From: Picosynechococcus sp. PCC 7003
GTDB lineage: Bacteria > Cyanobacteriota > Cyanobacteriia > Cyanobacteriales > MRBY01
Direction: 5' to 3'
DNA length: 64,000 nt
Assembly (NCBI RefSeq): GCF_001693255.1
Contig: NZ_CP016476.1
Coordinates: 124,001 to 188,000 of the forward strand
Shown piece after piece: positions 1 through 64,000 of the stretch (the stretch's first letter is position 1; the number at the start of each line of letters is the position of its first letter). The translations under genes were made by a program, and so were the position numbers. The notes under the pieces are model-generated. The model had not been told where the DNA came from, did not search any database, and saw nothing but the letters and a program-made list of their open reading frames with translations.

Positions 1-382
1 AGTCATTCGCACAAGCTCTTGCCCAAAAATTCCAGTGTTTACTCATCACCATTGCTTGTCGCCACTGTGCTAAATATTGCGCTGGTTGATTTCTTTGTAA
101 CTCAATGACATGATCCATTAAAGCTCGCTGAGTAAAATCAGGATTCAGCCCAAGTTGCTGAATTAAGAGACTCTTCCAAGCGGGCACAGTACGTTCTCTA
201 ACTTGACCTCCTTGAGCATTTTGTTGATTGATATAACCTACGGCAGACAATAAACCAAAGATACGCAAGTGTTGAGATAGGCGCAAAATAGCGTTTAAAT
301 CTTCTTGGTTAATAGTGGTTTGGTGACGATCTGCTAAATAGCCTTGAATGTGATCATAGGCTTTAAGACTCATTGCAGACAT
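1..382 (-). CDS. cmr5: Cmr5, type III-B small subunit (partial)
   Basis: The 3' end is cut by the window edge, leaving about 127 codons. The gene starts with ATG at 382, preceded by AAGGAGAT. The visible protein is helical and polar, begins MSAMSLKAYDHIQGYL, and follows cmr4 in the order expected for a Cmr operon. Cmr5 proteins are small helical subunits (about 120-170 aa) that form the belly of the Cmr effector complex along the crRNA-target duplex. The assignment rests on size, position and helical composition more than on a diagnostic motif. cmr6 and cmr1 are not in the window and may lie further left. Confidence 0.8.
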   Translation of the reverse strand, partial: MSAMSLKAYDHIQGYLADRHQTTINQEDLNAILRLSQHLRIFGLLSAVGYINQQNAQGGQVRERTVPAWKSLLIQQLGLNPDFTQRALMDHVIELQRNQPAQYLAQWRQAMVMSKHWNFWARACAND

Positions 383-423
383 TTGTTGATCTCCTTGTAG
401 TATTCAAATGTTTAAAATGTCGG

Positions 424-1290
424 CTATTGCACAGGAGAAGCATCTTTAGCTACCCATGCTTGCAACCAACCACGACCAACATTTGCTTGACCGCCAACCT
501 GTATCAGACCTTGAATAATGTCGAGTAACTGTTGATGATGTTGCTGGGTCAAAGAATTATTTTGCAGCGGATTATAGCCCCAAGAAAAATAAAAAACCGT
601 ATCTCTTGGAATACAGATATCTGTCCAAAAGACTTCAGCAGAACCTTCTCGGTTAGCACCATCATCAGAGTCTTGAATTTTGTTACGAATTTGCGTCCAC
701 AAGGAATGTTCCATCAATGTGTAAAAGTCACTGTCAGACAACACAACACGATTGTCTTGCCATGTTTGCTGAACAGCCTTACCTAGTCGTTCTGGAAACT
801 TAGTCGCTAAGTTACAAATCTTTTTTTGGTCGTCATTCATTGATGAAACATTGATCTGCGCATCAGCAACAATAAATGTGCCACTTCTTGTTCCCACAGC
901 ATGGTTAGGGAAACTAGGATAGGTTGTTTGAGCACAAATAGCATGATCTCGGATTAAGGAATGACAACTAACCCATGTAAAAACATCTTGCTGACCATTG
1001 AGAGACATTGTGCGCATAGGAACCCAGAGAAGACGAGCATCACCAAACCATACTTGGTGAACACCCATTTGACCTTCTCCGCTTAACTCTTTGCCAAAAA
1101 GAGTATCGGCAGCACTAAAATCTAAAACTGCTAGCTCATTACGAATACTGCCTCGCAGAGATGAGCCGGGAATATAGGGAAAATCAGTATGAGCTTCTCG
1201 AACAATATCAAGAATATTACCGAGATCGCCCTCTCCACCGCAGTGAATGGGAGCGAGACTATAAAGATAACCGAGTCGAAAATCAAACAT
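424..1290 (-). CDS. cmr4: Cmr4, type III-B RAMP backbone subunit (target RNase)
   Basis: The 288 aa product is a Cas7-type RAMP protein. The N-terminus carries H16 and a glycine-rich stretch, then LDIVRE with D28 at the place of the catalytic aspartate that cuts target RNA every 6 nt in Cmr4 proteins. IPGSSLRGSIR follows at about residues 39-50, the classic RAMP loop. The C-terminus has GGQANVGRGWL, the terminal glycine-rich RAMP motif. Length and motif order match the family. It lies between cmr3 and cmr5 on the same strand and should be co-transcribed. Several Cmr4 copies would line the crRNA in the complex. The catalytic role of D28 is inferred from motif position. Confidence 0.93.
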   Translation of the reverse strand: MFDFRLGYLYSLAPIHCGGEGDLGNILDIVREAHTDFPYIPGSSLRGSIRNELAVLDFSAADTLFGKELSGEGQMGVHQVWFGDARLLWVPMRTMSLNGQQDVFTWVSCHSLIRDHAICAQTTYPSFPNHAVGTRSGTFIVADAQINVSSMNDDQKKICNLATKFPERLGKAVQQTWQDNRVVLSDSDFYTLMEHSLWTQIRNKIQDSDDGANREGSAEVFWTDICIPRDTVFYFSWGYNPLQNNSLTQQHHQQLLDIIQGLIQVGGQANVGRGWLQAWVAKDASPVQ

Positions 1291-1399
1291 TTTTAGTGAC
1301 GGTAAGGTTAGTAGTCAATCTAGTGGTGGCTCGGTGAGGAGCAGGGAAGGTATAAGAAAAAATTTAGGAACCAGAAGGTTGTGCTTGGCCTTTATTTCT

Positions 1400-2518
<1,119 letters not shown>

Positions 2519-2542
2519 TTAGGAGGTAAGGAGATAGAGAAG

Positions 2543-2899
2543 TTAGGGGGATTGGGTGAGTTTATAGGTATAAGAATTTAGAAGTTTGCTGGCTTCTTCG
2601 AGTTGTTTTTTGAGATTAGTGGTATCTGCATAGTGAAGATCATGGGCAAGAATTAGGTAATAGCGACATTCTTCTAGCGAGGCTTGGGCGATATTAAAAA
2701 ATCGAGCTTTGTCTGGTTTTGTTCGTCGTTTATATCCTTCAGCAATATTGGCGGGAATAGATACGGCTGCTCTTCTAAGTTGGGAGGTTAAACCATAATT
2801 TTCTTGTTTTGGGAATTGTTGACTTAATTGATAAACACCTAAAACAAACTGATGGAATTTTTGCCAAACCACTAAATCTTCAAAAGATTGACTTGCCAT
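2543..2899 (-). CDS. four-helix-bundle protein (23S rRNA IVP / Avd-like family)
   Basis: The 118 aa product starts MASQSFEDLVVWQKF and contains SQLRRAAVSIPANIAEGYKR and ARFFNIAQASLEECRYYL. These are the hallmark stretches of the four helix bundle family first seen in ORFs within 23S rRNA intervening sequences and related to the Avd protein of diversity-generating retroelements. Such proteins form basic barrel-like pentamers that bind nucleic acid; no enzymatic role is known. Here the gene sits between cmr2 and cmr3. It has a strong ribosome-binding site (GGAGATAGGTA) and is flanked on both sides by GGAGAT-rich short repeats. The position suggests either a passenger inserted into the operon or an accessory to the type III-B system; the sequence cannot tell which. 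Confidence 0.88.
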   Translation of the reverse strand: MASQSFEDLVVWQKFHQFVLGVYQLSQQFPKQENYGLTSQLRRAAVSIPANIAEGYKRRTKPDKARFFNIAQASLEECRYYLILAHDLHYADTTNLKKQLEEASKLLNSYTYKLTQSP

Positions 2900-2942
2900 T
2901 ACCTATCTCCTTATCTCCTCAAATTCTTATCTCCTCAAATTC
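2900..2942. repeat. short GGAGAT-type tandem repeats between cmr2 and the four-helix-bundle gene
   Basis: A perfect 16 bp tandem repeat (TTATCTCCTCAAATTC on the plus strand) occupies 2911-2926 and 2927-2942. It is followed toward the gene start by two more CTCC-containing steps. The cmr2 stop codon (2935-2937) lies inside it. On the minus strand the repeat multiplies Shine-Dalgarno-like GAGGAG motifs ahead of the inserted gene. Similar GGAG-rich steps occur on the other side (2507-2542), upstream of cmr3. Confidence 0.7.
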
Positions 2943-5919
2943 TTCTATTCCGTAAATTAAATGCTGCCGCTTTGAGCCAGTTTTTGGCTTCTTTTTCCCT
3001 CTCTTTGGAGTTGGTTGTATTCCAGAGGCAAATTAGGAATTCGGTTAGGCGTGATCGTAAAAAAGTTTTTTGATCTTCATTCAGGTTGCTACGCCGCTCC
3101 ACAAAAGCACTGACCCATGGGGCGATCGCCACTGAAGTCGGAATAGGATGCTGTTCTAAAAGGGTTGCCGCCGTTTCAAAGGTTGAAGCTTCCAGACCTG
3201 TGATTTCTAAGAGTTGTTGCCAAGCTCGGAAAGTCTCGAATTTACAGGTGGCTTTGAGGATATTGCCATTGCCATAGATCACCCGCAACTGCACCGCATC
3301 TTTCTTTTTCCTGCTCTCCTTACCTTCTAGGGTGAAATCTTCATACTCATGATCTTTGGCTCCTTCTTCTGCTTCCCAGAGATTTTCGAGGGCGATCGCC
3401 AAAGGGACAGAATGGTGGGCAATGACTAAACCAAAACTAATAGTTGCATTTTTACCCATCGTAAAGAGGGGGCGATCAAGGTTGTCGTGGTTGCCTTGAT
3501 ACTGCCAATAATCACCTGTACGCTCAAACTCTGCTTGATCATCCTCAGCTCCCCGAAAGGCTTGGCGGATATCCCAGAGCCATTTATCCCATTCCCACAG
3601 ATTTGTATAAGCCAGGACATCATCACCGCCGCTGTAAATTAACCGTCCGGCATAGCGTTCTTCGGTGAGGTAGGGGGCAAGTTTATTGGAAAAGTCGAGG
3701 AGGGCACGGCTCAACGCATTGTGAGTTGCTGGCCCCATCCGTTTTGTGACCTGGCTAAACTTTTCAAATAATTGATAAAACGTCTTATCTTCTCCCTTCT
3801 TATCTTCTAATTTGTTCAATAATTCTGAAGCAAAATATTTCTCATAAGCCTCCATTTTGGTTCCCTTCAACCAATCACTCATCCCGTCGCCATCTCCAGC
3901 GGCGATCGCATACCAACTGGCGGGATTATTTTGGGGATAGAATTTCTGAATTTCGTTCTGTAGATCCTGACGATAAACTTTTTGAGCTTCCTTATCGAGG
4001 TTTTCTAACTCCTCTACGAGCCAGCCTGCATTTAATAGTCTTGGATGGGGCAAATTCTCAAATAACGGATCATGAGTCTCATCAATCCATGGAATGCCCC
4101 ACTCTTGCCGGACAAAATTCGCGATTTCATGGTGGTCTGCCGTAATTTTTGTCCTAATCGCACGACAAGCATCTTGATATTGATTTAAAGCTTCTCCATT
4201 TTTCTCACTTTGGGTTTTGAGGTAACCCGCAACGCCGACGGTTAAATCAGGATAATAAGCCTTTAATTCGGTCGGATCTCGATCCAATAGTTTGGGTAAA
4301 ACTTTTTCTAAACCGCGCTTAACAGTTTCAGTGGCGTTGAGTTGCTCGATCCCATCAAACAAGCCTGCATCCCGTTGCCAATAATGTTGCGCTTCCCCCT
4401 CAGTGAGCCAATCACGATGTTGGCCATTGCCTTGGGGATGGACGACGGGCCCCAAGCCAGAGATCGTAGAGCGGGTGCCAAAAGCGGTCGGAAGTTTCCA
4501 GTTACGGGCATTTTTAACGGTATTGAGAGCAAGGCGGGTCTGGCCAAAAATATCGGCCCACCATGATCCGGCATTTAAGCTGCCTGCATAATTACGATTG
4601 CGTTGTTCGATAAATTGCGCAGTTGCTTTCTCAAAAAAGTCCCGTTCAGCATCCGTGAAAAGGTTGCCATTGAAGGCATCATTTTGCGCCTTAATCCAAT
4701 CTTCTAATTTTTGTTCTTTTTCTTTTGGTGCGGGAATACCAACACTCTTAAAGCTGCTATTTTTAGCACCGATCGCCACCGCACTCCAATAGGTTTGCCA
4801 CTGGGCATCCAGCCAACCTTGCCAACTGGGATCACTCTCCTGGAGATCTCTTTGCCAACGGCGATCGCCTTGCAATTCTGCCAGGACTTCCTTCGCAATT
4901 TCGCGCCATGCATCAAGTAAAAAATTCTTTGCTGATTGCATTGCTGCAGCTACTTGGGCTTCCGGTAACACCAACATGATGACGTTGGGAAATCCGGCAG
5001 TGAGCAGTTGACGGTCATCGGGTGGCTGGATCCAGTCCCCAAATTCTGAATGTTTTTGCAATAGCCAATGATCAATTAGCGGTTGGCCATAAAGACTGGG
5101 ATAGAGAAAACAATCTGCGCCGTATTTGTGAGCCAATCGCCAGCAGACTTTCGCAGAAAGATAATGCAAAATCCATGACCCCGCCCAAAAGTCCTTCATT
5201 TTACGACTGGCTTTAATTAGTTCTTGGACGGGACTAAAGGTAAACACCGCCAGATAAGGGTGAGATTTCGGGGTATTTTGAGCACCTTTTGGGATATCGT
5301 CTAACTCGGTATCGTATCCCGCTAAGGCTCCGGCTAAGGCAGCGGTCATACTGGCATGACTCCAGATCGAACCGTCGGGTAAGCGAGTTTCGGCGGGCAT
5401 TAGAAAACTTGCTGCGCCAAATTTATCAGCGACAGCTTGGGGTAAACAACGCCATAGCCACCAGAAACAAGCCTGGGCAGCTTCAGGATCGTCACGAATT
5501 TCAGCGGGCATTTGGTCAATGAGATCGGCTTCGGTCTGTTCTAGGTAAGTTTTTCTGCTGCTCTGCCCAAGGATTTCAGCGTGGTTTTGGAGTCGGAGGG
5601 GCAATTTCTCCCCAGACAATAGGTGCGATAACTCTAGACCTTCTGCACCGTAGTCTACGGCTGTGCGGATGTAGTGGATAATGCCGCGATCGCTGGCGGA
5701 AGAAATGAGATCACATAAGCCGACATGATCTAACCATGTGCCACTAAGCTCAGATGCTTGTTTTTCCTCGCTCGATTTCGGAGAAGCCCAGCCTTCCATA
5801 CAAGCAAGCTTTTCCCATAACCCTTCTTTGCCACGCCCCGGATTCCCATAGAGTGCTTTGAGGGCGGGATCATGAAGTAGACCCCAAATTTTTGCCTGCC
5901 AATATGCTTTACCTGCCAC
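2935..5919 (-). CDS. cmr2: Cmr2/Cas10, large subunit of the type III-B complex
   Basis: The 994 aa protein is the signature subunit of type III CRISPR systems. The palm-domain motif SGGDD places GGDD at about residues 764-767, the active site that makes cyclic oligoadenylate on target RNA binding. Near the N-terminus LLHDPALKAL contains an HD pair (H16, D17), compatible with the HD nuclease domain. A central KASRKMKDFWAGSWIL stretch is typical of the first palm/D1 region of Cmr2. The start is GTG at 5919 with GAGGAG ten bases upstream. It is the first gene of the minus-strand cmr operon. Cyclic-oligoadenylate effectors of the Csx1/Csm6 type were not found in the window. Confidence 0.95.
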   Translation of the reverse strand: MAGKAYWQAKIWGLLHDPALKALYGNPGRGKEGLWEKLACMEGWASPKSSEEKQASELSGTWLDHVGLCDLISSASDRGIIHYIRTAVDYGAEGLELSHLLSGEKLPLRLQNHAEILGQSSRKTYLEQTEADLIDQMPAEIRDDPEAAQACFWWLWRCLPQAVADKFGAASFLMPAETRLPDGSIWSHASMTAALAGALAGYDTELDDIPKGAQNTPKSHPYLAVFTFSPVQELIKASRKMKDFWAGSWILHYLSAKVCWRLAHKYGADCFLYPSLYGQPLIDHWLLQKHSEFGDWIQPPDDRQLLTAGFPNVIMLVLPEAQVAAAMQSAKNFLLDAWREIAKEVLAELQGDRRWQRDLQESDPSWQGWLDAQWQTYWSAVAIGAKNSSFKSVGIPAPKEKEQKLEDWIKAQNDAFNGNLFTDAERDFFEKATAQFIEQRNRNYAGSLNAGSWWADIFGQTRLALNTVKNARNWKLPTAFGTRSTISGLGPVVHPQGNGQHRDWLTEGEAQHYWQRDAGLFDGIEQLNATETVKRGLEKVLPKLLDRDPTELKAYYPDLTVGVAGYLKTQSEKNGEALNQYQDACRAIRTKITADHHEIANFVRQEWGIPWIDETHDPLFENLPHPRLLNAGWLVEELENLDKEAQKVYRQDLQNEIQKFYPQNNPASWYAIAAGDGDGMSDWLKGTKMEAYEKYFASELLNKLEDKKGEDKTFYQLFEKFSQVTKRMGPATHNALSRALLDFSNKLAPYLTEERYAGRLIYSGGDDVLAYTNLWEWDKWLWDIRQAFRGAEDDQAEFERTGDYWQYQGNHDNLDRPLFTMGKNATISFGLVIAHHSVPLAIALENLWEAEEGAKDHEYEDFTLEGKESRKKKDAVQLRVIYGNGNILKATCKFETFRAWQQLLEITGLEASTFETAATLLEQHPIPTSVAIAPWVSAFVERRSNLNEDQKTFLRSRLTEFLICLWNTTNSKEREKEAKNWLKAAAFNLRNRRI

Positions 5920-6215
5920 TCGTTTAAATCTCCTCGTATAGGTCTAGGGGGCGTTGTGGTGTGATTTTCGGAAAAAAATTTTGGAAAGTTTTAAAAAGAC
6001 AATATTATTGTTTTAGCTAATTGTTATTTTAAAAACAAGTCATTTATTCATTATTAATTCTTAATATTGCGGGCATTGCAGGGGTCAAAGTGTTGATTTT
6101 CAATATATTCAAGCCCGTAATGAAGCTTTATTAAAAATATTGGCTTTTTGGTTACATAATTTGACCAAGCTTTACCAAAGGCTAGACGCGATACTGCTAA
6201 AAATCCCCTATATGG
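5920..6215 (-). promoter_or_regulatory. AT-rich upstream region of the cmr operon
   Basis: These 296 bp between the cmr2 start and the stop of the next minus-strand gene hold no convincing ORF. The segment at about 5985-6060 is very AT-rich (runs such as TTATTTTAAAAAC) and is the natural place for the cmr promoter. I could not fix a -35/-10 pair with confidence. Confidence 0.35.
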
Positions 6216-6554
6216 TTAACCGAACAGCTCCCAGGCGTCGGCTAAATTATCTTGATGGGCAGCCCATACTTCATCGGGTGTAGCCAGGCGATCGCCCCGG
6301 GCAGCATTGAGATCCGGGTCTTCTAAAAAGACATTATTTAGTTGATCAGCCAATTCTGGATAATCACTTTGGGGATAGATATGGGAGATGTCCTTTTGGC
6401 GCATAAAGGCTTCAATGGCATCGGGCCCTTGGGCTTTAACCACATCGGGGATCAAATAGTCATAGGCTAGTTCTGGATCGAGGCCATGGGCTGTAAACCT
6501 TTGATCAAGGTAGGTTTGTTCTTCTGGGGGGAGATCATCATAGTGCCAGGTCAT
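6216..6554 (-). CDS. hypothetical acidic protein, last gene of a four-gene cluster
   Basis: The 112 aa product starts MTWHYDDLPPEEQ and is markedly acidic, with many Asp/Glu and no membrane segment or signal peptide. I do not recognise the family. The ATG at 6554 overlaps the stop of the upstream gene by four bases (ATGA), so the two are translationally coupled. A longer frame begins with TTG at 6572, but the ATG with GGAG about twelve bases upstream is preferred. It belongs to a minus-strand set with the genes at 6551-6775, 6778-7479 and 7552-7965, placed between the cmr operon and the CRISPR array. The ending VWAAHQDNLADAWELFG is helical. The function is unknown. Confidence 0.7.
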   Translation of the reverse strand: MTWHYDDLPPEEQTYLDQRFTAHGLDPELAYDYLIPDVVKAQGPDAIEAFMRQKDISHIYPQSDYPELADQLNNVFLEDPDLNAARGDRLATPDEVWAAHQDNLADAWELFG

Positions 6555-6775
6555 TTTTTCAACATTCTCCAAGTTCTGAGGGCTAACCAGAGACCGGCTT
6601 CCCCAGTAAGGAAAATCCAGATGCTCTGGAAATATATGCCAGTGGCGATCGCCGCCGTTGTCCCACCCAGGGCAATGAGGCGACGGCGGCGAGCATCAGC
6701 TTGAAATACTTGCCACCGGTCATCCTCGATGGTGTTGAGGGTCGGTTTATGGGTTAGAGGATTACTATGTTCCAT
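6551..6775 (-). CDS. small membrane protein, hypothetical
   Basis: The 74 aa protein (MEHSNPLTHK start) has a basic patch ADARRRRLIALGG followed by two short hydrophobic stretches (about residues 37-52 and 53-68), and ends WRMLKK. This looks like a small inner-membrane hairpin with a basic cytosolic side. The ATG at 6775 lies two bases after the stop of the 6778-7479 gene, and its own stop overlaps the next start by four bases. It is therefore embedded in a tight operon. No family was recognised. Confidence 0.65.
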   Translation of the reverse strand: MEHSNPLTHKPTLNTIEDDRWQVFQADARRRRLIALGGTTAAIATGIYFQSIWIFLTGEAGLWLALRTWRMLKK

Positions 6776-6777
6776 GT

Positions 6778-7479
6778 TTAGTACAGGCAATGGTGAGGGA
6801 CTCGGTAGGGAATTGCGATTACACTGTCTTGGCGTTGACTACGCCATAGCTCGACCGGCAAGCTCATGCCAATGTCCGTGGGGATAATGCCTAAGGTTTG
6901 TTTTTCATTTACCCAGTCTGTATCGAAGCCACTCCCTGCCATTGAGAACAGGGGCTGATCAAAGTTCGGTAAGATCCCCAAATGGGCAACATAACCATCG
7001 GGAAATTGCACCCCAAAGCTTGCGCAGGGTCGGCCAGTATTGGGATGGGGCAAAATCATCAATAATCGCCGTAGGGCATCACCCCGATGTCGCCGCCGAT
7101 GGTAAACGTAGGATTCGGGAGTATTCACCCATTCCAGATTTAATTCCCGCAGTTTTGCTTCGTCGGCCAAATTCAATTCGTTACTCACCAGGTTGCCCAT
7201 ACTGGCACCAATGGCAGACCCAACCATGTCGCCAATCTGAAGGCCATCCCCAAGTCCTAAACAGAGTCCTACAAGGGCTCCACCCCAACGCCAGAGGGAT
7301 TGTTCCTGGGCCTTTTTCTCCTGGTAATTGTTGATAATGCGTTGAATCACTAACTCTTCATTGAGCGTTGGAAAATTCAGCTGATGGGTCAGCAAGCCCT
7401 GGGCCCGTGAAAAGACAGGGGGAGTGTCATAGAGGGTCGTTTCTGATAATACGCGGGCAACGGGTTCAATTTCGTACAT
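6778..7479 (-). CDS. hypothetical protein with glycine-zipper segment
   Basis: The 233 aa product starts MYEIEPVARVLSETTLYD; an upstream GTG at 7503 is possible but has no ribosome-binding site. Residues about 68-103 hold GGALVGLCLGLGDG and GSAIGASMGN, small-residue-rich stretches like a glycine zipper that may associate with membranes. The C-terminal half (CASFGVQFPDGYVAHLGILP) looks like a folded beta-rich domain. I do not recognise the family. It is the second gene of the 7965-6216 cluster; the next gene starts two bases after its stop. Location beside a type III-B locus makes a defence-related role conceivable, but nothing in the sequence shows this. Confidence 0.7.
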   Translation of the reverse strand: MYEIEPVARVLSETTLYDTPPVFSRAQGLLTHQLNFPTLNEELVIQRIINNYQEKKAQEQSLWRWGGALVGLCLGLGDGLQIGDMVGSAIGASMGNLVSNELNLADEAKLRELNLEWVNTPESYVYHRRRHRGDALRRLLMILPHPNTGRPCASFGVQFPDGYVAHLGILPNFDQPLFSMAGSGFDTDWVNEKQTLGIIPTDIGMSLPVELWRSQRQDSVIAIPYRVPHHCLY

Positions 7480-7551
7480 AGTCGGTTGATACTCTCTCAC
7501 CACAAAAGGGACAACAATTTAAAATTTGGGTATCCAAGCCGCCCAGGGGAG

Positions 7552-7965
7552 TCAGGCTGTCTCAGCAGTTTCCTTGCCAATCATGCTGTAGTCATAGCCA
7601 TAGACATCGGTGTACCAAATGGGGCCACAGGCCATCCCGCCATAGGTAATTTCTAACAGCAATAGCTGATTGTCATAACCTGCTTGGTTGAGGTACTGCG
7701 GAAATTCTTTAAAGGGTTGGTCTGGCACCCCCAGGGAAGCAGTTCGTTCCTGGAAAGTAGGGGATTGATAAACATATTCACCCACGGAACCGACGTAAAT
7801 CAGGGCCAAATGGTCACAGGGCGTCATGTTGTGGCTATCTGCTGTGATCGTAAAGGTGGCTTGGCCACAGATGGGACAGTGAACATTAGGGGGATCGATG
7901 CCAAAGGGTTGTTCCACGGCGGCATAACCGGGGAGATAGATGGGTTTTTTCTGGGTTTCAACCAT
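7552..7965 (-). CDS. hypothetical zinc-binding protein (CPICG motif)
   Basis: The 137 aa protein carries CPICG at about residues 30-34 and PCDHL about 20 residues later, a plausible CxxC...CxH metal site. The rest is rich in aromatic residues (YGYDYSM near the end). No membrane segment is evident. It is the first gene of the minus-strand four-gene cluster running to 6216, 72 bp ahead of the glycine-zipper protein. The family is not recognised. The zinc site is inferred from the pattern only. Confidence 0.7.
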   Translation of the reverse strand: MVETQKKPIYLPGYAAVEQPFGIDPPNVHCPICGQATFTITADSHNMTPCDHLALIYVGSVGEYVYQSPTFQERTASLGVPDQPFKEFPQYLNQAGYDNQLLLLEITYGGMACGPIWYTDVYGYDYSMIGKETAETA

Positions 7966-8254
7966 GGGGACTGTTCTCTGGGGATTCTCTAGGGATATTT
8001 GATGTGGTCGGCGGCAAGGGCAACTGGAATGCTGACGAATTGCTGACTGTGTCTTTATCCTAGGGAAAGGCTCCGGGGAAAACTATCAAAAGCCAATATC
8101 TAATGCAAAACCCCAAAACTCTAGCTAATCAGCAATAAAGCCGAATTCTGGGGTAAGTAAAATTATTTTCTTTTTGTTGATTTATGGTGCAAAACAATCT
8201 AAGGGGCGATCGCCTATCCACTAACTTGGATCTAACGTATGTCGCGGCGGCGGC

Positions 8255-8405
8255 TTAGAGGTCATTTATGAAGTTAATAAATCCCTAGAGCGGCCCCCTA
8301 AATCTCCTCACTAAAGCTCCGGCAAATTGGGGGACTTTGACCCACGAATTTGCCTAAAAATCTCCCCCAAACTGGGGGCCGGGGGGCTTTATCAACAGGC
8401 TCTTA
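8255..8405. mobile_element. MITE-like element, copy 1
   Basis: About 151 bp without coding capacity, bounded by TTAGAGGTCATTTATGAAG on the left and an inverted partner ending CAGGCTCTTA on the right. The inside holds the shared core CTCACTAAAGCTCCGGCAAA and a GGGGG/CCCCC-rich arm. The right terminal TTA coincides with the stop codon of the yoeB toxin gene (8403-8405). Related copies lie at 14764, 19981, 56863 and 57102. Non-autonomous transposition by an IS5-like or similar transposase is an inference from the ends. Confidence 0.7.
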
Positions 8406-8717
8406 GTAATGATAGCGAGCTTGCAGAAAGTAAATTTTGTTCTGCTTGATTTGGTAAACGAGGCGATGTTCTAAATCGATGCGCCGTGACCAGGTATCGG
8501 GAGCGATATATTTCAGCGGTTCTGGTTTGCCGAGACCCACAAAGGGATCGTCATTGAGGATATCCATCACCAAGTCTAAGATTTTATCTCCTTTTTTGCG
8601 GTCTTGGCGGTACCACCAGGCGAGATCATCTTTAAATTCTGGGCTGAAAACTGGTTGAAATAAGCGTTTTTCTACTTTTTTTATCGCGTCTTTAGGTTTC
8701 TTTTTCCTAGGACTCAA
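8403..8717 (-). CDS. yoeB: YoeB/Txe-family toxin (ribosome-dependent mRNA endonuclease)
   Basis: The 104 aa product ends with the YoeB core: GKPEPLKYIAPDTWSRRI, EHRLVYQI and ARYHY at the C-terminus. E. coli YoeB shares GKGKPEPLK, WSRRI, EHRLVY and CRYHY. YoeB cuts mRNA in the ribosomal A site; the conserved Glu, Arg, His and terminal Tyr are all present. A basic extension of about 20 residues (MSPRKKKPKDAIKKVEKR) precedes the usual N-terminus. The start is TTG at 8717, inside the antitoxin gene, with AAGGAG nine bases upstream, so translation is coupled. Its stop codon is the last trinucleotide of a MITE. Confidence 0.93.
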   Translation of the reverse strand: MSPRKKKPKDAIKKVEKRLFQPVFSPEFKDDLAWWYRQDRKKGDKILDLVMDILNDDPFVGLGKPEPLKYIAPDTWSRRIDLEHRLVYQIKQNKIYFLQARYHY

Positions 8718-8991
8718 TGCCTAACTCTCCTTTGAGTTCTGTGAGGCTTTGGGGTTCGCCTTGATCCTCTGCGGCCCATTCCATTGCATTAAAAAGCCGT
8801 TGGGCATTGGCGGGCGATCGCAATAAATAAACGGATTCGAGGAGGCTAGACAGTTCCTCCTCGGCAATGAGCGCGATATTTTTTTGATTTCGTCGCTTGA
8901 TCACCATGATTTGGGATTGGTCATGGACTTGATCGAGGATGCTAGCCAGGTTAGCGCGGGCTTGGGAATAGGTGGTTTCGTGAATCAGCAT
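8707..8991 (-). CDS. yefM: YefM/Phd-family antitoxin
   Basis: The 94 aa protein begins MLIHETTYSQARANLASILD and contains QIMVIKRRNQKNIALIAEEEL. This is the Phd/YefM pattern: an N-terminal DNA-binding dimer domain, then a C-terminal tail that wraps the toxin. It overlaps the toxin gene by 11 bases and precedes it, the normal order for yefM-yoeB. Its promoter region holds two TGTACA hexamers (9014-9032), the operator core described for YefM, so autorepression is likely. Confidence 0.92.
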   Translation of the reverse strand: MLIHETTYSQARANLASILDQVHDQSQIMVIKRRNQKNIALIAEEELSSLLESVYLLRSPANAQRLFNAMEWAAEDQGEPQSLTELKGELGIES

Positions 8992-9013
8992 TAGGACGCC
9001 AAAAAAAAAGAAT

Positions 9014-9032
9014 TGTACAGATTTATTGTACA
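9014..9032 (-). promoter_or_regulatory. YefM operator (paired TGTACA)
   Basis: TGTACA occurs at 9014-9019 and 9027-9032, centres 13 bp apart, 23 bp upstream of the yefM start. In E. coli the yefM-yoeB operator is built from palindromes with the same TGTACA core about one helical turn apart. Autoregulation is inferred from this match. Confidence 0.7.
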
Positions 9033-9100
9033 GCTTCTTTCTAAGCTGATGCAGTCATGACAATTCTGATTTGGTGCTCTGCACATAACACAAAATTTGA

Positions 9101-12100
9101 TCTTTCAATCTATTAGCTTCTCAAGTAAAGAGAAACACCCCTCCCACCAGGGCGAGATTGGATTGTTCACCATGTTTCCAATCTATTTGCTTCTCAGGTA
9201 AAGAGAAACTTGAAGCAACCAAGTAAGACCTAATCTGATTCCCGCTTCCTGTTTCCAATCTATTTGCTTCTCAGGTAAAGAGAAACTGTTGGCATTCGCT
9301 GCTACCGTCAATGTGACGTAAAAGCGGTTTCCAATCTATTTGCTTCTCAGGTAAAGAGAAACCTCCTGGGTGTCGCTGATCGAGAACCGGAACCTCCTGG
9401 TTTCCAATCTATTTGCTTCTCAGGTAAAGAGAAACAATTTTAACCATGTTTAACTTCAAAAATCTCTTTTCGTTTCCAATCTATTTGCTTCTCAGGTAAA
9501 GAGAAACAAACCTAGATTAGTCCGTCAATCTGTCGGTGCAGCGTTTCCAATCTATTTGCTTCTCAGGTAAAGAGAAACCACTTTACATGGTCCGCCGTGA
9601 CATTTTTCATCTTTGGGTTTCCAATCTATTTGCTTCTCAGGTAAAGAGAAACATGACCGTTTACAAACCAATTGAACTTGGAGGTTCAAAGTTTCCAATC
9701 TATTTGCTTCTCAGGTAAAGAGAAACCTTCAATAACGAAGTTGATGAGATCATCATTGAGGGGTTTCCAATCTATTTGCTTCTCAGGTAAAGAGAAACAT
9801 CGACATTGCTATATTTCCCGCCTACTGACTGGGATGGTGTTTCCAATCTATTTGCTTCTCAGGTAAAGAGAAACAGAAAAAGAAATGGAAATGGAGAAAG
9901 GGCTGCAAGGGCGTAGTTTCCAATCTATTTGCTTCTCAGGTAAAGAGAAACGTAACACACTACAAACAAACAAGGAATTAAAACAATGTTTCCAATCTAT
10001 TTGCTTCTCAGGTAAAGAGAAACAACCATGAGGATGTGAACTCTGCCCATTTCGACCACCACGTTTCCAATCTATTTGCTTCTCAGGTAAAGAGAAACCT
10101 TTTGGAGTCGCTGCGGAACTTTACCAGACATTAGGTTTCCAATCTATTTGCTTCTCAGGTAAAGAGAAACATTTAGAAAGTGATCAAATGTTCCAAATGC
10201 TGCTCATCAAAGTTTCCAATCTATTTGCTTCTCAGGTAAAGAGAAACATTAGCGTCAAGACAGTTGGAGTTTATGTTGTCGTTAGCGTTTCCAATCTATT
10301 TGCTTCTCAGGTAAAGAGAAACTGATTATCGCTGCTATTTACGACGGCAAGCGTACCGAGTTTCCAATCTATTTGCTTCTCAGGTAAAGAGAAACAGAGG
10401 GGTTAACCTTTAAGACTATCATTGTCAACAGCGTTTCCAATCTATTTGCTTCTCAGGTAAAGAGAAACTCTGGTCATAAAATCTCTCTCTATGGGGAGAA
10501 TCAGGTTTCCAATCTATTTGCTTCTCAGGTAAAGAGAAACTTGGAGGGCTTATTAATTAACCGTCTCGAAGAGGTACATCAGTTTCCAATCTATTTGCTT
10601 CTCAGGTAAAGAGAAACAAGGTTCACAAGGCTTCATTCCACAAACACTTGTGGAGTTTCCAATCTATTTGCTTCTCAGGTAAAGAGAAACCACGAAGCTG
10701 CTGCTCCTGACGGACAAGGTCAAGGAGGGTTTCCAATCTATTTGCTTCTCAGGTAAAGAGAAACGAGGTGTCTTATGAAGCCAGTTGGAAAGAAGAAGAG
10801 AGCGAGTTTCCAATCTATTTGCTTCTCAGGTAAAGAGAAACAGATGATGGAGGACATCATGACTAAAGCGGCTGAACAGTTTCCAATCTATTTGCTTCTC
10901 AGGTAAAGAGAAACAGAAGCAGGGTCGTACCATCCGCTCCGAAGCGGCAAAAGCGTTTCCAATCTATTTGCTTCTCAGGTAAAGAGAAACTCAAACCAGA
11001 GGGGATGTTTGATGTCACGGTGCAATTTGTTTCCAATCTATTTGCTTCTCAGGTAAAGAGAAACGTGACCGGAGTATATGTACCCTCCCTTCTCTTCAGT
11101 TTCCAATCTATTTGCTTCTCAGGTAAAGAGAAACCTGATGCTTTCCTGCAGTTACTGCTGGTCTTACGCACTGTTTCCAATCTATTTGCTTCTCAGGTAA
11201 AGAGAAACGTCGAACTGATCCAACTTCTTCAGCACAATAGAGTGGTTTCCAATCTATTTGCTTCTCAGGTAAAGAGAAACCCTCTTTCTGTAGCTTCACT
11301 AACAAACTGGGTTGAACACCAGTTTCCAATCTATTTGCTTCTCAGGTAAAGAGAAACTCGCTATGACTGGGCCATGGGAATGCTCAATATTGCCATGGAC
11401 ACCCTGGTTTCCAATCTATTTGCTTCTCAGGTAAAGAGAAACGCAAGACACCTTGGAGTGCTGGAAGTGGTTGCGTAACAGTTTCCAATCTATTTGCTTC
11501 TCAGGTAAAGAGAAACTAATCGACCTTTAAAGATGTCATACAGCTTAGACCAGTTTCCAATCTATTTGCTTCTCAGGTAAAGAGAAACTTTGGAGGGGAA
11601 ACCTCGAGTACGGGATCTCTTCCAATGTTTCCAATCTATTTGCTTCTCAGGTAAAGAGAAACTGTAAACAAGATTAGCGGTACTCCTACAAAAAGGGCTG
11701 TGTTTCCAATCTATTTGCTTCTCAGGTAAAGAGAAACCGTCAACGCCAAAGCTCGCAAGCAATGGCGCAAGGGCGTTTCCAATCTATTTGCTTCTCAGGT
11801 AAAGAGAAACCAACTTGCCAGATTGAGATTTGAGAGCCTGTGCTTCCTCCAGGTTTCCAATCTATTTGCTTCTCAGGTAAAGAGAAACGCCTTCACAATA
11901 TAGGGCGACTTGCCGAAGAAGAGTATGGTTTCCAATCTATTTGCTTCTCAGGTAAAGAGAAACGAAGGACTTTGACAAAACCCTTCGTACTGATGAAGGG
12001 TTGTTTCCAATCTATTTGCTTCTCAGGTAAAGAGAAACTCAAGGAGTTAGCCGTTTCCCGGAAACGGGTGCAGGATGCTATGGTTTCCAATCTATTTGCT

Positions 12101-13011
12101 TCTCAGGTAAAGAGAAACATGAGATCTTTAAGCGATAATTGAAGAAGGCTGTGTCAGCGTTTCCAATCTATTTGCTTCTCAGGTAAAGAGAAACGAGATG
12201 TTAGAAGCAGCAACCGAGGACATGGAGTCTGGTTTCCAATCTATTTGCTTCTCAGGTAAAGAGAAACTCGGTGAGTGTAGCGTTCAAAAGATTCAGTGTG
12301 GGGATGTTTCCAATCTATTTGCTTCTCAGGTAAAGAGAAACGGCCGCTAAGAACGCATCTGAGCTTAAAACCTTGGAAAAGTTTCCAATCTATTTGCTTC
12401 TCAGGTAAAGAGAAACAAGTTGCGCGACAACCCCAACGTCATTGCCTATATCGTTTCCAATCTATTTGCTTCTCAGGTAAAGAGAAACGCCTGGGTATTT
12501 TGTCATGACTGTTTACCAAGATGCAATGTTTCCAATCTATTTGCTTCTCAGGTAAAGAGAAACCTAAGCTGCTTGCTCTGGCAACCAAGTGGGCTAAGTC
12601 CCACAAGTTTCCAATCTATTTGCTTCTCAGGTAAAGAGAAACGGGGGAATCAGGTTATTTACGACGGCGTTTCTTCATGGTGTTTCCAATCTATTTGCTT
12701 CTCAGGTAAAGAGAAACTTGTCTACGATGACCCGGAAGACCCTATCGAGGAGGATGGTTTCCAATCTATTTGCTTCTCAGGTAAAGAGAAACTTGTTTAT
12801 AGTGGGTTTAATAATATGTTCGGTTTTAGTTTCCAATCTATTTGCTTCTCAGGTAAAGAGAAACCCCTTTTTTTAGGAGCATCGCTAATTTGTATACTTT
12901 AAGTTTCCAATCTATTTGCTTCTCAGGTAAAGAGAAACACCTCATGGAACAGACTGAGGATATGGAGTCCGTCAGGTTTCCAATCTATTTGCTTCTCAGG
13001 TAAAGAGAAAC
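9101..13011 (-). CRISPR. CRISPR array, 53 repeats of 36 bp, 52 spacers
   Basis: On the plus strand the repeat begins GTTTCCAATCTATTTG and ends AGGTAAAGAGAAAC, 36 bp in all. I count 52 essentially identical copies plus one degenerate copy at 9101-9136 with five changes. Spacers run 34-49 nt, mostly 36-41. The degenerate repeat marks the leader-distal end, and cas2-cas1 lie beyond the other end, so transcription is inferred to be on the minus strand. The crRNA-sense repeat then ends GATTGGAAAC, resembling type III 5' handles, and can form a TTCTC/GAGAA hairpin. The array most likely serves the Cmr complex at 1-5919. Frames running through the array that encode repeated peptides are artefacts. 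Confidence 0.98.
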
Positions 13012-13188
13012 GCTGGTCTTTCAAAAGCTTGTTCGGAGAGAACTCCAGCAAGCATTTGCGACCGATAGCAAAATCTTACCAGACTCTAAGGAAAAAACCC
13101 AATCAAAAATCCCTGAAAACCTTTCTAGACAAGCAGTCGAGCAATAGAACACAGTTGGTACCCTTTCAGCCATTTCCCACATTGGTCG
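13012..13188 (-). promoter_or_regulatory. putative CRISPR leader
   Basis: The 177 bp between the last intact repeat and the cas2 stop hold no credible ORF. Given the degenerate repeat at the far end, this segment should contain the array promoter and the integration-directing leader, read on the minus strand. I could not fix the promoter boxes. Confidence 0.6.
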
Positions 13189-13470
13189 CTAAATAATCGT
13201 TGAAGAAGGCGGACAAGTTAGAGGAGGAGATCCCCAAACTTCTACCTGAGACAAAGTATGACCGGAAACCGGATAAAACCGTAAACTGTCCCCCTTATCC
13301 TCCTTGTAGTGACGCAAAAGCCGCTTTTTCAACTCCTTGTACTTTTTGGGAGAGAGATGACATTCAAAAACAGAATATTGCACCCGCACCCCGTAGCCCT
13401 CCAGCAGATCCGCGATCTTTTTGCGCCGTTTGTTATCACAAATGTCATAGGCCACCAGATAAAACATCAA
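13189..13470 (-). CDS. cas2: Cas2, spacer-integration subunit
   Basis: The 93 aa product starts MMFYLVAYDICDNKRRKK, the ferredoxin-like first strand with the conserved aspartate (D9), followed by GVRVQYSVFECHLS, the second typical Cas2 stretch. Length matches the family (80-110 aa). Cas2 forms the dimer that bridges two Cas1 dimers during spacer integration. Its start overlaps the end of cas1 by four bases (13467-13470), so the pair is co-translated, and its stop lies 177 bp from the array. Confidence 0.96.
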   Translation of the reverse strand: MMFYLVAYDICDNKRRKKIADLLEGYGVRVQYSVFECHLSPKKYKELKKRLLRHYKEDKGDSLRFYPVSGHTLSQVEVWGSPPLTCPPSSTII

Positions 13471-14453
13471 CGAATTTCGTAGGGTGCATAGCCCAACACC
13501 GGACGATAAACAAAATTTTGGAACGCACGGACTTGTCGCGTCAACAGATGCCAGCGCGGTTCCTGACGATCCTCGATGGAAATAGTCGTTTCCATCTGCT
13601 GCACAAAAGCCGACAGATAAACCTTGCGTCCCCCTTGATTTAGAAAACAGCCCCCATCCCGATAGATAAAATGATCTGGCTTGATGATGTTTTTATTCAC
13701 GAGATACAAAACCAAACTATCCACAATAGGGGCGCGAAACTCTTCGATTAGATCCGAAACTAAAGCCCCGTGACGCTCTGAACCCTGGTGCAAACAACCC
13801 TGATAGGGATCAAGACCCCGAATTTCGATCAGACTAAACAGATGGTTCCACAACACCTGATAACCAAAACTGAGCAGCGCATTTACCGGATTCAACGGTG
13901 GCCGTCGCGATCGCCCCATAAAAGGAAACTGATCATTGCGTAGACAATAACTCAGGCCATTAAAATAACTGGCGGCGGCGGCCCCTTCTAGCCCCATAAT
14001 TCGTTCCACAGAATCAGCGACGGAAATCTGTTGACGCAGATACCCCAAACTTTCGATGGCAAAGGCGACCGGTTCTAGGGGCCGTTTACGCTGCTGCCGC
14101 TGGAGGAGCACCCGACTATTCTGAAGCTTCGCCCCGGCGATCGCCCGGGCCACCGTTAACTTATCCACTGTCGATAACGCTTGCTGATACCGAGATAAAT
14201 GGCGATAACCCCGCTCCAGAGCCATAATGCGCCCATAACAAAAACCCATCCGCGAGAGAAAAATAATCGGAATATCCCGCCAAAGACAAGCCCGAATCGC
14301 CTGGGTGGAGAGTTGTGACTGCCCAAAAATGAGCACCTGCTCCAGGTGGGGCAACTGTATTTCCGTGAGACAAGCCTGCTGACGCCAAACCCCTAAATAT
14401 TCCTGTCGTAACCGCAGATAACAACCCTGCTCCGACACATAGAGGGTTCTCAT
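13467..14453 (-). CDS. cas1: Cas1, spacer integrase
   Basis: The 328 aa protein has the Cas1 two-domain layout: a beta-rich N-terminal part (MRTLYVSEQGCYLRLR) and a helical catalytic part with MGLEGAAAASYF (E156), LDPYQGCLHQGSERHG (H222) and VSDLIEEFRAP (D234). These are the three metal-ligand positions of the family. No reverse transcriptase or other fusion is present. It is translated after the small membrane protein gene at 14450-14746 with a four-base overlap and before cas2 with another four-base overlap. It should integrate new spacers at the leader end of the array directly downstream. Confidence 0.97.
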   Translation of the reverse strand: MRTLYVSEQGCYLRLRQEYLGVWRQQACLTEIQLPHLEQVLIFGQSQLSTQAIRACLWRDIPIIFLSRMGFCYGRIMALERGYRHLSRYQQALSTVDKLTVARAIAGAKLQNSRVLLQRQQRKRPLEPVAFAIESLGYLRQQISVADSVERIMGLEGAAAASYFNGLSYCLRNDQFPFMGRSRRPPLNPVNALLSFGYQVLWNHLFSLIEIRGLDPYQGCLHQGSERHGALVSDLIEEFRAPIVDSLVLYLVNKNIIKPDHFIYRDGGCFLNQGGRKVYLSAFVQQMETTISIEDRQEPRWHLLTRQVRAFQNFVYRPVLGYAPYEIR

Positions 14454-14746
14454 CGGTCTTGGCGATCGCCGTAGGGATAAATATCCTTTTGGCGGGAAGT
14501 TTGGGTCAGATCACCGCGACGAGTGGCCCCCAAAGATTGCGGTGGTGTCGCGCCCCCCAATAGCCAAGCACTGACAAGATCCATCGCACTACAAACAAAA
14601 AATGTCGAAAGTCCCACGAGGATCGTATTCATGATCACTGCCGCTAAACCCAGAGGCGCAATCAAAAGGATCACCAGGGTAATGGCACCATTAATGAGGG
14701 CCGCCGCCAAATTCCGAACAACAATACCGCGTGAAGAAAGATACAT
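14450..14746 (-). CDS. small two-helix membrane protein coupled to cas1
   Basis: The 98 aa product starts MYLSSRGIVVRNLAAALING. It has two hydrophobic segments at about residues 13-40 and 43-65, then a polar basic tail (SLGATRRGDLTQTSRQKD). The ATG at 14746 has GGAG ten bases upstream; a TTG frame start at 14761 is less likely. The stop overlaps the cas1 start by four bases, so it leads a three-gene operon with cas1 and cas2. I do not recognise the family. Its position suggests a membrane link for adaptation or signalling, but this is inference. Confidence 0.75.
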   Translation of the reverse strand: MYLSSRGIVVRNLAAALINGAITLVILLIAPLGLAAVIMNTILVGLSTFFVCSAMDLVSAWLLGGATPPQSLGATRRGDLTQTSRQKDIYPYGDRQDR

Positions 14747-14763
14747 CGCTTCAAACTCCAAAC

Positions 14764-14903
14764 TAAGAGCTGATTGGTCAAGCCCCCCGGCCCCTAGACT
14801 GGGGGAGATTTTCGGTCATCAAAGCCCCCCATTTTCCGGAGGTTTAGTAAGGAGATTGAGGGGGCAAATTAAGAAAATCATTTGCTTTATAAATGGCCTC
14901 TTA
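14764..14903. mobile_element. MITE-like element, copy 2, in front of the cas1 operon
   Basis: About 140 bp bounded by TAAGAGCTGATTGGTCAAG and an inverted partner ending TAAATGGCCTCTTA. The inside includes CTGGGGGAGATTTTCGGTCA and TTTAGTAAGGAGATTGAGGG, shared with other copies. It starts 18 bp upstream of the ATG of the membrane protein gene and lies between that operon and the divergent WYL regulator, so any operon promoter must be inside or beyond it. Confidence 0.7.
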
Positions 14904-14982
14904 CTACAGACAAACCCTATTGAATCAAATGTCACCAAGCATAATCACGAAAAAGACAATATCGTTGAACAGAACTTTTTAC

Positions 14983-14997
14983 TTGATTAAAAATCAA
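14983..14997. promoter_or_regulatory. inverted repeat upstream of the WYL regulator
   Basis: TTGATT-AAA-AATCAA is a perfect 6+6 palindrome 72 bp upstream of the regulator start, in the intergenic region shared with the cas1 operon. It could be an operator; nothing else supports this. Confidence 0.3.
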
Positions 14998-15069
14998 TAG
15001 AAGCAATGCTGCAATAGTTTCTTTTGGTAGACAATAAAAGAGATAGTGGGTTAGCCCTGGGTCAAGATC

Positions 15070-16254
15070 ATGCCAAAAGTGTCCACAACCCATCCTTACT
15101 CTGACCAAAAAAGTTTCGAGCGCCTACTCGTTTTAATCACGGCCTTAGTCCGTTTTCCGGGGGTGGGGTGTCCGGATGTTGATGGCATGGGTCATCGGGC
15201 AGGGCACCACAATGCCTTAGCTGCTGTGCAAGAAAAATGGCAGGCGATCGCCCGCGAATTAAACATTGACTTTAAACCAAATTATCCTTCCCTAGCGACT
15301 ATCCGTAAGGACTTTAGCTTTTTACGCACCTATGGCATTCTCGAAAATCGGATGTATCGCTGGGGCTACTACCTAGGGACGGGGGTCTTTAGCGCTGCGG
15401 ATCTGCAACTGGCTCTCAATGGTATGGCGGCGATCGCCCACGATTTGGGAGATTTTCGCTACCGTCAAGCCTTAGAAAAGATCCAACGTTATCTGCGGGG
15501 CTTTGATTTTAAAGACCTAGACCCCACCTACCCCATCCGCCAAAACCGCAATCATCCCGTTAATCAGACCGACCCAGAACTGATGATGGCCCAGGGTGAA
15601 TATCGACACACGCTCTTTCATCATCTACCAGACCTTGAAGCCGCAATCTGGAAAGGACAAAAAATTGAAATTAGTCGCCATAGCTCCCCCTACACAGAAA
15701 AATATCTGGGATTACAGCAGGTCTGGCCCCTGCAACTGATTTTTTATCATGTCGCTTGGTATCTCCTCTACGAAGACTGTCAAACCGGATGTCTGGTGGT
15801 TGGTCGCCTCAATCGGTTTGCGGAACATTTCAGAATTATTGATCCCCAGGGGCGGGGCTTAGACAAACAGCGGGAACGATTGGCGATCGCCCATCAACTC
15901 CTAGAACAGGGATGGGGTCTCCGATTAGGGACAGCAGAAGAGCAACAGGCTGAACTGCGAGGCACCACTGAGTTGATTCCCATTAAAGTACGCTTTTTTG
16001 ATGGCGCTGCCATGATCGCCCTCGAAGCAGAACAGCGACACCCCAGCCAACAGATCCGCAAAGGCCCAAAAGCATCTAGGGGTTATCAACCTAAATATAT
16101 TGACTACTCAGTGACATTACCCCGGCGATCGCTGCCTGAATTCATGCGTTGGTTGATGAGATACGGTGAGAATGCCCAAATCTTAGCACCTGATTTTTTA
16201 ATCAAACAACACCAGCAAATCGCCCAGCAGCTCCTCCAACGCTATACTTCCTAG
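15070..16254 (+). CDS. WYL-domain transcriptional regulator next to the cas genes
   Basis: The 394 aa protein has an N-terminal helix-turn-helix-like region (about residues 10-110, SYPSLATIRKD-type) and a WYL domain with LIFYHVAWYLLYED and LNRFAEHFRIID. Cyanobacterial CRISPR loci often carry such regulators; Sll7009 on the Synechocystis plasmid pSYSA represses a type I-D array. WYL domains are thought to sense nucleotide ligands. The gene is divergent from the membrane protein-cas1-cas2 operon, with a MITE between them. Control of cas genes or array is inferred from that arrangement. The ATG at 15070 begins MPKVSTTHPYSDQKSF. Confidence 0.88.
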   Translation: MPKVSTTHPYSDQKSFERLLVLITALVRFPGVGCPDVDGMGHRAGHHNALAAVQEKWQAIARELNIDFKPNYPSLATIRKDFSFLRTYGILENRMYRWGYYLGTGVFSAADLQLALNGMAAIAHDLGDFRYRQALEKIQRYLRGFDFKDLDPTYPIRQNRNHPVNQTDPELMMAQGEYRHTLFHHLPDLEAAIWKGQKIEISRHSSPYTEKYLGLQQVWPLQLIFYHVAWYLLYEDCQTGCLVVGRLNRFAEHFRIIDPQGRGLDKQRERLAIAHQLLEQGWGLRLGTAEEQQAELRGTTELIPIKVRFFDGAAMIALEAEQRHPSQQIRKGPKASRGYQPKYIDYSVTLPRRSLPEFMRWLMRYGENAQILAPDFLIKQHQQIAQQLLQRYTS

Positions 16255-16591
16255 CCATTGGCTCTGCTTTGTCAGGAGTTTTGTATAGTTTTATTAAATT
16301 ACTGCCGCTTCAATGCCTTGAACCAAATGCTGCCAGAATACGCGGCTTTTCGTCACAGTCAAGCGGCAACGCTAGGTTAGCTGATATAGATCTCCCCTAA
16401 GGGGCTTTCCCTTTCCTGGAGAAGATCCTGTAGAATTAGAGAAATTTAAAAAAGATGAGGGTCAGCGGAAAAGCCCAAAAGCTAGAATTCCACCAACCCA
16501 CCAAAGAACTTTTTTGCAGGGGTTCTTGATGGGTATATTCTAGCAGCTTTTTTGCTGATTCTCCAACCCCCCCATCTGGAGAATAAAAAAA
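16255..16591. other. intergenic region with a long imperfect hairpin
   Basis: No ORF is credible in these 337 bp. At 16477-16550 the left arm AAAAGCTAGAAT...ACCCACCAAAGAAC pairs with GTTCTTGATGGGTATATTCTAGC...GCTTTT, with bulges. The hairpin ends about 40 bp upstream of the next start codon. It could be an attenuator or a degraded small repeat. Confidence 0.55.
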
Positions 16592-17833
16592 ATGACTGCT
16601 TTTGCCATGATTACCGCCGATAGTGACTACCTCCTCAACCAAGTCAGTCGCTGCGCCGCCACCCTCTACAACTGGCTTCTACGCAAACGCCCCGCCGGTA
16701 CAACCTTTGAAGCAGACCTCGATATTTTCCGTCACTGGACAGGTACCTTCCGCAGTCAACCCTATTGCTTTAAGTGGATCCGCCAGGCCATTACCGAACT
16801 CGCAGACATTGGTCTCGTCGATATTCAGCGCCAGTACAACAGCAAAATCTACAAACTCGCCGCCTATCGTCCCGGGAATAAAACTTCCCAAACCGAGAAC
16901 AAAACTTCCCAGTTTGGGAATAAAACTTCCCAAAAACGCGCCTCAAACCCTGATGCTGCCGTACCTTCTTATATAGATACTAAAGATTCAACAGATCAAG
17001 CCTGTTCTGCTGTTCAATTAAAATTTTCTTTTTTGGATTCTCAAGTGACTGAGGTACTGGAACAGGAAAATCAATCTAGCCAAGGAGAAAATGTTAAAAA
17101 CCATAAAGCTGAAAATGCAGTCACTGGTGAAACTCACAAATTAGACCAAGAGAAAAAAAAAGCGGCGGGCCAAAGTGTAGAATTAACAAGAAAGATTGAT
17201 GGGGATGATAGTGGGCTGGTGGCTGAGAAACCGCTGGTTATCGGGCCTAGGGAGCAAGAAGGGCGTCAATCAACTTCTAATTCTGGGGAAAGGGTTGAGT
17301 TTTCAACGGAATCAACGGAATTGAGGCAAAAAGAGAAAGAAAAAGATAAGCGATCGCCGGTTCGGGAAGTTGGGAACGATACAACTGAGGCCATTGAAGA
17401 AAAACAGCAAACGGAAAAAGCGGAGCAAGTGGATGTTGTGGTGAATTCCCAAGCCAAGGCTCATTTGGAACGGCTTGATGAGCTAGGGATTGTGCTGAAT
17501 CCTGCTCTGGTGCGGTTAGTGAAGACAACGGCAGCAGAAATCATCGAAGGGGCGATCGCCGCCTATCAGCGGTATCGGCGTGACCACTATGTGAAAAATC
17601 CAGCGGGCTTTTTTGTCTATGCGGTGAGAAATGCGGTGGCGAATAATCACACCAGTGAAAAGGCCAACTTCTTCTATTGGTTTGAGGCGATGAAGAAATT
17701 GGGGCGTTTGGGCTATTACGAAGAGGTGGATGGGGATTATCTGGTGCGGGATGGTATTCATCTGGTGTCCTGGCAGGTACTAGTGGAACGGGGCTGGACC
17801 TGTGAGTATTTGCAGAAACGACTACGGGGCTAA
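16592..17833 (+). CDS. hypothetical protein, possible winged-helix N-terminus and low-complexity middle
   Basis: The 413 aa product begins MTAFAMITADSDYLLNQVSR. Residues about 10-100 look like a DNA-binding winged helix (CFKWIRQAITELADIGLVDI). A short repeat (GNKTSQTENKTSQFGNKTSQ) and a long charged low-complexity linker (about 130-290) follow. The C-terminal part contains VKNPAGFFVYAVRNAVANN, reminiscent of helical replication-organiser proteins. The layout resembles replication-initiation-like proteins of plasmids or phages, but I cannot assign a family. GGAG lies a short way upstream of the ATG. A second open frame overlaps the end (see findings). Confidence 0.7.
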   Translation: MTAFAMITADSDYLLNQVSRCAATLYNWLLRKRPAGTTFEADLDIFRHWTGTFRSQPYCFKWIRQAITELADIGLVDIQRQYNSKIYKLAAYRPGNKTSQTENKTSQFGNKTSQKRASNPDAAVPSYIDTKDSTDQACSAVQLKFSFLDSQVTEVLEQENQSSQGENVKNHKAENAVTGETHKLDQEKKKAAGQSVELTRKIDGDDSGLVAEKPLVIGPREQEGRQSTSNSGERVEFSTESTELRQKEKEKDKRSPVREVGNDTTEAIEEKQQTEKAEQVDVVVNSQAKAHLERLDELGIVLNPALVRLVKTTAAEIIEGAIAAYQRYRRDHYVKNPAGFFVYAVRNAVANNHTSEKANFFYWFEAMKKLGRLGYYEEVDGDYLVRDGIHLVSWQVLVERGWTCEYLQKRLRG

Positions 17834-17959
17834 CCCTTTTAACATCAGGTGATTTGGCTTTAGAACTCGCTTTGAAGACAGATCTAGATTTTCAGCTGAA
17901 AATTGATGTACGGAAAAAAATTAAAGTGCCCTTTGATCAAAAATAGCTAATCAAAAACG

Positions 17960-19480
17960 ATGACCAAAGTCGCGATCGCCGCTGATTCTAAACTTGCTGC
18001 CAACATCGGCGCAGAGATTATCGCCCAGGGAGGTAACGCCATCGATGCTGCCCTCGCCGCCACATTAACTTCTATGTGTTGTGAATTGGGGGTCATGGCA
18101 CCGGGCGGGAGTGGTTTCATCACAATTTGGCCCCAGGATCGAGAACCCGTTGTTATTGATGCCTATGCGGCGATGCCTGGTAAAGATTTTCCTGGCGATC
18201 GCCCCTACCCAGAGTTACAAAAGACCTTGCTGAACTATGGCGGCGGCATTTATACCGGGATCGGTTATGGTGCGGTGGCCGTGCCAGGGATGTTCGCTGG
18301 GATTGCCAAAGCCTCAGCAGAATATGGCCAATTGTCTTGGGCAGAATTAATCACGCCTGTGGCTAAAGTGGTAGAGCAGGGCTGCCCCCTGTCCCGTGTC
18401 TCAGGAATGTATTTAGAACATGCCCACGCAGCGATTTTTGGTTGGCATCCAGAAAGTTATCAACTCGTTCATCCCAATGGCAAAGATTACCTCAAGGCTG
18501 GCGACATTGTTCGCTTACCAGACCTCGCTAAAACCCTATATCTCATAGCTGATGAAGGCCCCGAATGTTTGTATCAAGGGACTTTAGCCCAGGAATTAGT
18601 CGCTGAAATGGGGCGATCGCACGGGGCAATTACCCAAGCTGACTTGGCAAGCTACGCAGCAATCATCAGAGAACCGATTCGGATTAGTTATGGTGATTGG
18701 GAAATTGTTACCAACCCGGCCCCCGCAGTGGGTGGTGCTTGTTTAGCTGCTTTACTTCTTCTTCAGCAGACTCGCCAAAATTTAGATCATGACACCATTG
18801 CCGCGATTCAAGAGGCCGTCCTCAACTATCGTTTTGAACATCTCAATGTTGACCAAGATCGATGGCAGGCGGTCACGGATTTGCTATATTTTGCCCGGAT
18901 GAATCAGCTCGATCATTACCGCAGTTCACCTTCTACGATCCATGTTTCTACGGTCGATGATCAAGGTTGTGCCTGTTCGCTGACGGCATCGGCTGGTTAT
19001 GGCTCTGGGGCAGTGATTCCCGGTCGTAATTTTTGGTTAAACAATTCCCTGGGTGAGCTAGAGCTGCATCGAGAACAGAGTGAACCCATTGCGCCAGGCA
19101 CCAGATTAATTTCGAATATGGCCCCCACCATTGCTCGCCACCGGAATGGATCTGTATTGTCAATTGGTTCTCCTGGTGCCTCGCGGATCACCACGGCGAT
19201 CGCCCAGTCACTGACCAACTTTATAGTGCATGGCGATTCCCTCAGGGAGGCCATCCGACGACCGCGCCTCCATGTGGAAGAGTTTGACGACCAATTGATG
19301 ATTGCCTACGAAGAAAATTTAAGGGCTGAGACTTTGTCGAATCTGTCGATGCCGCTCCGGGGGTTTCCGCCGCTATCAATGTATTTTGGTGGCGTACAGG
19401 CTGCATTGTGGTCTGAAGAAGAGCAGCAATTACAGGCGATCGCCGATCCCCGACGGGAGGGCAGTGTCGCTTTTGCCTAA
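17960..19480 (+). CDS. ggt: gamma-glutamyltransferase family protein
   Basis: The 506 aa protein shows the GGT plan: an N-terminal AANIGAEIIAQGGNAIDAAL motif, MAPGGSGFITIW (glycine loop), and STIHVSTVDDQG with T326 at the position of the autoprocessing nucleophile threonine. SAGYGSGAVIPGRNFWLNN and NMAPTI then follow, the small-subunit motifs. GGT enzymes cleave glutathione and transfer the gamma-glutamyl group, after self-cleavage just before the threonine. No signal peptide is apparent, so a cytoplasmic form is likely. It converges with exbD; the stop codons are 34 bp apart. Confidence 0.9.
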   Translation: MTKVAIAADSKLAANIGAEIIAQGGNAIDAALAATLTSMCCELGVMAPGGSGFITIWPQDREPVVIDAYAAMPGKDFPGDRPYPELQKTLLNYGGGIYTGIGYGAVAVPGMFAGIAKASAEYGQLSWAELITPVAKVVEQGCPLSRVSGMYLEHAHAAIFGWHPESYQLVHPNGKDYLKAGDIVRLPDLAKTLYLIADEGPECLYQGTLAQELVAEMGRSHGAITQADLASYAAIIREPIRISYGDWEIVTNPAPAVGGACLAALLLLQQTRQNLDHDTIAAIQEAVLNYRFEHLNVDQDRWQAVTDLLYFARMNQLDHYRSSPSTIHVSTVDDQGCACSLTASAGYGSGAVIPGRNFWLNNSLGELELHREQSEPIAPGTRLISNMAPTIARHRNGSVLSIGSPGASRITTAIAQSLTNFIVHGDSLREAIRRPRLHVEEFDDQLMIAYEENLRAETLSNLSMPLRGFPPLSMYFGGVQAALWSEEEQQLQAIADPRREGSVAFA

Positions 19481-19514
19481 AGTTGTATCTGTGTTTATTT
19501 GAGGAATTGCGATA

Positions 19515-19937
19515 TTAATCAGTGCTGACGGGGGTTGTTTCCTTTTGGGCGGCGATCGCCAATCTTGCCCCCTCAATTTGTCGAACTTCGTCCATCACCT
19601 CAACCACCGCACCGTGACTCACTGCTTTGTCGGCATTGATAATAATCAAGGTTTCTGGAGTTTCGGCCATTAGATTTCGGATGCTAGCCCGGAGTGTAGC
19701 GATCTCAATCAATGCCTCGTTCAGAAAAATATCTCCCGCCGCATCGATGGTCACCGTAATTTCAGTACTAGGCTGCTGTTGCGCTGTATTTGCCCCAGGT
19801 AGATTAACCGGTAGGCCTTTGGACTTTGTGAGATAAAGGGTTGAAATAATAAAATAGGCCAAAATTGAAAAGATAATATCAATCATTGGCACAATATTAA
19901 TGCCTGCGGATCTTTGTTCTTCCTGGGGAATACGCAT
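19515..19937 (-). CDS. exbD: ExbD/TolR-type biopolymer transport protein
   Basis: The 140 aa product has one membrane helix (IVPMIDIIFSILAYFIIST, about residues 15-35) containing the conserved aspartate that carries protons in ExbD/TolR, then a periplasmic domain (VNLPGANTAQQQ ... LIIINADKAVSHGAVVEVMD). Together with ExbB it energises TonB-dependent outer membrane transport or similar envelope work. It lies downstream of exbB on the same strand, but a MITE copy occupies most of the 206 bp between them. Confidence 0.93.
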   Translation of the reverse strand: MRIPQEEQRSAGINIVPMIDIIFSILAYFIISTLYLTKSKGLPVNLPGANTAQQQPSTEITVTIDAAGDIFLNEALIEIATLRASIRNLMAETPETLIIINADKAVSHGAVVEVMDEVRQIEGARLAIAAQKETTPVSTD

Positions 19938-19980
19938 GGTAGTAAATTAAAAATAAAAGTTAAAAATAAAAGAATTAAAC

Positions 19981-20125
19981 TTAGAGCCGATTTATAAAGC
20001 CCCCGGCCCCCAATCTGGGGGAGATTTTCGGTCAATCAATAGAATTAAAGTCTCCATTCTGCCGGAGTTTTAGTGGGGAGATTTAGGGATCAAACCAAGA
20101 AATTGATATAAAAAATAGCTGTGCG
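19981..20125. mobile_element. MITE-like element, copy 3, between exbB and exbD
   Basis: Starts TTAGAGCCGATTTATAAAG, carries the CTGGGGGAGATTTTCGGTCA core, a GCCGGAGTTTTAGTGGGGAG arm, and ends in a worn inverted terminus (ATATAAAAAATAGCTGTG). It sits wholly between the exbB stop (20144) and the exbD start (19937). The right boundary is approximate. Confidence 0.6.
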
Positions 20126-20143
20126 TCGGTTCATGGGTAGAAA

Positions 20144-20821
20144 TTAGCGGTTCATAATTGCTGCTTCACTCTTTTCGTAAAAGCGACGATATAGCAATTC
20201 TAACTGGCCACCATATTCTTGGATAAAAGCTAAGTTGCGTTGATATAACCCATTAAAGAGATTGGCAAAGAGTAAGGTAAAGATCGCCACAACCAAACCC
20301 ATTACCGTAGAAACCAATGCTTCACTAATCCCACCCGTCACCCCGGCAGCGTTGGTATTGCCCACATCACCAATGTTGAGCGCCGAAAAAGATTGCATCA
20401 ATCCTAAGATTGTTCCCAACAGTCCCAGGAGTGGCGAAACGGCAATAATTGTGTCAAACACAGTATTAAAGCGTTTTAAGGTCGGAATTTCGGCCTGGGT
20501 AGCACTTTCGAGGGCGAGGCGAAACTCTTCACTGTTGGGATTTTCTAAATCGAGGGCTTCTAAGAAAATCCGGGCAATGGGCAGATCCGCATTGCGCTTC
20601 AAGAATTTCATGGCATTGAACGGATCTTGACGATACAAACCGAGGGCGTCCCGGACGACTTGACGCTGCCGACGATTAATCCGCCACCAAAATACAGATC
20701 GTTCGATAATACAAGCTACGCCAGCCAGAGAAAAAATAAGCAACGGGTAGGCGACGATGCCACCGGCGGCAAAGAAATTTGTGATGTTCATAGTGGTATG
20801 GGTTGAAATGTGCGAGGGCAT
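20144..20821 (-). CDS. exbB: ExbB/TolQ-type proton channel protein
   Basis: The 225 aa protein has the MotA/TolQ/ExbB pattern: a first membrane helix (VAYPLLIFSLAGVACIIE), a cytoplasmic loop, and two C-terminal helices with FDTIIAVSPLLGLLGTILGLM and ISEALVSTVMGLVVAI. Five ExbB would surround an ExbD dimer to form the proton-driven motor. The first ATG is at 20821; a second at 20791 (MNITNFFAAGG) gives a more typical N-terminus and may be the true start. No TonB gene is adjacent. Confidence 0.92.
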   Translation of the reverse strand: MPSHISTHTTMNITNFFAAGGIVAYPLLIFSLAGVACIIERSVFWWRINRRQRQVVRDALGLYRQDPFNAMKFLKRNADLPIARIFLEALDLENPNSEEFRLALESATQAEIPTLKRFNTVFDTIIAVSPLLGLLGTILGLMQSFSALNIGDVGNTNAAGVTGGISEALVSTVMGLVVAIFTLLFANLFNGLYQRNLAFIQEYGGQLELLYRRFYEKSEAAIMNR

Positions 20822-21277
20822 TTAAGAATTATTATCTGCCACCTCTGCCCAGATGACTAGACATTAACTCAAATTATTCTCAACAACTTTACTCTGGTAT
20901 ATCAAAATATCTAGCAAAAATAAAGTGTTTAATTTAGGGCTACAATCTCTAAACATACTTTTAATGCCTAATTTTGGCGGATTCTAGCTTCTCAATGCAG
21001 CTCTACGGCAATCTCCAATAAAAAATATTGGTGATGAAAAAGCTTGACATTATCTCTAATAATCTCTAAATTGTCTAATTTATCGCGAGGAATTCACAAT
21101 AAATGTGAAAAAAGTTGCTTGAACCAATGGGCGACAGTCCCCATCCCCCTTAGAGCGAGGAAAGATAACTCGTCGATGTAGCGAACCGGAATCGACAATG
21201 CTCAAATTATTGCAAGAGAGTCATCTAACAGTGGTAGCCTCTGTATGTAGGCTCGACATCTGTGAAAAAATTGCTAA
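20822..21277. other. intergenic region, no gene seen
   Basis: These bases upstream of exbB hold no ORF of interest. The first 150 are AT-rich and should contain the exbB promoter. The part nearer 21278 is more GC-rich and may belong to the decayed insertion that carries the nrtD relic. Confidence 0.4.
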
Positions 21278-21420
21278 GCTCTGTTGATGTCTGACAAAGT
21301 CGTGATGCTGACCAACGGTCCCTAGGCTACAATTGGGCAAGTTTTAACGGTATATCTCCCCCGACTCCGTCACATTCATGAACTACGGGAAACCCAAAAA
21401 TACTATGATCTGCGCAATGA
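21278..21420 (+). pseudogene. nrtD/nrtC-type ATPase 3' fragment
   Basis: From GCT at 21278 one frame reads ALLMSDKVVMLTNGP, then a TAG stop, then ATIGQVLTVYLPRLRHI...YYDLRNE. This matches, residue by residue, the part of NrtC/NrtD ATPases just after the H-loop (compare DRLVMMTNGPHAKIGEIL and YELRNY in the intact gene at 29560-30396). Codons upstream of 21278 no longer match, and the fragment stops at a MITE scar at about 21419. It is a relic of a second nitrate/bicarbonate-type ATPase gene. Confidence 0.75.
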
Positions 21421-21443
21421 GAGGTCATTTATAAACAGGCTCT
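21419..21443. mobile_element. MITE remnant: two terminal repeats back to back
   Basis: GAGAGGTCATTTATAAACAGGCTCT joins the left terminus (compare AGAGGTCATTTATGAAG at 8257) directly to the right terminus (compare ATCAACAGGCTCTTA at 8391). The core is missing, as left by internal deletion or imprecise excision. Confidence 0.5.
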
Positions 21444-21476
21444 GAGGCCTTGAATTTTCTCGAACGCTATCAGTAA

Positions 21477-22106
21477 ATGAACCGTTTTTTGGTTCGCCTA
21501 GTCAGCATGAAAAAACTTTCTGAAAAACTACACCACTATTTTTTTGAGGAGGAGCGTCCTGAGAGAGTTAGTCTGGCTAATGTTTTTGCTCTCACCGAGG
21601 AAAGGTTATTTGGTTTTCCTCTTGCTTTAATTGCTTTTCTGAGTATTTTTGCAATTCCTGGCACCTCCTTTATTTTTGGGATAGCGATGTTGTCGATCAC
21701 TCTGCAACTGTGTCTAGGGCAATCTAAACCTTGGGTGCCCCAGAAAGTCCTAAAAACTTCTTTTCCTCTACCGCAAATTCAGCGATTTATGGGTTATCTC
21801 ATTCCCTGGTTAAAAAGGATAGAAAAAATCACAAAACCCCGTCTCACACCCATTTGTCACAGTCTACCGGGACGAATTATTCTGGGGATTATTTTATCAG
21901 CTATGGCTCTATTGGTGATTTTACCGATTCCTGGTGCGAATACGGTGCCGGCGATCGCCATCTTTTTTTCGGCCCTTGGGCTCCAGGAAAACGATGGAGT
22001 CTTGAGCTTATTAGGGGTGGCGATCGCCTTGGTTTTTATCGGCATCCTCATTAGCCTCATTTGGACGGGCAGTAATGTATTCCAATTTATTCATCAATAT
22101 TTTTAA
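21477..22106 (+). CDS. exoD: ExoD family membrane protein (exopolysaccharide synthesis)
   Basis: The 209 aa protein matches the ExoD plan: an N-terminal helix-rich region, then paired hydrophobic stretches (LALIAFLSIFAIPGTSFIFGIAML and IILGIILSAMALLVILPIPGANTVPAI) with the repeated PGT/PGAN turns typical of the family. ExoD was first linked to exopolysaccharide production in rhizobia; the biochemical role is unclear. ATG at 21477 is used; a second ATG at 21507 is possible. The gene lies just right of the MITE/nrtD relic and converges with the P-type ATPase. Confidence 0.8.
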   Translation: MNRFLVRLVSMKKLSEKLHHYFFEEERPERVSLANVFALTEERLFGFPLALIAFLSIFAIPGTSFIFGIAMLSITLQLCLGQSKPWVPQKVLKTSFPLPQIQRFMGYLIPWLKRIEKITKPRLTPICHSLPGRIILGIILSAMALLVILPIPGANTVPAIAIFFSALGLQENDGVLSLLGVAIALVFIGILISLIWTGSNVFQFIHQYF

Positions 22107-22146
22107 ACTTTTTCTTCGTGAATACCAGCCCAGTCAAAACTTCTTA

Positions 22147-25089
22147 TTAAGAAGGGAAATGTTTATCTTTTGGGGCAAAGAATCCTTTTCGTAGTTCATC
22201 GATCCCCAAGATTAACGGTGGGCAAATAATTAATAAAAGCCATTGCCAAGGTGCTAGGGGAGCGGTCTGGAAAATATTTTGGAAGAACGCACTTTTGGTA
22301 ATGGCAATCACCAACATCCACTCAGTGGCAATGCCCACCCAAATCAGTGGATTGGAAAAAAATCCCAGACGAAAAATCGAGACATTTTCAGAACGACAGG
22401 CAAACACATTTCCATCTTGGCAGGCGACAATCACGGCGAGGGTCATGGTGGTGGCCTGGGCATAGATCGCGGTGGTGGCCGCATCAGCGCCATGGTGCAG
22501 GAGGTCGGGGGTAATGGCCTGGAGATCAGCCAGACCATAGCCATAACTCCACCAAACAATAAAAAAGCCCACCATACCGAGGGTGGCTTCAATTAAGCCC
22601 AAGAAACAGTAGGCGCGAATCAACAGCGATCGCCCCAGGAGATTTTGGGATTTTTTACGGGGAGCTTGGGTCATGATTCCCACTTCTGCTGCTTCGGTGC
22701 CCAATGCCAAAGCCGGGATCATATCCGTGCCCAAATCCACCGCTAAAATTTGCATAATAACCAAAGCTGGGGGAATTTTAAGGGCGACCATCAACAAAAA
22801 GGGGACTACCTCTGCCACATTAGAAGCCAAGATATAGGTGATAAATTTGCGGATATTTTGGTAAACGGTGCGGCCCTGTTCTACGGCACTGATAATCGTC
22901 GCAAAGTTGTCATCGGTGAGCACGATATCCGCCGCTTCCCTGGCGACGTCGGTACCATTTAATCCCATGGCGATGCCAATGTGGGCCGCCCGCAAGGCCG
23001 GGGCATCGTTCACGCCATCCCCAGTTACCGCAACCACTTCTCCAATGTCTTTATAGGCTTGTACCAGGCGTAACTTTTGTTCGGGGGACATGCGCGCAAA
23101 TACGAGACCTGACCGATATTTCAGGATTTGCCGCAGTTGAGCATCGGATAGGTGGCCCATGCCTTCCCCGGTGACGACCCGCACCTGCTGATTAACAATG
23201 CCAATTTGTTGGGCGATCGCCTGGGCTGTGAGACCATAGTCCCCCGTCACCATCGTCACCTTAATGCCAGCGGTATGACATTGGGCGATCGCCTGCTTCA
23301 CCTCCGGGCGAGGCGGATCAAACATCGCAATTAAACCAATAAAAATTAAATCCTGCTCTAGCTCTTGGGCGCGCAGATCGACCAAATCCCGTTGTCCCCG
23401 TCGCGCCGCCACCCCCAGCACCCGGAACCCCTGGGCCGCAAGGCGATCATTGGCTTGGACTACCTCTTCCCACTGTTCATGGCCCAAAGTTTGGATCGAC
23501 CCATTGCGCAACACCGCCTGACAATGGCGCAACACTTCCAATGGTGCCCCTTTTGTAAAGGCCATACAGGGCAGTTCGCTTTGCCAAATATCTGATTCTT
23601 GCCAATCTAAAACCACCGTCATCAGGCGCCGGCGAGAATCAAAGGGAATTTCCCGTAATCGGGGATATTGTTGTTGTAGATGTTGAAGATTTAAGCCGGC
23701 CTTCGTTGCAACAACGATCAAAGCGGCTTCGGTAGGATCCCCAATTTCCTGCCAGCGACTCGGTGTGTCGAGGTGGACAAGCTGGGCATTGGAACAAAGG
23801 GCGGCCCCCGTCAGTAAAAGATCTATTTTCCAGCGGGCAGTGAAATCTGCGGCTAAATTCACGGTGCCAGATCCAGGGTCGTAACCGGCACCAGTGACTT
23901 CGATTAAAAAGGGTTGAATTTCTCCAGGTTGGCCATGATTAGGGGTTTGCAAAGGCGGTTGAACGGGCAGTTCTGCTTCAGTTAACCAGGGCAACCAGAG
24001 GTAATGGACGGTCATTTCATTTTTGGTGAGGGTGCCCGTTTTATCAGTACAGATCACCGTGGTGGCACTGAGGGTTTCCACCGCAGACAGACGGCGCACC
24101 AGGGCATTTTTGCGCACCATCCGCCGGACGCCCATCGCCAAGGCCAGGGTAACGGTGGGCAGCAACCCTTCTGGCACGAGGGCAACGATAATGCCGATGG
24201 CGAAGACGAAACTTTCCCGCAGTTTCATCCCCACTAAAAATTCTGTCAGCAGAAAAACAATCACCCCCATCGTCAGGGCGATCGCCGTAATAATCCGAAC
24301 AATCTTGCCTACCTGAACTTCGAGGCTACTGGGTTCTCGTTTAACATTGGTCGTCAGGTGCGCCACATGGCCAAATTCTGTTTGGGCACCAGTGCCATAG
24401 ACGACCGCCACCCCCCGCCCCGAAGAAACTGTTGAACCCGCTAAGAGTAAATTAGCAATTTCCGCAGGATTTGTTTTTTCTTGGGTGGGTTGTTCCCCTT
24501 GCCGGAGGGGCTGGCCGCCGCGCACAGATGCTGTTTCTCGCACACGTACCGGATAGGCATTCCGCGCCACAGGTAAAGACTCCCCCGTCATCACCGAAAG
24601 ATCAAGATATAAACTTTCTGAAGACACCAACCGGGCATCGGCAGAAAGGCGATCGCCTTCTTCAAGTTGCATCACATCTCCCGGTACCAGTTCCACCGCC
24701 GGAATCGATTGGAGTGCACCATCTCGATAAACCTTAACCTGGGCTGGCAACACCTTTTTTAAGGCCGCTAGGGATTTTTCTGCCTGGAACTCCTGCCAAA
24801 AACTAAAGATCCCATTAACCCAGATCACAGTCCAGATCGCCCAACCCAACTCCGGCGTTCCCGACACAAACGCTAAAATTCCTGCCACCCACAATAGCAA
24901 AGCCATAAAGTGGGTCACTTGATCCAAAAACTTGAGCCACAACGGCCGTTGAGGTGGCTGTGGTAGAGCATTCGGCCCAAATTTTTCTAAACGTTGCTGC
25001 GCTGCCTGGGCCGATAAGCCGTCAGGTTGAGATTCTAGGACAGCATAAACATCTTCCGGAACAAATGTCCAAATATGATTTGGTTCCAT
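22147..25089 (-). CDS. P-type cation-transporting ATPase, P2 class
   Basis: The 980 aa protein has every P-type landmark: TGES in the actuator domain, ICTDKTGTLT with the phosphorylated D349, KGAP in the nucleotide domain and TGDGVNDAPAL in the hinge. The M4 motif VALVPEGLLPTVTLALA and the M6 stretch ILAVDLGTDMIPALALGTE resemble Na+/K+-ATPase-type (P2C) pumps more than SERCA-type ones. The N-terminal cation-ATPase domain and C-terminal six helices are present, so length is normal. Substrate may be Na+, K+ or Ca2+; this cannot be settled by eye. ATG at 25089 is chosen over the GTG three bases upstream. Confidence 0.92.
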   Translation of the reverse strand: MEPNHIWTFVPEDVYAVLESQPDGLSAQAAQQRLEKFGPNALPQPPQRPLWLKFLDQVTHFMALLLWVAGILAFVSGTPELGWAIWTVIWVNGIFSFWQEFQAEKSLAALKKVLPAQVKVYRDGALQSIPAVELVPGDVMQLEEGDRLSADARLVSSESLYLDLSVMTGESLPVARNAYPVRVRETASVRGGQPLRQGEQPTQEKTNPAEIANLLLAGSTVSSGRGVAVVYGTGAQTEFGHVAHLTTNVKREPSSLEVQVGKIVRIITAIALTMGVIVFLLTEFLVGMKLRESFVFAIGIIVALVPEGLLPTVTLALAMGVRRMVRKNALVRRLSAVETLSATTVICTDKTGTLTKNEMTVHYLWLPWLTEAELPVQPPLQTPNHGQPGEIQPFLIEVTGAGYDPGSGTVNLAADFTARWKIDLLLTGAALCSNAQLVHLDTPSRWQEIGDPTEAALIVVATKAGLNLQHLQQQYPRLREIPFDSRRRLMTVVLDWQESDIWQSELPCMAFTKGAPLEVLRHCQAVLRNGSIQTLGHEQWEEVVQANDRLAAQGFRVLGVAARRGQRDLVDLRAQELEQDLIFIGLIAMFDPPRPEVKQAIAQCHTAGIKVTMVTGDYGLTAQAIAQQIGIVNQQVRVVTGEGMGHLSDAQLRQILKYRSGLVFARMSPEQKLRLVQAYKDIGEVVAVTGDGVNDAPALRAAHIGIAMGLNGTDVAREAADIVLTDDNFATIISAVEQGRTVYQNIRKFITYILASNVAEVVPFLLMVALKIPPALVIMQILAVDLGTDMIPALALGTEAAEVGIMTQAPRKKSQNLLGRSLLIRAYCFLGLIEATLGMVGFFIVWWSYGYGLADLQAITPDLLHHGADAATTAIYAQATTMTLAVIVACQDGNVFACRSENVSIFRLGFFSNPLIWVGIATEWMLVIAITKSAFFQNIFQTAPLAPWQWLLLIICPPLILGIDELRKGFFAPKDKHFPS

Positions 25090-25329
25090 CACTGCGACCC
25101 ACCAGAAAACACAATTAATTCGATGCTGTCACAACCCACGCCAAAACAAACATCTTCCCCCGTAAGGATCAACGATTCTTTACATCATCATCTACTGGAA
25201 TGACTTGCTCACATCACAGCATAAACATTGCAGTTGCCATAGCCACAATCCCAGAAAAAATTCACGATGCAGTACCCGAAAGCATTTTTTGAACCAATTT
25301 TAGATAAGTTTTAGTTATTTTTTTGCCCA

Positions 25330-25527
25330 GAAAGACTCAAGCCCAGCTTATTTACATGTCATGGTCTTAGGACTATATTAAATCTCACATTCATAGTCGA
25401 AAGACTATCAATAGGCCAAGTTTAAGGGCAATGTCCTTGGGGATTCTGCCCTTTCTCTCTCACGGTTTCCCGTCACTGATCCTTCGATCAATCGAGTACA
25501 GCACCTAGTCAAAGTAAACACAAATAT
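25330..25527 (+). promoter_or_regulatory. ancestral nrt-type operon promoter/leader region
   Basis: The sequence lies directly in front of the nrtA relic. It shares a run of matches with 32209-32330 (TTTACAT..TCAT, CATAGTC.AAA.ACTAT, AGGC.CAA), as expected if both descend from the same operon promoter. It should now drive the porin and nrtCD genes. I did not find a clean NtcA site (GTA-N8-TAC). Confidence 0.5.
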
Positions 25528-25605
25528 ATGAATCAATACAGTCGTCGTAAATTTTTGATCATCACTGGCATGGCAGCTTACCCATATTTTCTTTGTAGTA
25601 ATTAG
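25528..25605 (+). pseudogene. nrtA/cmpA-type 5' remnant
   Basis: The frame ATG at 25528 to TAG at 25603-25605 encodes 25 residues, MNQYSRRKFLIITGMAAYPY and five more. NrtA/CmpA solute-binding lipoproteins start with exactly this kind of twin-arginine signal (SRRxFL followed by a hydrophobic stretch). The reading frame then ends, and 78 bp later a porin gene begins. Nothing else of nrtA or of the permease gene nrtB is left in the window. Confidence 0.75.
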
Positions 25606-25683
25606 AGTTTTAGCACAGAAACAATTGGAACTTTCTTGGGCATTTTAAGCAGTTTTATATTTATCGAGGAGGAATCTACTGTT

Positions 25684-27414
25684 ATGAGACAACAGAAACT
25701 TTTTTGGCTGACTACTTTGATCGTTGGGGGCAATATTTTTCAGGCTGCTACGCCACTACAGGCCCAGGAAATTAATTCGGAAACATCGCTGAGTTCACCA
25801 ACACTACAGGAGGCTCGTTATCTAGCCTCGGCCTCCATGGGACAAATGGCCTCAGTATCGAGATTACGGGACGTGAAGCCGACGGATTGGGCCTATGAAG
25901 CCCTACAAAGTCTAGTGGAACGGTATGGTTGCATTGTTGGTTATCCGGATCAAACATTCCGTGGCGATCGCCCCCTGAGCCGTTATGAATTTGCCGCCGG
26001 ACTAAATGCTTGCCTCAATGCCCTAGAACGGCAGATCCAAGGCAATAATGCCGATGTATCCTCCAGCGATCTCGCGACCCTCCGGCGATTGACCAACGAG
26101 TTTCAGGCGGAATTAGCTCCCCTCGGCGCAAGGGTTGATGATCTCGAAGCCCGCACCAGTGAACTCGAAAACCAACAATTTTCAACGACCACAAAACTGA
26201 ATGGGGAAGCTATTTTCTCTATCAGTGGGGCAACGGGTGGCGAACCAGAGGGCAACGATGCTCAGATTACCTTCAATAATCGTCTGCGGCTGAATTTGAC
26301 CACCAGTTTTACCGGAAAAGATGCCCTGATTACTGGCTTACAAGCCTACAATTTCTCGGCGGGTAAATCTATTACAGGTACAGGTAATTTTGCCGAAACT
26401 CTCTTTCCCAATGATGCCTCTATCCTTGGGGATGGCATGACGAACCTCGCCTGGGAACCACAATTTGCTGGTTTGAATCCACAAAATCTACAACCCAGTT
26501 GCGGTAACAATAGCCTTTGTCTGTATAAACTCCTCTATGTTGCGCCGATCACAGATAAATTAACGGCATTTATTGGCCCGAAGGCGGAAGTTACCGATGC
26601 CTTTCCGGCGATTCTTCCTTTTGCCAGTGAAGGCCAGGGGGCACTTTCTCGCTTTGCAACTTTGAATCCAGTATTGCGGATGTCTGGGGGAACCAGTGGT
26701 ACAGGACTCGCTTCCGCAGCTGGCTTTATCTATAAACCCAATGATGTCATCGATTGGCGAGCACTCTATGGGTCAGTGAATGCGGCAATCCCTGGTAATG
26801 AGGGCTTTCCGGGGACGCCGTTGGGGGCTGGCTTGTTTAATGGCAGTTTTATTGCTGCAACGCAATTGACGCTTTATCCCAACGACAAGCTTGATCTAGG
26901 TCTGAACTATGCCTACAGCTACCACCAGATCAACATTGCGGGTACGGGTTTAACAGGAGCTGAGACACGTATTTTAGGAGATCTACCGCTGACCACCCCG
27001 GTGCAGTTTAACTCTTTTGGGGCAACGGTGAATTGGCGTGTTAGTCCGAAGGTAAATCTCACGGGTTATGGGGCGTACATTATGACGGATCAGGCGGGGA
27101 GTGGCTCTGCCTATACAAATCTAAGCAGTTGGATGGCGGGTCTGTATTTTCCAGATGCATTCGCGAAGGGCAATGCGGCAGGGATTTTGTTTGGTCAACC
27201 ACTTTATCGGGTGGATGCGGGTAATGGGGCGAGTTTAAGTCCGGCAAACATTGGCGATCGCCAAACCCCCTACCAACTGGAAGCCTTTTATCGCCATCAA
27301 ATCAATGATCATATCAGCATTACGCCGGGGGCATTTGTGATTTTCAATCCGGAAGGAGATGCCGAAAATGAAACAACCAGCGTTTTTGCGTTGCGTACGA
27401 CTTATACCTTCTAG
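25684..27414 (+). CDS. SLH-domain OprB-type porin (SomA-like)
   Basis: The protein starts MRQQKLFWLTTLIVGG (ATG at 25684, GAGGAGG eleven bases upstream) with a signal peptide ending near PLQAQ. An SLH domain follows: DVKPTDWAYEALQSLVERYG and LSRYEFAAGLNACLNAL. Then comes a short coiled coil (ARVDDLEARTSELENQ) and a porin barrel to the terminal aromatic F. This is the standard layout of cyanobacterial major outer membrane porins, often annotated as iron-uptake porins. It is 576 aa. Only 35 bp separate it from the nrtC-type gene, so it appears to be the first functional gene of that operon. Confidence 0.92.
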   Translation: MRQQKLFWLTTLIVGGNIFQAATPLQAQEINSETSLSSPTLQEARYLASASMGQMASVSRLRDVKPTDWAYEALQSLVERYGCIVGYPDQTFRGDRPLSRYEFAAGLNACLNALERQIQGNNADVSSSDLATLRRLTNEFQAELAPLGARVDDLEARTSELENQQFSTTTKLNGEAIFSISGATGGEPEGNDAQITFNNRLRLNLTTSFTGKDALITGLQAYNFSAGKSITGTGNFAETLFPNDASILGDGMTNLAWEPQFAGLNPQNLQPSCGNNSLCLYKLLYVAPITDKLTAFIGPKAEVTDAFPAILPFASEGQGALSRFATLNPVLRMSGGTSGTGLASAAGFIYKPNDVIDWRALYGSVNAAIPGNEGFPGTPLGAGLFNGSFIAATQLTLYPNDKLDLGLNYAYSYHQINIAGTGLTGAETRILGDLPLTTPVQFNSFGATVNWRVSPKVNLTGYGAYIMTDQAGSGSAYTNLSSWMAGLYFPDAFAKGNAAGILFGQPLYRVDAGNGASLSPANIGDRQTPYQLEAFYRHQINDHISITPGAFVIFNPEGDAENETTSVFALRTTYTF

Positions 27415-27449
27415 AACTAACTGATCACCATTTTGCTTGGTAGAAACTT

Positions 27450-29450
27450 ATGAGTGTTTTTGTTGCGGCTGATAGTATTGATAAAGTATTCCCGTTGTCG
27501 GGGGGTGGTGAATATATTGCCCTCAAGGGGATTGATCTAGAGATCAAAAAAGGCGAATTTATCTCGTTAATTGGTCACTCTGGTTGTGGGAAATCAACGC
27601 TCTTGAATATGATTGCGGGTTTAGATTTACCGACGGAAGGAATTGTCACATTAGAAGGACAGCGGGTGAAGCAACCAGGCCCAGATAAAATGGTGATCTT
27701 TCAGAACTATTCACTGCTGCCTTGGTTGACGGTATATCAGAATATTGCTCTGGCTGTCGATGAGGTGATGAAGGGAGTTTCGGCCCAGGAACGACGCGCC
27801 CTCGTCGAGGAACACATTGATCTGGTCGGCCTGCGCCATGCTGTGGATAAATTACCAAAAGAATTGTCTGGGGGAATGAAACAGCGGGTGGCGATCGCCC
27901 GCGCCCTCTCGATCCGTCCGAAGTTGTTGTTACTGGATGAACCCTTTGGGGCGTTGGATGCTCTCACACGCGGTAACTTGCAAGAGCAGTTAATGCGCAT
28001 TTGTGAGCGGTATGAAATGACTTCGGTGATGGTGACCCACGATGTGGATGAGGCGGTGTTACTGTCTGACCGGATTGTGATGTTAACCAATGGCCCCGGC
28101 TCCAACATTGGCGGCATTTTGGAGGTGGATATTCCCCGCCCCCGCAAACGGATGGAAGTGGTTAACCATCCCAGTTACTACAGTTTAAGAAGTGAGATTA
28201 TTTATTTTTTGAACCAACAGAAACGGATCAAAAAATTGCGGGCTAAACCAGTCCAAACCATCGCCCGTCATGGTCTAGAAAAGGTGAATTTGGATATCGG
28301 TTATGTGCCGTTAGTCGCCTGTGCTCCCCTTGTTGTGGCAAAGGAAAAAGGTTTCTTTGAAAAGCATGGTTTAGATGAGGTTAATCTGATTCGGGAAACC
28401 AGTTGGCGCGGCATCGTGGATGGCATTGCGGGGGGTTACCTCGATGGGGCACAAATGCCTGCGGGGATGCCCACTTGGTTAACGGCAGGGGGTCACCAAA
28501 ATCAACCGTTGCCCGTGGTGAGTGCCCTGACCATGACCCGCAATGGCAATGCGATTACCCTCAGCCAAAAACTGTATGAGAAGGGGGTTTACACGGCGGC
28601 TGATTTTAAACGGATTTTGTTGGAGTCCGACGGCGATCGCCACACATTGGGGATGGTGCATCCTTCGTCCATGCATAATCTGCTGTTGCGGTACTGGCTC
28701 GCGGCAAACAAGATCAACCCCGACCAAGATGTGGAACTCAAAACCATTCCCCCAGCGCAAATGGTGGCGGATCTCAAGGCGGGAACCATTGACGGCTACT
28801 GTGTGAGCGAACCTTGGAACCTGCGCGCCTCGATGGAAGGGGCGGGGTTTAGTATTGCCACCGACCTCGAAATTTGGGATGGTCACCCCGGTAAGGTGTT
28901 GGGGGTGCGGGAAGATTGGGCGATCGCCTACCCGAATACCCATGTGGCTCTGGTGAAAGCGTTACTGGAAGCCTGTGCCTACTGTGCCGACCCGAACCAT
29001 GAACAGGAAATCCGCGAATTATTAGCCGATCGCAAATACCTGAGCACCGATATTGATTACATTCACTTGGGCGATCCAGAAGGCAAAACCTGTAGCCTCG
29101 GTAATCCCGTGGAATATTCCCACCACCTCTTTTTCGGCGATCGCCTAAACCGTCCGAGCCGTACCGAACACCTCTGGATGATGACCCAAATGGCACGCTG
29201 GGGCGAAATTCCCTTCCCCCGTAACTGGGTCGAAATTTTAGAGCGGGTCTGTCGAGTGGGAGTCTTTAGCACCGCCGCCCGTGAACTAGGGTACGAGGTG
29301 AATTACCAAAGGGAACCCATTGTACTTTTTGATGGACAAACCTTTGATGCCGAAGATCCCATTCACTATCTCAATGAAGTCACCATGCACAACAATTTCA
29401 CCATTGCCGAAGTGCATTTATCTGCCCCTAAGATTCTTGTTACTACCTGA
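27450..29450 (+). CDS. nrtC: NrtC/CmpC-type ABC ATPase with solute-binding domain
   Basis: The 666 aa protein fuses an ABC ATPase (GHSGCGKST Walker A near residue 42, LSGGMKQR signature, LLLDEPFGALD Walker B, MVTHDVDEA H-loop) to a C-terminal domain homologous to NrtA/CmpA from about residue 280 (GYVPLVACAPLVVAKEKGFF, VSEPWNLRASMEGAGF). Only NrtC and CmpC of nitrate and bicarbonate transporters have this fusion; the tail is a regulatory nitrate- or bicarbonate-sensing domain. Which ion applies here is open. nrtA and nrtB are absent nearby, so a partner permease must be encoded elsewhere or the system is impaired. Confidence 0.9.
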   Translation: MSVFVAADSIDKVFPLSGGGEYIALKGIDLEIKKGEFISLIGHSGCGKSTLLNMIAGLDLPTEGIVTLEGQRVKQPGPDKMVIFQNYSLLPWLTVYQNIALAVDEVMKGVSAQERRALVEEHIDLVGLRHAVDKLPKELSGGMKQRVAIARALSIRPKLLLLDEPFGALDALTRGNLQEQLMRICERYEMTSVMVTHDVDEAVLLSDRIVMLTNGPGSNIGGILEVDIPRPRKRMEVVNHPSYYSLRSEIIYFLNQQKRIKKLRAKPVQTIARHGLEKVNLDIGYVPLVACAPLVVAKEKGFFEKHGLDEVNLIRETSWRGIVDGIAGGYLDGAQMPAGMPTWLTAGGHQNQPLPVVSALTMTRNGNAITLSQKLYEKGVYTAADFKRILLESDGDRHTLGMVHPSSMHNLLLRYWLAANKINPDQDVELKTIPPAQMVADLKAGTIDGYCVSEPWNLRASMEGAGFSIATDLEIWDGHPGKVLGVREDWAIAYPNTHVALVKALLEACAYCADPNHEQEIRELLADRKYLSTDIDYIHLGDPEGKTCSLGNPVEYSHHLFFGDRLNRPSRTEHLWMMTQMARWGEIPFPRNWVEILERVCRVGVFSTAARELGYEVNYQREPIVLFDGQTFDAEDPIHYLNEVTMHNNFTIAEVHLSAPKILVTT

Positions 29451-29559
29451 AAATGCTGACAAAAAGGTGAGTGCCCCCCAGAGACATCAATGAACGAACC
29501 GTTGAAATCTTGATTGACGCCACTCACCCTTCCATTACTGAATAGTTGATCACTGAATT

Positions 29560-30396
29560 ATGCAAACCCTACCCCAAACCACTGCATCCATGCATTCTAG
29601 CTCGCCTGAACCTTTTCTCGTCATTGAAAACCTTTCTAAGGTTTATCCTACTGCCCATGGCCCCTACACCGTTCTCGATGGCGTGAATCTCACTGTGAAT
29701 GAAGGAGAATTTATCTGTGTCATCGGTCACTCCGGTTGCGGTAAATCAACTTTATTAAATATGGTGTCTGGCTTCGCTTACCCAACGGCGGGATCTGTCC
29801 GCGTTAATGGCAAAGAAATCGAAAAACCAGGCCCCGATCGCATGGTGGTCTTTCAAAACTATGCCCTTTTGCCTTGGCTCACTGCTTTTGAAAATGTCTA
29901 CCTTGCTGTTGATGCCGCCTTCCCCAACAAACGGGAACAGGAAAAACGGGTGATCGCCAAAGACCATTTAGCGATGGTGGGACTGAGTGAGGCGATGGAC
30001 AAAAAACCCACCCAAATTTCCGGGGGGATGAAACAGCGGGTTTCCATTGCCCGAGCGTTAGCTATCCGTCCTGAAGTGTTGATTCTTGATGAACCCTTTG
30101 GCGCACTCGATGCGATCACCAAGGAAGAACTTCAGGAAGAATTGCTGCAAATTTGGAACGACCACCGTTGCACCGTTCTGATGATCACCCACGACATCGA
30201 CGAAGCCCTCTTTTTGTGCGATCGCCTCGTGATGATGACCAACGGCCCCCACGCCAAAATTGGTGAAATCCTTGAAATTCCTTTTTCTCGTCCCCGCGAT
30301 CGCGACCGGATTATGGAAGATCCAGAATATTATGAATTGCGGAACTACGCCCTCGACTTTCTCTACAATCGTTTTGCCCATGACGAAGCTGCGTAG
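29560..30396 (+). CDS. nrtD: NrtD/CmpD-type ABC ATPase
   Basis: The 278 aa protein is a single ABC ATPase: GHSGCGKST Walker A, ISGGMKQRVSIARALAI signature, VLILDEPFGALD Walker B, LMITHDIDEALFLCDRLV. It would form the heterodimeric motor with the NrtC-type protein. The ATG at 29560 begins MQTLPQTTASMHSS. The 109 bp gap after nrtC contains an inverted repeat (GGTGAGTG ... CACTCACC), possibly an mRNA stabiliser or partial attenuator. A Rho-independent terminator follows the stop. Two broken copies of this gene's 3' end are visible at 21278 and about 32438. Confidence 0.9.
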   Translation: MQTLPQTTASMHSSSPEPFLVIENLSKVYPTAHGPYTVLDGVNLTVNEGEFICVIGHSGCGKSTLLNMVSGFAYPTAGSVRVNGKEIEKPGPDRMVVFQNYALLPWLTAFENVYLAVDAAFPNKREQEKRVIAKDHLAMVGLSEAMDKKPTQISGGMKQRVSIARALAIRPEVLILDEPFGALDAITKEELQEELLQIWNDHRCTVLMITHDIDEALFLCDRLVMMTNGPHAKIGEILEIPFSRPRDRDRIMEDPEYYELRNYALDFLYNRFAHDEAA

Positions 30397-30432
30397 TCAT
30401 TCGTTTTTCAAAAGTTTCCTCCATCGAGCTAT

Positions 30433-30470
30433 ATCTGTTCTAATCTAGACAATTAGGACAGATTTTTTTC
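30433..30470 (+). terminator. Rho-independent terminator of the porin-nrtCD operon
   Basis: ATCTGTTCTAAT, a seven-base loop and ATTAGGACAGAT form a nearly perfect stem followed by TTTTTTCTTTTT, 37 bp after the nrtD stop. Confidence 0.9.
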
Positions 30471-30490
30471 TTTTTAAAACTATCAAGCCA

Positions 30491-30519
30491 TAAAAAAACG
30501 ATAGACGATTAATCTATCG
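30491..30519 (-). terminator. Rho-independent terminator for the minus-strand pair
   Basis: Read on the minus strand, CGATAGA-ttaatcg-TCTATCG is followed by seven T. It lies 49 bp after the stop of the 30568-30810 gene and faces the nrtD terminator. Confidence 0.8.
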
Positions 30520-30567
30520 CATCTCGTGGATTTTTTGAATGAGTAAATCGAACTAACAATGACTAAT

Positions 30568-30810
30568 CTAATCGATTCCGATAGGCATTGTGAGTGCTGA
30601 ATTGATTTCAGAATCCGTTGGTGCAGTAGTAACCTCTGGCATGATTTCTTTAAACATTAATCCCGATAGGAGTCCGAAAGTAATCCCTAAACAGAGGAGC
30701 CAAGCATGGGATGCATTAATAATACAAATCAAGCGGCGATCGCCACTATAAACTTGAAGAGACCAACCGAAATTATTTTTATCTTGTAGTGACTGTGGAA
30801 GCTTATGCAT
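30568..30810 (-). CDS. small hypothetical membrane protein
   Basis: The 80 aa product has one clear membrane helix (WLLCLGITFGLLSGLMF, about residues 37-53) after a polar N-terminal half (SLQVYSGDRRLICIIN). It follows the Mo-nitrogenase-C-domain gene by 25 bp on the same strand and is followed by a good terminator, which supports real expression. No family was recognised. Confidence 0.55.
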   Translation of the reverse strand: MHKLPQSLQDKNNFGWSLQVYSGDRRLICIINASHAWLLCLGITFGLLSGLMFKEIMPEVTTAPTDSEINSALTMPIGID

Positions 30811-30835
30811 GATGGAAGAATTCTTGAACTGTTAA

Positions 30836-31099
30836 TTAACAATAACGGTGGCCATCCTCATGGCAAACATCGGCTAAATAAGAAAGCGCCCGAAACTGTA
30901 AACCAATTAACTCTTCATAAAAGGAATTCAGCTTACACAAGGGGGGGATCTCAATTATTACTACACCAAAAAGATTTATCTTTCGTTCAAAAGGACAGCG
31001 AGTAGGAATAACCCGGCAAATTAGACATGCTGTGATTGGATTACTAATTTCAATTTGACTGAGATGCTGACATACAGATTGCAGGGGATGATGTTTCAT
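30836..31099 (-). CDS. Mo-dependent nitrogenase C-terminal domain protein
   Basis: The 87 aa product carries ACLICRVIPTRCPFER, INLFGVVIIEIPPLCKLN and FYEELIGLQFRALSYLADVC. This is the short cysteine-rich domain named after the C-terminus of certain nitrogenase-linked proteins (Mo-nitro_C) but found as a stand-alone protein across cyanobacteria, including non-fixers. Its function is unknown. No nitrogenase gene is nearby. The ATG at 31099 begins MKHHPLQSVCQHL. Confidence 0.75.
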   Translation of the reverse strand: MKHHPLQSVCQHLSQIEISNPITACLICRVIPTRCPFERKINLFGVVIIEIPPLCKLNSFYEELIGLQFRALSYLADVCHEDGHRYC

Positions 31100-31376
31100 G
31101 ACCTTAACTCGATGAACAGTTAAACAAATTGATTAACCTATGTAATCTCCTTCTAGAATAAACATAAAAATAAAAGATTGCTTCTGACGGGTTATATGGA
31201 TATAAATTTTGTTTGATAACTTTTTCTTAACTTTTAAGCATGATAAATTCAGCCAATGTAAAAGATTAGCTAAAATTAAGGAAGTATTTTACAAGATATT
31301 TGAATTAAATCCAGAAAGACCAAATCCCAAGTCCCGTCTCAAGCTGTCACCTTAATATTTTTTACCTCCATGACTC

Positions 31377-32009
31377 ATGTTTCAAACTTTAACCAAAAAT
31401 AGTGCGGCGATCGCCTTTGTACTTTTGGGTTCTATCACATTTGCTCCTGGGGCAACTTCCCAAACCAGCACAACTCCTTTGTTACAGGCTGAAGATTTTC
31501 AGGGATTGGTATATTACCAAGACCCAAATACGAGGGGAATGCCCATTAATCTTCCTGGTATTTTCATCGGTCTGCCTAGGGAAGCGAGCAGTCAAGGGGG
31601 TTGGTTGTTGGATATTCCGAATAATGATGTGTTTGCACCAAGTTCTTTGGGTGTCAATATTTTTCAATTTGATCAGCAATATTTTTTATTCTTTGACTCC
31701 ATCGCTAATTTTGACGATGGCAGAGCCTATAGTCGCATCTTGGATGTCATAGAAATTCCCGCTGATGTCGTCCTGCTACGTTGTTTAGAAAGTGCGAGCG
31801 AAACATCAGAAACCATCGCATTTTTAAATACTGAAGAGCAGGCAATTGTTGAAGCCCAAGCCCCCAGTGCCATGGATGGAATTTTAGCTGAATTGCAAAA
31901 TCCGACGATGCTTTATTCAGTCGATTCTCGTCGCTTGTCCATTGAGGCTATTTCTGGCGAAGGTTTTACGTGCAGAAGTTTTTCGCCTATTTATATAAAT
32001 CTTGAATAA
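31377..32009 (+). CDS. secreted hypothetical protein
   Basis: The 210 aa protein has a signal peptide (MFQTLTKNSAAIAFVLLGSI, cleavage near PGATSQ) and a mature domain rich in Asp, Phe and Ile (GVNIFQFDQQYFLFFDSIAN). Two cysteines (LLRCLES and FTCRSF) could form a disulfide. No family was recognised. It stands alone downstream of an AT-rich 277 bp gap that should hold its promoter. Confidence 0.65.
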   Translation: MFQTLTKNSAAIAFVLLGSITFAPGATSQTSTTPLLQAEDFQGLVYYQDPNTRGMPINLPGIFIGLPREASSQGGWLLDIPNNDVFAPSSLGVNIFQFDQQYFLFFDSIANFDDGRAYSRILDVIEIPADVVLLRCLESASETSETIAFLNTEEQAIVEAQAPSAMDGILAELQNPTMLYSVDSRRLSIEAISGEGFTCRSFSPIYINLE

Positions 32010-32208
32010 TCACCTATTGTCTCTTGTCTAAAAAGACTGCTTTGCTCCAAGCATTAGAAAATTTTTTCTAGAAATTCAAGCCAAAACTCCCCTCAACCTC
32101 CGGCAGTTTGGGGAATTGAGCGATGCTTCACTGGCGTGACTCTGGGGGCGATCGCCTCCTAAAAAACGGTGTTTGCATAAGTTTTACTTATCTTTAGTCT
32201 TTGGAATG

Positions 32209-32580
32209 CCAAGGCTTAGCCTGTTTACATTTCATTGAATAATGGCTATACTAAAACTTAATTCCATAGTCTAAATACTATTTAGGCTCAAATCACCAGC
32301 CTTAAAAGCAAAGTTCTATGGGGTTTTGCCTTTTTCCTCAAAATGCCCTCTCTGATACTTCAGTGGGATACAACATTTCAAAAAAAAGACTATGTGCCAA
32401 TACAAGCATTCTATTTTTTAGGTTATTGCAGCCATTAATTGAATGCCCAACTACGCCCTCAATTTTCGCTACAGTTGCCTGGTCCATAACAATTGGATGT
32501 AGTCATAGTTTTTTACAAGTTTCCTCCATCAAGCTATATTCGTCTCGATCTAGGCAATCGGGGCGATTTTTTTTTACTTT
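32209..32580 (+). pseudogene. deletion scar of a second nrt-type operon
   Basis: The left part (32209-32330) resembles the promoter region at 25350-25450. The right part (about 32438-32580) resembles the last codons of nrtD plus its terminator: AACTACGCCCTC, then TTTC.CTACA, GTAGTCAT, AAGTTTCCTCCATC.AGCTATAT and a stem-loop with T-run (CGTCTCGATCTAGGCAATCGGGGCGATTTTTTTTT region). The genes between are gone. Coding potential is lost. The similarity was judged by eye and needs an alignment. Confidence 0.6.
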
Positions 32581-32589
32581 TTAACGGCA

Positions 32590-32630
32590 AAGGGTTGAAA
32601 TCCCCACTGCTTGCGGCGGGGTAGTTCACA
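32590..32630. mobile_element. possible IS200/IS605-type end
   Basis: GGTTGAAATCCCCACTGC, followed by TTGCGGCGGGGTAGTTCAC, forms a GC-rich hairpin like those at ends of IS200/IS605 elements. No transposase ORF is present. The remaining bases to 32938 show no gene. Confidence 0.35.
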
Positions 32631-32938
32631 AAGAGTTAAAAGGAACAAAATAGTAAAAGATTTATTTTATTGCCTAGGGTATGGCGCTGGACTTCATTAA
32701 TACTGTATTAATCTTACTGGTATTGTCACCGCTGATTTGATTTTTAGAATTCTTCGCCAAACTGATTATCTATAAAACAATTTCTGACCAAATCAATCTT
32801 GATAAAGTCTAGGGATAATACTTAATATGGAACGCATCTTACAAGACTTGATTAACTCAGTTTTCACTACAGCAGATAGGCGGGTGCGTTACACTCTAAA
32901 CGTAATAATTTTACGCTAAAGCTCAGGAGATAACATCG

Positions 32939-33223
32939 ATGCCCCAGGCTATTTGGAATGGTGCAGTGGTTGCAGAAAGCGATCGCTGTGAAGTGGTAGA
33001 AGGAAACTATTATTTTCCCCCTGATGCCATTAAAACAGAATATTTTAAGCCGAGTACTACCCACACCACCTGTTCATGGAAGGGGCAGGCCAGCTATTAC
33101 ACCCTTGCAGTGGCAGGAAAAGAAAATAAGGATGCAGCCTGGTATTACCCAGAACCCAAGGAAAAAGCGGCGAATATTAAAGGCTATGTGGCGTTTTGGC
33201 GGGGTGTAAAAGTCGAACCTTAG
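32939..33223 (+). CDS. DUF427 family protein
   Basis: The 94 aa protein shows the DUF427 pattern: AIWNGAVVAESDRCEVVEGN, YYFPPDAI, KPSTTHTTCSWKGQASYY and AAWYYPEPKEKA...GYVAFWRGVKV. Length is typical for single-domain members. CAGGAGA sits just upstream of the ATG. The family is widespread, small and of unknown activity. It stands alone, followed by a 317 bp gap. Confidence 0.88.
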   Translation: MPQAIWNGAVVAESDRCEVVEGNYYFPPDAIKTEYFKPSTTHTTCSWKGQASYYTLAVAGKENKDAAWYYPEPKEKAANIKGYVAFWRGVKVEP

Positions 33224-33540
33224 AATTGGAAGACTTAAGGCGATCGCCAATGGGTTGAGGTCATTGTAATCATGGGCGATCGCCTAGGTATTGTGTATCA
33301 AGCCACTAGGTAAGGCAACAAATTGCCTATTGCCTTGGGGTTGTAAATTGCCGGACAGTCCCATGGGCTTTGTTTGTTCTTTAAGCTTACCGGCCGGTAC
33401 TTTCAAGCAAATCCATTTCCAGATCTGAGGTTTCTTCGTGGGGTCATGCCTGAAAATTCAATGCAATCTACAACCCAAGCCTTAAGCCTTACGATAGTCT
33501 GTAACCAACTTACTTCCTAATGCACCGCTAGGTAATCGCC
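33224..33540. other. intergenic region, no gene seen
   Basis: A short hairpin (AAGGCAAcaaattgcctaTTGCCTT) near 33313 lacks a T-run. Two HIP1 sites are present. Nothing else is evident. Confidence 0.4.
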
Positions 33541-35613
33541 ATGACTTTCCCGATTCGCCAACTCGATAATCTGGACTACGACAAAGCCGAGCTGCTGCTG
33601 GAAGACTACATCAGCGCTGCAATCCAGAGTTTTGTCGACTCTGAAACCGGACAAGAGTACATCAAAACCCATCCTGAAGGAGGTTCCTGGATTGGCACAT
33701 TTATCGAGATGGCTTATATCTATGGTGGCTATACCCTCTCAAAAATGACCAAGGGCAATGTTCAGGAAGTCATGGAGTATATCTTGCCCCGTAAACTCAC
33801 CCTGCTAGATCCCAGCGACACAGATGATGCCATCGACGAACTGGTGGCATTTTGGACTTACCTCCACAGAGAGTATAAGTTGCGCAGCGCTAATGCCATT
33901 GTCAAATATCTGCGCTCGATTAAAGACCAATTCCCAAAATGGATGTTTGATCCAGAACGGAGCGGTATGGCCAAAAGCTTCACGCTGCAGGGTCTGGAAG
34001 CTGGCTATGACATGACCACCCAAGAAGGTTTACAGGCATTTCAAGCAGAGTACAATCGGAACCTATCGCAACAATCTCCCGCTATCCCAGCAGATATGCA
34101 GGCTGCTTTCGAGCAACTGGGCCTGGAACTACCGCAAGCAGAAGAACCGATTAATCCAAATGCACTGATTTCCCAGTTTCTGGGAGCCCTGGCAGAATTA
34201 GAACCCGAAGCCCTTGAGGCAATGATCTCTACCCTAGAAGATGATTTTGAAGCAGACCCGATTACCCTACCATCCCCAGGCGAAGCCCTAGAGGATATAC
34301 GGCTTAGCTTGATGCGCGAAAGCTTAGAGAATGGATTTCCCCCCCTCTCAGAAGAGGAAGAAACTATTTTGCACAATCAAGTTATTAGCGAAACAGCACC
34401 CGGCACGATTTTGAAGGACTTTCAGACCACGCTAGATTTCATCGGCGATGGGGTTCCAGTGAGTAACAAACTCAAACAGCTATCGGCAAAATTGCTGGCT
34501 GACCTGAATAGCCGTTTGAGCAATCCGATTGAGACCGATCTCAAGCGCCCTATGCAGAAGTCTTATCCCAGTATTCACGGGCTTTACCTGCTGCTGCGGG
34601 CTACCGGCATTGCCGAGATCTCCGCTAAGGGCAAGAAGCTACAGATGGTTTTGAATCCTGATGTCTATGCTTCATGGCAAAAACTCAACCCCACAGAAAA
34701 ATATTTCACCTTACTAGAAGCTTGGATCGTCCGGGGTCATCCCGAAATGTTGGGGAATGAGCGTTCAGGCCCCATGACCATGGGCGATCGCATTATCCAT
34801 AGCTGGCCAAGGTTGGTTCAAGAAAAATCACTTACCTTTAAAGATGCCAAAGACTATGACTGGTTCAGTTACTACCCTGGCTTCGAGAATATATTTTTGA
34901 TGGAAATGTTTGGATTGCTGAACCTCACCCTCAGCAAACCGGCACCAGGCAAAGGCTGGCAGATGAAGCAGTTACAGCCCCATCCTTGGGGTCATGCCCT
35001 GGTGAAGGTGATCTACAACGCTTATGTAAATGCCAATTTGCAATGGAACTCCCAGAATGATGCAACCCACCCTTTTGGAGAACTTCAACCGGCACTGCAG
35101 CCTTATTTCCCGGAATGGCAGCAAAATCTAACCGCCCTCAGCTATCCCTTTCGACCGGAAAGGCATATTTTTAAAGTTTCCCTCGGAAAATGCTGGCGGC
35201 GCATCGCCATGAGCGGAGAAGCCACCCTCGCAGAATTTAGTCGCTACATTCTTGACTCCGTAGAGTTTGACAGTGATCACCTAGATCAGTTTACCTATCA
35301 AGCCCCCAATGGCCGTACAGTTCAGGTCACCCACCCCTGGGCCGATGGCGATGTTACTACGGATGAAGTGCAAATCGGCAGCCTACTTCTGCATGAGGGC
35401 AGCACCATGGAATATCTGTTTGATTTTGGCGATTGTTGGGAATTTCAAATTCAACTGGAGTCTATCGAGCCTCCGGTAACGCCTCAGGAAAGTGCCAAGG
35501 TAAAACAAACAGCAAAAGCCCGCAAGTCAACTAGGCGATCGCCCATGGGCGAAATCCTTGAAGTACATGGCAAAGCCCCCGAGCAATATCCTGACTATGA
35601 CACTCCCCGGTAG
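33541..35613 (+). CDS. pRiA4b ORF-3-like domain protein
   Basis: The 690 aa protein ends (about residues 538-655) in a pRiA4b ORF-3 domain: YPFRPERHIFKVSLGKCWRR, SRYILDSVEFDSDHLDQF and STMEYLFDFGDCWEFQI. That domain is known from plasmid pRiA4b and IS1096 passenger proteins; its role is unclear. The first 530 residues are helical, partly acidic (LEDDFEADPI), and include a region (TEKYFTLLEAWIVRGHPE) typical of long members of the family. The C-terminal tail is basic, KARKSTRRSP. It is monocistronic with a weak hairpin at its stop. Confidence 0.8.
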   Translation: MTFPIRQLDNLDYDKAELLLEDYISAAIQSFVDSETGQEYIKTHPEGGSWIGTFIEMAYIYGGYTLSKMTKGNVQEVMEYILPRKLTLLDPSDTDDAIDELVAFWTYLHREYKLRSANAIVKYLRSIKDQFPKWMFDPERSGMAKSFTLQGLEAGYDMTTQEGLQAFQAEYNRNLSQQSPAIPADMQAAFEQLGLELPQAEEPINPNALISQFLGALAELEPEALEAMISTLEDDFEADPITLPSPGEALEDIRLSLMRESLENGFPPLSEEEETILHNQVISETAPGTILKDFQTTLDFIGDGVPVSNKLKQLSAKLLADLNSRLSNPIETDLKRPMQKSYPSIHGLYLLLRATGIAEISAKGKKLQMVLNPDVYASWQKLNPTEKYFTLLEAWIVRGHPEMLGNERSGPMTMGDRIIHSWPRLVQEKSLTFKDAKDYDWFSYYPGFENIFLMEMFGLLNLTLSKPAPGKGWQMKQLQPHPWGHALVKVIYNAYVNANLQWNSQNDATHPFGELQPALQPYFPEWQQNLTALSYPFRPERHIFKVSLGKCWRRIAMSGEATLAEFSRYILDSVEFDSDHLDQFTYQAPNGRTVQVTHPWADGDVTTDEVQIGSLLLHEGSTMEYLFDFGDCWEFQIQLESIEPPVTPQESAKVKQTAKARKSTRRSPMGEILEVHGKAPEQYPDYDTPR

Positions 35614-35641
35614 CATTGCCTTAGAACCTCCCTTGCTACCG
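35608..35641 (+). terminator. weak hairpin at the end of the pRiA4b-like gene
   Basis: CGGTAGC (overlapping the TAG stop) pairs with GCTACCG, followed by only TTT. Termination strength is doubtful. Confidence 0.35.
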
Positions 35642-35825
35642 TTTCCTCACTCATGCCAATGGATCAAGTCAAGCTAACAAAAGTACATAAAATTAGTACA
35701 TAAAATTTTGTTCAGTTTCTCTGCCACCGGTACACAAGATCTAAGTAAGAAATAGTCAACCTGACGTAAAAATTGTTTACGATCAAAGGGAAGCTGAATT
35801 GTTGAGACTCACGATTGTAGACCCC

Positions 35826-36620
35826 ATGTTGAATTTCGACCGTGATACCCGCCGCCAGTCCCTAAATCTTGTGGCGATCGCCGCGGCCTTTGTGACCAAC
35901 GTTTTGGCAAATATTAAGCCCCTGGACGGTTTAACCATTGCCGAAATTTCTGATCAATATTTTGCAGCGGTACCCATTGTGCCCGCAGGCTATGCTTTTT
36001 CCATTTGGGGCCTAATTTATCTGGGTTTGATTTCCCTTGCCATTTACCAGGCCCTACCCAGCCAAAAACAAAAACCCCACGCGCGCAAATTGGGTTATGC
36101 CCTCGCCTGGAGTAGTTTGGCACAGATTTTGTGGGTTATTGCCTTTCAATACCAGCGCTTTACCTTGTCCCTGGGGTTGATTGTCCTCGTGTTGTTGCCT
36201 TTGGTCTTGCTTTACCGACGGTTAGCGAGTGGGCCAAAACCACTACCCAAAAAGGTGAAGTGGTTTATGCAAATGCCAGTCTCAATTTATTGTGCTTGGA
36301 TTACGGTGGCGACGATCGTGAATGGGGCTTGCGTATTGGATTACCTGGGTTGGCAGGGATGGGGCTTAGGGGCGGTTTTTTGGACAGTCAGTTTGTTGAT
36401 TGTGGGGATTCTCTTGGCGATCGCCGTGACAATGAAACATCGAGATGTTGTCTATGGTGGTGTGTTTGTCTGGGCTTGGGTGGCGATCGCCGTCAAAAAT
36501 TGGCCCCAGGGAATCATTCCCCTGGTAGCGATCGCCGCTGCCCTCGGTTTAGCAGGTTTATGTGGTGTGATTCTTTGGTTTCCCCAGCGCCTCTCGATTT
36601 ATCCTACGTCGCCAAAATAG
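35826..36620 (+). CDS. TspO/MBR-like tryptophan-rich membrane protein
   Basis: The 264 aa product (ATG at 35826; a TTG frame start exists at 35799) has about seven hydrophobic segments. PIVPAGYAFSIWGLIYLGLI after the first helix resembles the P-G-FxxxWxxLY region of TspO/MBR proteins. Tryptophans are frequent (AWSSLAQILWVIAF, WFMQMPVSIYCAWI). TspO proteins bind tetrapyrroles; longer bacterial relatives like this one have no established ligand. It stands alone between the pRiA4b-like gene and a possible IS remnant. Confidence 0.7.
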   Translation: MLNFDRDTRRQSLNLVAIAAAFVTNVLANIKPLDGLTIAEISDQYFAAVPIVPAGYAFSIWGLIYLGLISLAIYQALPSQKQKPHARKLGYALAWSSLAQILWVIAFQYQRFTLSLGLIVLVLLPLVLLYRRLASGPKPLPKKVKWFMQMPVSIYCAWITVATIVNGACVLDYLGWQGWGLGAVFWTVSLLIVGILLAIAVTMKHRDVVYGGVFVWAWVAIAVKNWPQGIIPLVAIAAALGLAGLCGVILWFPQRLSIYPTSPK

Positions 36621-36674
36621 AAATAACTAATTTTGAATTTTCTGATCTCCCATAAGCATCATCAGAAAATTGGG

Positions 36675-36715
36675 TAGAAACCCCGTCCTTCTAGGACGGC
36701 TTTATAGGCTGTAAA
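36675..36715. mobile_element. possible IS200/IS605-type end
   Basis: GTAGAAACCCCGTCCTTCTA, followed by GGACGGCTTTATAGG, contains the perfect hairpin CCGTCCT-tct-AGGACGG, the usual form of an IS200/IS605 terminus. The surrounding 36621-37014 gap has no transposase or other gene. Confidence 0.45.
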
Positions 36716-37014
36716 ATAAAATAAGTTGAGAGCAATAACCAAGTTTTCAGCGACCAAATTCAACTTTTGAATATTGCAAGACTTGCGGGAAGGCTTAAGC
36801 CTAAAGTTTGTGGAGCAAACATAAGATCATAAAAACTCCTTGAGGGTAGAGGCCATTGCAAAACCCCAGCGATGGGAAAAAGCAGAAACCTGAGTCGTGA
36901 GTCTTTTGGGAGTCACCTTTCCTTGAGGTCGGTGAGGATGTCAATTCTTCATTCTTTTTCCAGAACGTTTTATTTTTTAACTCTCTCTACACAAAATTTA
37001 GATTACTCTCTCTG

Positions 37015-37776
37015 ATGATATCACAACCGATTCCTAATCCCCTCTACCCAGTGGTGGTCAGCGCTGGTGTTGTTTTGGCTGGGGCGATCGCCTTAATGTT
37101 TTTACCCGCCTTGATTCAGCTTGATGGGATGGATGGGGGCTTTGCCATTACTTTTGGGGCTTTATTTCTGGCCATTTCTGCTCTAGTTACGCTCTTGGTA
37201 TTTTGGCGCAATGCGGTGCTCTTGGATCGAGTGATTGCCGGGACACATCTCCTGGCGCACTGGACCTATGAACCAGGGGAATGGGCCCAGTACCTTGATA
37301 GTGAGCGTCAAGAACAAATCGACGAAAAATTACCCTTGGTATTTATCGTGGCGTGTTGGGCGTTGCTTATTGGTGGCGGCTTTTGGCTGTTTGATCCGGA
37401 GGCGGGTTTTATCGTCTTTCTTGTCATGGTGGGGCTGATTATTTTGGTGAGTCTGCTGGCCTATGGTTTGCCTTGGTTACGGTTTAAACGCGATCGCCAT
37501 CGCCTTGGTGAGGTTTGGATCGCCAGTAGTGCCATTTATTTTCGCGGCAATTTCGTCCATTGGGGAGAGTTGGGTTTGCGGTTGGAACAGGTGAGCCTCC
37601 GCCCTGCTAGCGAAAACCAAGCCCCTTGTCTTTGTTTTGAGCTGAGTTATCCTTCCCAGGCGGGGGAGCAAACTTACAATCTGCGTATTCCCATCCCCCG
37701 GCGCCACCGGGCCGTAGCCTATGATCTATTTGAGCATTTCAGCCAGACCACCATCCAGGACTCTCCCCCAGCGTAA
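37015..37776 (+). CDS. hypothetical four-helix membrane protein
   Basis: The 253 aa protein has two N-terminal membrane helices (VVSAGVVLAGAIALMFLPAL and AITFGALFLAISALVTLLVF), a polar segment (residues about 65-105), two more helices (VFIVACWALLIGGGFWLF and VFLVMVGLIILVSLLAYGL) and a cytoplasmic C-terminal domain of about 90 residues. The layout recalls membrane proteins with a PH-like tail, but no family was recognised. It converges with the zinc-ribbon gene, stop codons three bases apart. Confidence 0.7.
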   Translation: MISQPIPNPLYPVVVSAGVVLAGAIALMFLPALIQLDGMDGGFAITFGALFLAISALVTLLVFWRNAVLLDRVIAGTHLLAHWTYEPGEWAQYLDSERQEQIDEKLPLVFIVACWALLIGGGFWLFDPEAGFIVFLVMVGLIILVSLLAYGLPWLRFKRDRHRLGEVWIASSAIYFRGNFVHWGELGLRLEQVSLRPASENQAPCLCFELSYPSQAGEQTYNLRIPIPRRHRAVAYDLFEHFSQTTIQDSPPA

Positions 37777-37779
37777 GCT

Positions 37780-38949
37780 TTAGGGTACCACCTCAAAGAC
37801 CATCCCCGTTTGGCGATCCACTTCGTACCAGCCAAAGGTAGCAGTGTGACTGGGTTCACCGGGATTATTGACGATTTCGTAGACATGTACCAGATAATTG
37901 GTTGGCGTTTGTTCGACTACTTCAATATGGGTGCTATTTTGGGGCGCAGCGGTACGCACAAGTTCTTGCCATTCAGCCACATCCGGTAAATTTATCACTT
38001 GTTCAATGGCGATCGCCTCAGTGATTGCTGGGCTTGGAGAGGTGGCGATGGGCGCCGTGGGTGGGTTGCTGGGGCCAGGTTGGAGGCGAATTTGGCTAGT
38101 GTGGATCATCCCCATATCGCCACAGACATCGGTATAGAACCAATCACCTTCGTTGCCATATAAATTAATTGTTTGGGGCGATCGCACGGCGCATAAAATT
38201 GGCCCATTGGGATAGGTGCGCACATTAGAAGGAGGGTCAAATACAAAGGCTGTATAATTAGCGGCCCCACTACCCGTCCCCGTCGTCCCTTGGGTGGGAG
38301 GTGTGGTGATGGGTGCCGTTGGTGGGTTGCTGGCACCAGGCTGCACCCGTTGGGCGACGGCTACCATCGGTTCACTATTGGGAGGACTAGCTGTAAAGAT
38401 AACACGCTGTTTATTTTCGTTGAGTTCGGCAGTTACGGGGGTCGGCACATCTTCATAGGGACTCCAGACATAACCCGATAATGTCCGACCGTTGAGATTA
38501 GAGAGTTCAAGGCGATCGCCTTCGATGTCCGCCACAACTTTGTCGCCTTCTCGATAGAGCACGAGGGTATCCGTGTCTTCCCCGGGATCTCCTTCCGCCG
38601 GGATCCAAGCCCCCACAAAATCATCGAGGGTCACTGCTGCCTGGGCCGTGGGAGATGCCGTTGGATTTTCCGTAACAGGCTGGGTTTGGGGTGTGCTGCC
38701 TTCGGGTTGTCTTAAAAATTTCAGTAATTGAGCCGGATCCTTCAGGAAAAAAATTCCTAGCCCAGTAAGTACGACAATCCCTAAACCTAAAATCCAGTTC
38801 CCATTTGACCGACTGGGTGGGGCCGCCTGGGGTCTTGGTGGAGGGGCCGCTGGGTAAGCTGGCGTTGTTGCACTGCCACATGCCTCACAAAAGCGATCGC
38901 CTGGGTTGAGGGCAGCACCACATTGCATACAAAAATGGGGAGTAGTCAT
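37780..38949 (-). CDS. zinc-ribbon, single-helix protein with SH3-like periplasmic region
   Basis: The 389 aa product starts with a zinc ribbon (FCMQCGAALNPGDRFCEACG, residues 6-25), then a Pro/Ala-rich linker, a membrane helix (WILGLGIVVLTGLGIFFL) and a long outer part. The latter includes a lipocalin-like or beta stretch (DFVGAWIPAEGDPGE), two Pro/Thr-rich linkers and an SH3-like segment (FDPPSNVRTYPNGPILCAV ... GDWFYTDVCGDMGMIHTSQI). Several cyanobacterial surface proteins combine these parts. The function is not known. The N-terminal ribbon should be cytoplasmic. Confidence 0.75.
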   Translation of the reverse strand: MTTPHFCMQCGAALNPGDRFCEACGSATTPAYPAAPPPRPQAAPPSRSNGNWILGLGIVVLTGLGIFFLKDPAQLLKFLRQPEGSTPQTQPVTENPTASPTAQAAVTLDDFVGAWIPAEGDPGEDTDTLVLYREGDKVVADIEGDRLELSNLNGRTLSGYVWSPYEDVPTPVTAELNENKQRVIFTASPPNSEPMVAVAQRVQPGASNPPTAPITTPPTQGTTGTGSGAANYTAFVFDPPSNVRTYPNGPILCAVRSPQTINLYGNEGDWFYTDVCGDMGMIHTSQIRLQPGPSNPPTAPIATSPSPAITEAIAIEQVINLPDVAEWQELVRTAAPQNSTHIEVVEQTPTNYLVHVYEIVNNPGEPSHTATFGWYEVDRQTGMVFEVVP

Positions 38950-39036
38950 AATGAGCTAGACCAAATTTCACCGGGAAGAAGAGATTAGAGATTATCAAGC
39001 CTAAAATCTAATGAAATAGACAACCTCAGACGAAAG

Positions 39037-39705
39037 TTATGGCCGATAGTTATCTCCATTGACTTCGTGCTCACAGAGAATACGTTCCATTCCTTGGTAT
39101 TGACTGCAATCGATCGCACCAGTATTCCCATTCCCAGCAGGAGTACTAGTCGCAATCCCCTTGAGAACGGACATTCCCCGAGATCCTGACTGTTGGTTAT
39201 GTGCCCAGCTACTGGGATGACTATCACCAATAGTGTAGTTACCGGCCTTGAGGATTACATTGGGCCGAACAATCCAGTAGGCATTGGGGACTCCCCCTTG
39301 ACCTGGTTCTGTCGTCGCTTGCCAAGGGCCGTAGGTAGTACCATCCTGGTGGGTCAACCACATTGTCCCTGGGGCCTGACCTCGCCCACTATTCCAGTGG
39401 TAGTTCATAAAATAGGTCAGCCGCGTCGTCTTAGAAAGAGAAAACTGCGTTGGATTACTCGGACTATTGAGAACACCATAGATATTGTTGTTGTTAAAAA
39501 GTGTACTCTCTTGTTGATTCTGAGCAATGACATAGATTGACCCAAGATTTTGCATCTCATCCTTGAGAGATTCCATGCAGGGCATTCTATCATTGCAGTT
39601 AGAAAAGGCAGGACTGGCAGTGCTTAAGACTACCCCTTGCACGGCGATACAGAGACCGAATAAGAAAGGACGCCAGCCCAGAGATATAAATTGTTGACTG
39701 TTCAT
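39037..39705 (-). CDS. secreted protein, tandem paralogue A
   Basis: The 222 aa protein has a signal peptide (MNSQQFISLGWRPFLFGLCI, cleavage near SPAFS), then a domain [20 protein letters not shown] ... [20 protein letters not shown] that is repeated almost identically in the neighbour at 39833-40441. The C-terminus (DCSQYQGMERILCEHEV) is unique and cysteine-bearing. CAGGAGAAG precedes the ATG. The domain looks like a compact beta-sandwich, but no family was recognised. It lies 127 bp downstream of its paralogue. Confidence 0.75.
   Translation of the reverse strand: MNSQQFISLGWRPFLFGLCIAVQGVVLSTASPAFSNCNDRMPCMESLKDEMQNLGSIYVIAQNQQESTLFNNNNIYGVLNSPSNPTQFSLSKTTRLTYFMNYHWNSGRGQAPGTMWLTHQDGTTYGPWQATTEPGQGGVPNAYWIVRPNVILKAGNYTIGDSHPSSWAHNQQSGSRGMSVLKGIATSTPAGNGNTGAIDCSQYQGMERILCEHEVNGDNYRP
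39186..39421. repeat. 236 bp near-identical segment, copy A (partner 39880-40115)
   Basis: By eye the 236 bases match 39880-40115 except for one synonymous change. Flanking codons differ widely, so identity stops sharply at both ends. It covers the shared domain of the two paralogues. Confidence 0.85.
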
Positions 39706-39832
39706 TTTTTCTTCTCCTGATAGTTTGCAAATAAGTGAATTTCATTGCCGTCCCGGAACTTGCCACATCGATAGGAGAGTAGTCATGGCAGTTAGATCAA
39801 ATGCGGCAAAAAATATAACTACCAAAGGCACT

Positions 39833-40441
39833 TTAATGACTCGGTGCTCTCCCTTTGACCACAGACATTCCCCGGAATTCTGACTGTTGGTTATGCGCCC
39901 AGCTACTGGGATGACTATCACCAATAGTGTAGTTACCGGCCTTGAGGATTACATTGGGCCGAACAATCCAGTAGGCATTGGGGACTCCCCCTTGACCTGG
40001 TTCTGTCGTCGCTTGCCAAGGGCCGTAGGTAGTACCATCCTGGTGGGTCAACCACATTGTCCCTGGGGCCTGACCTCGCCCACTATTCCAGTGGTAGTTC
40101 ATAAAATAGGTCAGCTGTGTCGCCTGGGGAAGATAAAACTGTGTGGTATTCCTCGGACTATTGAGAACACCATAGATATTGTTGTTGCTAAAAAGTTGGT
40201 ATTCAGAATAAGTTGACGTGGAAGATTGAGGCGGACTATTAATAGTCGATTGACCAGTGGATTGACCACAGGGGACTGAAATTCTCTGGCAATTGCCAGC
40301 CTGATCGCATTCCCATTCAACACAAATATTCTGATTTTCGTCGAAAGGGCTGGCCGTCATTGGCACAATTTCCTGAAGAATCAGTACCATACTGATCACA
40401 AGAGTTTTAAGGCTAAAATTTATCACTTGCTGAATATTCAT
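39833..40441 (-). CDS. secreted protein, tandem paralogue B
   Basis: The 202 aa protein starts [20 protein letters not shown] (ATG at 40441; a TTG frame start at 40459 is less likely), with a signal peptide ending near MTASP. A Cys-rich stretch ([19 protein letters not shown]) precedes a Ser/Thr linker and the domain shared with paralogue A. It lacks A's C-terminal cysteine tail and ends [10 protein letters not shown]. It may have been shortened, or A extended. It is followed by paralogue A and preceded by a broken PPC-domain gene on the same strand. Confidence 0.7.
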
Positions 40442-40573
40442 TGTTGCTTTTTGCCTCAAAGAATGAGAATGAAAAAATTAGCGCACCCAATGCTAACTGC
40501 TATGCTTTTATTCCTATAAGTGCTGTGTAGTTGGAGACAACCCTAAAAAATAAAACCAAACGTAGCAAAAACC

Positions 40574-40959
40574 TCAAGTCGTCAATCGATCTAACACAAT
40601 CGTCCAACCAGCCGCGGAGAAGTGCTCTCCAACAAGTGAGGCATCCGCATCCCCATCAACCAACGGATTTATTAAGATAGAGGGAGGGGATAGTTGCCCG
40701 TCTCTCCCGTTTCGTGGCTGTTGACAATGATGTTGTACTGGCCAGTTTCTGGGAGCTGCATGATTCATGATTAAAGTTTCCGGGTCGCTCTGCCAATATT
40801 CATCGACAAAATCAATCCACTCCCCTGCAGGATCAACCAAAATTAATGAGCCATCAAAGTCTTAGGTTTCTAGGGGAATTTTCACGGTCTCCCCAGCTTG
40901 CTCCGTAAAGGGATGGCTATTGTAAAATGTTCCGTGTTTACAGCTTGTTGAAGTTTCAT
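40574..40959 (-). pseudogene. broken PPC-domain (bacterial pre-peptidase C-terminal) gene
   Basis: An ATG at 40959 with GAGGAGAAG upstream opens MKLQQAVNTEHF and hits a stop after about 25 codons. In the next frame, HPFTEQAGETVKIPLET, a TAA, then DFDGSLILVDPAGE follow. A further shift gives LPETGQYNIIVNSHETGETG. Together these are a typical PPC domain (DSxLxLxDPxGxx ... TGxYxIxVxS). At least two frameshifts and one in-frame stop inactivate it. Confidence 0.7.
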
Positions 40960-41439
40960 TTTTCTTCTCCTCCCGTGGCAATTAGGAGAATGACCAAATT
41001 AATGGTCAAAAGTTGAGAGAAAGTTTTTTTGAAGTTTAAATAGGGATTTGCTTGTTTAGGTTTGACAACAAAATGGTTTCTTTTTCTTTTAAAATCCCTT
41101 TATTTGTATTGTATCAAAGGATTTATAGGGAAATGAACAACTATTTATTTTGGCCCAATAATTTAATTTACAAAGCAATAAAAATTAACTTAATTTCATT
41201 GTTCTCAACGTTGAGAATAGTAGCAAAATGTAAAGCGGATTCAACACTCAATTCACTTAGCAATAATCAATATCTATAATTGATGTGAAGCCAGGAAAAT
41301 TTTCAGGCACTGTCAATTCCTTAGAGACTTACTCAGATTCAGTTTGCTGCGTTTCTCAACAACGACTTCAGATCAGCCCTACTAAAAGCCGTTTCCCTCG
41401 CCCGCAGGGAGAGACTTTCCTGAGAAGGAGACCAGCCCC
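40960..41439. other. AT-rich intergenic region, no gene seen
   Basis: A small palindrome (TGACCAaattaaTGGTCA, about 40990-41008) sits near the pseudogene start. A possible promoter for the 41440 gene lies toward the right. An open frame at 41052-41279 has no ribosome-binding site or coding character and is not called. Confidence 0.45.
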
Positions 41440-43266
41440 ATGAAAAGGCAACATCGAGCAGCCAGTATTGGGTTACAGTTATTGGCCCTTACTTGCCCAA
41501 TGCTATTTATCCATAATTCGGCGATCGCCCAAAATCTGAGCGAATCACCCCGGACTCTCCTCAATAACTATCTGCTGGAGCGTCCCCCCCTGAGAACGAT
41601 CCAATTCCAAAATCTCCAGGATATCCAGGCCCGCCACCATGAACTGCAGTTCCAGGCCAGTAATGGGGTGACCCTCGACTTTTTGCCCTATCTCCAGTCC
41701 CCCGGTGCTCTGCCCCAGTTAGCCAATATCATCAGAACCCAAGGCATTGACCCCAATCCCCAACTCACTGTCGCCGCCTACGATTTTGCGGATCGGTTGA
41801 TTGTTTTGCAGCGGCTGGAATATCAAGGTAGCGCCCTTGCCTGTGAGCAACGGAGCGAAGCATTAGCCGATCTTGGGATTCTTTGTTTCAATCGACAAAC
41901 CAAACCCAGAAACCTACAGCAACTTACACCAAGCAATAACAACATCAGCAGCAAAATTACAGAAATTCGAGGCAAGCTCAATCAACTCGACGTTAGCCCC
42001 ATCAATGGCTATACCCTAGGTCAACTCCGGGCGCTCCCAGACGATGAACTGCTGCAGGTGGCCCTCAACAATGGCCGGATTACTGAAGAAACCTATCTCA
42101 TGGTGCCCAAGGTTCAATACAAGACCTTGTTGGATGTGCCCTTTGTTCAAGGCAATACCGACTTTACAAGACCTAACTTCAACTTCCTGGAAACAAGCAA
42201 TCTCTATCAACCCCTTCCCCAAGGGTCAATCACTTTAAACCGGAATTTACCCCTTGAAATTCGCGACAATAATCAACGGCCAAATTTTTCCCTCGTCCGT
42301 CCTCAATTGGATTTATCGCAACTGGTCCGTGGCGATCGCCATACAGAAACCCATTACCTGGTGAATGGTTTTACCTGGGGCAGTGGGCGGGAATGGCGGC
42401 ACCGCATTGGGGACTGTATCGATTTACTATTTGGGGATGTTTGTGTCTATGCAGAACCCTATGCCAGTCTTGGTTACGGCTTAGGGTTAAGGATTCCCCT
42501 CCAACTAGACCTCACCGTTGACCGGACAATTCAGATGGCAAGTAATCAATTAACGGTTTTTTCCCCTACCGTCAACCTAAAGCCCATCGATGGCAATGCC
42601 AACACCTACCAAGCGGCGGGCATCTCCAGTGATCAGATATTTGGCGGGCAAGAAATTGTTGCGGAAGTTGAAGGTACCGTCGGCGTCAGATGCGACCTAG
42701 AAGTGTGGAGCTGTGGCAACAATAAAAAACTGGGTTTTGGAGTAGATCTAACGGACTATATGAGTTCCGGCGGCAACATAACCCCTCCAGCCCCAGGGCA
42801 AAGTTTCTCCATCGGCGAAGTGTGGTCTCCTGATGTGGCCGGAGGAACCCTAAACTATGGCATTGTCGGCGCGACCTTCCACCTTGGTTCTCAGCTGAAT
42901 ATGGTTGGCCAGGATCTTGAAATGTTAGCCCAGTTTCCACCCGTGGTTGGCCCCAATAATGGCACCCACATCGTTGAACAATTTCCGGCAACCTATCAAC
43001 CCCTTGTTTTTAACAACAATTCATTTTTTAGGATTTATGAACCAACCTACCAAGCCAACTGGAATATCCTCCCTGGGATGAAAGTCAACGCTTGGTTAGG
43101 AGTGGATATTGGTGTAGCCTATTTGGGGGCAAAAAAAGATTGGACTGTGTGGTTTGAAGATCTCAGTATTGAATCCCCTGATTTTACTTTTACTTCCCAT
43201 GCTGGAACAACTTCAGGGTACAATATTCAAGTGGATCATGACAATTTAAATATCACTGCCTTCTAG
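41440..43266 (+). CDS. secreted/outer-envelope hypothetical protein
   Basis: The 608 aa protein has a signal peptide (MKRQHRAASIGLQLLALTCP, cleavage after SAIAQ). The mature part is beta-rich and Asn/Gln-rich, with cysteine pairs (LACEQRSE...ILCFN; CIDLLFGDVCVY; VRCDLEVWSCG) and aromatic-ended strands such as YASLGYGLGLRIPLQLDLTV. It ends in F, as many outer-membrane proteins do, but I see no defined barrel family. No neighbour explains it. It precedes an inverted repeat and the iron transport operon on the same strand. Confidence 0.65.
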   Translation: MKRQHRAASIGLQLLALTCPMLFIHNSAIAQNLSESPRTLLNNYLLERPPLRTIQFQNLQDIQARHHELQFQASNGVTLDFLPYLQSPGALPQLANIIRTQGIDPNPQLTVAAYDFADRLIVLQRLEYQGSALACEQRSEALADLGILCFNRQTKPRNLQQLTPSNNNISSKITEIRGKLNQLDVSPINGYTLGQLRALPDDELLQVALNNGRITEETYLMVPKVQYKTLLDVPFVQGNTDFTRPNFNFLETSNLYQPLPQGSITLNRNLPLEIRDNNQRPNFSLVRPQLDLSQLVRGDRHTETHYLVNGFTWGSGREWRHRIGDCIDLLFGDVCVYAEPYASLGYGLGLRIPLQLDLTVDRTIQMASNQLTVFSPTVNLKPIDGNANTYQAAGISSDQIFGGQEIVAEVEGTVGVRCDLEVWSCGNNKKLGFGVDLTDYMSSGGNITPPAPGQSFSIGEVWSPDVAGGTLNYGIVGATFHLGSQLNMVGQDLEMLAQFPPVVGPNNGTHIVEQFPATYQPLVFNNNSFFRIYEPTYQANWNILPGMKVNAWLGVDIGVAYLGAKKDWTVWFEDLSIESPDFTFTSHAGTTSGYNIQVDHDNLNITAF

Positions 43267-43288
43267 TTCAAAGTGATACAAAATAACG

Positions 43289-43348
43289 TCTGTCCAGGAA
43301 TTTCTATTACTTTTAAGAAAGTCATATAGGAAATTGTACCTGGACAGA
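43289..43348. repeat. 60 bp inverted repeat after the 41440 gene
   Basis: TCTGTCCAGG (43289-43298) and CCTGGACAGA (43339-43348) pair perfectly; inside, AATTTC and GAAATT can extend the stem. No long T-run follows on the plus strand. It may act as a processing or termination structure before the ABC operon. Confidence 0.6.
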
Positions 43349-43484
43349 TTGCCTCTGCTGTAAAGGCATTGAATATGTCTCAGGGTTCGAGTTGAGATTT
43401 GTTTCTAGGTTAATTGAGAAAACTGGACAGGGTGCTAGCCTAAAAACATTAAAAGATTTTATTTCTTTTGGTGGTGTTAATGAA

Positions 43485-44522
43485 GTGTTGATATCCATTA
43501 AAAAGCATTACAAAATACTCGCTCTTTCTCTATTTTCTGCTGTGGCAATTATTGCTTGTCAACCCAAAAATCAGCAGCAAAAAGTTGTCGTTTATGTTTC
43601 TGTCGATCGCACCTATGCAGAACCCATTCTGACGGAATTTACAGCAGCAATGGGCATTGATGTGTTGCCAGTCTATGACGTGGAGGCGACCAAAACGACA
43701 GGCTTAGCCCAGCGTCTCTTACGGGAAAAAGAGCGGCCCCAGGCGGATGTATTTTGGAGTGGGGAATTCGCCCAAACGTTGCTGTTACAAAGGGAAGGGG
43801 TTTTAGCGGCCTACGAGTCGCCTATTGCTGCGGATCTGCCTTCCCAATACCGTGATCCGGAGGGTTATTGGACGGGGATGGGGGGACGGGCAAGGGTCTT
43901 GCTGATCAATACGGATCGTTTAGCCCTGGATGAGGCACCCAAATCTTTAACCGATCTCACCAGCGATCAGTGGCCCGGGACAGAAATGGCGATCGCCTAT
44001 CCTTTTTTTGGCACGACAGCGACCCATGCGGCGGCCCTTTATGCGGCTTGGGGGCCGGAGCCAGCCCGGGCATTTTTTAGCGATCTGCAACGTAAAAATG
44101 TGCAGGTGGTCGATGGAAATTCGGTGGTGCGGGATCTGGTGGTCGATGGTCAGGTGAGTATTGGCCTGACAGATACCGATGATGCCTGTAGCGCCGTGGA
44201 AAAGGGGGAACCGGTGGCGCTGGTGTTTCCGGATCAAGGGCCTGGGGAAATGGGCACTTTTGTCTTGACGGGAACTGTGGCTCTGGTGGCAGGGGGGCCA
44301 AATCCGGAACCGGGGAAAGCGCTGGTTGATTTCCTCGTCAGTCCAGAAACGGAACAGCGGTTAATGGCCGCCGGGGGAAGCCAGTTACCGTTATATCCAG
44401 GGGCGGCGGTGTCCGGTTGCTTGGCAGGAGAAAATATCCAAGGAATGACGGTGGGGCTAGACGCCATTTATGAGCAGTTAGCACCGTCAAAACAAGACCT
44501 AAGTGAAATTTTTATTCGCTGA
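43485..44522 (+). CDS. iron(III)-type ABC transporter substrate-binding lipoprotein
   Basis: The protein (345 aa from GTG at 43485) has a lipoprotein signal (KILALSLFSAVAIIAC) and a type 2 periplasmic-binding fold: VVVYVSVDRTYAEPILTEF, PQADVFWSGEFAQTLL and the C-terminal ALVDFLVSPETEQRLM. These are typical of the FutA/AfuA group that binds ferric iron, though thiamine or other ligands occur in relatives. The longer frame starts at a TTG (43392) and would place 30 polar residues before the signal, so the GTG is preferred. It heads a six-gene run of overlapping or adjacent genes to 51176. Confidence 0.87.
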   Translation: MLISIKKHYKILALSLFSAVAIIACQPKNQQQKVVVYVSVDRTYAEPILTEFTAAMGIDVLPVYDVEATKTTGLAQRLLREKERPQADVFWSGEFAQTLLLQREGVLAAYESPIAADLPSQYRDPEGYWTGMGGRARVLLINTDRLALDEAPKSLTDLTSDQWPGTEMAIAYPFFGTTATHAAALYAAWGPEPARAFFSDLQRKNVQVVDGNSVVRDLVVDGQVSIGLTDTDDACSAVEKGEPVALVFPDQGPGEMGTFVLTGTVALVAGGPNPEPGKALVDFLVSPETEQRLMAAGGSQLPLYPGAAVSGCLAGENIQGMTVGLDAIYEQLAPSKQDLSEIFIR

Positions 44523-46114
44523 TGACAGGCGATCGCCACAGATTAAATCCATGGACAACCCTAGGGTTGGGTTTATTTGTGGTGGTGGTCTTTGGGCCGC
44601 TACTGAGCTTAATGGCCAGTGCAATCGTTGAAATAAGTCGAGGGAATGGCACCTGGTTATCCTTGCTGGTACCGACGGGACGCCGCTGGCAATTGTTGGG
44701 CCATAGTCTGCAATTGGCGATCGCCGTGGGGACGGTGAGCACGGTTTTGGGGGGGTTAATTGCCTGTTATCTGTGGCAAACGGCTTGGGCGTGGCAGTGG
44801 CGCTGGGGGCTGTTGCCGCTCCTATTTTTTCCGAGCTATGTCCACTCCTTCGGTTGGTCAGCGTTGGGACGGTGGCTGAATGAAGGATTGCGGGGATTTG
44901 GCTTCGGGACAGTGCCCCTCCAGGGATGGTGGAGTTGCGGTTGGGTGGAGGTGATGACCTTTTTACCCTTGGCGGTGGGGCTAGGCTGGTTGGGCTTGGC
45001 ATCGGTAAGTCGGGAAGCGATTGAGGCGGCGCGACTGTTGGTACCGGATCTGCGGGTGCTGGGACAAATTATCATTCCCCTAGCATTACCGAGTTTTGTG
45101 GCGAGTTTTGGCTTGATTTTTCTGTTGAGTTTAATGGACTACAGCCTCCCGTCGTTGTTTGGGATTGGCACCTACGCCCTGGAAATTTTCGCGGAATACA
45201 GTACCAGCAATGAACCGGCCCGGGCGTTTCTGTTGGCGGTGCCTCTCTTGGCGATCGCCTGGGGGGTAATCTTCATCCTGCAACTGCCCCTCCAGCAAAC
45301 CATGCAACTTTCACCCCAAACGAATCTCTGGGAAATTCCCCCCCGTTGGCCTTGGTGGTTTGTTTGGCTCCAGCACCTTGCTTTAGGTTTTTTCGTGCTG
45401 CAAATTTTCGTGCCCCTCGTCAATTTGATGGTTGTGGCGGCCCAGGAACCCCAGTGGTTGAATCCGATCCAAGCTGCGGTCGGAGAAATGACCTTTACCT
45501 TTGGCTTGGGTCTGATGGTGGCGATCGCCGTTTTACCCCTAGCCTTGGCGATCGCCCCATTGCTTAAGCGCCCTGACCGTTGGGGGAGAGTGACTTGGGG
45601 GCTGGTGATTTGGGCCTTGGCTTTACCCTCACCCCTAGTGGGCATTGGTCTGATCGATCTGTGGAATCGCCCGCTTCCTTTAGAAATTTACGGCACACCG
45701 CTGATGCCGCTATTTGCCCATCTCGCCCGCTTTACGCCCTTTGCAAGTTTGGTGCTCCTGGCCCAATTGCAACAGTTAAACCAACCCCTCTGGGAGGCTA
45801 CCCGTTTGGAACCTGGCCCCCGGTGGCGGATTTGGCTCTGGTTGCGTTTACCACTGCTCCTACCAGGGTTGTTGGCGGCGGCGGGTCTGGCCTTTGCCCT
45901 CAGCGTTGGTGAATTGGGTGCCACTTTAATCGTGATTCCCCCCGGTTATTCCACCCTCACCCTCCGGATTTATAACTATCTGCATTACGGGGCCTCGGCA
46001 TCGGTGGCGGTGTTATGTCTGGTGTTGGTGGCGATCGCCTTTGGAGTTGGTGGACTGATGGCTTGGGGGTTGCAGGGTTGGGGCACCATTTACCGAGGGG
46101 GAGATAGACCATGA
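44522..46114 (+). CDS. iron(III)-type ABC permease, fused double domain
   Basis: The 530 aa protein has about twelve membrane helices in two halves, each with an EAA-type loop (SREAIEAARLLVPDLRVLGQ and LWEATRLEPGPRWRIWLW), as in FbpB/AfuB ferric permeases. Its start overlaps the stop of the binding-protein gene by one base, and its stop overlaps the ATPase start by four bases. It would form the whole membrane channel by itself. Confidence 0.9.
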   Translation: MTGDRHRLNPWTTLGLGLFVVVVFGPLLSLMASAIVEISRGNGTWLSLLVPTGRRWQLLGHSLQLAIAVGTVSTVLGGLIACYLWQTAWAWQWRWGLLPLLFFPSYVHSFGWSALGRWLNEGLRGFGFGTVPLQGWWSCGWVEVMTFLPLAVGLGWLGLASVSREAIEAARLLVPDLRVLGQIIIPLALPSFVASFGLIFLLSLMDYSLPSLFGIGTYALEIFAEYSTSNEPARAFLLAVPLLAIAWGVIFILQLPLQQTMQLSPQTNLWEIPPRWPWWFVWLQHLALGFFVLQIFVPLVNLMVVAAQEPQWLNPIQAAVGEMTFTFGLGLMVAIAVLPLALAIAPLLKRPDRWGRVTWGLVIWALALPSPLVGIGLIDLWNRPLPLEIYGTPLMPLFAHLARFTPFASLVLLAQLQQLNQPLWEATRLEPGPRWRIWLWLRLPLLLPGLLAAAGLAFALSVGELGATLIVIPPGYSTLTLRIYNYLHYGASASVAVLCLVLVAIAFGVGGLMAWGLQGWGTIYRGGDRP

Positions 46115-46767
46115 TCCAAGTCGAAAATCTCAGTAAAACCTATCAAGGAAATAATATCCTGGATAATTTGGCTCTAACGGTACAACCAGGGCAAACCGTG
46201 GCGATTTTAGGGCCATCCGGGAGCGGTAAAACGACTCTGTTACGCTTAATCGCTGGCCTCGATCAACCTGATGGGGGCACCATTGCCCTCGCGGGTCAGG
46301 TGGTCAGTTCTCCAACCCAAACCCTTGCCCCCCACCAACGGCACATTGGCTTTGTCTTTCAAACGCCGATCCTCTGGCCCCACATGACCATCTCCCAAAA
46401 TATTGCCTTTGGCCTGGGCCACCTCACGGCCCCAGTAAAAAAACAACGCATTCAACAGCTCCTCGAACGATTGGCGATCGCCCCCTTAGCCCACCGTTAT
46501 CCCTACCAACTTTCCGGGGGGGAGGCGAAACGGGCTTCCCTAGCGCGGGTTTTAGCCCCCCATCCCCCCTATTTACTCTTTGACGAACCCCTGACAAATC
46601 TAGATCTCAGTCTCAAACAGACTCTGCTCCATTACATCCGCGACTACCTCGACTTGACCGCCGCCTGTGCCATTTATGTCACCCATGATCTGACCGAAGC
46701 CCAATATCTCAGCGGACAAATTTTTTGGCTAAAGGGAGGAAAGCTACAACCCGATGCAATATCCTGA
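46111..46767 (+). CDS. iron(III)-type ABC ATPase
   Basis: The 218 aa protein is a compact ABC ATPase: GPSGSGKTT Walker A, LSGGEAKRASLARVLAPHPP signature, LLFDEPLTNLD Walker B and YVTHDLTEA. It is shorter than most FbpC/AfuC proteins (about 350 aa) and lacks their C-terminal regulatory TOBE domain. Both ends overlap neighbouring genes (4 and 14 bases). Confidence 0.9.
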   Translation: MIQVENLSKTYQGNNILDNLALTVQPGQTVAILGPSGSGKTTLLRLIAGLDQPDGGTIALAGQVVSSPTQTLAPHQRHIGFVFQTPILWPHMTISQNIAFGLGHLTAPVKKQRIQQLLERLAIAPLAHRYPYQLSGGEAKRASLARVLAPHPPYLLFDEPLTNLDLSLKQTLLHYIRDYLDLTAACAIYVTHDLTEAQYLSGQIFWLKGGKLQPDAIS

Positions 46768-47806
46768 ACCCTACGGCTTAAAACTGTGGAAATTCCTCCT
46801 TTTCGGCGCAATTGTGAGCACCTTGGGCCTATTTGTCTGGGAGGTTTTGTCGCTATTCCAAAGCTGGCAGGGACAGCCCAAACAACCGGGCTGGGAAATT
46901 ATTCGTCCCCCCCAGGAAGTTTCCGCCCTCATCATCCAAGGTGATTATCTTTGGGCTGGAGGTCAGGAAGGGGTCTTTCAAATTTCTCTTACTACTCCCC
47001 ACACCGTTGAACCCCTCCAATGCGATCGCCCTTTGCAGTTTGTGCGGGCCCTGGTGGTGGATGGGAAAGGAATCCTCTGGATTGGTCATGGGAACGGTTT
47101 AAATTATGTTGATGCCCAAGGGTGCCACACCTATCAATCCGACGAGGCTTTTTTTCAGGATCAGGTGAATGCGCTCTACGTGGATCGGGCGGGACAACTC
47201 TGGGTCGGCACTTGGGAGGGGGCAGCGGTCAAAGAAAAAAACAATTGGCGTTTTTTAACCCCAGCTGATGGGCTGCCGGATCAGATGGTGAACGTTATCC
47301 ATCAAGATGCCCATGGGGGAATGTGGTTCGGCTCGGCGGTGGCTCCCAAGGGTGGATTAAGCCACTGTATTAAGAAATCCTGCCAACTTTTTTCGACGGC
47401 CAATGGGCTGGCTCATAATAACATTACAAGCCTATTTAACGACGATACGGGGCATCTCTGGGTGGGCATGGGTCTTTTTGATCATGGTGGCCTCGCTCGC
47501 CTAGAACAAAGGACAACTGGCTGGGCGATCGCCCAAGTGTTCACAAAAGCAGATGGCCTGGCGGGGGAAAAAGTCCGCTCCATCTACCAAGATCAAACTG
47601 GGGCGCTGTGGTTTGGCTCTGAATATGACGGTTTAGCGCGTTTAGATCCCCAGGGACGATGGCTCATTCTCACGGAAGCCGATGGCCTGGCGGATCAGGA
47701 GGTAAAGGCAATGGTACAGGATCAGTTTGGTAATCTCTGGCTCGGAACCCGTAACGGCATTACGCGATTCGATGCCCAATATCTACGCAATTTAGGGGAA
47801 CAATAA
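46754..47806 (+). CDS. membrane-anchored beta-propeller (regulator-propeller repeats)
   Basis: The 350 aa protein has an N-terminal membrane helix (FLLFGAIVSTLGLFVWEVLS) and then repeated blades of the two-component-regulator propeller type: LWIGHGNGLNYVDAQG, LWVGTWEG, MWFGSAVAPKGG, LWVGMGLFDHGG, LWFGSEYDGLARLD, LWLGTRNGITRFD. In most bacteria these blades sit on hybrid histidine kinases; here there is no kinase or other cytoplasmic domain. The start overlaps the ABC ATPase gene by 14 bases. The blades would be periplasmic. A sensing or scaffolding role beside the transporter is an inference. Confidence 0.87.
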   Translation: MQYPEPYGLKLWKFLLFGAIVSTLGLFVWEVLSLFQSWQGQPKQPGWEIIRPPQEVSALIIQGDYLWAGGQEGVFQISLTTPHTVEPLQCDRPLQFVRALVVDGKGILWIGHGNGLNYVDAQGCHTYQSDEAFFQDQVNALYVDRAGQLWVGTWEGAAVKEKNNWRFLTPADGLPDQMVNVIHQDAHGGMWFGSAVAPKGGLSHCIKKSCQLFSTANGLAHNNITSLFNDDTGHLWVGMGLFDHGGLARLEQRTTGWAIAQVFTKADGLAGEKVRSIYQDQTGALWFGSEYDGLARLDPQGRWLILTEADGLADQEVKAMVQDQFGNLWLGTRNGITRFDAQYLRNLGEQ

Positions 47807-47808
47807 CC

Positions 47809-50394
47809 ATGGCAGCTTCTCCTAATGGACAGACCCAACAGGCACCCCAAAGCCTGGCGCAATTGCTGGGCTGGCTTTTGAAAGCTTTTTTGCAAACATT
47901 ACCCCGCCAAATCGTAACAGGGACAATTATCTGCGGTGTGATGTGGCTAGTGCATACTTTCTTGCTAGTCCGTGTCAATGAAGGGTTTAATCCGACGACA
48001 AATCCGTGGCTCGGTTCCGTCTTGGTGATCTCTAATCAGCTTGTACCGGGCACATTATTTTGGCTCTTCAGTGGCGTTTTGGCGGGTCACTTATTTCGGG
48101 GCACCCTCGGAAAATATCTCAAGGGGATCGGTCAACTGCCTCAAATCTGCGTTGATGTTACCCAACGGGCTAGTCAATTTCAAAGTCCTTTCCCTTGGGT
48201 GGGTTTGGCGGTGGCGATCGCCTTTAGTACCTTTTTGGGGAATCTTCTGGTTAGTATCCAAATCGCCCTGTTTGCCCTGGCCGCCGTTTGTGAACCTCAA
48301 CACATCCTCCGATTGGCTGGCCAATTGGGTTGGCATGATGTGCAACGCTTATTTCGCCGTGGGCAGTCCCCCCAATCCCTCGCGCCCCAGGATCTAACGG
48401 TTTTACTCTCTGGGCTGACTCTGGGCTGTTTGATCGCGGCCATTTCCTTTTGGTTTTTTGGTGGTGTTCCTCAGTTACTTTTCCTCGGGGCGATCGCCAT
48501 TGCCCTAGTCCTTATTTTTAGGGGCAATCAACCGCCATCAGCCCAAACTTTATTACTTCTCTCGCTCAGCTTAGTTGGATTTTACCTAGCCCATGGTATT
48601 CCCGTGCTCGCCGATGACTGTGGTTGGCAAGAAGCAGGTGGTAGCCTAGACCGTTGGTTGGCCAGTGGCCCTTGCGTCATCACAACGACCAGCCTTGGTT
48701 TTCCCGCTGCAGGCGGTTTCTGGACAGGCTGGATTTTAGGAACTTTGCCTGCAATTCCTACAATCATCTATGGCAGTGGAACACCGGATGATCCTTTCCG
48801 AGATTATCCCGATGCCAATAATCCACCGTGGCAAAAGGGTATCTACGGCACGGGTACAAGAGAAGATCCATTGCGGGATTACCCTGATGTGAATAATCCA
48901 CCGCAAACCCCAGGTATCTATGGTAGTGGAACACCGGATGATCCTTTCCGAGATTACCCTGATGCCAATAATCCGCCGTGGCAAAAGGGCATCTACGGGA
49001 CGGGTACGAGAGAAGATCCATTGCGGGATTACCCTGATGTGAATAATCCACCGCAAACCCCAGGTATCTATGGCAGTGGAACACCGGATGATCCTTTCCG
49101 AGATTATCCCGATGCCAATAATCCGCCATGGCAAAAGGGCATCTACGGGACGGGTACGAGAGAAGATCCATTGCGGGATTACCCTGATGTGAATAATCCA
49201 CCGCAAACCCCAGGTATCTATGGCAGTGGAACACCGGATGATCCTTTCCGAGATTATCCCGATGCTAATAATCCGCCGTGGCAACAAAACATTACTGGAA
49301 GCGGTACGAGAAATGATCCAGTCCGCAATGTGAACATCCCACCAGGACAAAATTTTCCAGCTTCACCGGGGCAAGGGCCAGGCGTACCGAAGCAACCTGG
49401 GATGCCAAATGCACCTTTCTATAACCCCAATAGTTGGGTCCCTGTAAATCCAGATGTGCCTTTTGACCCACGGGTAAATCAATGGATTGGATCGCGGGAA
49501 GTATATTCCAGTGATTGGGAGGTGACACCCGATGGAAAATTTGTCACCCTCAAAGATAATCCTTCATTCAAGATTCCTACTTCTCAAATTACGGGAGATT
49601 CTGGCGATGATTGGGCAACGATTTTTAGTACCCCAGTGCCTACAGCTGACCATGATCAATATGTTGAAGGGATTGTTGATACAGCTTTGATTATTGATAG
49701 TCTTGAGGCGTTAACAGGTGATTCTGAGATTCGTCCACTGACAAGAACGGGTTGGAATCAGCTCTCTGATACAGATAAACAGCAAACTCTACAATATATT
49801 GCGAATTTATGTGGCCATAAATTGGGAGTCGGGCCAGTACAGGTAGATTTTGGTTCTGGCTTAAAGGATGCCAATGGCAAGATGGTTCATGCCCATTTCG
49901 ATCCGAATACAGGGCGAGTTGTGTTTAATACTGATTCGTACATGTACAAAAATCCCCAACAGGCGATCGCCACCATCGGCCACGAGGTTAAACACGCCCA
50001 ACAGTGGGATCCGAATAACCCTATGGAAAATCCCACGGCCCGCCACGCTGCAACAACTAATGCCCAAAAATATACAGGGCCAGAAACTGATCCAGTGATT
50101 TACGCGGGTCAATATAACGAAAATGACGCCGAATCCTTTGGTAATCGTTTGGGCAATGCCTTGAGCAAAGAAGCCTACAAGAAAGAGTTAGAAAGCATCA
50201 AAGATGTGTGGGATCAACTAAAGGGAGGTGCAGAACAGGCTCCGAAAAATCAACCACCTAAATCCTGGGTACGGGAAAAAACGCTCATGGATTTTGTCAG
50301 TAAAGCAACACCCCAGCAACGGCAGCAAATCTATGACCTCGTTAAATCCGGTACTCTAAAAGTTAAAGATGATTGGGGGCGAGAAGTATGGTAA
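47809..50394 (+). CDS. multi-helix membrane protein with DPFRDYPD repeats and HEVKH metallopeptidase-like domain
   Basis: The 861 aa protein has three parts. Residues 1-310 hold several membrane helices (IVTGTIICGVMWLVHTFLLV, VGLAVAIAFSTFLGNLLVSI). Residues about 320-500 are tandem repeats alternating IYGSGTPDDPFRDYPDANNP and IYGTGTREDPLRDYPDVNNP. The C-terminal domain contains HEVKHAQQW (H725, E726, H729) and NDAESFGN (E775), the layout of an HExxH zinc peptidase with a downstream glutamate, similar to DUF4157-like toxin or housekeeping domains. It follows the propeller gene by 2 bp and overlaps the zinc-ribbon gene. Activity is inferred from the motif only. Confidence 0.85.
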   Translation: MAASPNGQTQQAPQSLAQLLGWLLKAFLQTLPRQIVTGTIICGVMWLVHTFLLVRVNEGFNPTTNPWLGSVLVISNQLVPGTLFWLFSGVLAGHLFRGTLGKYLKGIGQLPQICVDVTQRASQFQSPFPWVGLAVAIAFSTFLGNLLVSIQIALFALAAVCEPQHILRLAGQLGWHDVQRLFRRGQSPQSLAPQDLTVLLSGLTLGCLIAAISFWFFGGVPQLLFLGAIAIALVLIFRGNQPPSAQTLLLLSLSLVGFYLAHGIPVLADDCGWQEAGGSLDRWLASGPCVITTTSLGFPAAGGFWTGWILGTLPAIPTIIYGSGTPDDPFRDYPDANNPPWQKGIYGTGTREDPLRDYPDVNNPPQTPGIYGSGTPDDPFRDYPDANNPPWQKGIYGTGTREDPLRDYPDVNNPPQTPGIYGSGTPDDPFRDYPDANNPPWQKGIYGTGTREDPLRDYPDVNNPPQTPGIYGSGTPDDPFRDYPDANNPPWQQNITGSGTRNDPVRNVNIPPGQNFPASPGQGPGVPKQPGMPNAPFYNPNSWVPVNPDVPFDPRVNQWIGSREVYSSDWEVTPDGKFVTLKDNPSFKIPTSQITGDSGDDWATIFSTPVPTADHDQYVEGIVDTALIIDSLEALTGDSEIRPLTRTGWNQLSDTDKQQTLQYIANLCGHKLGVGPVQVDFGSGLKDANGKMVHAHFDPNTGRVVFNTDSYMYKNPQQAIATIGHEVKHAQQWDPNNPMENPTARHAATTNAQKYTGPETDPVIYAGQYNENDAESFGNRLGNALSKEAYKKELESIKDVWDQLKGGAEQAPKNQPPKSWVREKTLMDFVSKATPQQRQQIYDLVKSGTLKVKDDWGREVW
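48766..49290 (+). repeat. 150 bp tandem repeat, about 3.5 units
   Basis: Units start at 48766, 48916, 49066 and 49216 with nearly identical bases. Each unit is made of two diverged 75 bp halves, so the protein repeat is 25 residues in an ABAB pattern. High base identity indicates recent expansion. Confidence 0.9.
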
Positions 50395-51176
50395 CGCCAC
50401 AAGAACATCCGTTATTACCTTTAGCAACGGCGATCGCCAATTTGGGATATCAACCGACTTCGTTATTATGGAATGCAACCCAGCGTATGGCCCAGGTGCC
50501 TGATTTAGCCCGGGATCTTTTAGCCTATGTGCAAGCGGGTTCCCCACCGCCAGATTTTTCCCAGCAGCAACCGGCCGTATTGTTTAAGCCCTTGCCAGGT
50601 GGCTATAGCGTTGCAACTTTAATTCGGGATTATCAGTTTCAGGCGATCGGCGCTTTTTTACTTGCGGCAGAATTAAGCTTGCGACCTGACCAAGGGAAAG
50701 CTTTGTTAAATTATTTTTCCCACCGGGGTTATTGGCAAACTAATGGCGATGGCTCAAGGGATTTAGTATTTCCACCGATCACAGAACGATTGCCCCAATG
50801 CCCCCAGTGCCGTAGCCGCTGGTTTGAAGATTTGCCCCGGTGTCCCAGCTGTGGCTTTGTCCGTCGCCATGTCACTGTTGAGGATGGCCCTTTACCCTTC
50901 GAGGAATTGGCGGCAATGGTGCGAACTGAACCTGTCGATCAACAAAGGCCAAAGGCGATCGCCCCTAATCATCCCATTCCCCCAACCAGTGTGAATCAGC
51001 GCTGTGCCCAATGCCATCATCTTCTGTCCCAAAACAGTCATTTTTGTCCCCATTGTGGTGCGATTGTTGCAGCGGGTTCTGGGCCTATTGAGCATACTGC
51101 AGCTTGTCCGAAATGCGGCCACACGTCTCGCCCTGGGGCAAAGTTCTGTAGCCATTGCGGTACGACTTTAGCGTGA
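50388..51176 (+). CDS. zinc-ribbon protein ending the iron-transport operon
   Basis: The 262 aa protein (ATG at 50388, overlapping the previous stop) has a helical N-terminal domain (about residues 1-125) and three zinc ribbons: CPQCRSRWFEDLPRCPSCG, RCAQCHHLLSQNSHFCPHCG and CPKCGHTSRPGAKFCSHCG. Multiple ribbons suggest a protein- or nucleic-acid-binding adaptor. There is no membrane segment. Coupling to the HEVKH protein suggests it works with it. No family was assigned to the N-terminal domain. Confidence 0.75.
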   Translation: MVTPQEHPLLPLATAIANLGYQPTSLLWNATQRMAQVPDLARDLLAYVQAGSPPPDFSQQQPAVLFKPLPGGYSVATLIRDYQFQAIGAFLLAAELSLRPDQGKALLNYFSHRGYWQTNGDGSRDLVFPPITERLPQCPQCRSRWFEDLPRCPSCGFVRRHVTVEDGPLPFEELAAMVRTEPVDQQRPKAIAPNHPIPPTSVNQRCAQCHHLLSQNSHFCPHCGAIVAAGSGPIEHTAACPKCGHTSRPGAKFCSHCGTTLA

Positions 51177-51198
51177 ACTACCTAGCGCCGAATCAAAG

Positions 51199-51328
51199 GC
51201 TTGTCTCATCCCCATTGGTGGGAACCGACAAGCGCGGGACTTACTGCCTCCCGAACCCACCAAAAGTTAACTGTATAAATGACTTCTAAGAGTGCGTCGG
51301 CTTGGATATATTTGGTATCCATTCGCAT
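51199..51328 (-). other. short ORF with IS200/IS605-like terminal hairpin
   Basis: On the minus strand ATG at 51328 or 51322 (MDTKYIQADALLEVIYTVNF...) with AGGAGA upstream opens a frame to TGA at 51206-51208 (38-40 aa). Its 3' part overlaps a hairpin (GCTTGTC ... GACAAGC, 51199-51233) next to GGGACTTACTGCCTCCC, the look of an IS200/IS605 end. It may be a truncated gene. The rest of 51177-51502 shows nothing but the pilin promoter region. Confidence 0.35.
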
Positions 51329-51502
51329 TCTCCTGGGGCGCTTGGCCTAATTCCTGCAATATTGTCTTGGATATCCTGTTATTGGGTAAGATAGTCTTGA
51401 GAAAATAAAAATCCTGGCAAGTGTTTAGTACAAATGAACGATCTCTTGTTTGTGAAACACGTCTGTTATGTTTTCTCTCGTAACGATGAGGGACTTTATG
51501 TG

Positions 51503-52588
51503 AAGAGTAAGGAACGGGGTTTCACTTTAATAGAATTGCTGACTGTTCTTTCTATAGTCGGTATTCTATCAGCAATTGCAGTGCCCATAATCAGGTGGAT
51601 CAATAATCCGCTACAAAATGCAACATATCAAGTTAGTGGTCTTTTGTCACAGGCACGATCACGGGCGATCGCCGTATCCTCAGCGTTAAGAATTCGTCCA
51701 GATCCCCAAGATCCCACACGCCTACTACTTGTCGAAACATCTGACACCCGTAGCTGTGACACCAGTTCGACTGAGCTTGCAGCAAATGCGACGGCGACTA
51801 CTCAGGAGCTAAAAGTTGTTTCTGTACAAGGGTTTGCACCTGGTGACCATCTCACAATAGGCAGTGACGAAAACGAAAATATTGTTTTGACCACTGATAG
51901 TCGCTCTTCTACAATAACGCTCGGTAAGGCCCTTGGCACAGCTCAAAACAGTGGTGCAGAGATCGGCATTCTTAAAACCTGGAGAAATGACCGTACATTT
52001 TTTGCTGAAGATCTAGAATTGTCCGATAACATCGCCATGGAAAGCAATCTTGGCGATGATTGGGAGCTTTGTTTTGATAGTCGTGGGATTGCCACGATTA
52101 GTGACAGCGATGGTGTCAGGGAAGAAGATTTAGAAATTACGCTAGCTACTGAAAAAAACAAAAAAGCTTGGAAGGTCGTCGTCTTTCAGGGAGGCATGAT
52201 TGATTCAGTCATAGTTCAAGCCCTAGAAGGAGAAACCATTGAACCTTCCCCAGATCTTTCTCCAGATCCACCAGAAAATAACGAAGAAGAAACCCCGATT
52301 GAAGTACCGACCGAAGAAAATGATGATGTAGCATCCGGAGCAAAACTTGAAGTGGGAATTGATCAAGAAGGAATCGTGACTATTGAAACTGATGGTGATG
52401 AGTCTGATGGGGCTAATTCTCAAAATCAAGCAGGAAATCGGGCCGCATCATGTGAAGGACTTACTGGGCAGGAGAAGTCTCAATGTGAGTCTGATGGGGC
52501 TAATTCTCAAAATCAAGCAGGAAATCGGGCCGCATCATGTGAAGCATATACTGGAGAGGATAAGGAAATATGTCTGGGGTTCAATTGA
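51503..52588 (+). CDS. type IV prepilin-like protein (GspH/FimT type) with Cys-repeat tail
   Basis: From GTG at 51503 the protein starts VKSKERGFTLIELLTVLSIV, a short basic leader, the prepilin peptidase site G/F and the E5-bearing hydrophobic helix. GAGGGA lies just upstream. An ATG 69 bp further upstream (51434) would give an unusually long leader. The middle is a pilin-like globular domain; the tail is Glu/Asp-rich and ends in two 29-residue repeats, each ESDGANSQNQAGNRAASCE plus about ten residues. It leads a four-gene minor pilin operon resembling slr2015-slr2018 of Synechocystis. Confidence 0.82.
   Translation, partial: KSKERGFTLIELLTVLSIVGILSAIAVPIIRWINNPLQNATYQVSGLLSQARSRAIAVSSALRIRPDPQDPTRLLLVETSDTRSCDTSSTELAANATATTQELKVVSVQGFAPGDHLTIGSDENENIVLTTDSRSSTITLGKALGTAQNSGAEIGILKTWRNDRTFFAEDLELSDNIAMESNLGDDWELCFDSRGIATISDSDGVREEDLEITLATEKNKKAWKVVVFQGGMIDSVIVQALEGETIEPSPDLSPDPPENNEEETPIEVPTEENDDVASGAKLEVGIDQEGIVTIETDGDESDGANSQNQAGNRAASCEGLTGQEKSQCESDGANSQNQAGNRAASCEAYTGEDKEICLGFN
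52400..52573 (+). repeat. 87 bp tandem duplication in the pilin gene
   Basis: Bases 52400-52486 and 52487-52573 share an identical first 57 or so bases. Each encodes 29 residues with two cysteines. Identity at base level shows a recent duplication. Confidence 0.85.
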
Positions 52589-52794
52589 CATCGATAAGTT
52601 TTCAAATGAAACTTAGAATTATCGATTCTTGGCTTTTTGGGGAATTTAAAACGCACCAAAACTTTCATTATAATTGTATTTCTGTTTGGTTTATTTCTAA
52701 GCCGAGATTTTTCATAAAAGTAAAAAGAGCAGCATCTACCCTTTTATTTAGCAAATCACATGTCCTATTTAAAAAAATAGTTGGTAATTTTTAA

Positions 52795-53250
52795 ATGTCT
52801 CATCATGATCTAACAAAAATACATCAACAGCTCTTACTCAGGAAACACTGCAGTAAAGGTTTTTCTTTGATTGAAGCTATGGCTGCACTAGCTATTTTTA
52901 CCATTATCTTTGCGGTCTCTGCACCTCTGTTTTTCACGCAACAAAAAAGCAATATCGACAGCGAAGTTCGGACTGGTGCAGTTTCATTATCTCAACAAAA
53001 ACTCGACACAATCCGGACAGATATAAGCACTCCCAAAAAAATTGAAGGTGCAACAGGCAGGAGTTTAGGTAAAGAATATCTCTATAATTTATATGTATGT
53101 ACTAAAGAAATTGAAACAGCAGAGGATGGCTCCATTAACTGTAGTACAGAGAAAGATCCCAGTAATCCAATACGACATATATTACTAGAAGTAAAATACA
53201 ATGAAAACACAGTTTACACAGTGGAAACCGTCTACACTGCCCTCCGATAG
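52795..53250 (+). CDS. minor prepilin, PilV/GspI-like
   Basis: The 151 aa protein has a leader ending CSKG, then FSLIEAMAALAIFTIIFAVS, the prepilin N-terminal helix with glutamate at position 5. Two cysteines in the globular part (YVCTKEIE...SINCSTE) could form a disulfide. It overlaps the next pilin gene by 50 bases, an unusually long overlap in a different frame. The 206 bp before it contain no convincing gene. Confidence 0.82.
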   Translation: MSHHDLTKIHQQLLLRKHCSKGFSLIEAMAALAIFTIIFAVSAPLFFTQQKSNIDSEVRTGAVSLSQQKLDTIRTDISTPKKIEGATGRSLGKEYLYNLYVCTKEIETAEDGSINCSTEKDPSNPIRHILLEVKYNENTVYTVETVYTALR

Positions 53251-54319
53251 AAGCGCATTAAAACTCTATCTCAACCTACTCACTTTTCAGAAACGAAAGA
53301 GTGAAGATGGTTTTACCCTAACCGAACTTTTAGTAGGATTGTCAATTGGTTTTTTGGTAGTTAGCCTAGCCCTTTTTGGCAGTCTGCTTAATCGTCAAGT
53401 CTTTGTTAATGATAAAGCTCGTTCAGATATTACACAGGCTTTGCGTCTTCCTTTGGATGCCATTGGTGGAGATGTTCGACAAGCCGGTGAGGGCCTAAAT
53501 AATAGCGATCCTAATTTTCCCGTTATTTTGTTAGAGACAGATCCGACTGAATTGGTCATTCGTCGCCAACTGTTACCTGCGTCTATGCCTGTTTGCCAAG
53601 ATATTAAGGCCGGTTCTCGTGATGCTATCGTCATTCTTGATCAAAATGGCGATGAAACTCCCTTGCCTGGATGTGAAGTAGTTTTAGCATCCGACATTAA
53701 TGATGATGGTTGGCCGGATAGATGGGATAATATTCGCAATTATCGTCTAATTGAAGGTGGAAAAGTAAGAGCTTTTATATACGATGGCAATGGCAAAGGA
53801 GAATTTTTTGACTACCAAAACGAACTTCTTTTTGATGAAGATGATAATGCAGTTACAAACTCTGATGATCTAGAGTACATTGCCTTAGAAAATGGAAGCG
53901 AAGGCACCTGGAAAAATAATTACAATGCAGACAGCAGTAGCCGCATTTATCTAATCGAAGAACGTCGTTATCAAATAGATGATGAAAATAATATTCTTCA
54001 GTTGGTTATTAATGATGATAATGAAAATATACTTAATCTTACCAATGATATTGGTCTGCTAGAAGTAACAGCTGTAATTGCCCAGGAAGGCGAAACGTTC
54101 AACTGTTCTATCATTCCTCCAACCAGTAGCGATGATTGCTCTGAAGAACTCCCTAATGACTATTCTTGGTCACAGATCAGATCAATAGAAATAACTTTAC
54201 AAGTAGATCCTGAGTCATCAGCGGCGAGAACATTACAAAGAAGATGTGAAGACCCTAACAATTGTGAGATTCTGCAATTGTCACGAAGTTTTGTTCCTCG
54301 TAATATTTTTAATTACTAA
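53201..54319 (+). CDS. minor prepilin, PilW-like
   Basis: The 372 aa protein has a leader of about 37 residues, then G/FTLTELLVGLSIGFLVVSLA, followed by a large globular domain with DIRQAGEGLN-like motif (GGDVRQAGEGLNNSDPNFPV) typical of PilW. Acidic loops (DINDDGWPDRWDN) may bind calcium. It starts inside the preceding pilin gene and precedes the PilX-like gene by 43 bp. Confidence 0.83.
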   Translation: MKTQFTQWKPSTLPSDRSALKLYLNLLTFQKRKSEDGFTLTELLVGLSIGFLVVSLALFGSLLNRQVFVNDKARSDITQALRLPLDAIGGDVRQAGEGLNNSDPNFPVILLETDPTELVIRRQLLPASMPVCQDIKAGSRDAIVILDQNGDETPLPGCEVVLASDINDDGWPDRWDNIRNYRLIEGGKVRAFIYDGNGKGEFFDYQNELLFDEDDNAVTNSDDLEYIALENGSEGTWKNNYNADSSSRIYLIEERRYQIDDENNILQLVINDDNENILNLTNDIGLLEVTAVIAQEGETFNCSIIPPTSSDDCSEELPNDYSWSQIRSIEITLQVDPESSAARTLQRRCEDPNNCEILQLSRSFVPRNIFNY

Positions 54320-54362
54320 TTTACCTATATTTTAAGTCAATAATCTTCTGGAATAGCAAGCT

Positions 54363-56801
54363 ATGAATACGCTTTTAAAATTAGTTTATTTTCTGAATTT
54401 TAAAACTGTAAGTAAATCACTAAAAACAAAAAATCAGCAAGAAGATGGTTATGTTTTCTTTGTTGTTTTGGTGATCTGTTTATCAACCCTAGCCTTGCTG
54501 ACTGCCTATGCGAGGATTACTCAAACCGAAAAACTCCGTTCCAATGCCTCTGCTGATACGAATAGTGCCTTTTATGCGGCTGAAGCCAGCCTTAATTTGA
54601 GGGTTGAGGGCATTCGCCAAACATTCACAGGTTACAACACACCGAGTGGCGCACCTCCAGAATCAGTTGAAGCCTGTTTAGATGACAATTCTAATAATGA
54701 CGGTTCGGGAGACTTTGGATGTGAAGTTGAAACGTTCCGGCAAAGTTCGAGGGATCAATCACCTTTTGAGTCTGCTTCATATATCATCGCCAAAAATGGC
54801 GGAGACCCACGGCCGGGGATCGTTCCAAGGGGTGAGCTATTCCAAAATCTTAGTATGTTGGAATATGCTTTTGCCATTCATTCAGTCGCAAAAGAAACAG
54901 CAGCGCCTAGCTCAGAACTCGGAGCAAGCCTGAAAATGGATATCACGAGCCGCTTAATTCCAATGTTCCAGTTTGCTGCCTTTTATGCAAATGACTTAGA
55001 AATTCTACCAGGGCCAACAATGGATCTAAGGGGGCCTGTACATACTAATGGTAGTTTATATCTGGGAGCAAATAATAATAATGGATTAAGTTTACCTGAG
55101 CAAGTAACCGTTGGTGGTAGCTTATTCAATCGGCGCAAAAACAATAATGATACTTATCCTGACGGCAGAGTACGAATTAGGGATGCGGCTGGTAATTGGC
55201 TCAATCTCCTCCGCAATGGCACCGGCAGTACTAACCGGACTACTAATCCAATGGATCCAGAGCGCGTTCAAGCGGCTTGGGGAACGCAAGTACAGGTTGG
55301 TGTTGATCCTGTTATTATTCCCTCTCCTTCATTTCTTGATACTTCCGGCGCTTATTATCAGAAGGCAGACTTGAGGATTGAATATAAACCTGCAGCAACC
55401 AGTTCAAATGATTATTTGCAAAATGTTCCATTTGAAATTCAAGTTCGTGATAGTGCAGGGACATATCAAGACCTTACAGAAGGTCAGTTACGGAGTTTGC
55501 AACAGCCAGTTATGTTAGGGAATGATTTGGAAAATGCGGATTATTGTTCAGCTCCTTCTAGTCCAAATATTTCGTCCATCACCAATGATAATGAAGAAAA
55601 AGGCAAAATCATTGAATCGCTACAAACGGCGATCGCCGCTCAAGTTGAACCAATCCAGTTTTCTAAACTTGACTCTAAAATAAATACTTCAAGTAATTTA
55701 AAAGAGGCTTTTGAAGAAGCACTAGGAAACCGATTGAGCACAAGTCTTACTCAATCGGAGAAAGATGACTTATTTGATTTGACGCCAAAGCAAATTGCGG
55801 CCATTTCTTACAAAGATTCAAATAATATTGAACAGGGCCAACGTTGTTTCCTTCCGGCTCCGATTAGAGATATTGGTCGAGATAACTCCAGCCATAATTC
55901 TACTTACCGTTTCTATAATGACCGCGAAGACCGTGACATGAGATTGTTACAGTTTAATTTTGAGAGTTTGGCGGCGTGGAATCGTGATGGCATTTATGTG
56001 GACTTCAACAACAATCAGGGCAATTTAGATCAACACAAGAAAGCGGATGAATTGCTATTTGAACGCGCAAATCCTGACAATGCTGCTCCTAATAACTCAT
56101 TTCAAAAATTAGGTTTGGCCGCTCAAGATGATAGTGAAGGCGGACTTGTTTTTCATGGAACAATTGACCAAGATGATTACTCGAAAGCAAAAACCTCTGA
56201 TAGCCCCTATGGTTTTATTTTGAGTGGCGGTGAACAGTTAATGGCCTTGTCAAGCACCGCAAATAATCCTAATCCCACTGGTTTAACATTTGCTAGCGAT
56301 CAAGCTGTTTATGTACAAGGCAATTACAATACTGTGAATAAACAGCCTGCAAGTGTGTTAGCTGATTCTCTCAATGTTTTATCTGAAGCCTGTCGAAACC
56401 AAGATGGCTTAGTCAATAAGAGTTCCGGTAGGGGCTGTAACCCTGATATTAATGACCCCGGTGGTAATAAAGCAAATGCAGTTAACACCGAAATCAATAG
56501 CGCTTTCCTGGCGAATACAGATATTACCAACTCTGCGGCGACAAGTGGCTATAACGGCGGCCTAGAAAATTATCCACGCTTTTCTGAAAACTGGGGTGGT
56601 AGAACACTCAGATATCGTGGCTCTTTTGTCAGCTTGGGCACACCCAGGCACGTTTCTGGCACTTGGAGTAATCAACTATATGGTGCACCCAACCGTGATT
56701 GGGAATATGATATGTCATTTAATGAATATGGTGCCTTGCCGCCTCTGTCACCACGTTTTATTCACGTTAAGCAATCTGCATTTGAACGTTATCTTGACTA
56801 A
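54363..56801 (+). CDS. large PilX-like minor pilin protein (Slr2018-like)
   Basis: The 812 aa protein has an N-terminal polar leader ending QQEDG, then YVFFVVLVICLSTLALLTAY, a PilX-like helix lacking the classic E5, and RSNASADTNSAFYAAEASLN, the region seen in PilX proteins. The long remainder is Asn/Ser/Asp-rich and surface-like. Its size and place as last gene of a minor pilin set match Synechocystis slr2018. Such operons are needed for type IV pilus function and natural transformation in cyanobacteria. Two MITE copies follow the stop. Confidence 0.8.
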   Translation: MNTLLKLVYFLNFKTVSKSLKTKNQQEDGYVFFVVLVICLSTLALLTAYARITQTEKLRSNASADTNSAFYAAEASLNLRVEGIRQTFTGYNTPSGAPPESVEACLDDNSNNDGSGDFGCEVETFRQSSRDQSPFESASYIIAKNGGDPRPGIVPRGELFQNLSMLEYAFAIHSVAKETAAPSSELGASLKMDITSRLIPMFQFAAFYANDLEILPGPTMDLRGPVHTNGSLYLGANNNNGLSLPEQVTVGGSLFNRRKNNNDTYPDGRVRIRDAAGNWLNLLRNGTGSTNRTTNPMDPERVQAAWGTQVQVGVDPVIIPSPSFLDTSGAYYQKADLRIEYKPAATSSNDYLQNVPFEIQVRDSAGTYQDLTEGQLRSLQQPVMLGNDLENADYCSAPSSPNISSITNDNEEKGKIIESLQTAIAAQVEPIQFSKLDSKINTSSNLKEAFEEALGNRLSTSLTQSEKDDLFDLTPKQIAAISYKDSNNIEQGQRCFLPAPIRDIGRDNSSHNSTYRFYNDREDRDMRLLQFNFESLAAWNRDGIYVDFNNNQGNLDQHKKADELLFERANPDNAAPNNSFQKLGLAAQDDSEGGLVFHGTIDQDDYSKAKTSDSPYGFILSGGEQLMALSSTANNPNPTGLTFASDQAVYVQGNYNTVNKQPASVLADSLNVLSEACRNQDGLVNKSSGRGCNPDINDPGGNKANAVNTEINSAFLANTDITNSAATSGYNGGLENYPRFSENWGGRTLRYRGSFVSLGTPRHVSGTWSNQLYGAPNRDWEYDMSFNEYGALPPLSPRFIHVKQSAFERYLD

Positions 56802-56862
56802 GCGGAACAATTAACTATCTGCCCAAAGTAGCGACGTTACAATACCTTTGATACCTTTGGTC

Positions 56863-57010
56863 TTAGAGGCTGTTTAGAAAGTTAGTCAATGTCTTGATCC
56901 GCCCCTTAAATATCCTCACTAAAGCTCTGGCAAAATGGGGACTTTGATCCTGTTAATCATCTTAAAACCTTCCCCAGATTGGGGACAGAGGGGTTATAAA
57001 TAAGCTCTTA
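56863..57010. mobile_element. MITE-like element, copy 4
   Basis: 148 bp from TTAGAGGCTGTTTAGAAAG to an inverted end TTATAAATAAGCTCTTA. It contains CCTCACTAAAGCTCTGGCAA, as in copy 1. It lies 61 bp after the PilX-like stop. Confidence 0.7.
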
Positions 57011-57101
57011 GAAAAACTAATTTTTTGATTTTTTTTGATTGTTTAACCTAATTTTAAATTCATTTTGAAATATCTTGAAATGCTTTTATAGCTTGCTAGT
57101 T

Positions 57102-57237
57102 TTAGAGGCTGTTTAAAAAGTCTCCCTTGCCCTCCAGTCTTGGGGTAATTGCCTAGGTTTTGGATAAAAAAGTTCTCTAAATTGGGGGATTGAGGGGGCG
57201 ACTTGACAACATTTGATATTTCTCAGACAACCTCTTA
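57102..57237. mobile_element. MITE-like element, copy 5
   Basis: 136 bp from TTAGAGGCTGTTTAAAAAG to CAGACAACCTCTTA, only 91 bp from copy 4 and in the same orientation at its left end. The core is more diverged. Confidence 0.65.
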
Positions 57238-57379
57238 AACATAAAATGACCATGCTATTGATCCAGACAATTTAAGGGAAAAACTCTGCATGGTAAAAAA
57301 ACATAAAAATTTATATGATCTTAAAATAATATAGATATTTAAATTGGCAATTGATTTAGTCATCAATAAGGTAACGATT

Positions 57380-59062
57380 GTGGGAAAAAAGATAAATAAA
57401 ATTACATCTTGGCTTTTCAGTCTAGGCTTGGGATTGTTTCCCGTCGTGGCTTTTGGCACACCATCTCAGGCAGCTGAAAAAATTTATTTCATCTACAGTC
57501 CACTGATAGAATCTTTAGATGTTGATTCTCTCAAAAATTTTGCTGAAACGGGCAATGTGCCTCTCGATCTGAAATTTTATTTGGATATTGTGGGAGCCGA
57601 AACAGAAGAACGCCAATTACTCCAAACGGCTCTCACCCGAAAAGTTGAAATTGATCCGGTGCTGTTGGCTCGTAGTTTAAAAACCGATGAAGGAGAAAGA
57701 TTATTAGAGTCTTTTGGTCAAGTGGTGAATATTCGCGGAGGACGTAATGGGAAGTATGCGCTGCGGGGAGCAATTATTAAATCTGCCTTTGAGGAAGATG
57801 GTCTGACGTTATTAAATGTGCTTGATAATTTGGGCGTTGATGTTCAGGTTGATTTAGAAAAAGCATTTGGTTTCGCGAAAAATGTCTCAACGATTTTAAC
57901 GGGAACAGAACGGTTTATTGATGAAGTGGAACAATTGGCGAAGCAAGAGGCAAAGTTTGCAGCTGTGGCTGATTATGGCCAGCGGCCTGATTTGAGAAAG
58001 ATGGGAATATTTGAGGTGGAGATGGAGACTTGGCAGTTGACGGATCAAACACGCGATCGCCAATTTTATGCCCAGATCTATCGTCCCCAAAAGCCTCTAG
58101 GGGAGAAAGTGCCCGTTATTCTGATTTCCCATGGGCTGGCCTCTGCTCCCGAAAGGCATCGTAATTTGGCGCAACACTTAGCCAGTTATGGATTTGTGGT
58201 GGTGGCACCGCAACATCCGGGGAGTGATTTGGCCTATTTGGAGGAATTTACGGCGGGTTACCATCGCCAGGTGTCTGATTTACAGGAATTTGTGAATCGC
58301 CCCCTTGATATTAGTTTTACGTTGGATGAATTGGAGCGGCGCAATGGGGCCGAGTTTGGGGGACGGCTGGATTTAGAAAATGTGGGTATCTATGGCCATT
58401 CCTATGGGGGCTATACAGCCTTGGCTGTGGCCGGGGCTTTTCCGACGCCAAATTTTGAGCAGTTAAATGAGGATTGTGCCGCAGAGTGGGGCATTTTTAA
58501 TAATGCGTTGTTGTTGCAATGTCGGGCGCTACAGCTTTCTCCAGAGGATTACAATTTTCGTGATCAACGGATCCAGGCGGTAATTGCAGCGAATCCGGTC
58601 AATGCGAGTATTTTTGGGGAGGCGGCGTTGAGTCAAATTGACATTCCCATTGCGGTGGTGGCGGGGAGTTATGATCCAGCGACGCCCTTTATTTTTGAGC
58701 AGGTTCGTTCGTTTCCGTGGATTCGCAGTGAGCAAAAATATTTGATCCTAGAGGAGGGTCAGGCCCATGTGGATATTTCGCGGCTTGATCTGGGGATCAC
58801 GAGCTTGCTCGATCGCATTCCCCGGTTGAATCTGCCGAGCCCCCAACTGTTGAATGATTATAGTGAGGCGATCGCCCTTGCATTTTTCCAGGTCTACACG
58901 GCCGAGGATGACCAGTACCGCGCCTATTTAGATCCAGCTTACGGGCAGTACCTCAGCCAAAACGAGGAATTTAAAACGTTCATGATTACCCAAGATTCGC
59001 TGCCGGAGTTGGAAGCGGCGATCGCCGAATTCAAACAAGAAAATCAGATCGATATTAATTAG
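57380..59062 (+). CDS. DUF1400 alpha/beta hydrolase (PAF-acetylhydrolase/dienelactone-hydrolase-like)
   Basis: From GTG at 57380 (AAGG seven bases upstream; a TTG frame start lies at 57344) the 560 aa protein has a signal peptide ending PSQAA, then a DUF1400 region (residues about 30-180, AEKIYFIYSPLIESLDVDSL) and an alpha/beta hydrolase domain. The latter shows VILISHGLASAPERHRNLAQ, APQHPGSD and GHSYGG with nucleophile S341, and a late GQAHVDIS likely carrying the histidine. Such secreted cyanobacterial hydrolases are common; the substrate is unknown. It ends four bases into the convergent antiporter gene. Confidence 0.87.
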   Translation: MGKKINKITSWLFSLGLGLFPVVAFGTPSQAAEKIYFIYSPLIESLDVDSLKNFAETGNVPLDLKFYLDIVGAETEERQLLQTALTRKVEIDPVLLARSLKTDEGERLLESFGQVVNIRGGRNGKYALRGAIIKSAFEEDGLTLLNVLDNLGVDVQVDLEKAFGFAKNVSTILTGTERFIDEVEQLAKQEAKFAAVADYGQRPDLRKMGIFEVEMETWQLTDQTRDRQFYAQIYRPQKPLGEKVPVILISHGLASAPERHRNLAQHLASYGFVVVAPQHPGSDLAYLEEFTAGYHRQVSDLQEFVNRPLDISFTLDELERRNGAEFGGRLDLENVGIYGHSYGGYTALAVAGAFPTPNFEQLNEDCAAEWGIFNNALLLQCRALQLSPEDYNFRDQRIQAVIAANPVNASIFGEAALSQIDIPIAVVAGSYDPATPFIFEQVRSFPWIRSEQKYLILEEGQAHVDISRLDLGITSLLDRIPRLNLPSPQLLNDYSEAIALAFFQVYTAEDDQYRAYLDPAYGQYLSQNEEFKTFMITQDSLPELEAAIAEFKQENQIDIN

Positions 59063-60675
59063 GCTTCAATAATCACCACAGGTAAAGGGCTTTTTTCTAA
59101 AATGGCCTGGGATACCGAACCGATGAGCAAGTTATTCGGCAGATAATGGTCACGTTTACCCATAATAATTTCGCTCACTTGATGGGTGTTGGCAATGTCG
59201 ATGATTGTTGCTGGGACTGGCCCAGGGGCCGCAATAAATTGATAACGAATGTCTGCCAGGTTACGGCGGGTCTGTTGTCGTAGTTGTTGTAACGCAGCCG
59301 GATTATCGGTGCGAATCACATGGAGAACAATCACCTCCGCATCGCTACGGCGGGCTAATTCGGCGGTTTTGATTAAAATCTGTTGGGCCAAGGGCGATGT
59401 ATCCACGGCAGCCAAGAGTACAGTGCGGCGACTCACGGAAACTTTGGTTGGGTCAATGTCGCCCCGTTCTAGGAGTTTGGGTGCAAAGGTGGGAATTGCC
59501 CAGGCACCGAGGGGCGCCGTCACCAGAATAGAAAGGGCTGATAAAGCGAGGATAATTTCTCCCCCGGCAACGCCCTGGCTCAGGGGGATTGCCCCAATGG
59601 CCGCTTGCACAGTTGCTTTGGCAGAGTTGCCAGGCAGCAAAAAAAGCCGCTCTCGCCCAGTCCAGTTACTCCCAAGGGTCGAGAGATACCAGCCGAGCGA
59701 TCGCCCCCCCAAAGTACCCACTCCCAAGACCAATAGACCCACCCAGAATGTATCGCCGAGGACGCCCAGTTGAATGCTGGCCCCTAATAAAACAAAGAGA
59801 ATGATCTGGGCGATCGCCCACAGACTATCGAAACTCCCCCGCAGACGACGGGCCAGGGGCGCATCCAACTCAATTAAGAAAAAACCCGTCCCCATCACCG
59901 CCAGATAACCAGAGAAAATCGGTAGATATTCTGCCCCAATGACCAAGAGTAGGGCTAAACCAGCGGCGATTAACCCGTCTTGCACCGCATTATCTGTCCA
60001 GTTTTGTCGGGCTAACAAAGAAACCAGCAGACGCGCCGTCACCCAACCGATGACAACGCCGAGGCTAATTTGAGTCACAATTTGCAGCGGCAGCAATTGC
60101 AAGGGACTCAGGCCTAAACCCCCGATTAACGTTACCCCTGTCTCCGTGGTTTGGGTGAGAAAGGCCAGCAGCAGACTAAACACCAATAGCAACAACACAT
60201 CAGATAGGGCACTCCCCGTCAAAATTGCGTCGGGAATTCCCTTTTTGACACCCCAGCCGAGACTCTTCAGCCGCAGCATCCCTGGTACGATCACTGCCGG
60301 TGATTCGGCCCCCAGTACACACCCCAGCAACAGCCCCGTCGCCCAATCAAATTGGAAAAGTTGCACCGAAATTAACATAATGGCGATCGCCTCACAGGCG
60401 GCCGGTAAAAAACCGAGGCGGAGGGCCACACTACCCTGTTGGGCCAATTTATCCCGGTCGAGGCCCAGACCTGCCTTCATCAAGATCACCATCACCGCCA
60501 TCGTCCGGAGATCAGCGGCGATCGCCAAAGTTTCTGGGGCGATGACATTCCCCACCTGGGGGCCAAGGACAATGCCGACGAGCACCATCCCCACGAGGGC
60601 AGGAATCCTGAGGCGTTGGGCGATCTGCCCCCCAAAAAAACCGAGCAAAAGAATCCAGATAATACTTTCTAACAT
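59059..60675 (-). CDS. cation/proton antiporter (CPA type) with universal stress domain
   Basis: The 538 aa protein has about twelve membrane helices in the first 390 residues (LGFFGGQIAQRLRIPALVGM, VGIVLGPQVGN, GFFLIELDAPL), the CPA/NhaP-like plan. A cytoplasmic UspA-type domain follows from about residue 400 (VSRRTVLLAAVDTSPLAQQI, VIVLHVIRTDN, IIMGKRDHYLPNNLLIGSVS, PLPVVII). The Usp domain may bind nucleotide and tune transport. An inverted repeat (TCACGTTG ... CAACGTGA) lies just before the start codon. Confidence 0.9.
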   Translation of the reverse strand: MLESIIWILLLGFFGGQIAQRLRIPALVGMVLVGIVLGPQVGNVIAPETLAIAADLRTMAVMVILMKAGLGLDRDKLAQQGSVALRLGFLPAACEAIAIMLISVQLFQFDWATGLLLGCVLGAESPAVIVPGMLRLKSLGWGVKKGIPDAILTGSALSDVLLLLVFSLLLAFLTQTTETGVTLIGGLGLSPLQLLPLQIVTQISLGVVIGWVTARLLVSLLARQNWTDNAVQDGLIAAGLALLLVIGAEYLPIFSGYLAVMGTGFFLIELDAPLARRLRGSFDSLWAIAQIILFVLLGASIQLGVLGDTFWVGLLVLGVGTLGGRSLGWYLSTLGSNWTGRERLFLLPGNSAKATVQAAIGAIPLSQGVAGGEIILALSALSILVTAPLGAWAIPTFAPKLLERGDIDPTKVSVSRRTVLLAAVDTSPLAQQILIKTAELARRSDAEVIVLHVIRTDNPAALQQLRQQTRRNLADIRYQFIAAPGPVPATIIDIANTHQVSEIIMGKRDHYLPNNLLIGSVSQAILEKSPLPVVIIEA

Positions 60676-60679
60676 GGGA

Positions 60680-60712
60680 TCACGTTGTCATTAGGGTGGT
60701 TAATCAACGTGA
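60680..60712 (-). promoter_or_regulatory. operator-like inverted repeat before the antiporter gene
   Basis: TCACGTTG (60680-60687) and CAACGTGA (60705-60712) are perfect inverted copies with a 17 bp gap, 4 bp upstream of the antiporter ATG. This could be a repressor site or an mRNA hairpin masking the start. Confidence 0.45.
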
Positions 60713-60818
60713 CTTGTAGCGAAAAAAATCAGTGCAGCCCAGATCAAAATAGCCCTACTGCTTCACCACAAGTCGGAAGCGTAGGAGCCATTAGCCGAGG
60801 CGCAATTTAAAAAAATCC

Positions 60819-60902
60819 TGGGCGGTTTCGGTGAGCTCCATCACCATCGCCCAATTTATATCACAAAAACGGTGTCAAGGGCGATCGCCTTTTTGCCCTT
60901 GA
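60819..60902. other. two hairpins in the antiporter-hdrC intergenic region
   Basis: TGGGCG...CGCCCA with inner GGTGA/TCACC spans 60819-60853 and is followed on the minus strand by a T-run, like a terminator. TCAAGGGC...GCCCTTGA spans 60875-60902. The remainder of 60676-61218 is AT-rich and shows no gene. Confidence 0.45.
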
Positions 60903-61132
60903 TAACATCAACCATAAACGTGCGATTCATTTTTCTCTAAAAGATTCTCGACAGAAACATAGTTTCCTAGGGTAAAAAATTGATCTTGCGTTGAGCAAAA
61001 GATTAAATAAATCCTAAATAGAAGATATTTTTTAATGCACAAAAAATCAATACAAATGTTGATTTTCTTAATTACAAGCTATTTAAGCTGTTTTTGTTTG
61101 TGATCCCCAAATTAATTAAGTATTTGTGCCCA

Positions 61133-61162
61133 TTGTCATATTTTTTTAAACAATACTATAAC
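61133..61162 (+). promoter_or_regulatory. possible hdrC promoter
   Basis: TTGTCA and TATAAC are separated by 18 bp, 56 bp upstream of the hdrC start. The match is reasonable but common in AT-rich DNA. Confidence 0.35.
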
Positions 61163-61218
61163 TAAATAGAGATTAAAGAATTAAAAGCCGAGAAAAATAT
61201 TCTCACGGGAAGGACATT

Positions 61219-61926
61219 ATGGGTCAGCTTTTTGAGGCGCTTAAACAAGATATTTTGTATGAGCATGGCATGAATGCCTGTTTAAATTGTGGGGTTTGTA
61301 CAGCGGTTTGTCCGGCGGCAGAATTCTATGAATATTCCCCCCGGGAAGTGATGAACACGGTGCAATCGGAAGATGATGAACTCATTGAAGCGTTATTAAA
61401 ATCCGACCAAATTTGGTACTGTGGCCAATGTTTTTCTTGCAAAACCCGTTGCCCCCGGGGAAACAGTGCGGCTTCGGTGATCTTGGCCCTGCGGCGATTG
61501 TCGGTGCGCCTTGGTTATTTTGCGGAATCGGAAAAAGGACGTCAGCAACTGATCGCCAAGCGGGTTTTTGGGCAGAATATGCTCGACCGGGGCTACACTC
61601 TGCTGGCGAAAAATATTACGCCAGAGCACTTCCCTGAACTAGGGGAAAACTGGGAATACTACTACGAACATATGGCAGAAATGCGGGAATGGTGGGGTGT
61701 GCCCATGGATTTAGAAAATAGTCCGGGTTCCCACCGGCAAATCCCGACGGCAGACCTCGATGAACTGCGGGCCATCTACGAAAAAACCGGGGCGATCGCC
61801 TTGATGGATGCAGTGGAGGCGGGGATGGAAAAGAAATTAGGCAATAAATCAGAAGTCGAGAAATATTGGCAAACCTGGCTAGAAACCGGAGACAGTCGCG
61901 ACTATCCCCTACCAGAGGCAGATTAG
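61219..61926 (+). CDS. hdrC: HdrC-like iron-sulfur protein
   Basis: The 235 aa protein has two 4Fe-4S sites: C21, C24, C27, C31 (CLNCGVCTAVCP) and C68, C71, C74, C78 (CGQCFSCKTRCP). This is the HdrC pattern of heterodisulfide reductase-like complexes, where HdrC passes electrons between HdrA and HdrB. The C-terminal 150 residues are longer than in methanogen HdrC and helical. GGGAAGGAC precedes the ATG. HdrB and HdrA genes follow on the same strand. Confidence 0.87.
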   Translation: MGQLFEALKQDILYEHGMNACLNCGVCTAVCPAAEFYEYSPREVMNTVQSEDDELIEALLKSDQIWYCGQCFSCKTRCPRGNSAASVILALRRLSVRLGYFAESEKGRQQLIAKRVFGQNMLDRGYTLLAKNITPEHFPELGENWEYYYEHMAEMREWWGVPMDLENSPGSHRQIPTADLDELRAIYEKTGAIALMDAVEAGMEKKLGNKSEVEKYWQTWLETGDSRDYPLPEAD

Positions 61927-61977
61927 TCTCACTTTTTACTGATTTTCACTGAATTTAGCGTTTAGGAACTAATACCA

Positions 61978-63024
61978 ATGAAATTTACTGGTCGTGTTAA
62001 AGCTTGGGAAAGACATCAAAAAGCAGTACCCACCGTCGATGATGCCGATGGGCAAAAATGGGGCTGTTTCCGCAGTTGTTTCCTCCAGAGCGCTGCCCCT
62101 TACACCGAGGGGATCGCCTACAAAATTTTAAAGAACGATTTGGGCATCGAACTTCATGAAGCCGCGGGGCATACTTCCTGTGGGGCGATTGGATACCACG
62201 GGGATGTGGCTAATTTAGAAACGCAAATGGTGGTGGCCGCCCGTAATTTTTCCCTGGCGCACCATGAGTTGGGGGTTGATAAGCTGTTTTCTTTTTGTGT
62301 GACTTCTTTTGCCAACTACACCGAGGTGATCAAACTCTGGGAGGAAGAACCAGCCCTGCGGGAATATACCGCTAAAACTCTCAAGGAAACCACGGGTCGC
62401 GACTTCTGGGTGCCCCATGTCTCTGGCGATCGCCCTTCGGTGGTCCATGCTTCCGATGTATTTTTTGCCAACCGCCACAAGCTCGCCGCCAAGTTGAAAT
62501 ATACCCTCAAAGGAATTAAGGCGACGGATCACGTTGGGTGCCACTACGCGAAAATTTTTCCCGAAGAAGCCATGGGGGGAGCCGAATTTCCCCAGGTGTT
62601 GGTGGGACTGCTAGAAGCCTTTGGGGCCGACATTGTGGACTATCCCGAACGGCGGCACTGCTGTGGCATGGGTTTCCGACAATGTGCTTTCCCCGAAAAC
62701 CGCGACTACACTGCCGGGTCGGTGTACAAAAAAATGAAAAGCCTCAAGGCCGCCCACCCCGATTGCAAACTAATCCTGACCAACTGTCCCGGTTGCACCG
62801 TCTTTTTAGACGCAGAGCAGGGCACAATCCGGGAAGTGCTCGAAGAAGATTTTGGGGTCTGTGTCCTCGACTATGCCCAGTTGACGGGGTTGCTGTTGGG
62901 TTATGACCCCTTTAAGGATTGTGGTTTAAACGCGAAGGCTGTAGCCATTGAACCCCTCTTAGATGCCATCGGCATTCCCTACGACCGCTCAAAAACCCCT
63001 GAGGAACGGCGGCGTCCTTTCTAA
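61978..63024 (+). CDS. hdrB: HdrB-like CCG-domain protein
   Basis: The 348 aa protein carries cysteine-rich CCG domains. The first has FRSCFLQSAAP and HTSCGAIGYHGD; the second has VGCHYAKIFPEE, RRHCCGMGFRQC and LTNCPGCTVFLD. In HdrB these cysteines hold noncubane iron-sulfur clusters that act on disulfides. The length is about 50 residues above methanogen HdrB. It is 51 bp downstream of hdrC. The physiological substrate in a cyanobacterium is unknown; a disulfide or a lipoate-bound carrier is conceivable. Confidence 0.88.
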   Translation: MKFTGRVKAWERHQKAVPTVDDADGQKWGCFRSCFLQSAAPYTEGIAYKILKNDLGIELHEAAGHTSCGAIGYHGDVANLETQMVVAARNFSLAHHELGVDKLFSFCVTSFANYTEVIKLWEEEPALREYTAKTLKETTGRDFWVPHVSGDRPSVVHASDVFFANRHKLAAKLKYTLKGIKATDHVGCHYAKIFPEEAMGGAEFPQVLVGLLEAFGADIVDYPERRHCCGMGFRQCAFPENRDYTAGSVYKKMKSLKAAHPDCKLILTNCPGCTVFLDAEQGTIREVLEEDFGVCVLDYAQLTGLLLGYDPFKDCGLNAKAVAIEPLLDAIGIPYDRSKTPEERRRPF

Positions 63025-63088
63025 AACGATGTCTTTTTTTTAAACGCTTCGATAATCCAGCAAGATTCCATAAACGAGAGAGCGACAG

Positions 63089-64000
63089 ATGATGAAACAA
63101 CAGACGGTTGTGATAATTGGGGGCGGTGTGGCCGGAATGGCGGCAGCAGGCAAACTCCAACGGTTTGGGTTCCAGGTAATCCTCGTGGAAAAGGCGCCAG
63201 AGCTGGGGGGTCACGTCAAAAATTGGTTTAAGGTCTTTCCGGATTTTACAGATGCGGCAGACATTTTAGACAATCTTCGGGCCGACTTAAGGGGGGTACG
63301 GATTCTCACGGAAACCACCGTCGAAAGGATTACTGGGGAAGCTCCCCACTACCAAGTCCACCTTTCCACCGGGGAGGCGATCGCCACCAATGCCATTTTA
63401 GTGAGTACCGGATTTCACCATTTCGATGCTTCTTTTAAAGAAGAATATGGCTACGGCATTTACGACAACGTGATTACATCGGTGGAACTCGACGCCATGC
63501 TCAAGGAGCAACGGTTACGCACAGTTCAGGGCAAAGTCCCTAAAAAAATCGCCATCATCCACTGTGTCGGCTCCCGGGATCAAAAAGTCAACAATAACTA
63601 TTGTTCACGGGTTTGTTGCACCAACGGCATCAAAGACGCCATCGAAATCAAGCAACTGATCCCCGATTGCAGCGTTTATAACCTCTATATGGATATCCGC
63701 GTTTTTGGCCGGGGTTACGAAGAACTCTATCGCACCTCCCAGGAAAAATATGGCATTCAGTTTATTCGCGGTCGCCTTTCTGAAGCCAGTGAAAATAATG
63801 ACAGTACCCTCCATCTGCGGGTGGAAGATACCCTAATCGGCAAACCGATGAAGCTCACGGTGGATTTGGTGGTGCTGCTCGTCGGGATGGAAGGCAATAC
63901 GGACTTGGTGGATGTGGCAGGGCTAGAGGTCGGTTGCGATCGCTTTTATGTGACCGCGAATCAGCAATATAGCAATAATGCTTCCCCCAGACCGGGAATT
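63089..64000 (+). CDS. hdrA: HdrA-like flavoprotein (partial, runs off the window)
   Basis: Starting at ATG 63089 the frame stays open to the window end (304 codons). It opens MMKQQTVVIIGGGVAGMAAA, an FAD-binding Rossmann motif, then LVEKAPELGGHV and IIHCVGSRDQKVNNNYCSRV followed by CC. The VGSRD...YCSRVCC motif is diagnostic of HdrA. HdrA is the electron-bifurcating or electron-entry flavoprotein of the complex. The cluster order hdrC-hdrB-hdrA with short gaps suggests one transcript; further genes may follow beyond 64000. Confidence 0.9.
   Translation, partial: MMKQQTVVIIGGGVAGMAAAGKLQRFGFQVILVEKAPELGGHVKNWFKVFPDFTDAADILDNLRADLRGVRILTETTVERITGEAPHYQVHLSTGEAIATNAILVSTGFHHFDASFKEEYGYGIYDNVITSVELDAMLKEQRLRTVQGKVPKKIAIIHCVGSRDQKVNNNYCSRVCCTNGIKDAIEIKQLIPDCSVYNLYMDIRVFGRGYEELYRTSQEKYGIQFIRGRLSEASENNDSTLHLRVEDTLIGKPMKLTVDLVVLLVGMEGNTDLVDVAGLEVGCDRFYVTANQQYSNNASPRPGI

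Follow-up and report, generated by a model that had tools for sequence, protein, structure and literature searches.

An operon that opens with a 25-codon stub resembling the start of a solute-binding protein gene, runs on into a complete porin gene and ends with two transporter ATPase genes raises the question of what it once encoded and what its remaining genes may still do. It lies in the window, the 64,000-nucleotide stretch analysed here, which corresponds to bases 124001-188000 of contig C3 in a genome of 3.35 Mb and three contigs. BCT1 (CmpABCD) is an ATP-driven bicarbonate importer in which CmpA performs the capture and CmpB forms the channel. The reading favored here, with a probability of about 0.78, is a relict BCT1 operon with the ancestral form cmpA-cmpB-porin-cmpC-cmpD, whose porin is clearly under selection, probably for anion entry at low carbon, and whose cmpC and cmpD are leftovers. 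Such a locus is ordinary in kind, being gene loss in a known operon, and unusual in detail, in that an orphaned porin-cmpC-cmpD unit comes with a record of its decay from strain to strain. No published description of a cmp remnant of the window type was found among the open-access papers listed, nor any mention of porin or cmp in the accessible part of PMC5742850.

Anatomy and identity of the operon

The succession of stub, complete SLH porin gene, two intact ATPase genes and terminator-like hairpin given in the preliminary description is confirmed in its coordinates (Table 1). Also borne out is the absence of solute-binding and permease genes between stub and porin: the reading frames of the window contain no cmpA or cmpB there, and no nrtA or nrtB. 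The stub reads MNQYSRRKFLIITGMAAYPYFLCSN. In a search with an HMM built from 71 CmpA/NrtA N-termini, chosen for a twin-arginine-like motif, its frame ranks first among 2001 window segments (E 3e-5; runner-up 0.26). The match consists mostly of this motif and hence supports, rather than proves, an origin from cmpA. The stub of Picosynechococcus sp. PCC 7002 has 7 extra bases, reads MNQYSHRKFLITTGVAAGSLSIFSL and is nearer to CmpA than the window stub, in line with the original view of the stub as the start of an NrtA/CmpA-type gene. An internal deletion, presumably a single event, would have joined the first ~20 codons of cmpA to the sequence just before the porin, removing the remaining cmpA and all of cmpB. 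By eye, the right end of the deletion bears no clear likeness to the cmpB-porin spacer of G012, a genome of the same order. The probability that an assembly error dropped cmpA-cmpB is negligible: nothing beyond the gap itself suggests one, and the junction recurs in the records of PCC 8807 and PCC 7002, which differ there by substitutions and by 7 nt.

Table 1. Features of the operon and its surroundings, in window coordinates
Feature	Coordinates	Strand	Basis
3′ relic of nrtD, one TAG and one TAA inside	21276..21476	+	alignment of relatives; end set by eye
Sigma-70-like promoter, TTTACA-17-TATATT	25351..25379	+	10/12 matches; such sites no commoner than in shuffles
Degenerate NdhR/CcmR-type box, ATGG-N8-CTAT, one mismatch, 32 bp upstream of the exact box	25361..25376	+	motif scan
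Exact ATAG-N8-CTAT box	25393..25408	+	motif scan; identical in PCC 8807 and PCC 7002
cmpA 5′ stub, 25 codons (ATG at 25528) and stop codon (ending at 25605); putative scar of the cmpA-cmpB deletion	25528..25605	+	reading frame, alignment of relatives, HMM
Porin with SLH and OprB domains (576 aa), native to the cmp operon	25684..27414	+	domain matches, comparison with G012, dN/dS
cmpC, ATPase domain and SBP-like regulatory domain, intact	27450..29450	+	domain matches, tree, PDB
cmpD, ATPase, intact	29560..30396	+	domain matches, 85% identity to CmpD of G012
Terminator-like hairpin (30433-30463) with T run	30433..30473	+	hairpin scan; shuffled sequences give such matches at least as often
Duplicate cmp promoter (68.6% over 105 nt) carrying an exact ATAG-N8-CTAT box (32266-32281)	32177..32281	+	alignment
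Duplicate of the 3′ end of cmpD with the terminator region (73.6% over 148 columns, E 2.9e-17)	32440..32584	+	alignment

Both ATPases exceed the NCBIfam ntrCD cut-off and had been named nrtC and nrtD, names that now give way to cmpC and cmpD. The NrtABCD nitrate importer resembles the window operon in its four-gene plan and two-domain C ATPase, but the window CmpC falls outside the NrtC clade. Among 92 C subunits placed in a quick tree, with group labels (cmp or nrt) assigned by identity to the window protein, it lies within the Cmp-type clade, on a branch with 100% SH-aLRT, and outside the Nrt type, as the sister (99%) of CmpC from G012; the sole nrt-labelled row inside the cmp clade, L115, has 65% identity, under the labelling cut-off. 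In a ranking of PDB chains, CmpC chains 9ua0, 9u9z and 9ua1 reach ~1110 bits with the window CmpC, compared with ~850 (852) for NrtC. G012 carries the complete operon cmpA-cmpB-porin-cmpC-cmpD, and the window proteins are 69% (porin), 84% (CmpC) and 85% (CmpD) identical to its products. On the strength of these sequence comparisons, the two ATPases are CmpC and CmpD of BCT1, not NrtC and NrtD. As regards BCT1 membership, the CmpC-type ATPase with its SBP-like regulatory domain and the CmpD ATPase are present, CmpA is absent save for the stub, and CmpB is absent. Lacking the capture by CmpA and the channel of CmpB, BCT1 would import no bicarbonate.

The porin and its neighbors in related strains

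The porin consists of an SLH domain and an OprB barrel and belongs to family NF033921 ("iron uptake porin", a family name only). In Synechocystis PCC 6803, according to the accessible text of two papers, slr0040, slr0041, slr0043 and slr0044 belong to one operon together with slr0042, a putative porin gene, and are induced by low CO2 (PMC3479031), and the cmp operon is listed as slr0040 to slr0044, slr0042 included (PMC7281370). With G012 as the sequence proxy, this operon shares porin, cmpC and cmpD, in that order, with the window, which differs in that cmpA is cut to its stub, cmpB is gone and the operator is of the NdhR/CcmR type, without a CmpR site. Because the porin already occupies the same place in G012 and, by these papers, in Synechocystis, no exchange is needed; cmpA and cmpB were deleted. 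The earlier proposal that a permease had been exchanged for a porin does not survive this comparison. Insertion of the porin in place of nrtA-nrtB in an nrt operon is suggested by the gene order of the window strain alone and is highly improbable, given the position of the porin in the complete operons and the Cmp type of the ATPases.

The surroundings of C genes were surveyed in a set selected by likeness to the window CmpC. It comprised 94 loci (12 neighborhoods from the examined genomes, two NrtC loci of the genus and the 80 top-ranked of 576 relatives), reduced to 91 by dropping L069, L071 and L073, which lie on the same contigs as other loci. Within this set, three of the 91 loci have a porin on the same strand at most 6 kb upstream of C: between B and C in G012, and between A and B in Pseudanabaena mucicola FACHB-723 and Phormidium tenue FACHB-1050. 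At locus L145, nrtA is preceded by two weak porins (36-37%), which lie beyond the span counted. Strains PCC 73109, PCC 7117 and NIES-970 have no porin at the cmp locus, which counts against a general need for it, and the best porin match in genomes G001 and G002 is 44% only. In G005, of the same genus, a porin 79% identical to that of the window is found, and nothing else in the 14 kb fetched around it matches window positions 21001-33000; without cmp neighbors, such a porin can evidently stand alone. That locus (L162, contig C7) lies ~2.2 kb from a gene that by eye resembles a SulP-type transporter.

The dN/dS of the porin (0.04-0.09 in three strains, Nei-Gojobori) indicates continued selection on this gene. 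The PCC 7002 porin is 97.6% identical to that of the window, and the PCC 7002 protein G0011, a homologue of Slr0042, is among the detected proteins in the part of PMC7880944 available; G0011 would correspond to the PCC 7002 copy of the window gene. Work quoted in the accessible part of PMC8707739 assigns about 80% of inorganic ion uptake to Slr1841, Slr1908 and Slr0042. The window porin probably helps anions to cross the outer membrane at low carbon.

Near matches to the window were found in five plasmid records, those of Picosynechococcus sp. PCC 8807, 7002, 73109 and 7117 and of Synechococcus sp. NIES-970, which makes it very probable that the window belongs to a Picosynechococcus plasmid. 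The preliminary description had called for a comparison with related strains; the stub-porin junction is common to the window, PCC 8807 and PCC 7002. The PCC 8807 plasmid locus (L048) has the same scar, operator and porin, but its cmpC and cmpD have recombined into one in-frame chimera and nrtB-nrtA-nrtD is retained. The chimera (L048:10358-11152, 264 aa) begins as cmpC and ends as cmpD, with the switch near codon 145-155. It is devoid of the CmpC SBP-like domain, and five residues in its CmpC part are never seen among 63 aligned CmpC, including S44F and T50A in the Walker A region. The porin locus on pAQ7 of PCC 7002 (L049) is again alike in scar, operator and porin; here cmpC and cmpD are gone and nrtB-nrtA-nrtD is kept upstream, whereas the window strain shows the reverse. 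PCC 7002 is joined at 27523|31352 (window coordinates), and the cmpC start remains. In PCC 73109 and PCC 7117 the entire unit is absent, with joins at 25222|31255 (window coordinates) that are about 25 nt apart and an IS1 beside the junction in PCC 7117; NIES-970 is also without the unit. Since the stub, the cmpC start in PCC 7002 and the PCC 8807 fusion are remnants, the series is read as loss rather than gain, the order of the events among strains being a reconstruction.

Just upstream of exoD and a P-type ATPase gene, nrtB-nrtA-nrtD is annotated at full length in five related plasmids, and the window strain keeps just the last fifth or so of nrtD. This relic, together with the intact cmpC and cmpD, implies that the window strain lost nrtBAD and its relatives the reverse. 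The DNA upstream of the relic differs from that of the relatives, and a reading frame there (20144-20821) resembles ExbB by eye. Close strains show a carbon-uptake operon dismantled stepwise, with the outer-membrane porin kept in several. Its retention suggests that the porin is useful in its own right when carbon is limiting, and the strains offer natural deletions in which the roles of CmpC/CmpD and of the porin can be followed without CmpA and CmpB.

The affinities of the strains change along the locus. Over the scar tract (25167-25962), 44 of the 53 informative sites unite the window with PCC 8807; in the left flank PCC 8807 groups with PCC 7002, and in the part of the porin that follows the window groups with PCC 7002. 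For each tract, the stricter scan found none of 2000 shuffles with site clustering as high. An earlier scan, with blurred and overlapping segments, had also placed three site patterns each beyond 2000 shuffles. Window and PCC 8807 differ at 11 of 860 sites over the scar (25159-26018, a span set by eye) and at far more in the flanks. These patterns indicate that homologous recombination has moved the scar stretch between strains, and the recombined tract perhaps replaced an intact cmpA-cmpB. Owing to this recombination, dN/dS alone is unfit for dating the orphaning. An intact cmpAB-porin-CD operon was not found in the genus (6 genomes and five plasmid records), so the intact ancestor is taken from another family.

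Partners and state of CmpC and CmpD

Each of the 82 cmp/nrt loci with 3 kb or more upstream of C contains A as well as B. The nine of 91 loci with less than 3 kb were excluded: A and B occur in four of them and B by itself in three, and L117 and L123 lack both, their contigs starting at most 300 bases from C or inside it. A C gene orphaned from A and B is rare in this set, which is biased toward likeness to the window CmpC. A search for a stand-alone nrtB or cmpB, suggested at the outset, brought up no close CmpB anywhere in the genome. The best match has 38% identity and lies at C1:1108390; it is an NrtB-like permease that clears the family cut-off, and SBP and ATPase genes of its own adjoin it. 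A second NrtB-type permease is distant (26%). The genome-wide search for CmpA returned as best match the domain of CmpC itself (32%), followed by proteins of 34% and 25%. The chromosome also carries an NrtA/B/D-like transporter (L005:6477-9876) whose binding protein has, by eye, ~130 extra N-terminal residues; homologues of its parts occur in other members of the genus.

CmpC and CmpD themselves appear undecayed. Only one of the 214 CmpC codons that are invariant in 62 others is changed in the window, and none of the 105 CmpD codons invariant in 58 others; such low counts are usual for the set (median 0, maximum 8). Neutral changes since orphaning amount at the 5% level to at most about 0.0065 per site, and the synonymous distances from two strains are 0.16-0.66, depending on the gene. 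The parts shared with PCC 8807 have a dN/dS of 0.04-0.13. When half the scar-tract distance sets the age of the orphaning, the small number of changes in CmpC/CmpD has P 0.04-0.08 under neutrality since the tract moved. Drift under recent orphaning would thus be a borderline fit, neither excluded nor comfortable, and either selection keeps CmpC and CmpD or the orphaning was late.

Selection could act if the pair powered another NrtB-type permease, such as that at C1:1108390. This is unlikely. Rejection of drift above 0.0065 changes per site, the low dN/dS and the one permease above the cut-off speak for it, and the scar tract implies drift of roughly that size (P 0.04-0.08). Against it, the permease is only 38% identical to CmpB and has an ATPase gene of its own next to it, which also tells against the earlier suggestion that the ATPases serve a permease encoded elsewhere. 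Furthermore, PCC 8807 has fused and PCC 7002 has lost cmpC and cmpD, and the fusion has never-seen residues in the Walker A region. Given the near-identity of window and PCC 8807 over the scar, the scar may be a recent arrival, and the low dN/dS may predate the orphaning. It is similarly doubtful that CmpC/CmpD are retained as a working ATPase or sensor module (with another permease, or with SbtB) that relays a low-carbon signal without BCT1 import.

A purely regulatory role is very unlikely. The SBP-like domain of an orphan CmpC would titrate SbtB (or PII), and the operon would tune other bicarbonate transporters. The accessible text of PMC13249358 describes an interaction of SbtB with CmpC and another between PII and the NrtC domain; a P-II family gene lies ~1.3 kb from sbtA in the genome of the window strain, and CmpC is full length and conserved. 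However, PCC 7002 has no CmpC, the PCC 8807 fusion is without the SBP-like domain, and regulation gives CmpD no reason to persist. Because relatives discard cmpC and cmpD, fresh orphaning is preferred: the two genes are probably intact leftovers, orphaned not long ago, and the decaying operon that was the other original suggestion is the best fit, with decay under way in relatives.

Promoter, operator and a second copy

The old promoter stands before the remaining genes, as had been supposed, and it retains an exact operator box. The consensus for NdhR/CcmR is ATAG-N8-CTAT in the accessible text of PMC13249358. Genome-wide, exact sites show no overall enrichment (24, vs 33 for the reversed control); from these counts, ~0.003 would be expected in the 437-bp gap. 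Another exact box lies ~80 bp before a LysR gene (C1:182622) that heads a run with a ChpXY (CupB-type) gene; from this setting, the LysR gene is presumably ccmR. A further one occurs ~120 bp ahead of sbtA and is itself preceded, at 0.6 kb, by a second; there is no exact box near the other ChpXY gene (C1:1978511). The genome encodes four clear LysR proteins and one weak match, and the cmp loci L115 and L136 are each accompanied by a divergent LysR gene with 52% likeness to that at C1:182622. With one mismatch allowed, the window contains 27 matches vs 17 expected, 11 of the 27 in CRISPR repeats. The CRISPR array runs from 9101 to at least 12841, with 53 copies found around the 36-nt repeat GTTTCCAATCTATTTGCTTCTCAGGTAAAGAGAAAC (30 listed); the minus strand carries a Cmr2/Cas10 gene at 2935-5919. 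One exact box, at 51554, falls within a reading frame and was attributed to chance.

CmpR sites follow the motif TTA-N7/8-TAA, and NtcA sites the motif GTA-N8-TAC. Neither of these motifs occurs in the promoters of the window, PCC 8807, PCC 7002 and G012. An ATCAAT-type site was dropped as the operator in favor of the ATAG-N8-CTAT box of PMC13249358. Judging from its sequence, the cmp promoter may confer induction by low CO2. With its exact NdhR/CcmR-type operator it now stands immediately ahead of the porin. Transcripts would still include cmpC and cmpD, and the surviving product would most likely be a low-carbon-inducible porin.

Downstream of the operon, the cmp promoter and the cmpD 3′ end recur as second copies (Table 1), separated by ~160 nt of which part still resembles the leader. 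The segment 32177-32584 looks like a tandem cmp operon collapsed to its two ends. All four relatives examined retain the box of this duplicate, altered at one or two inner bases. The same segment could yield a short CcmR-controlled RNA of ~300 nt (predicted; fold z-score -2.2).
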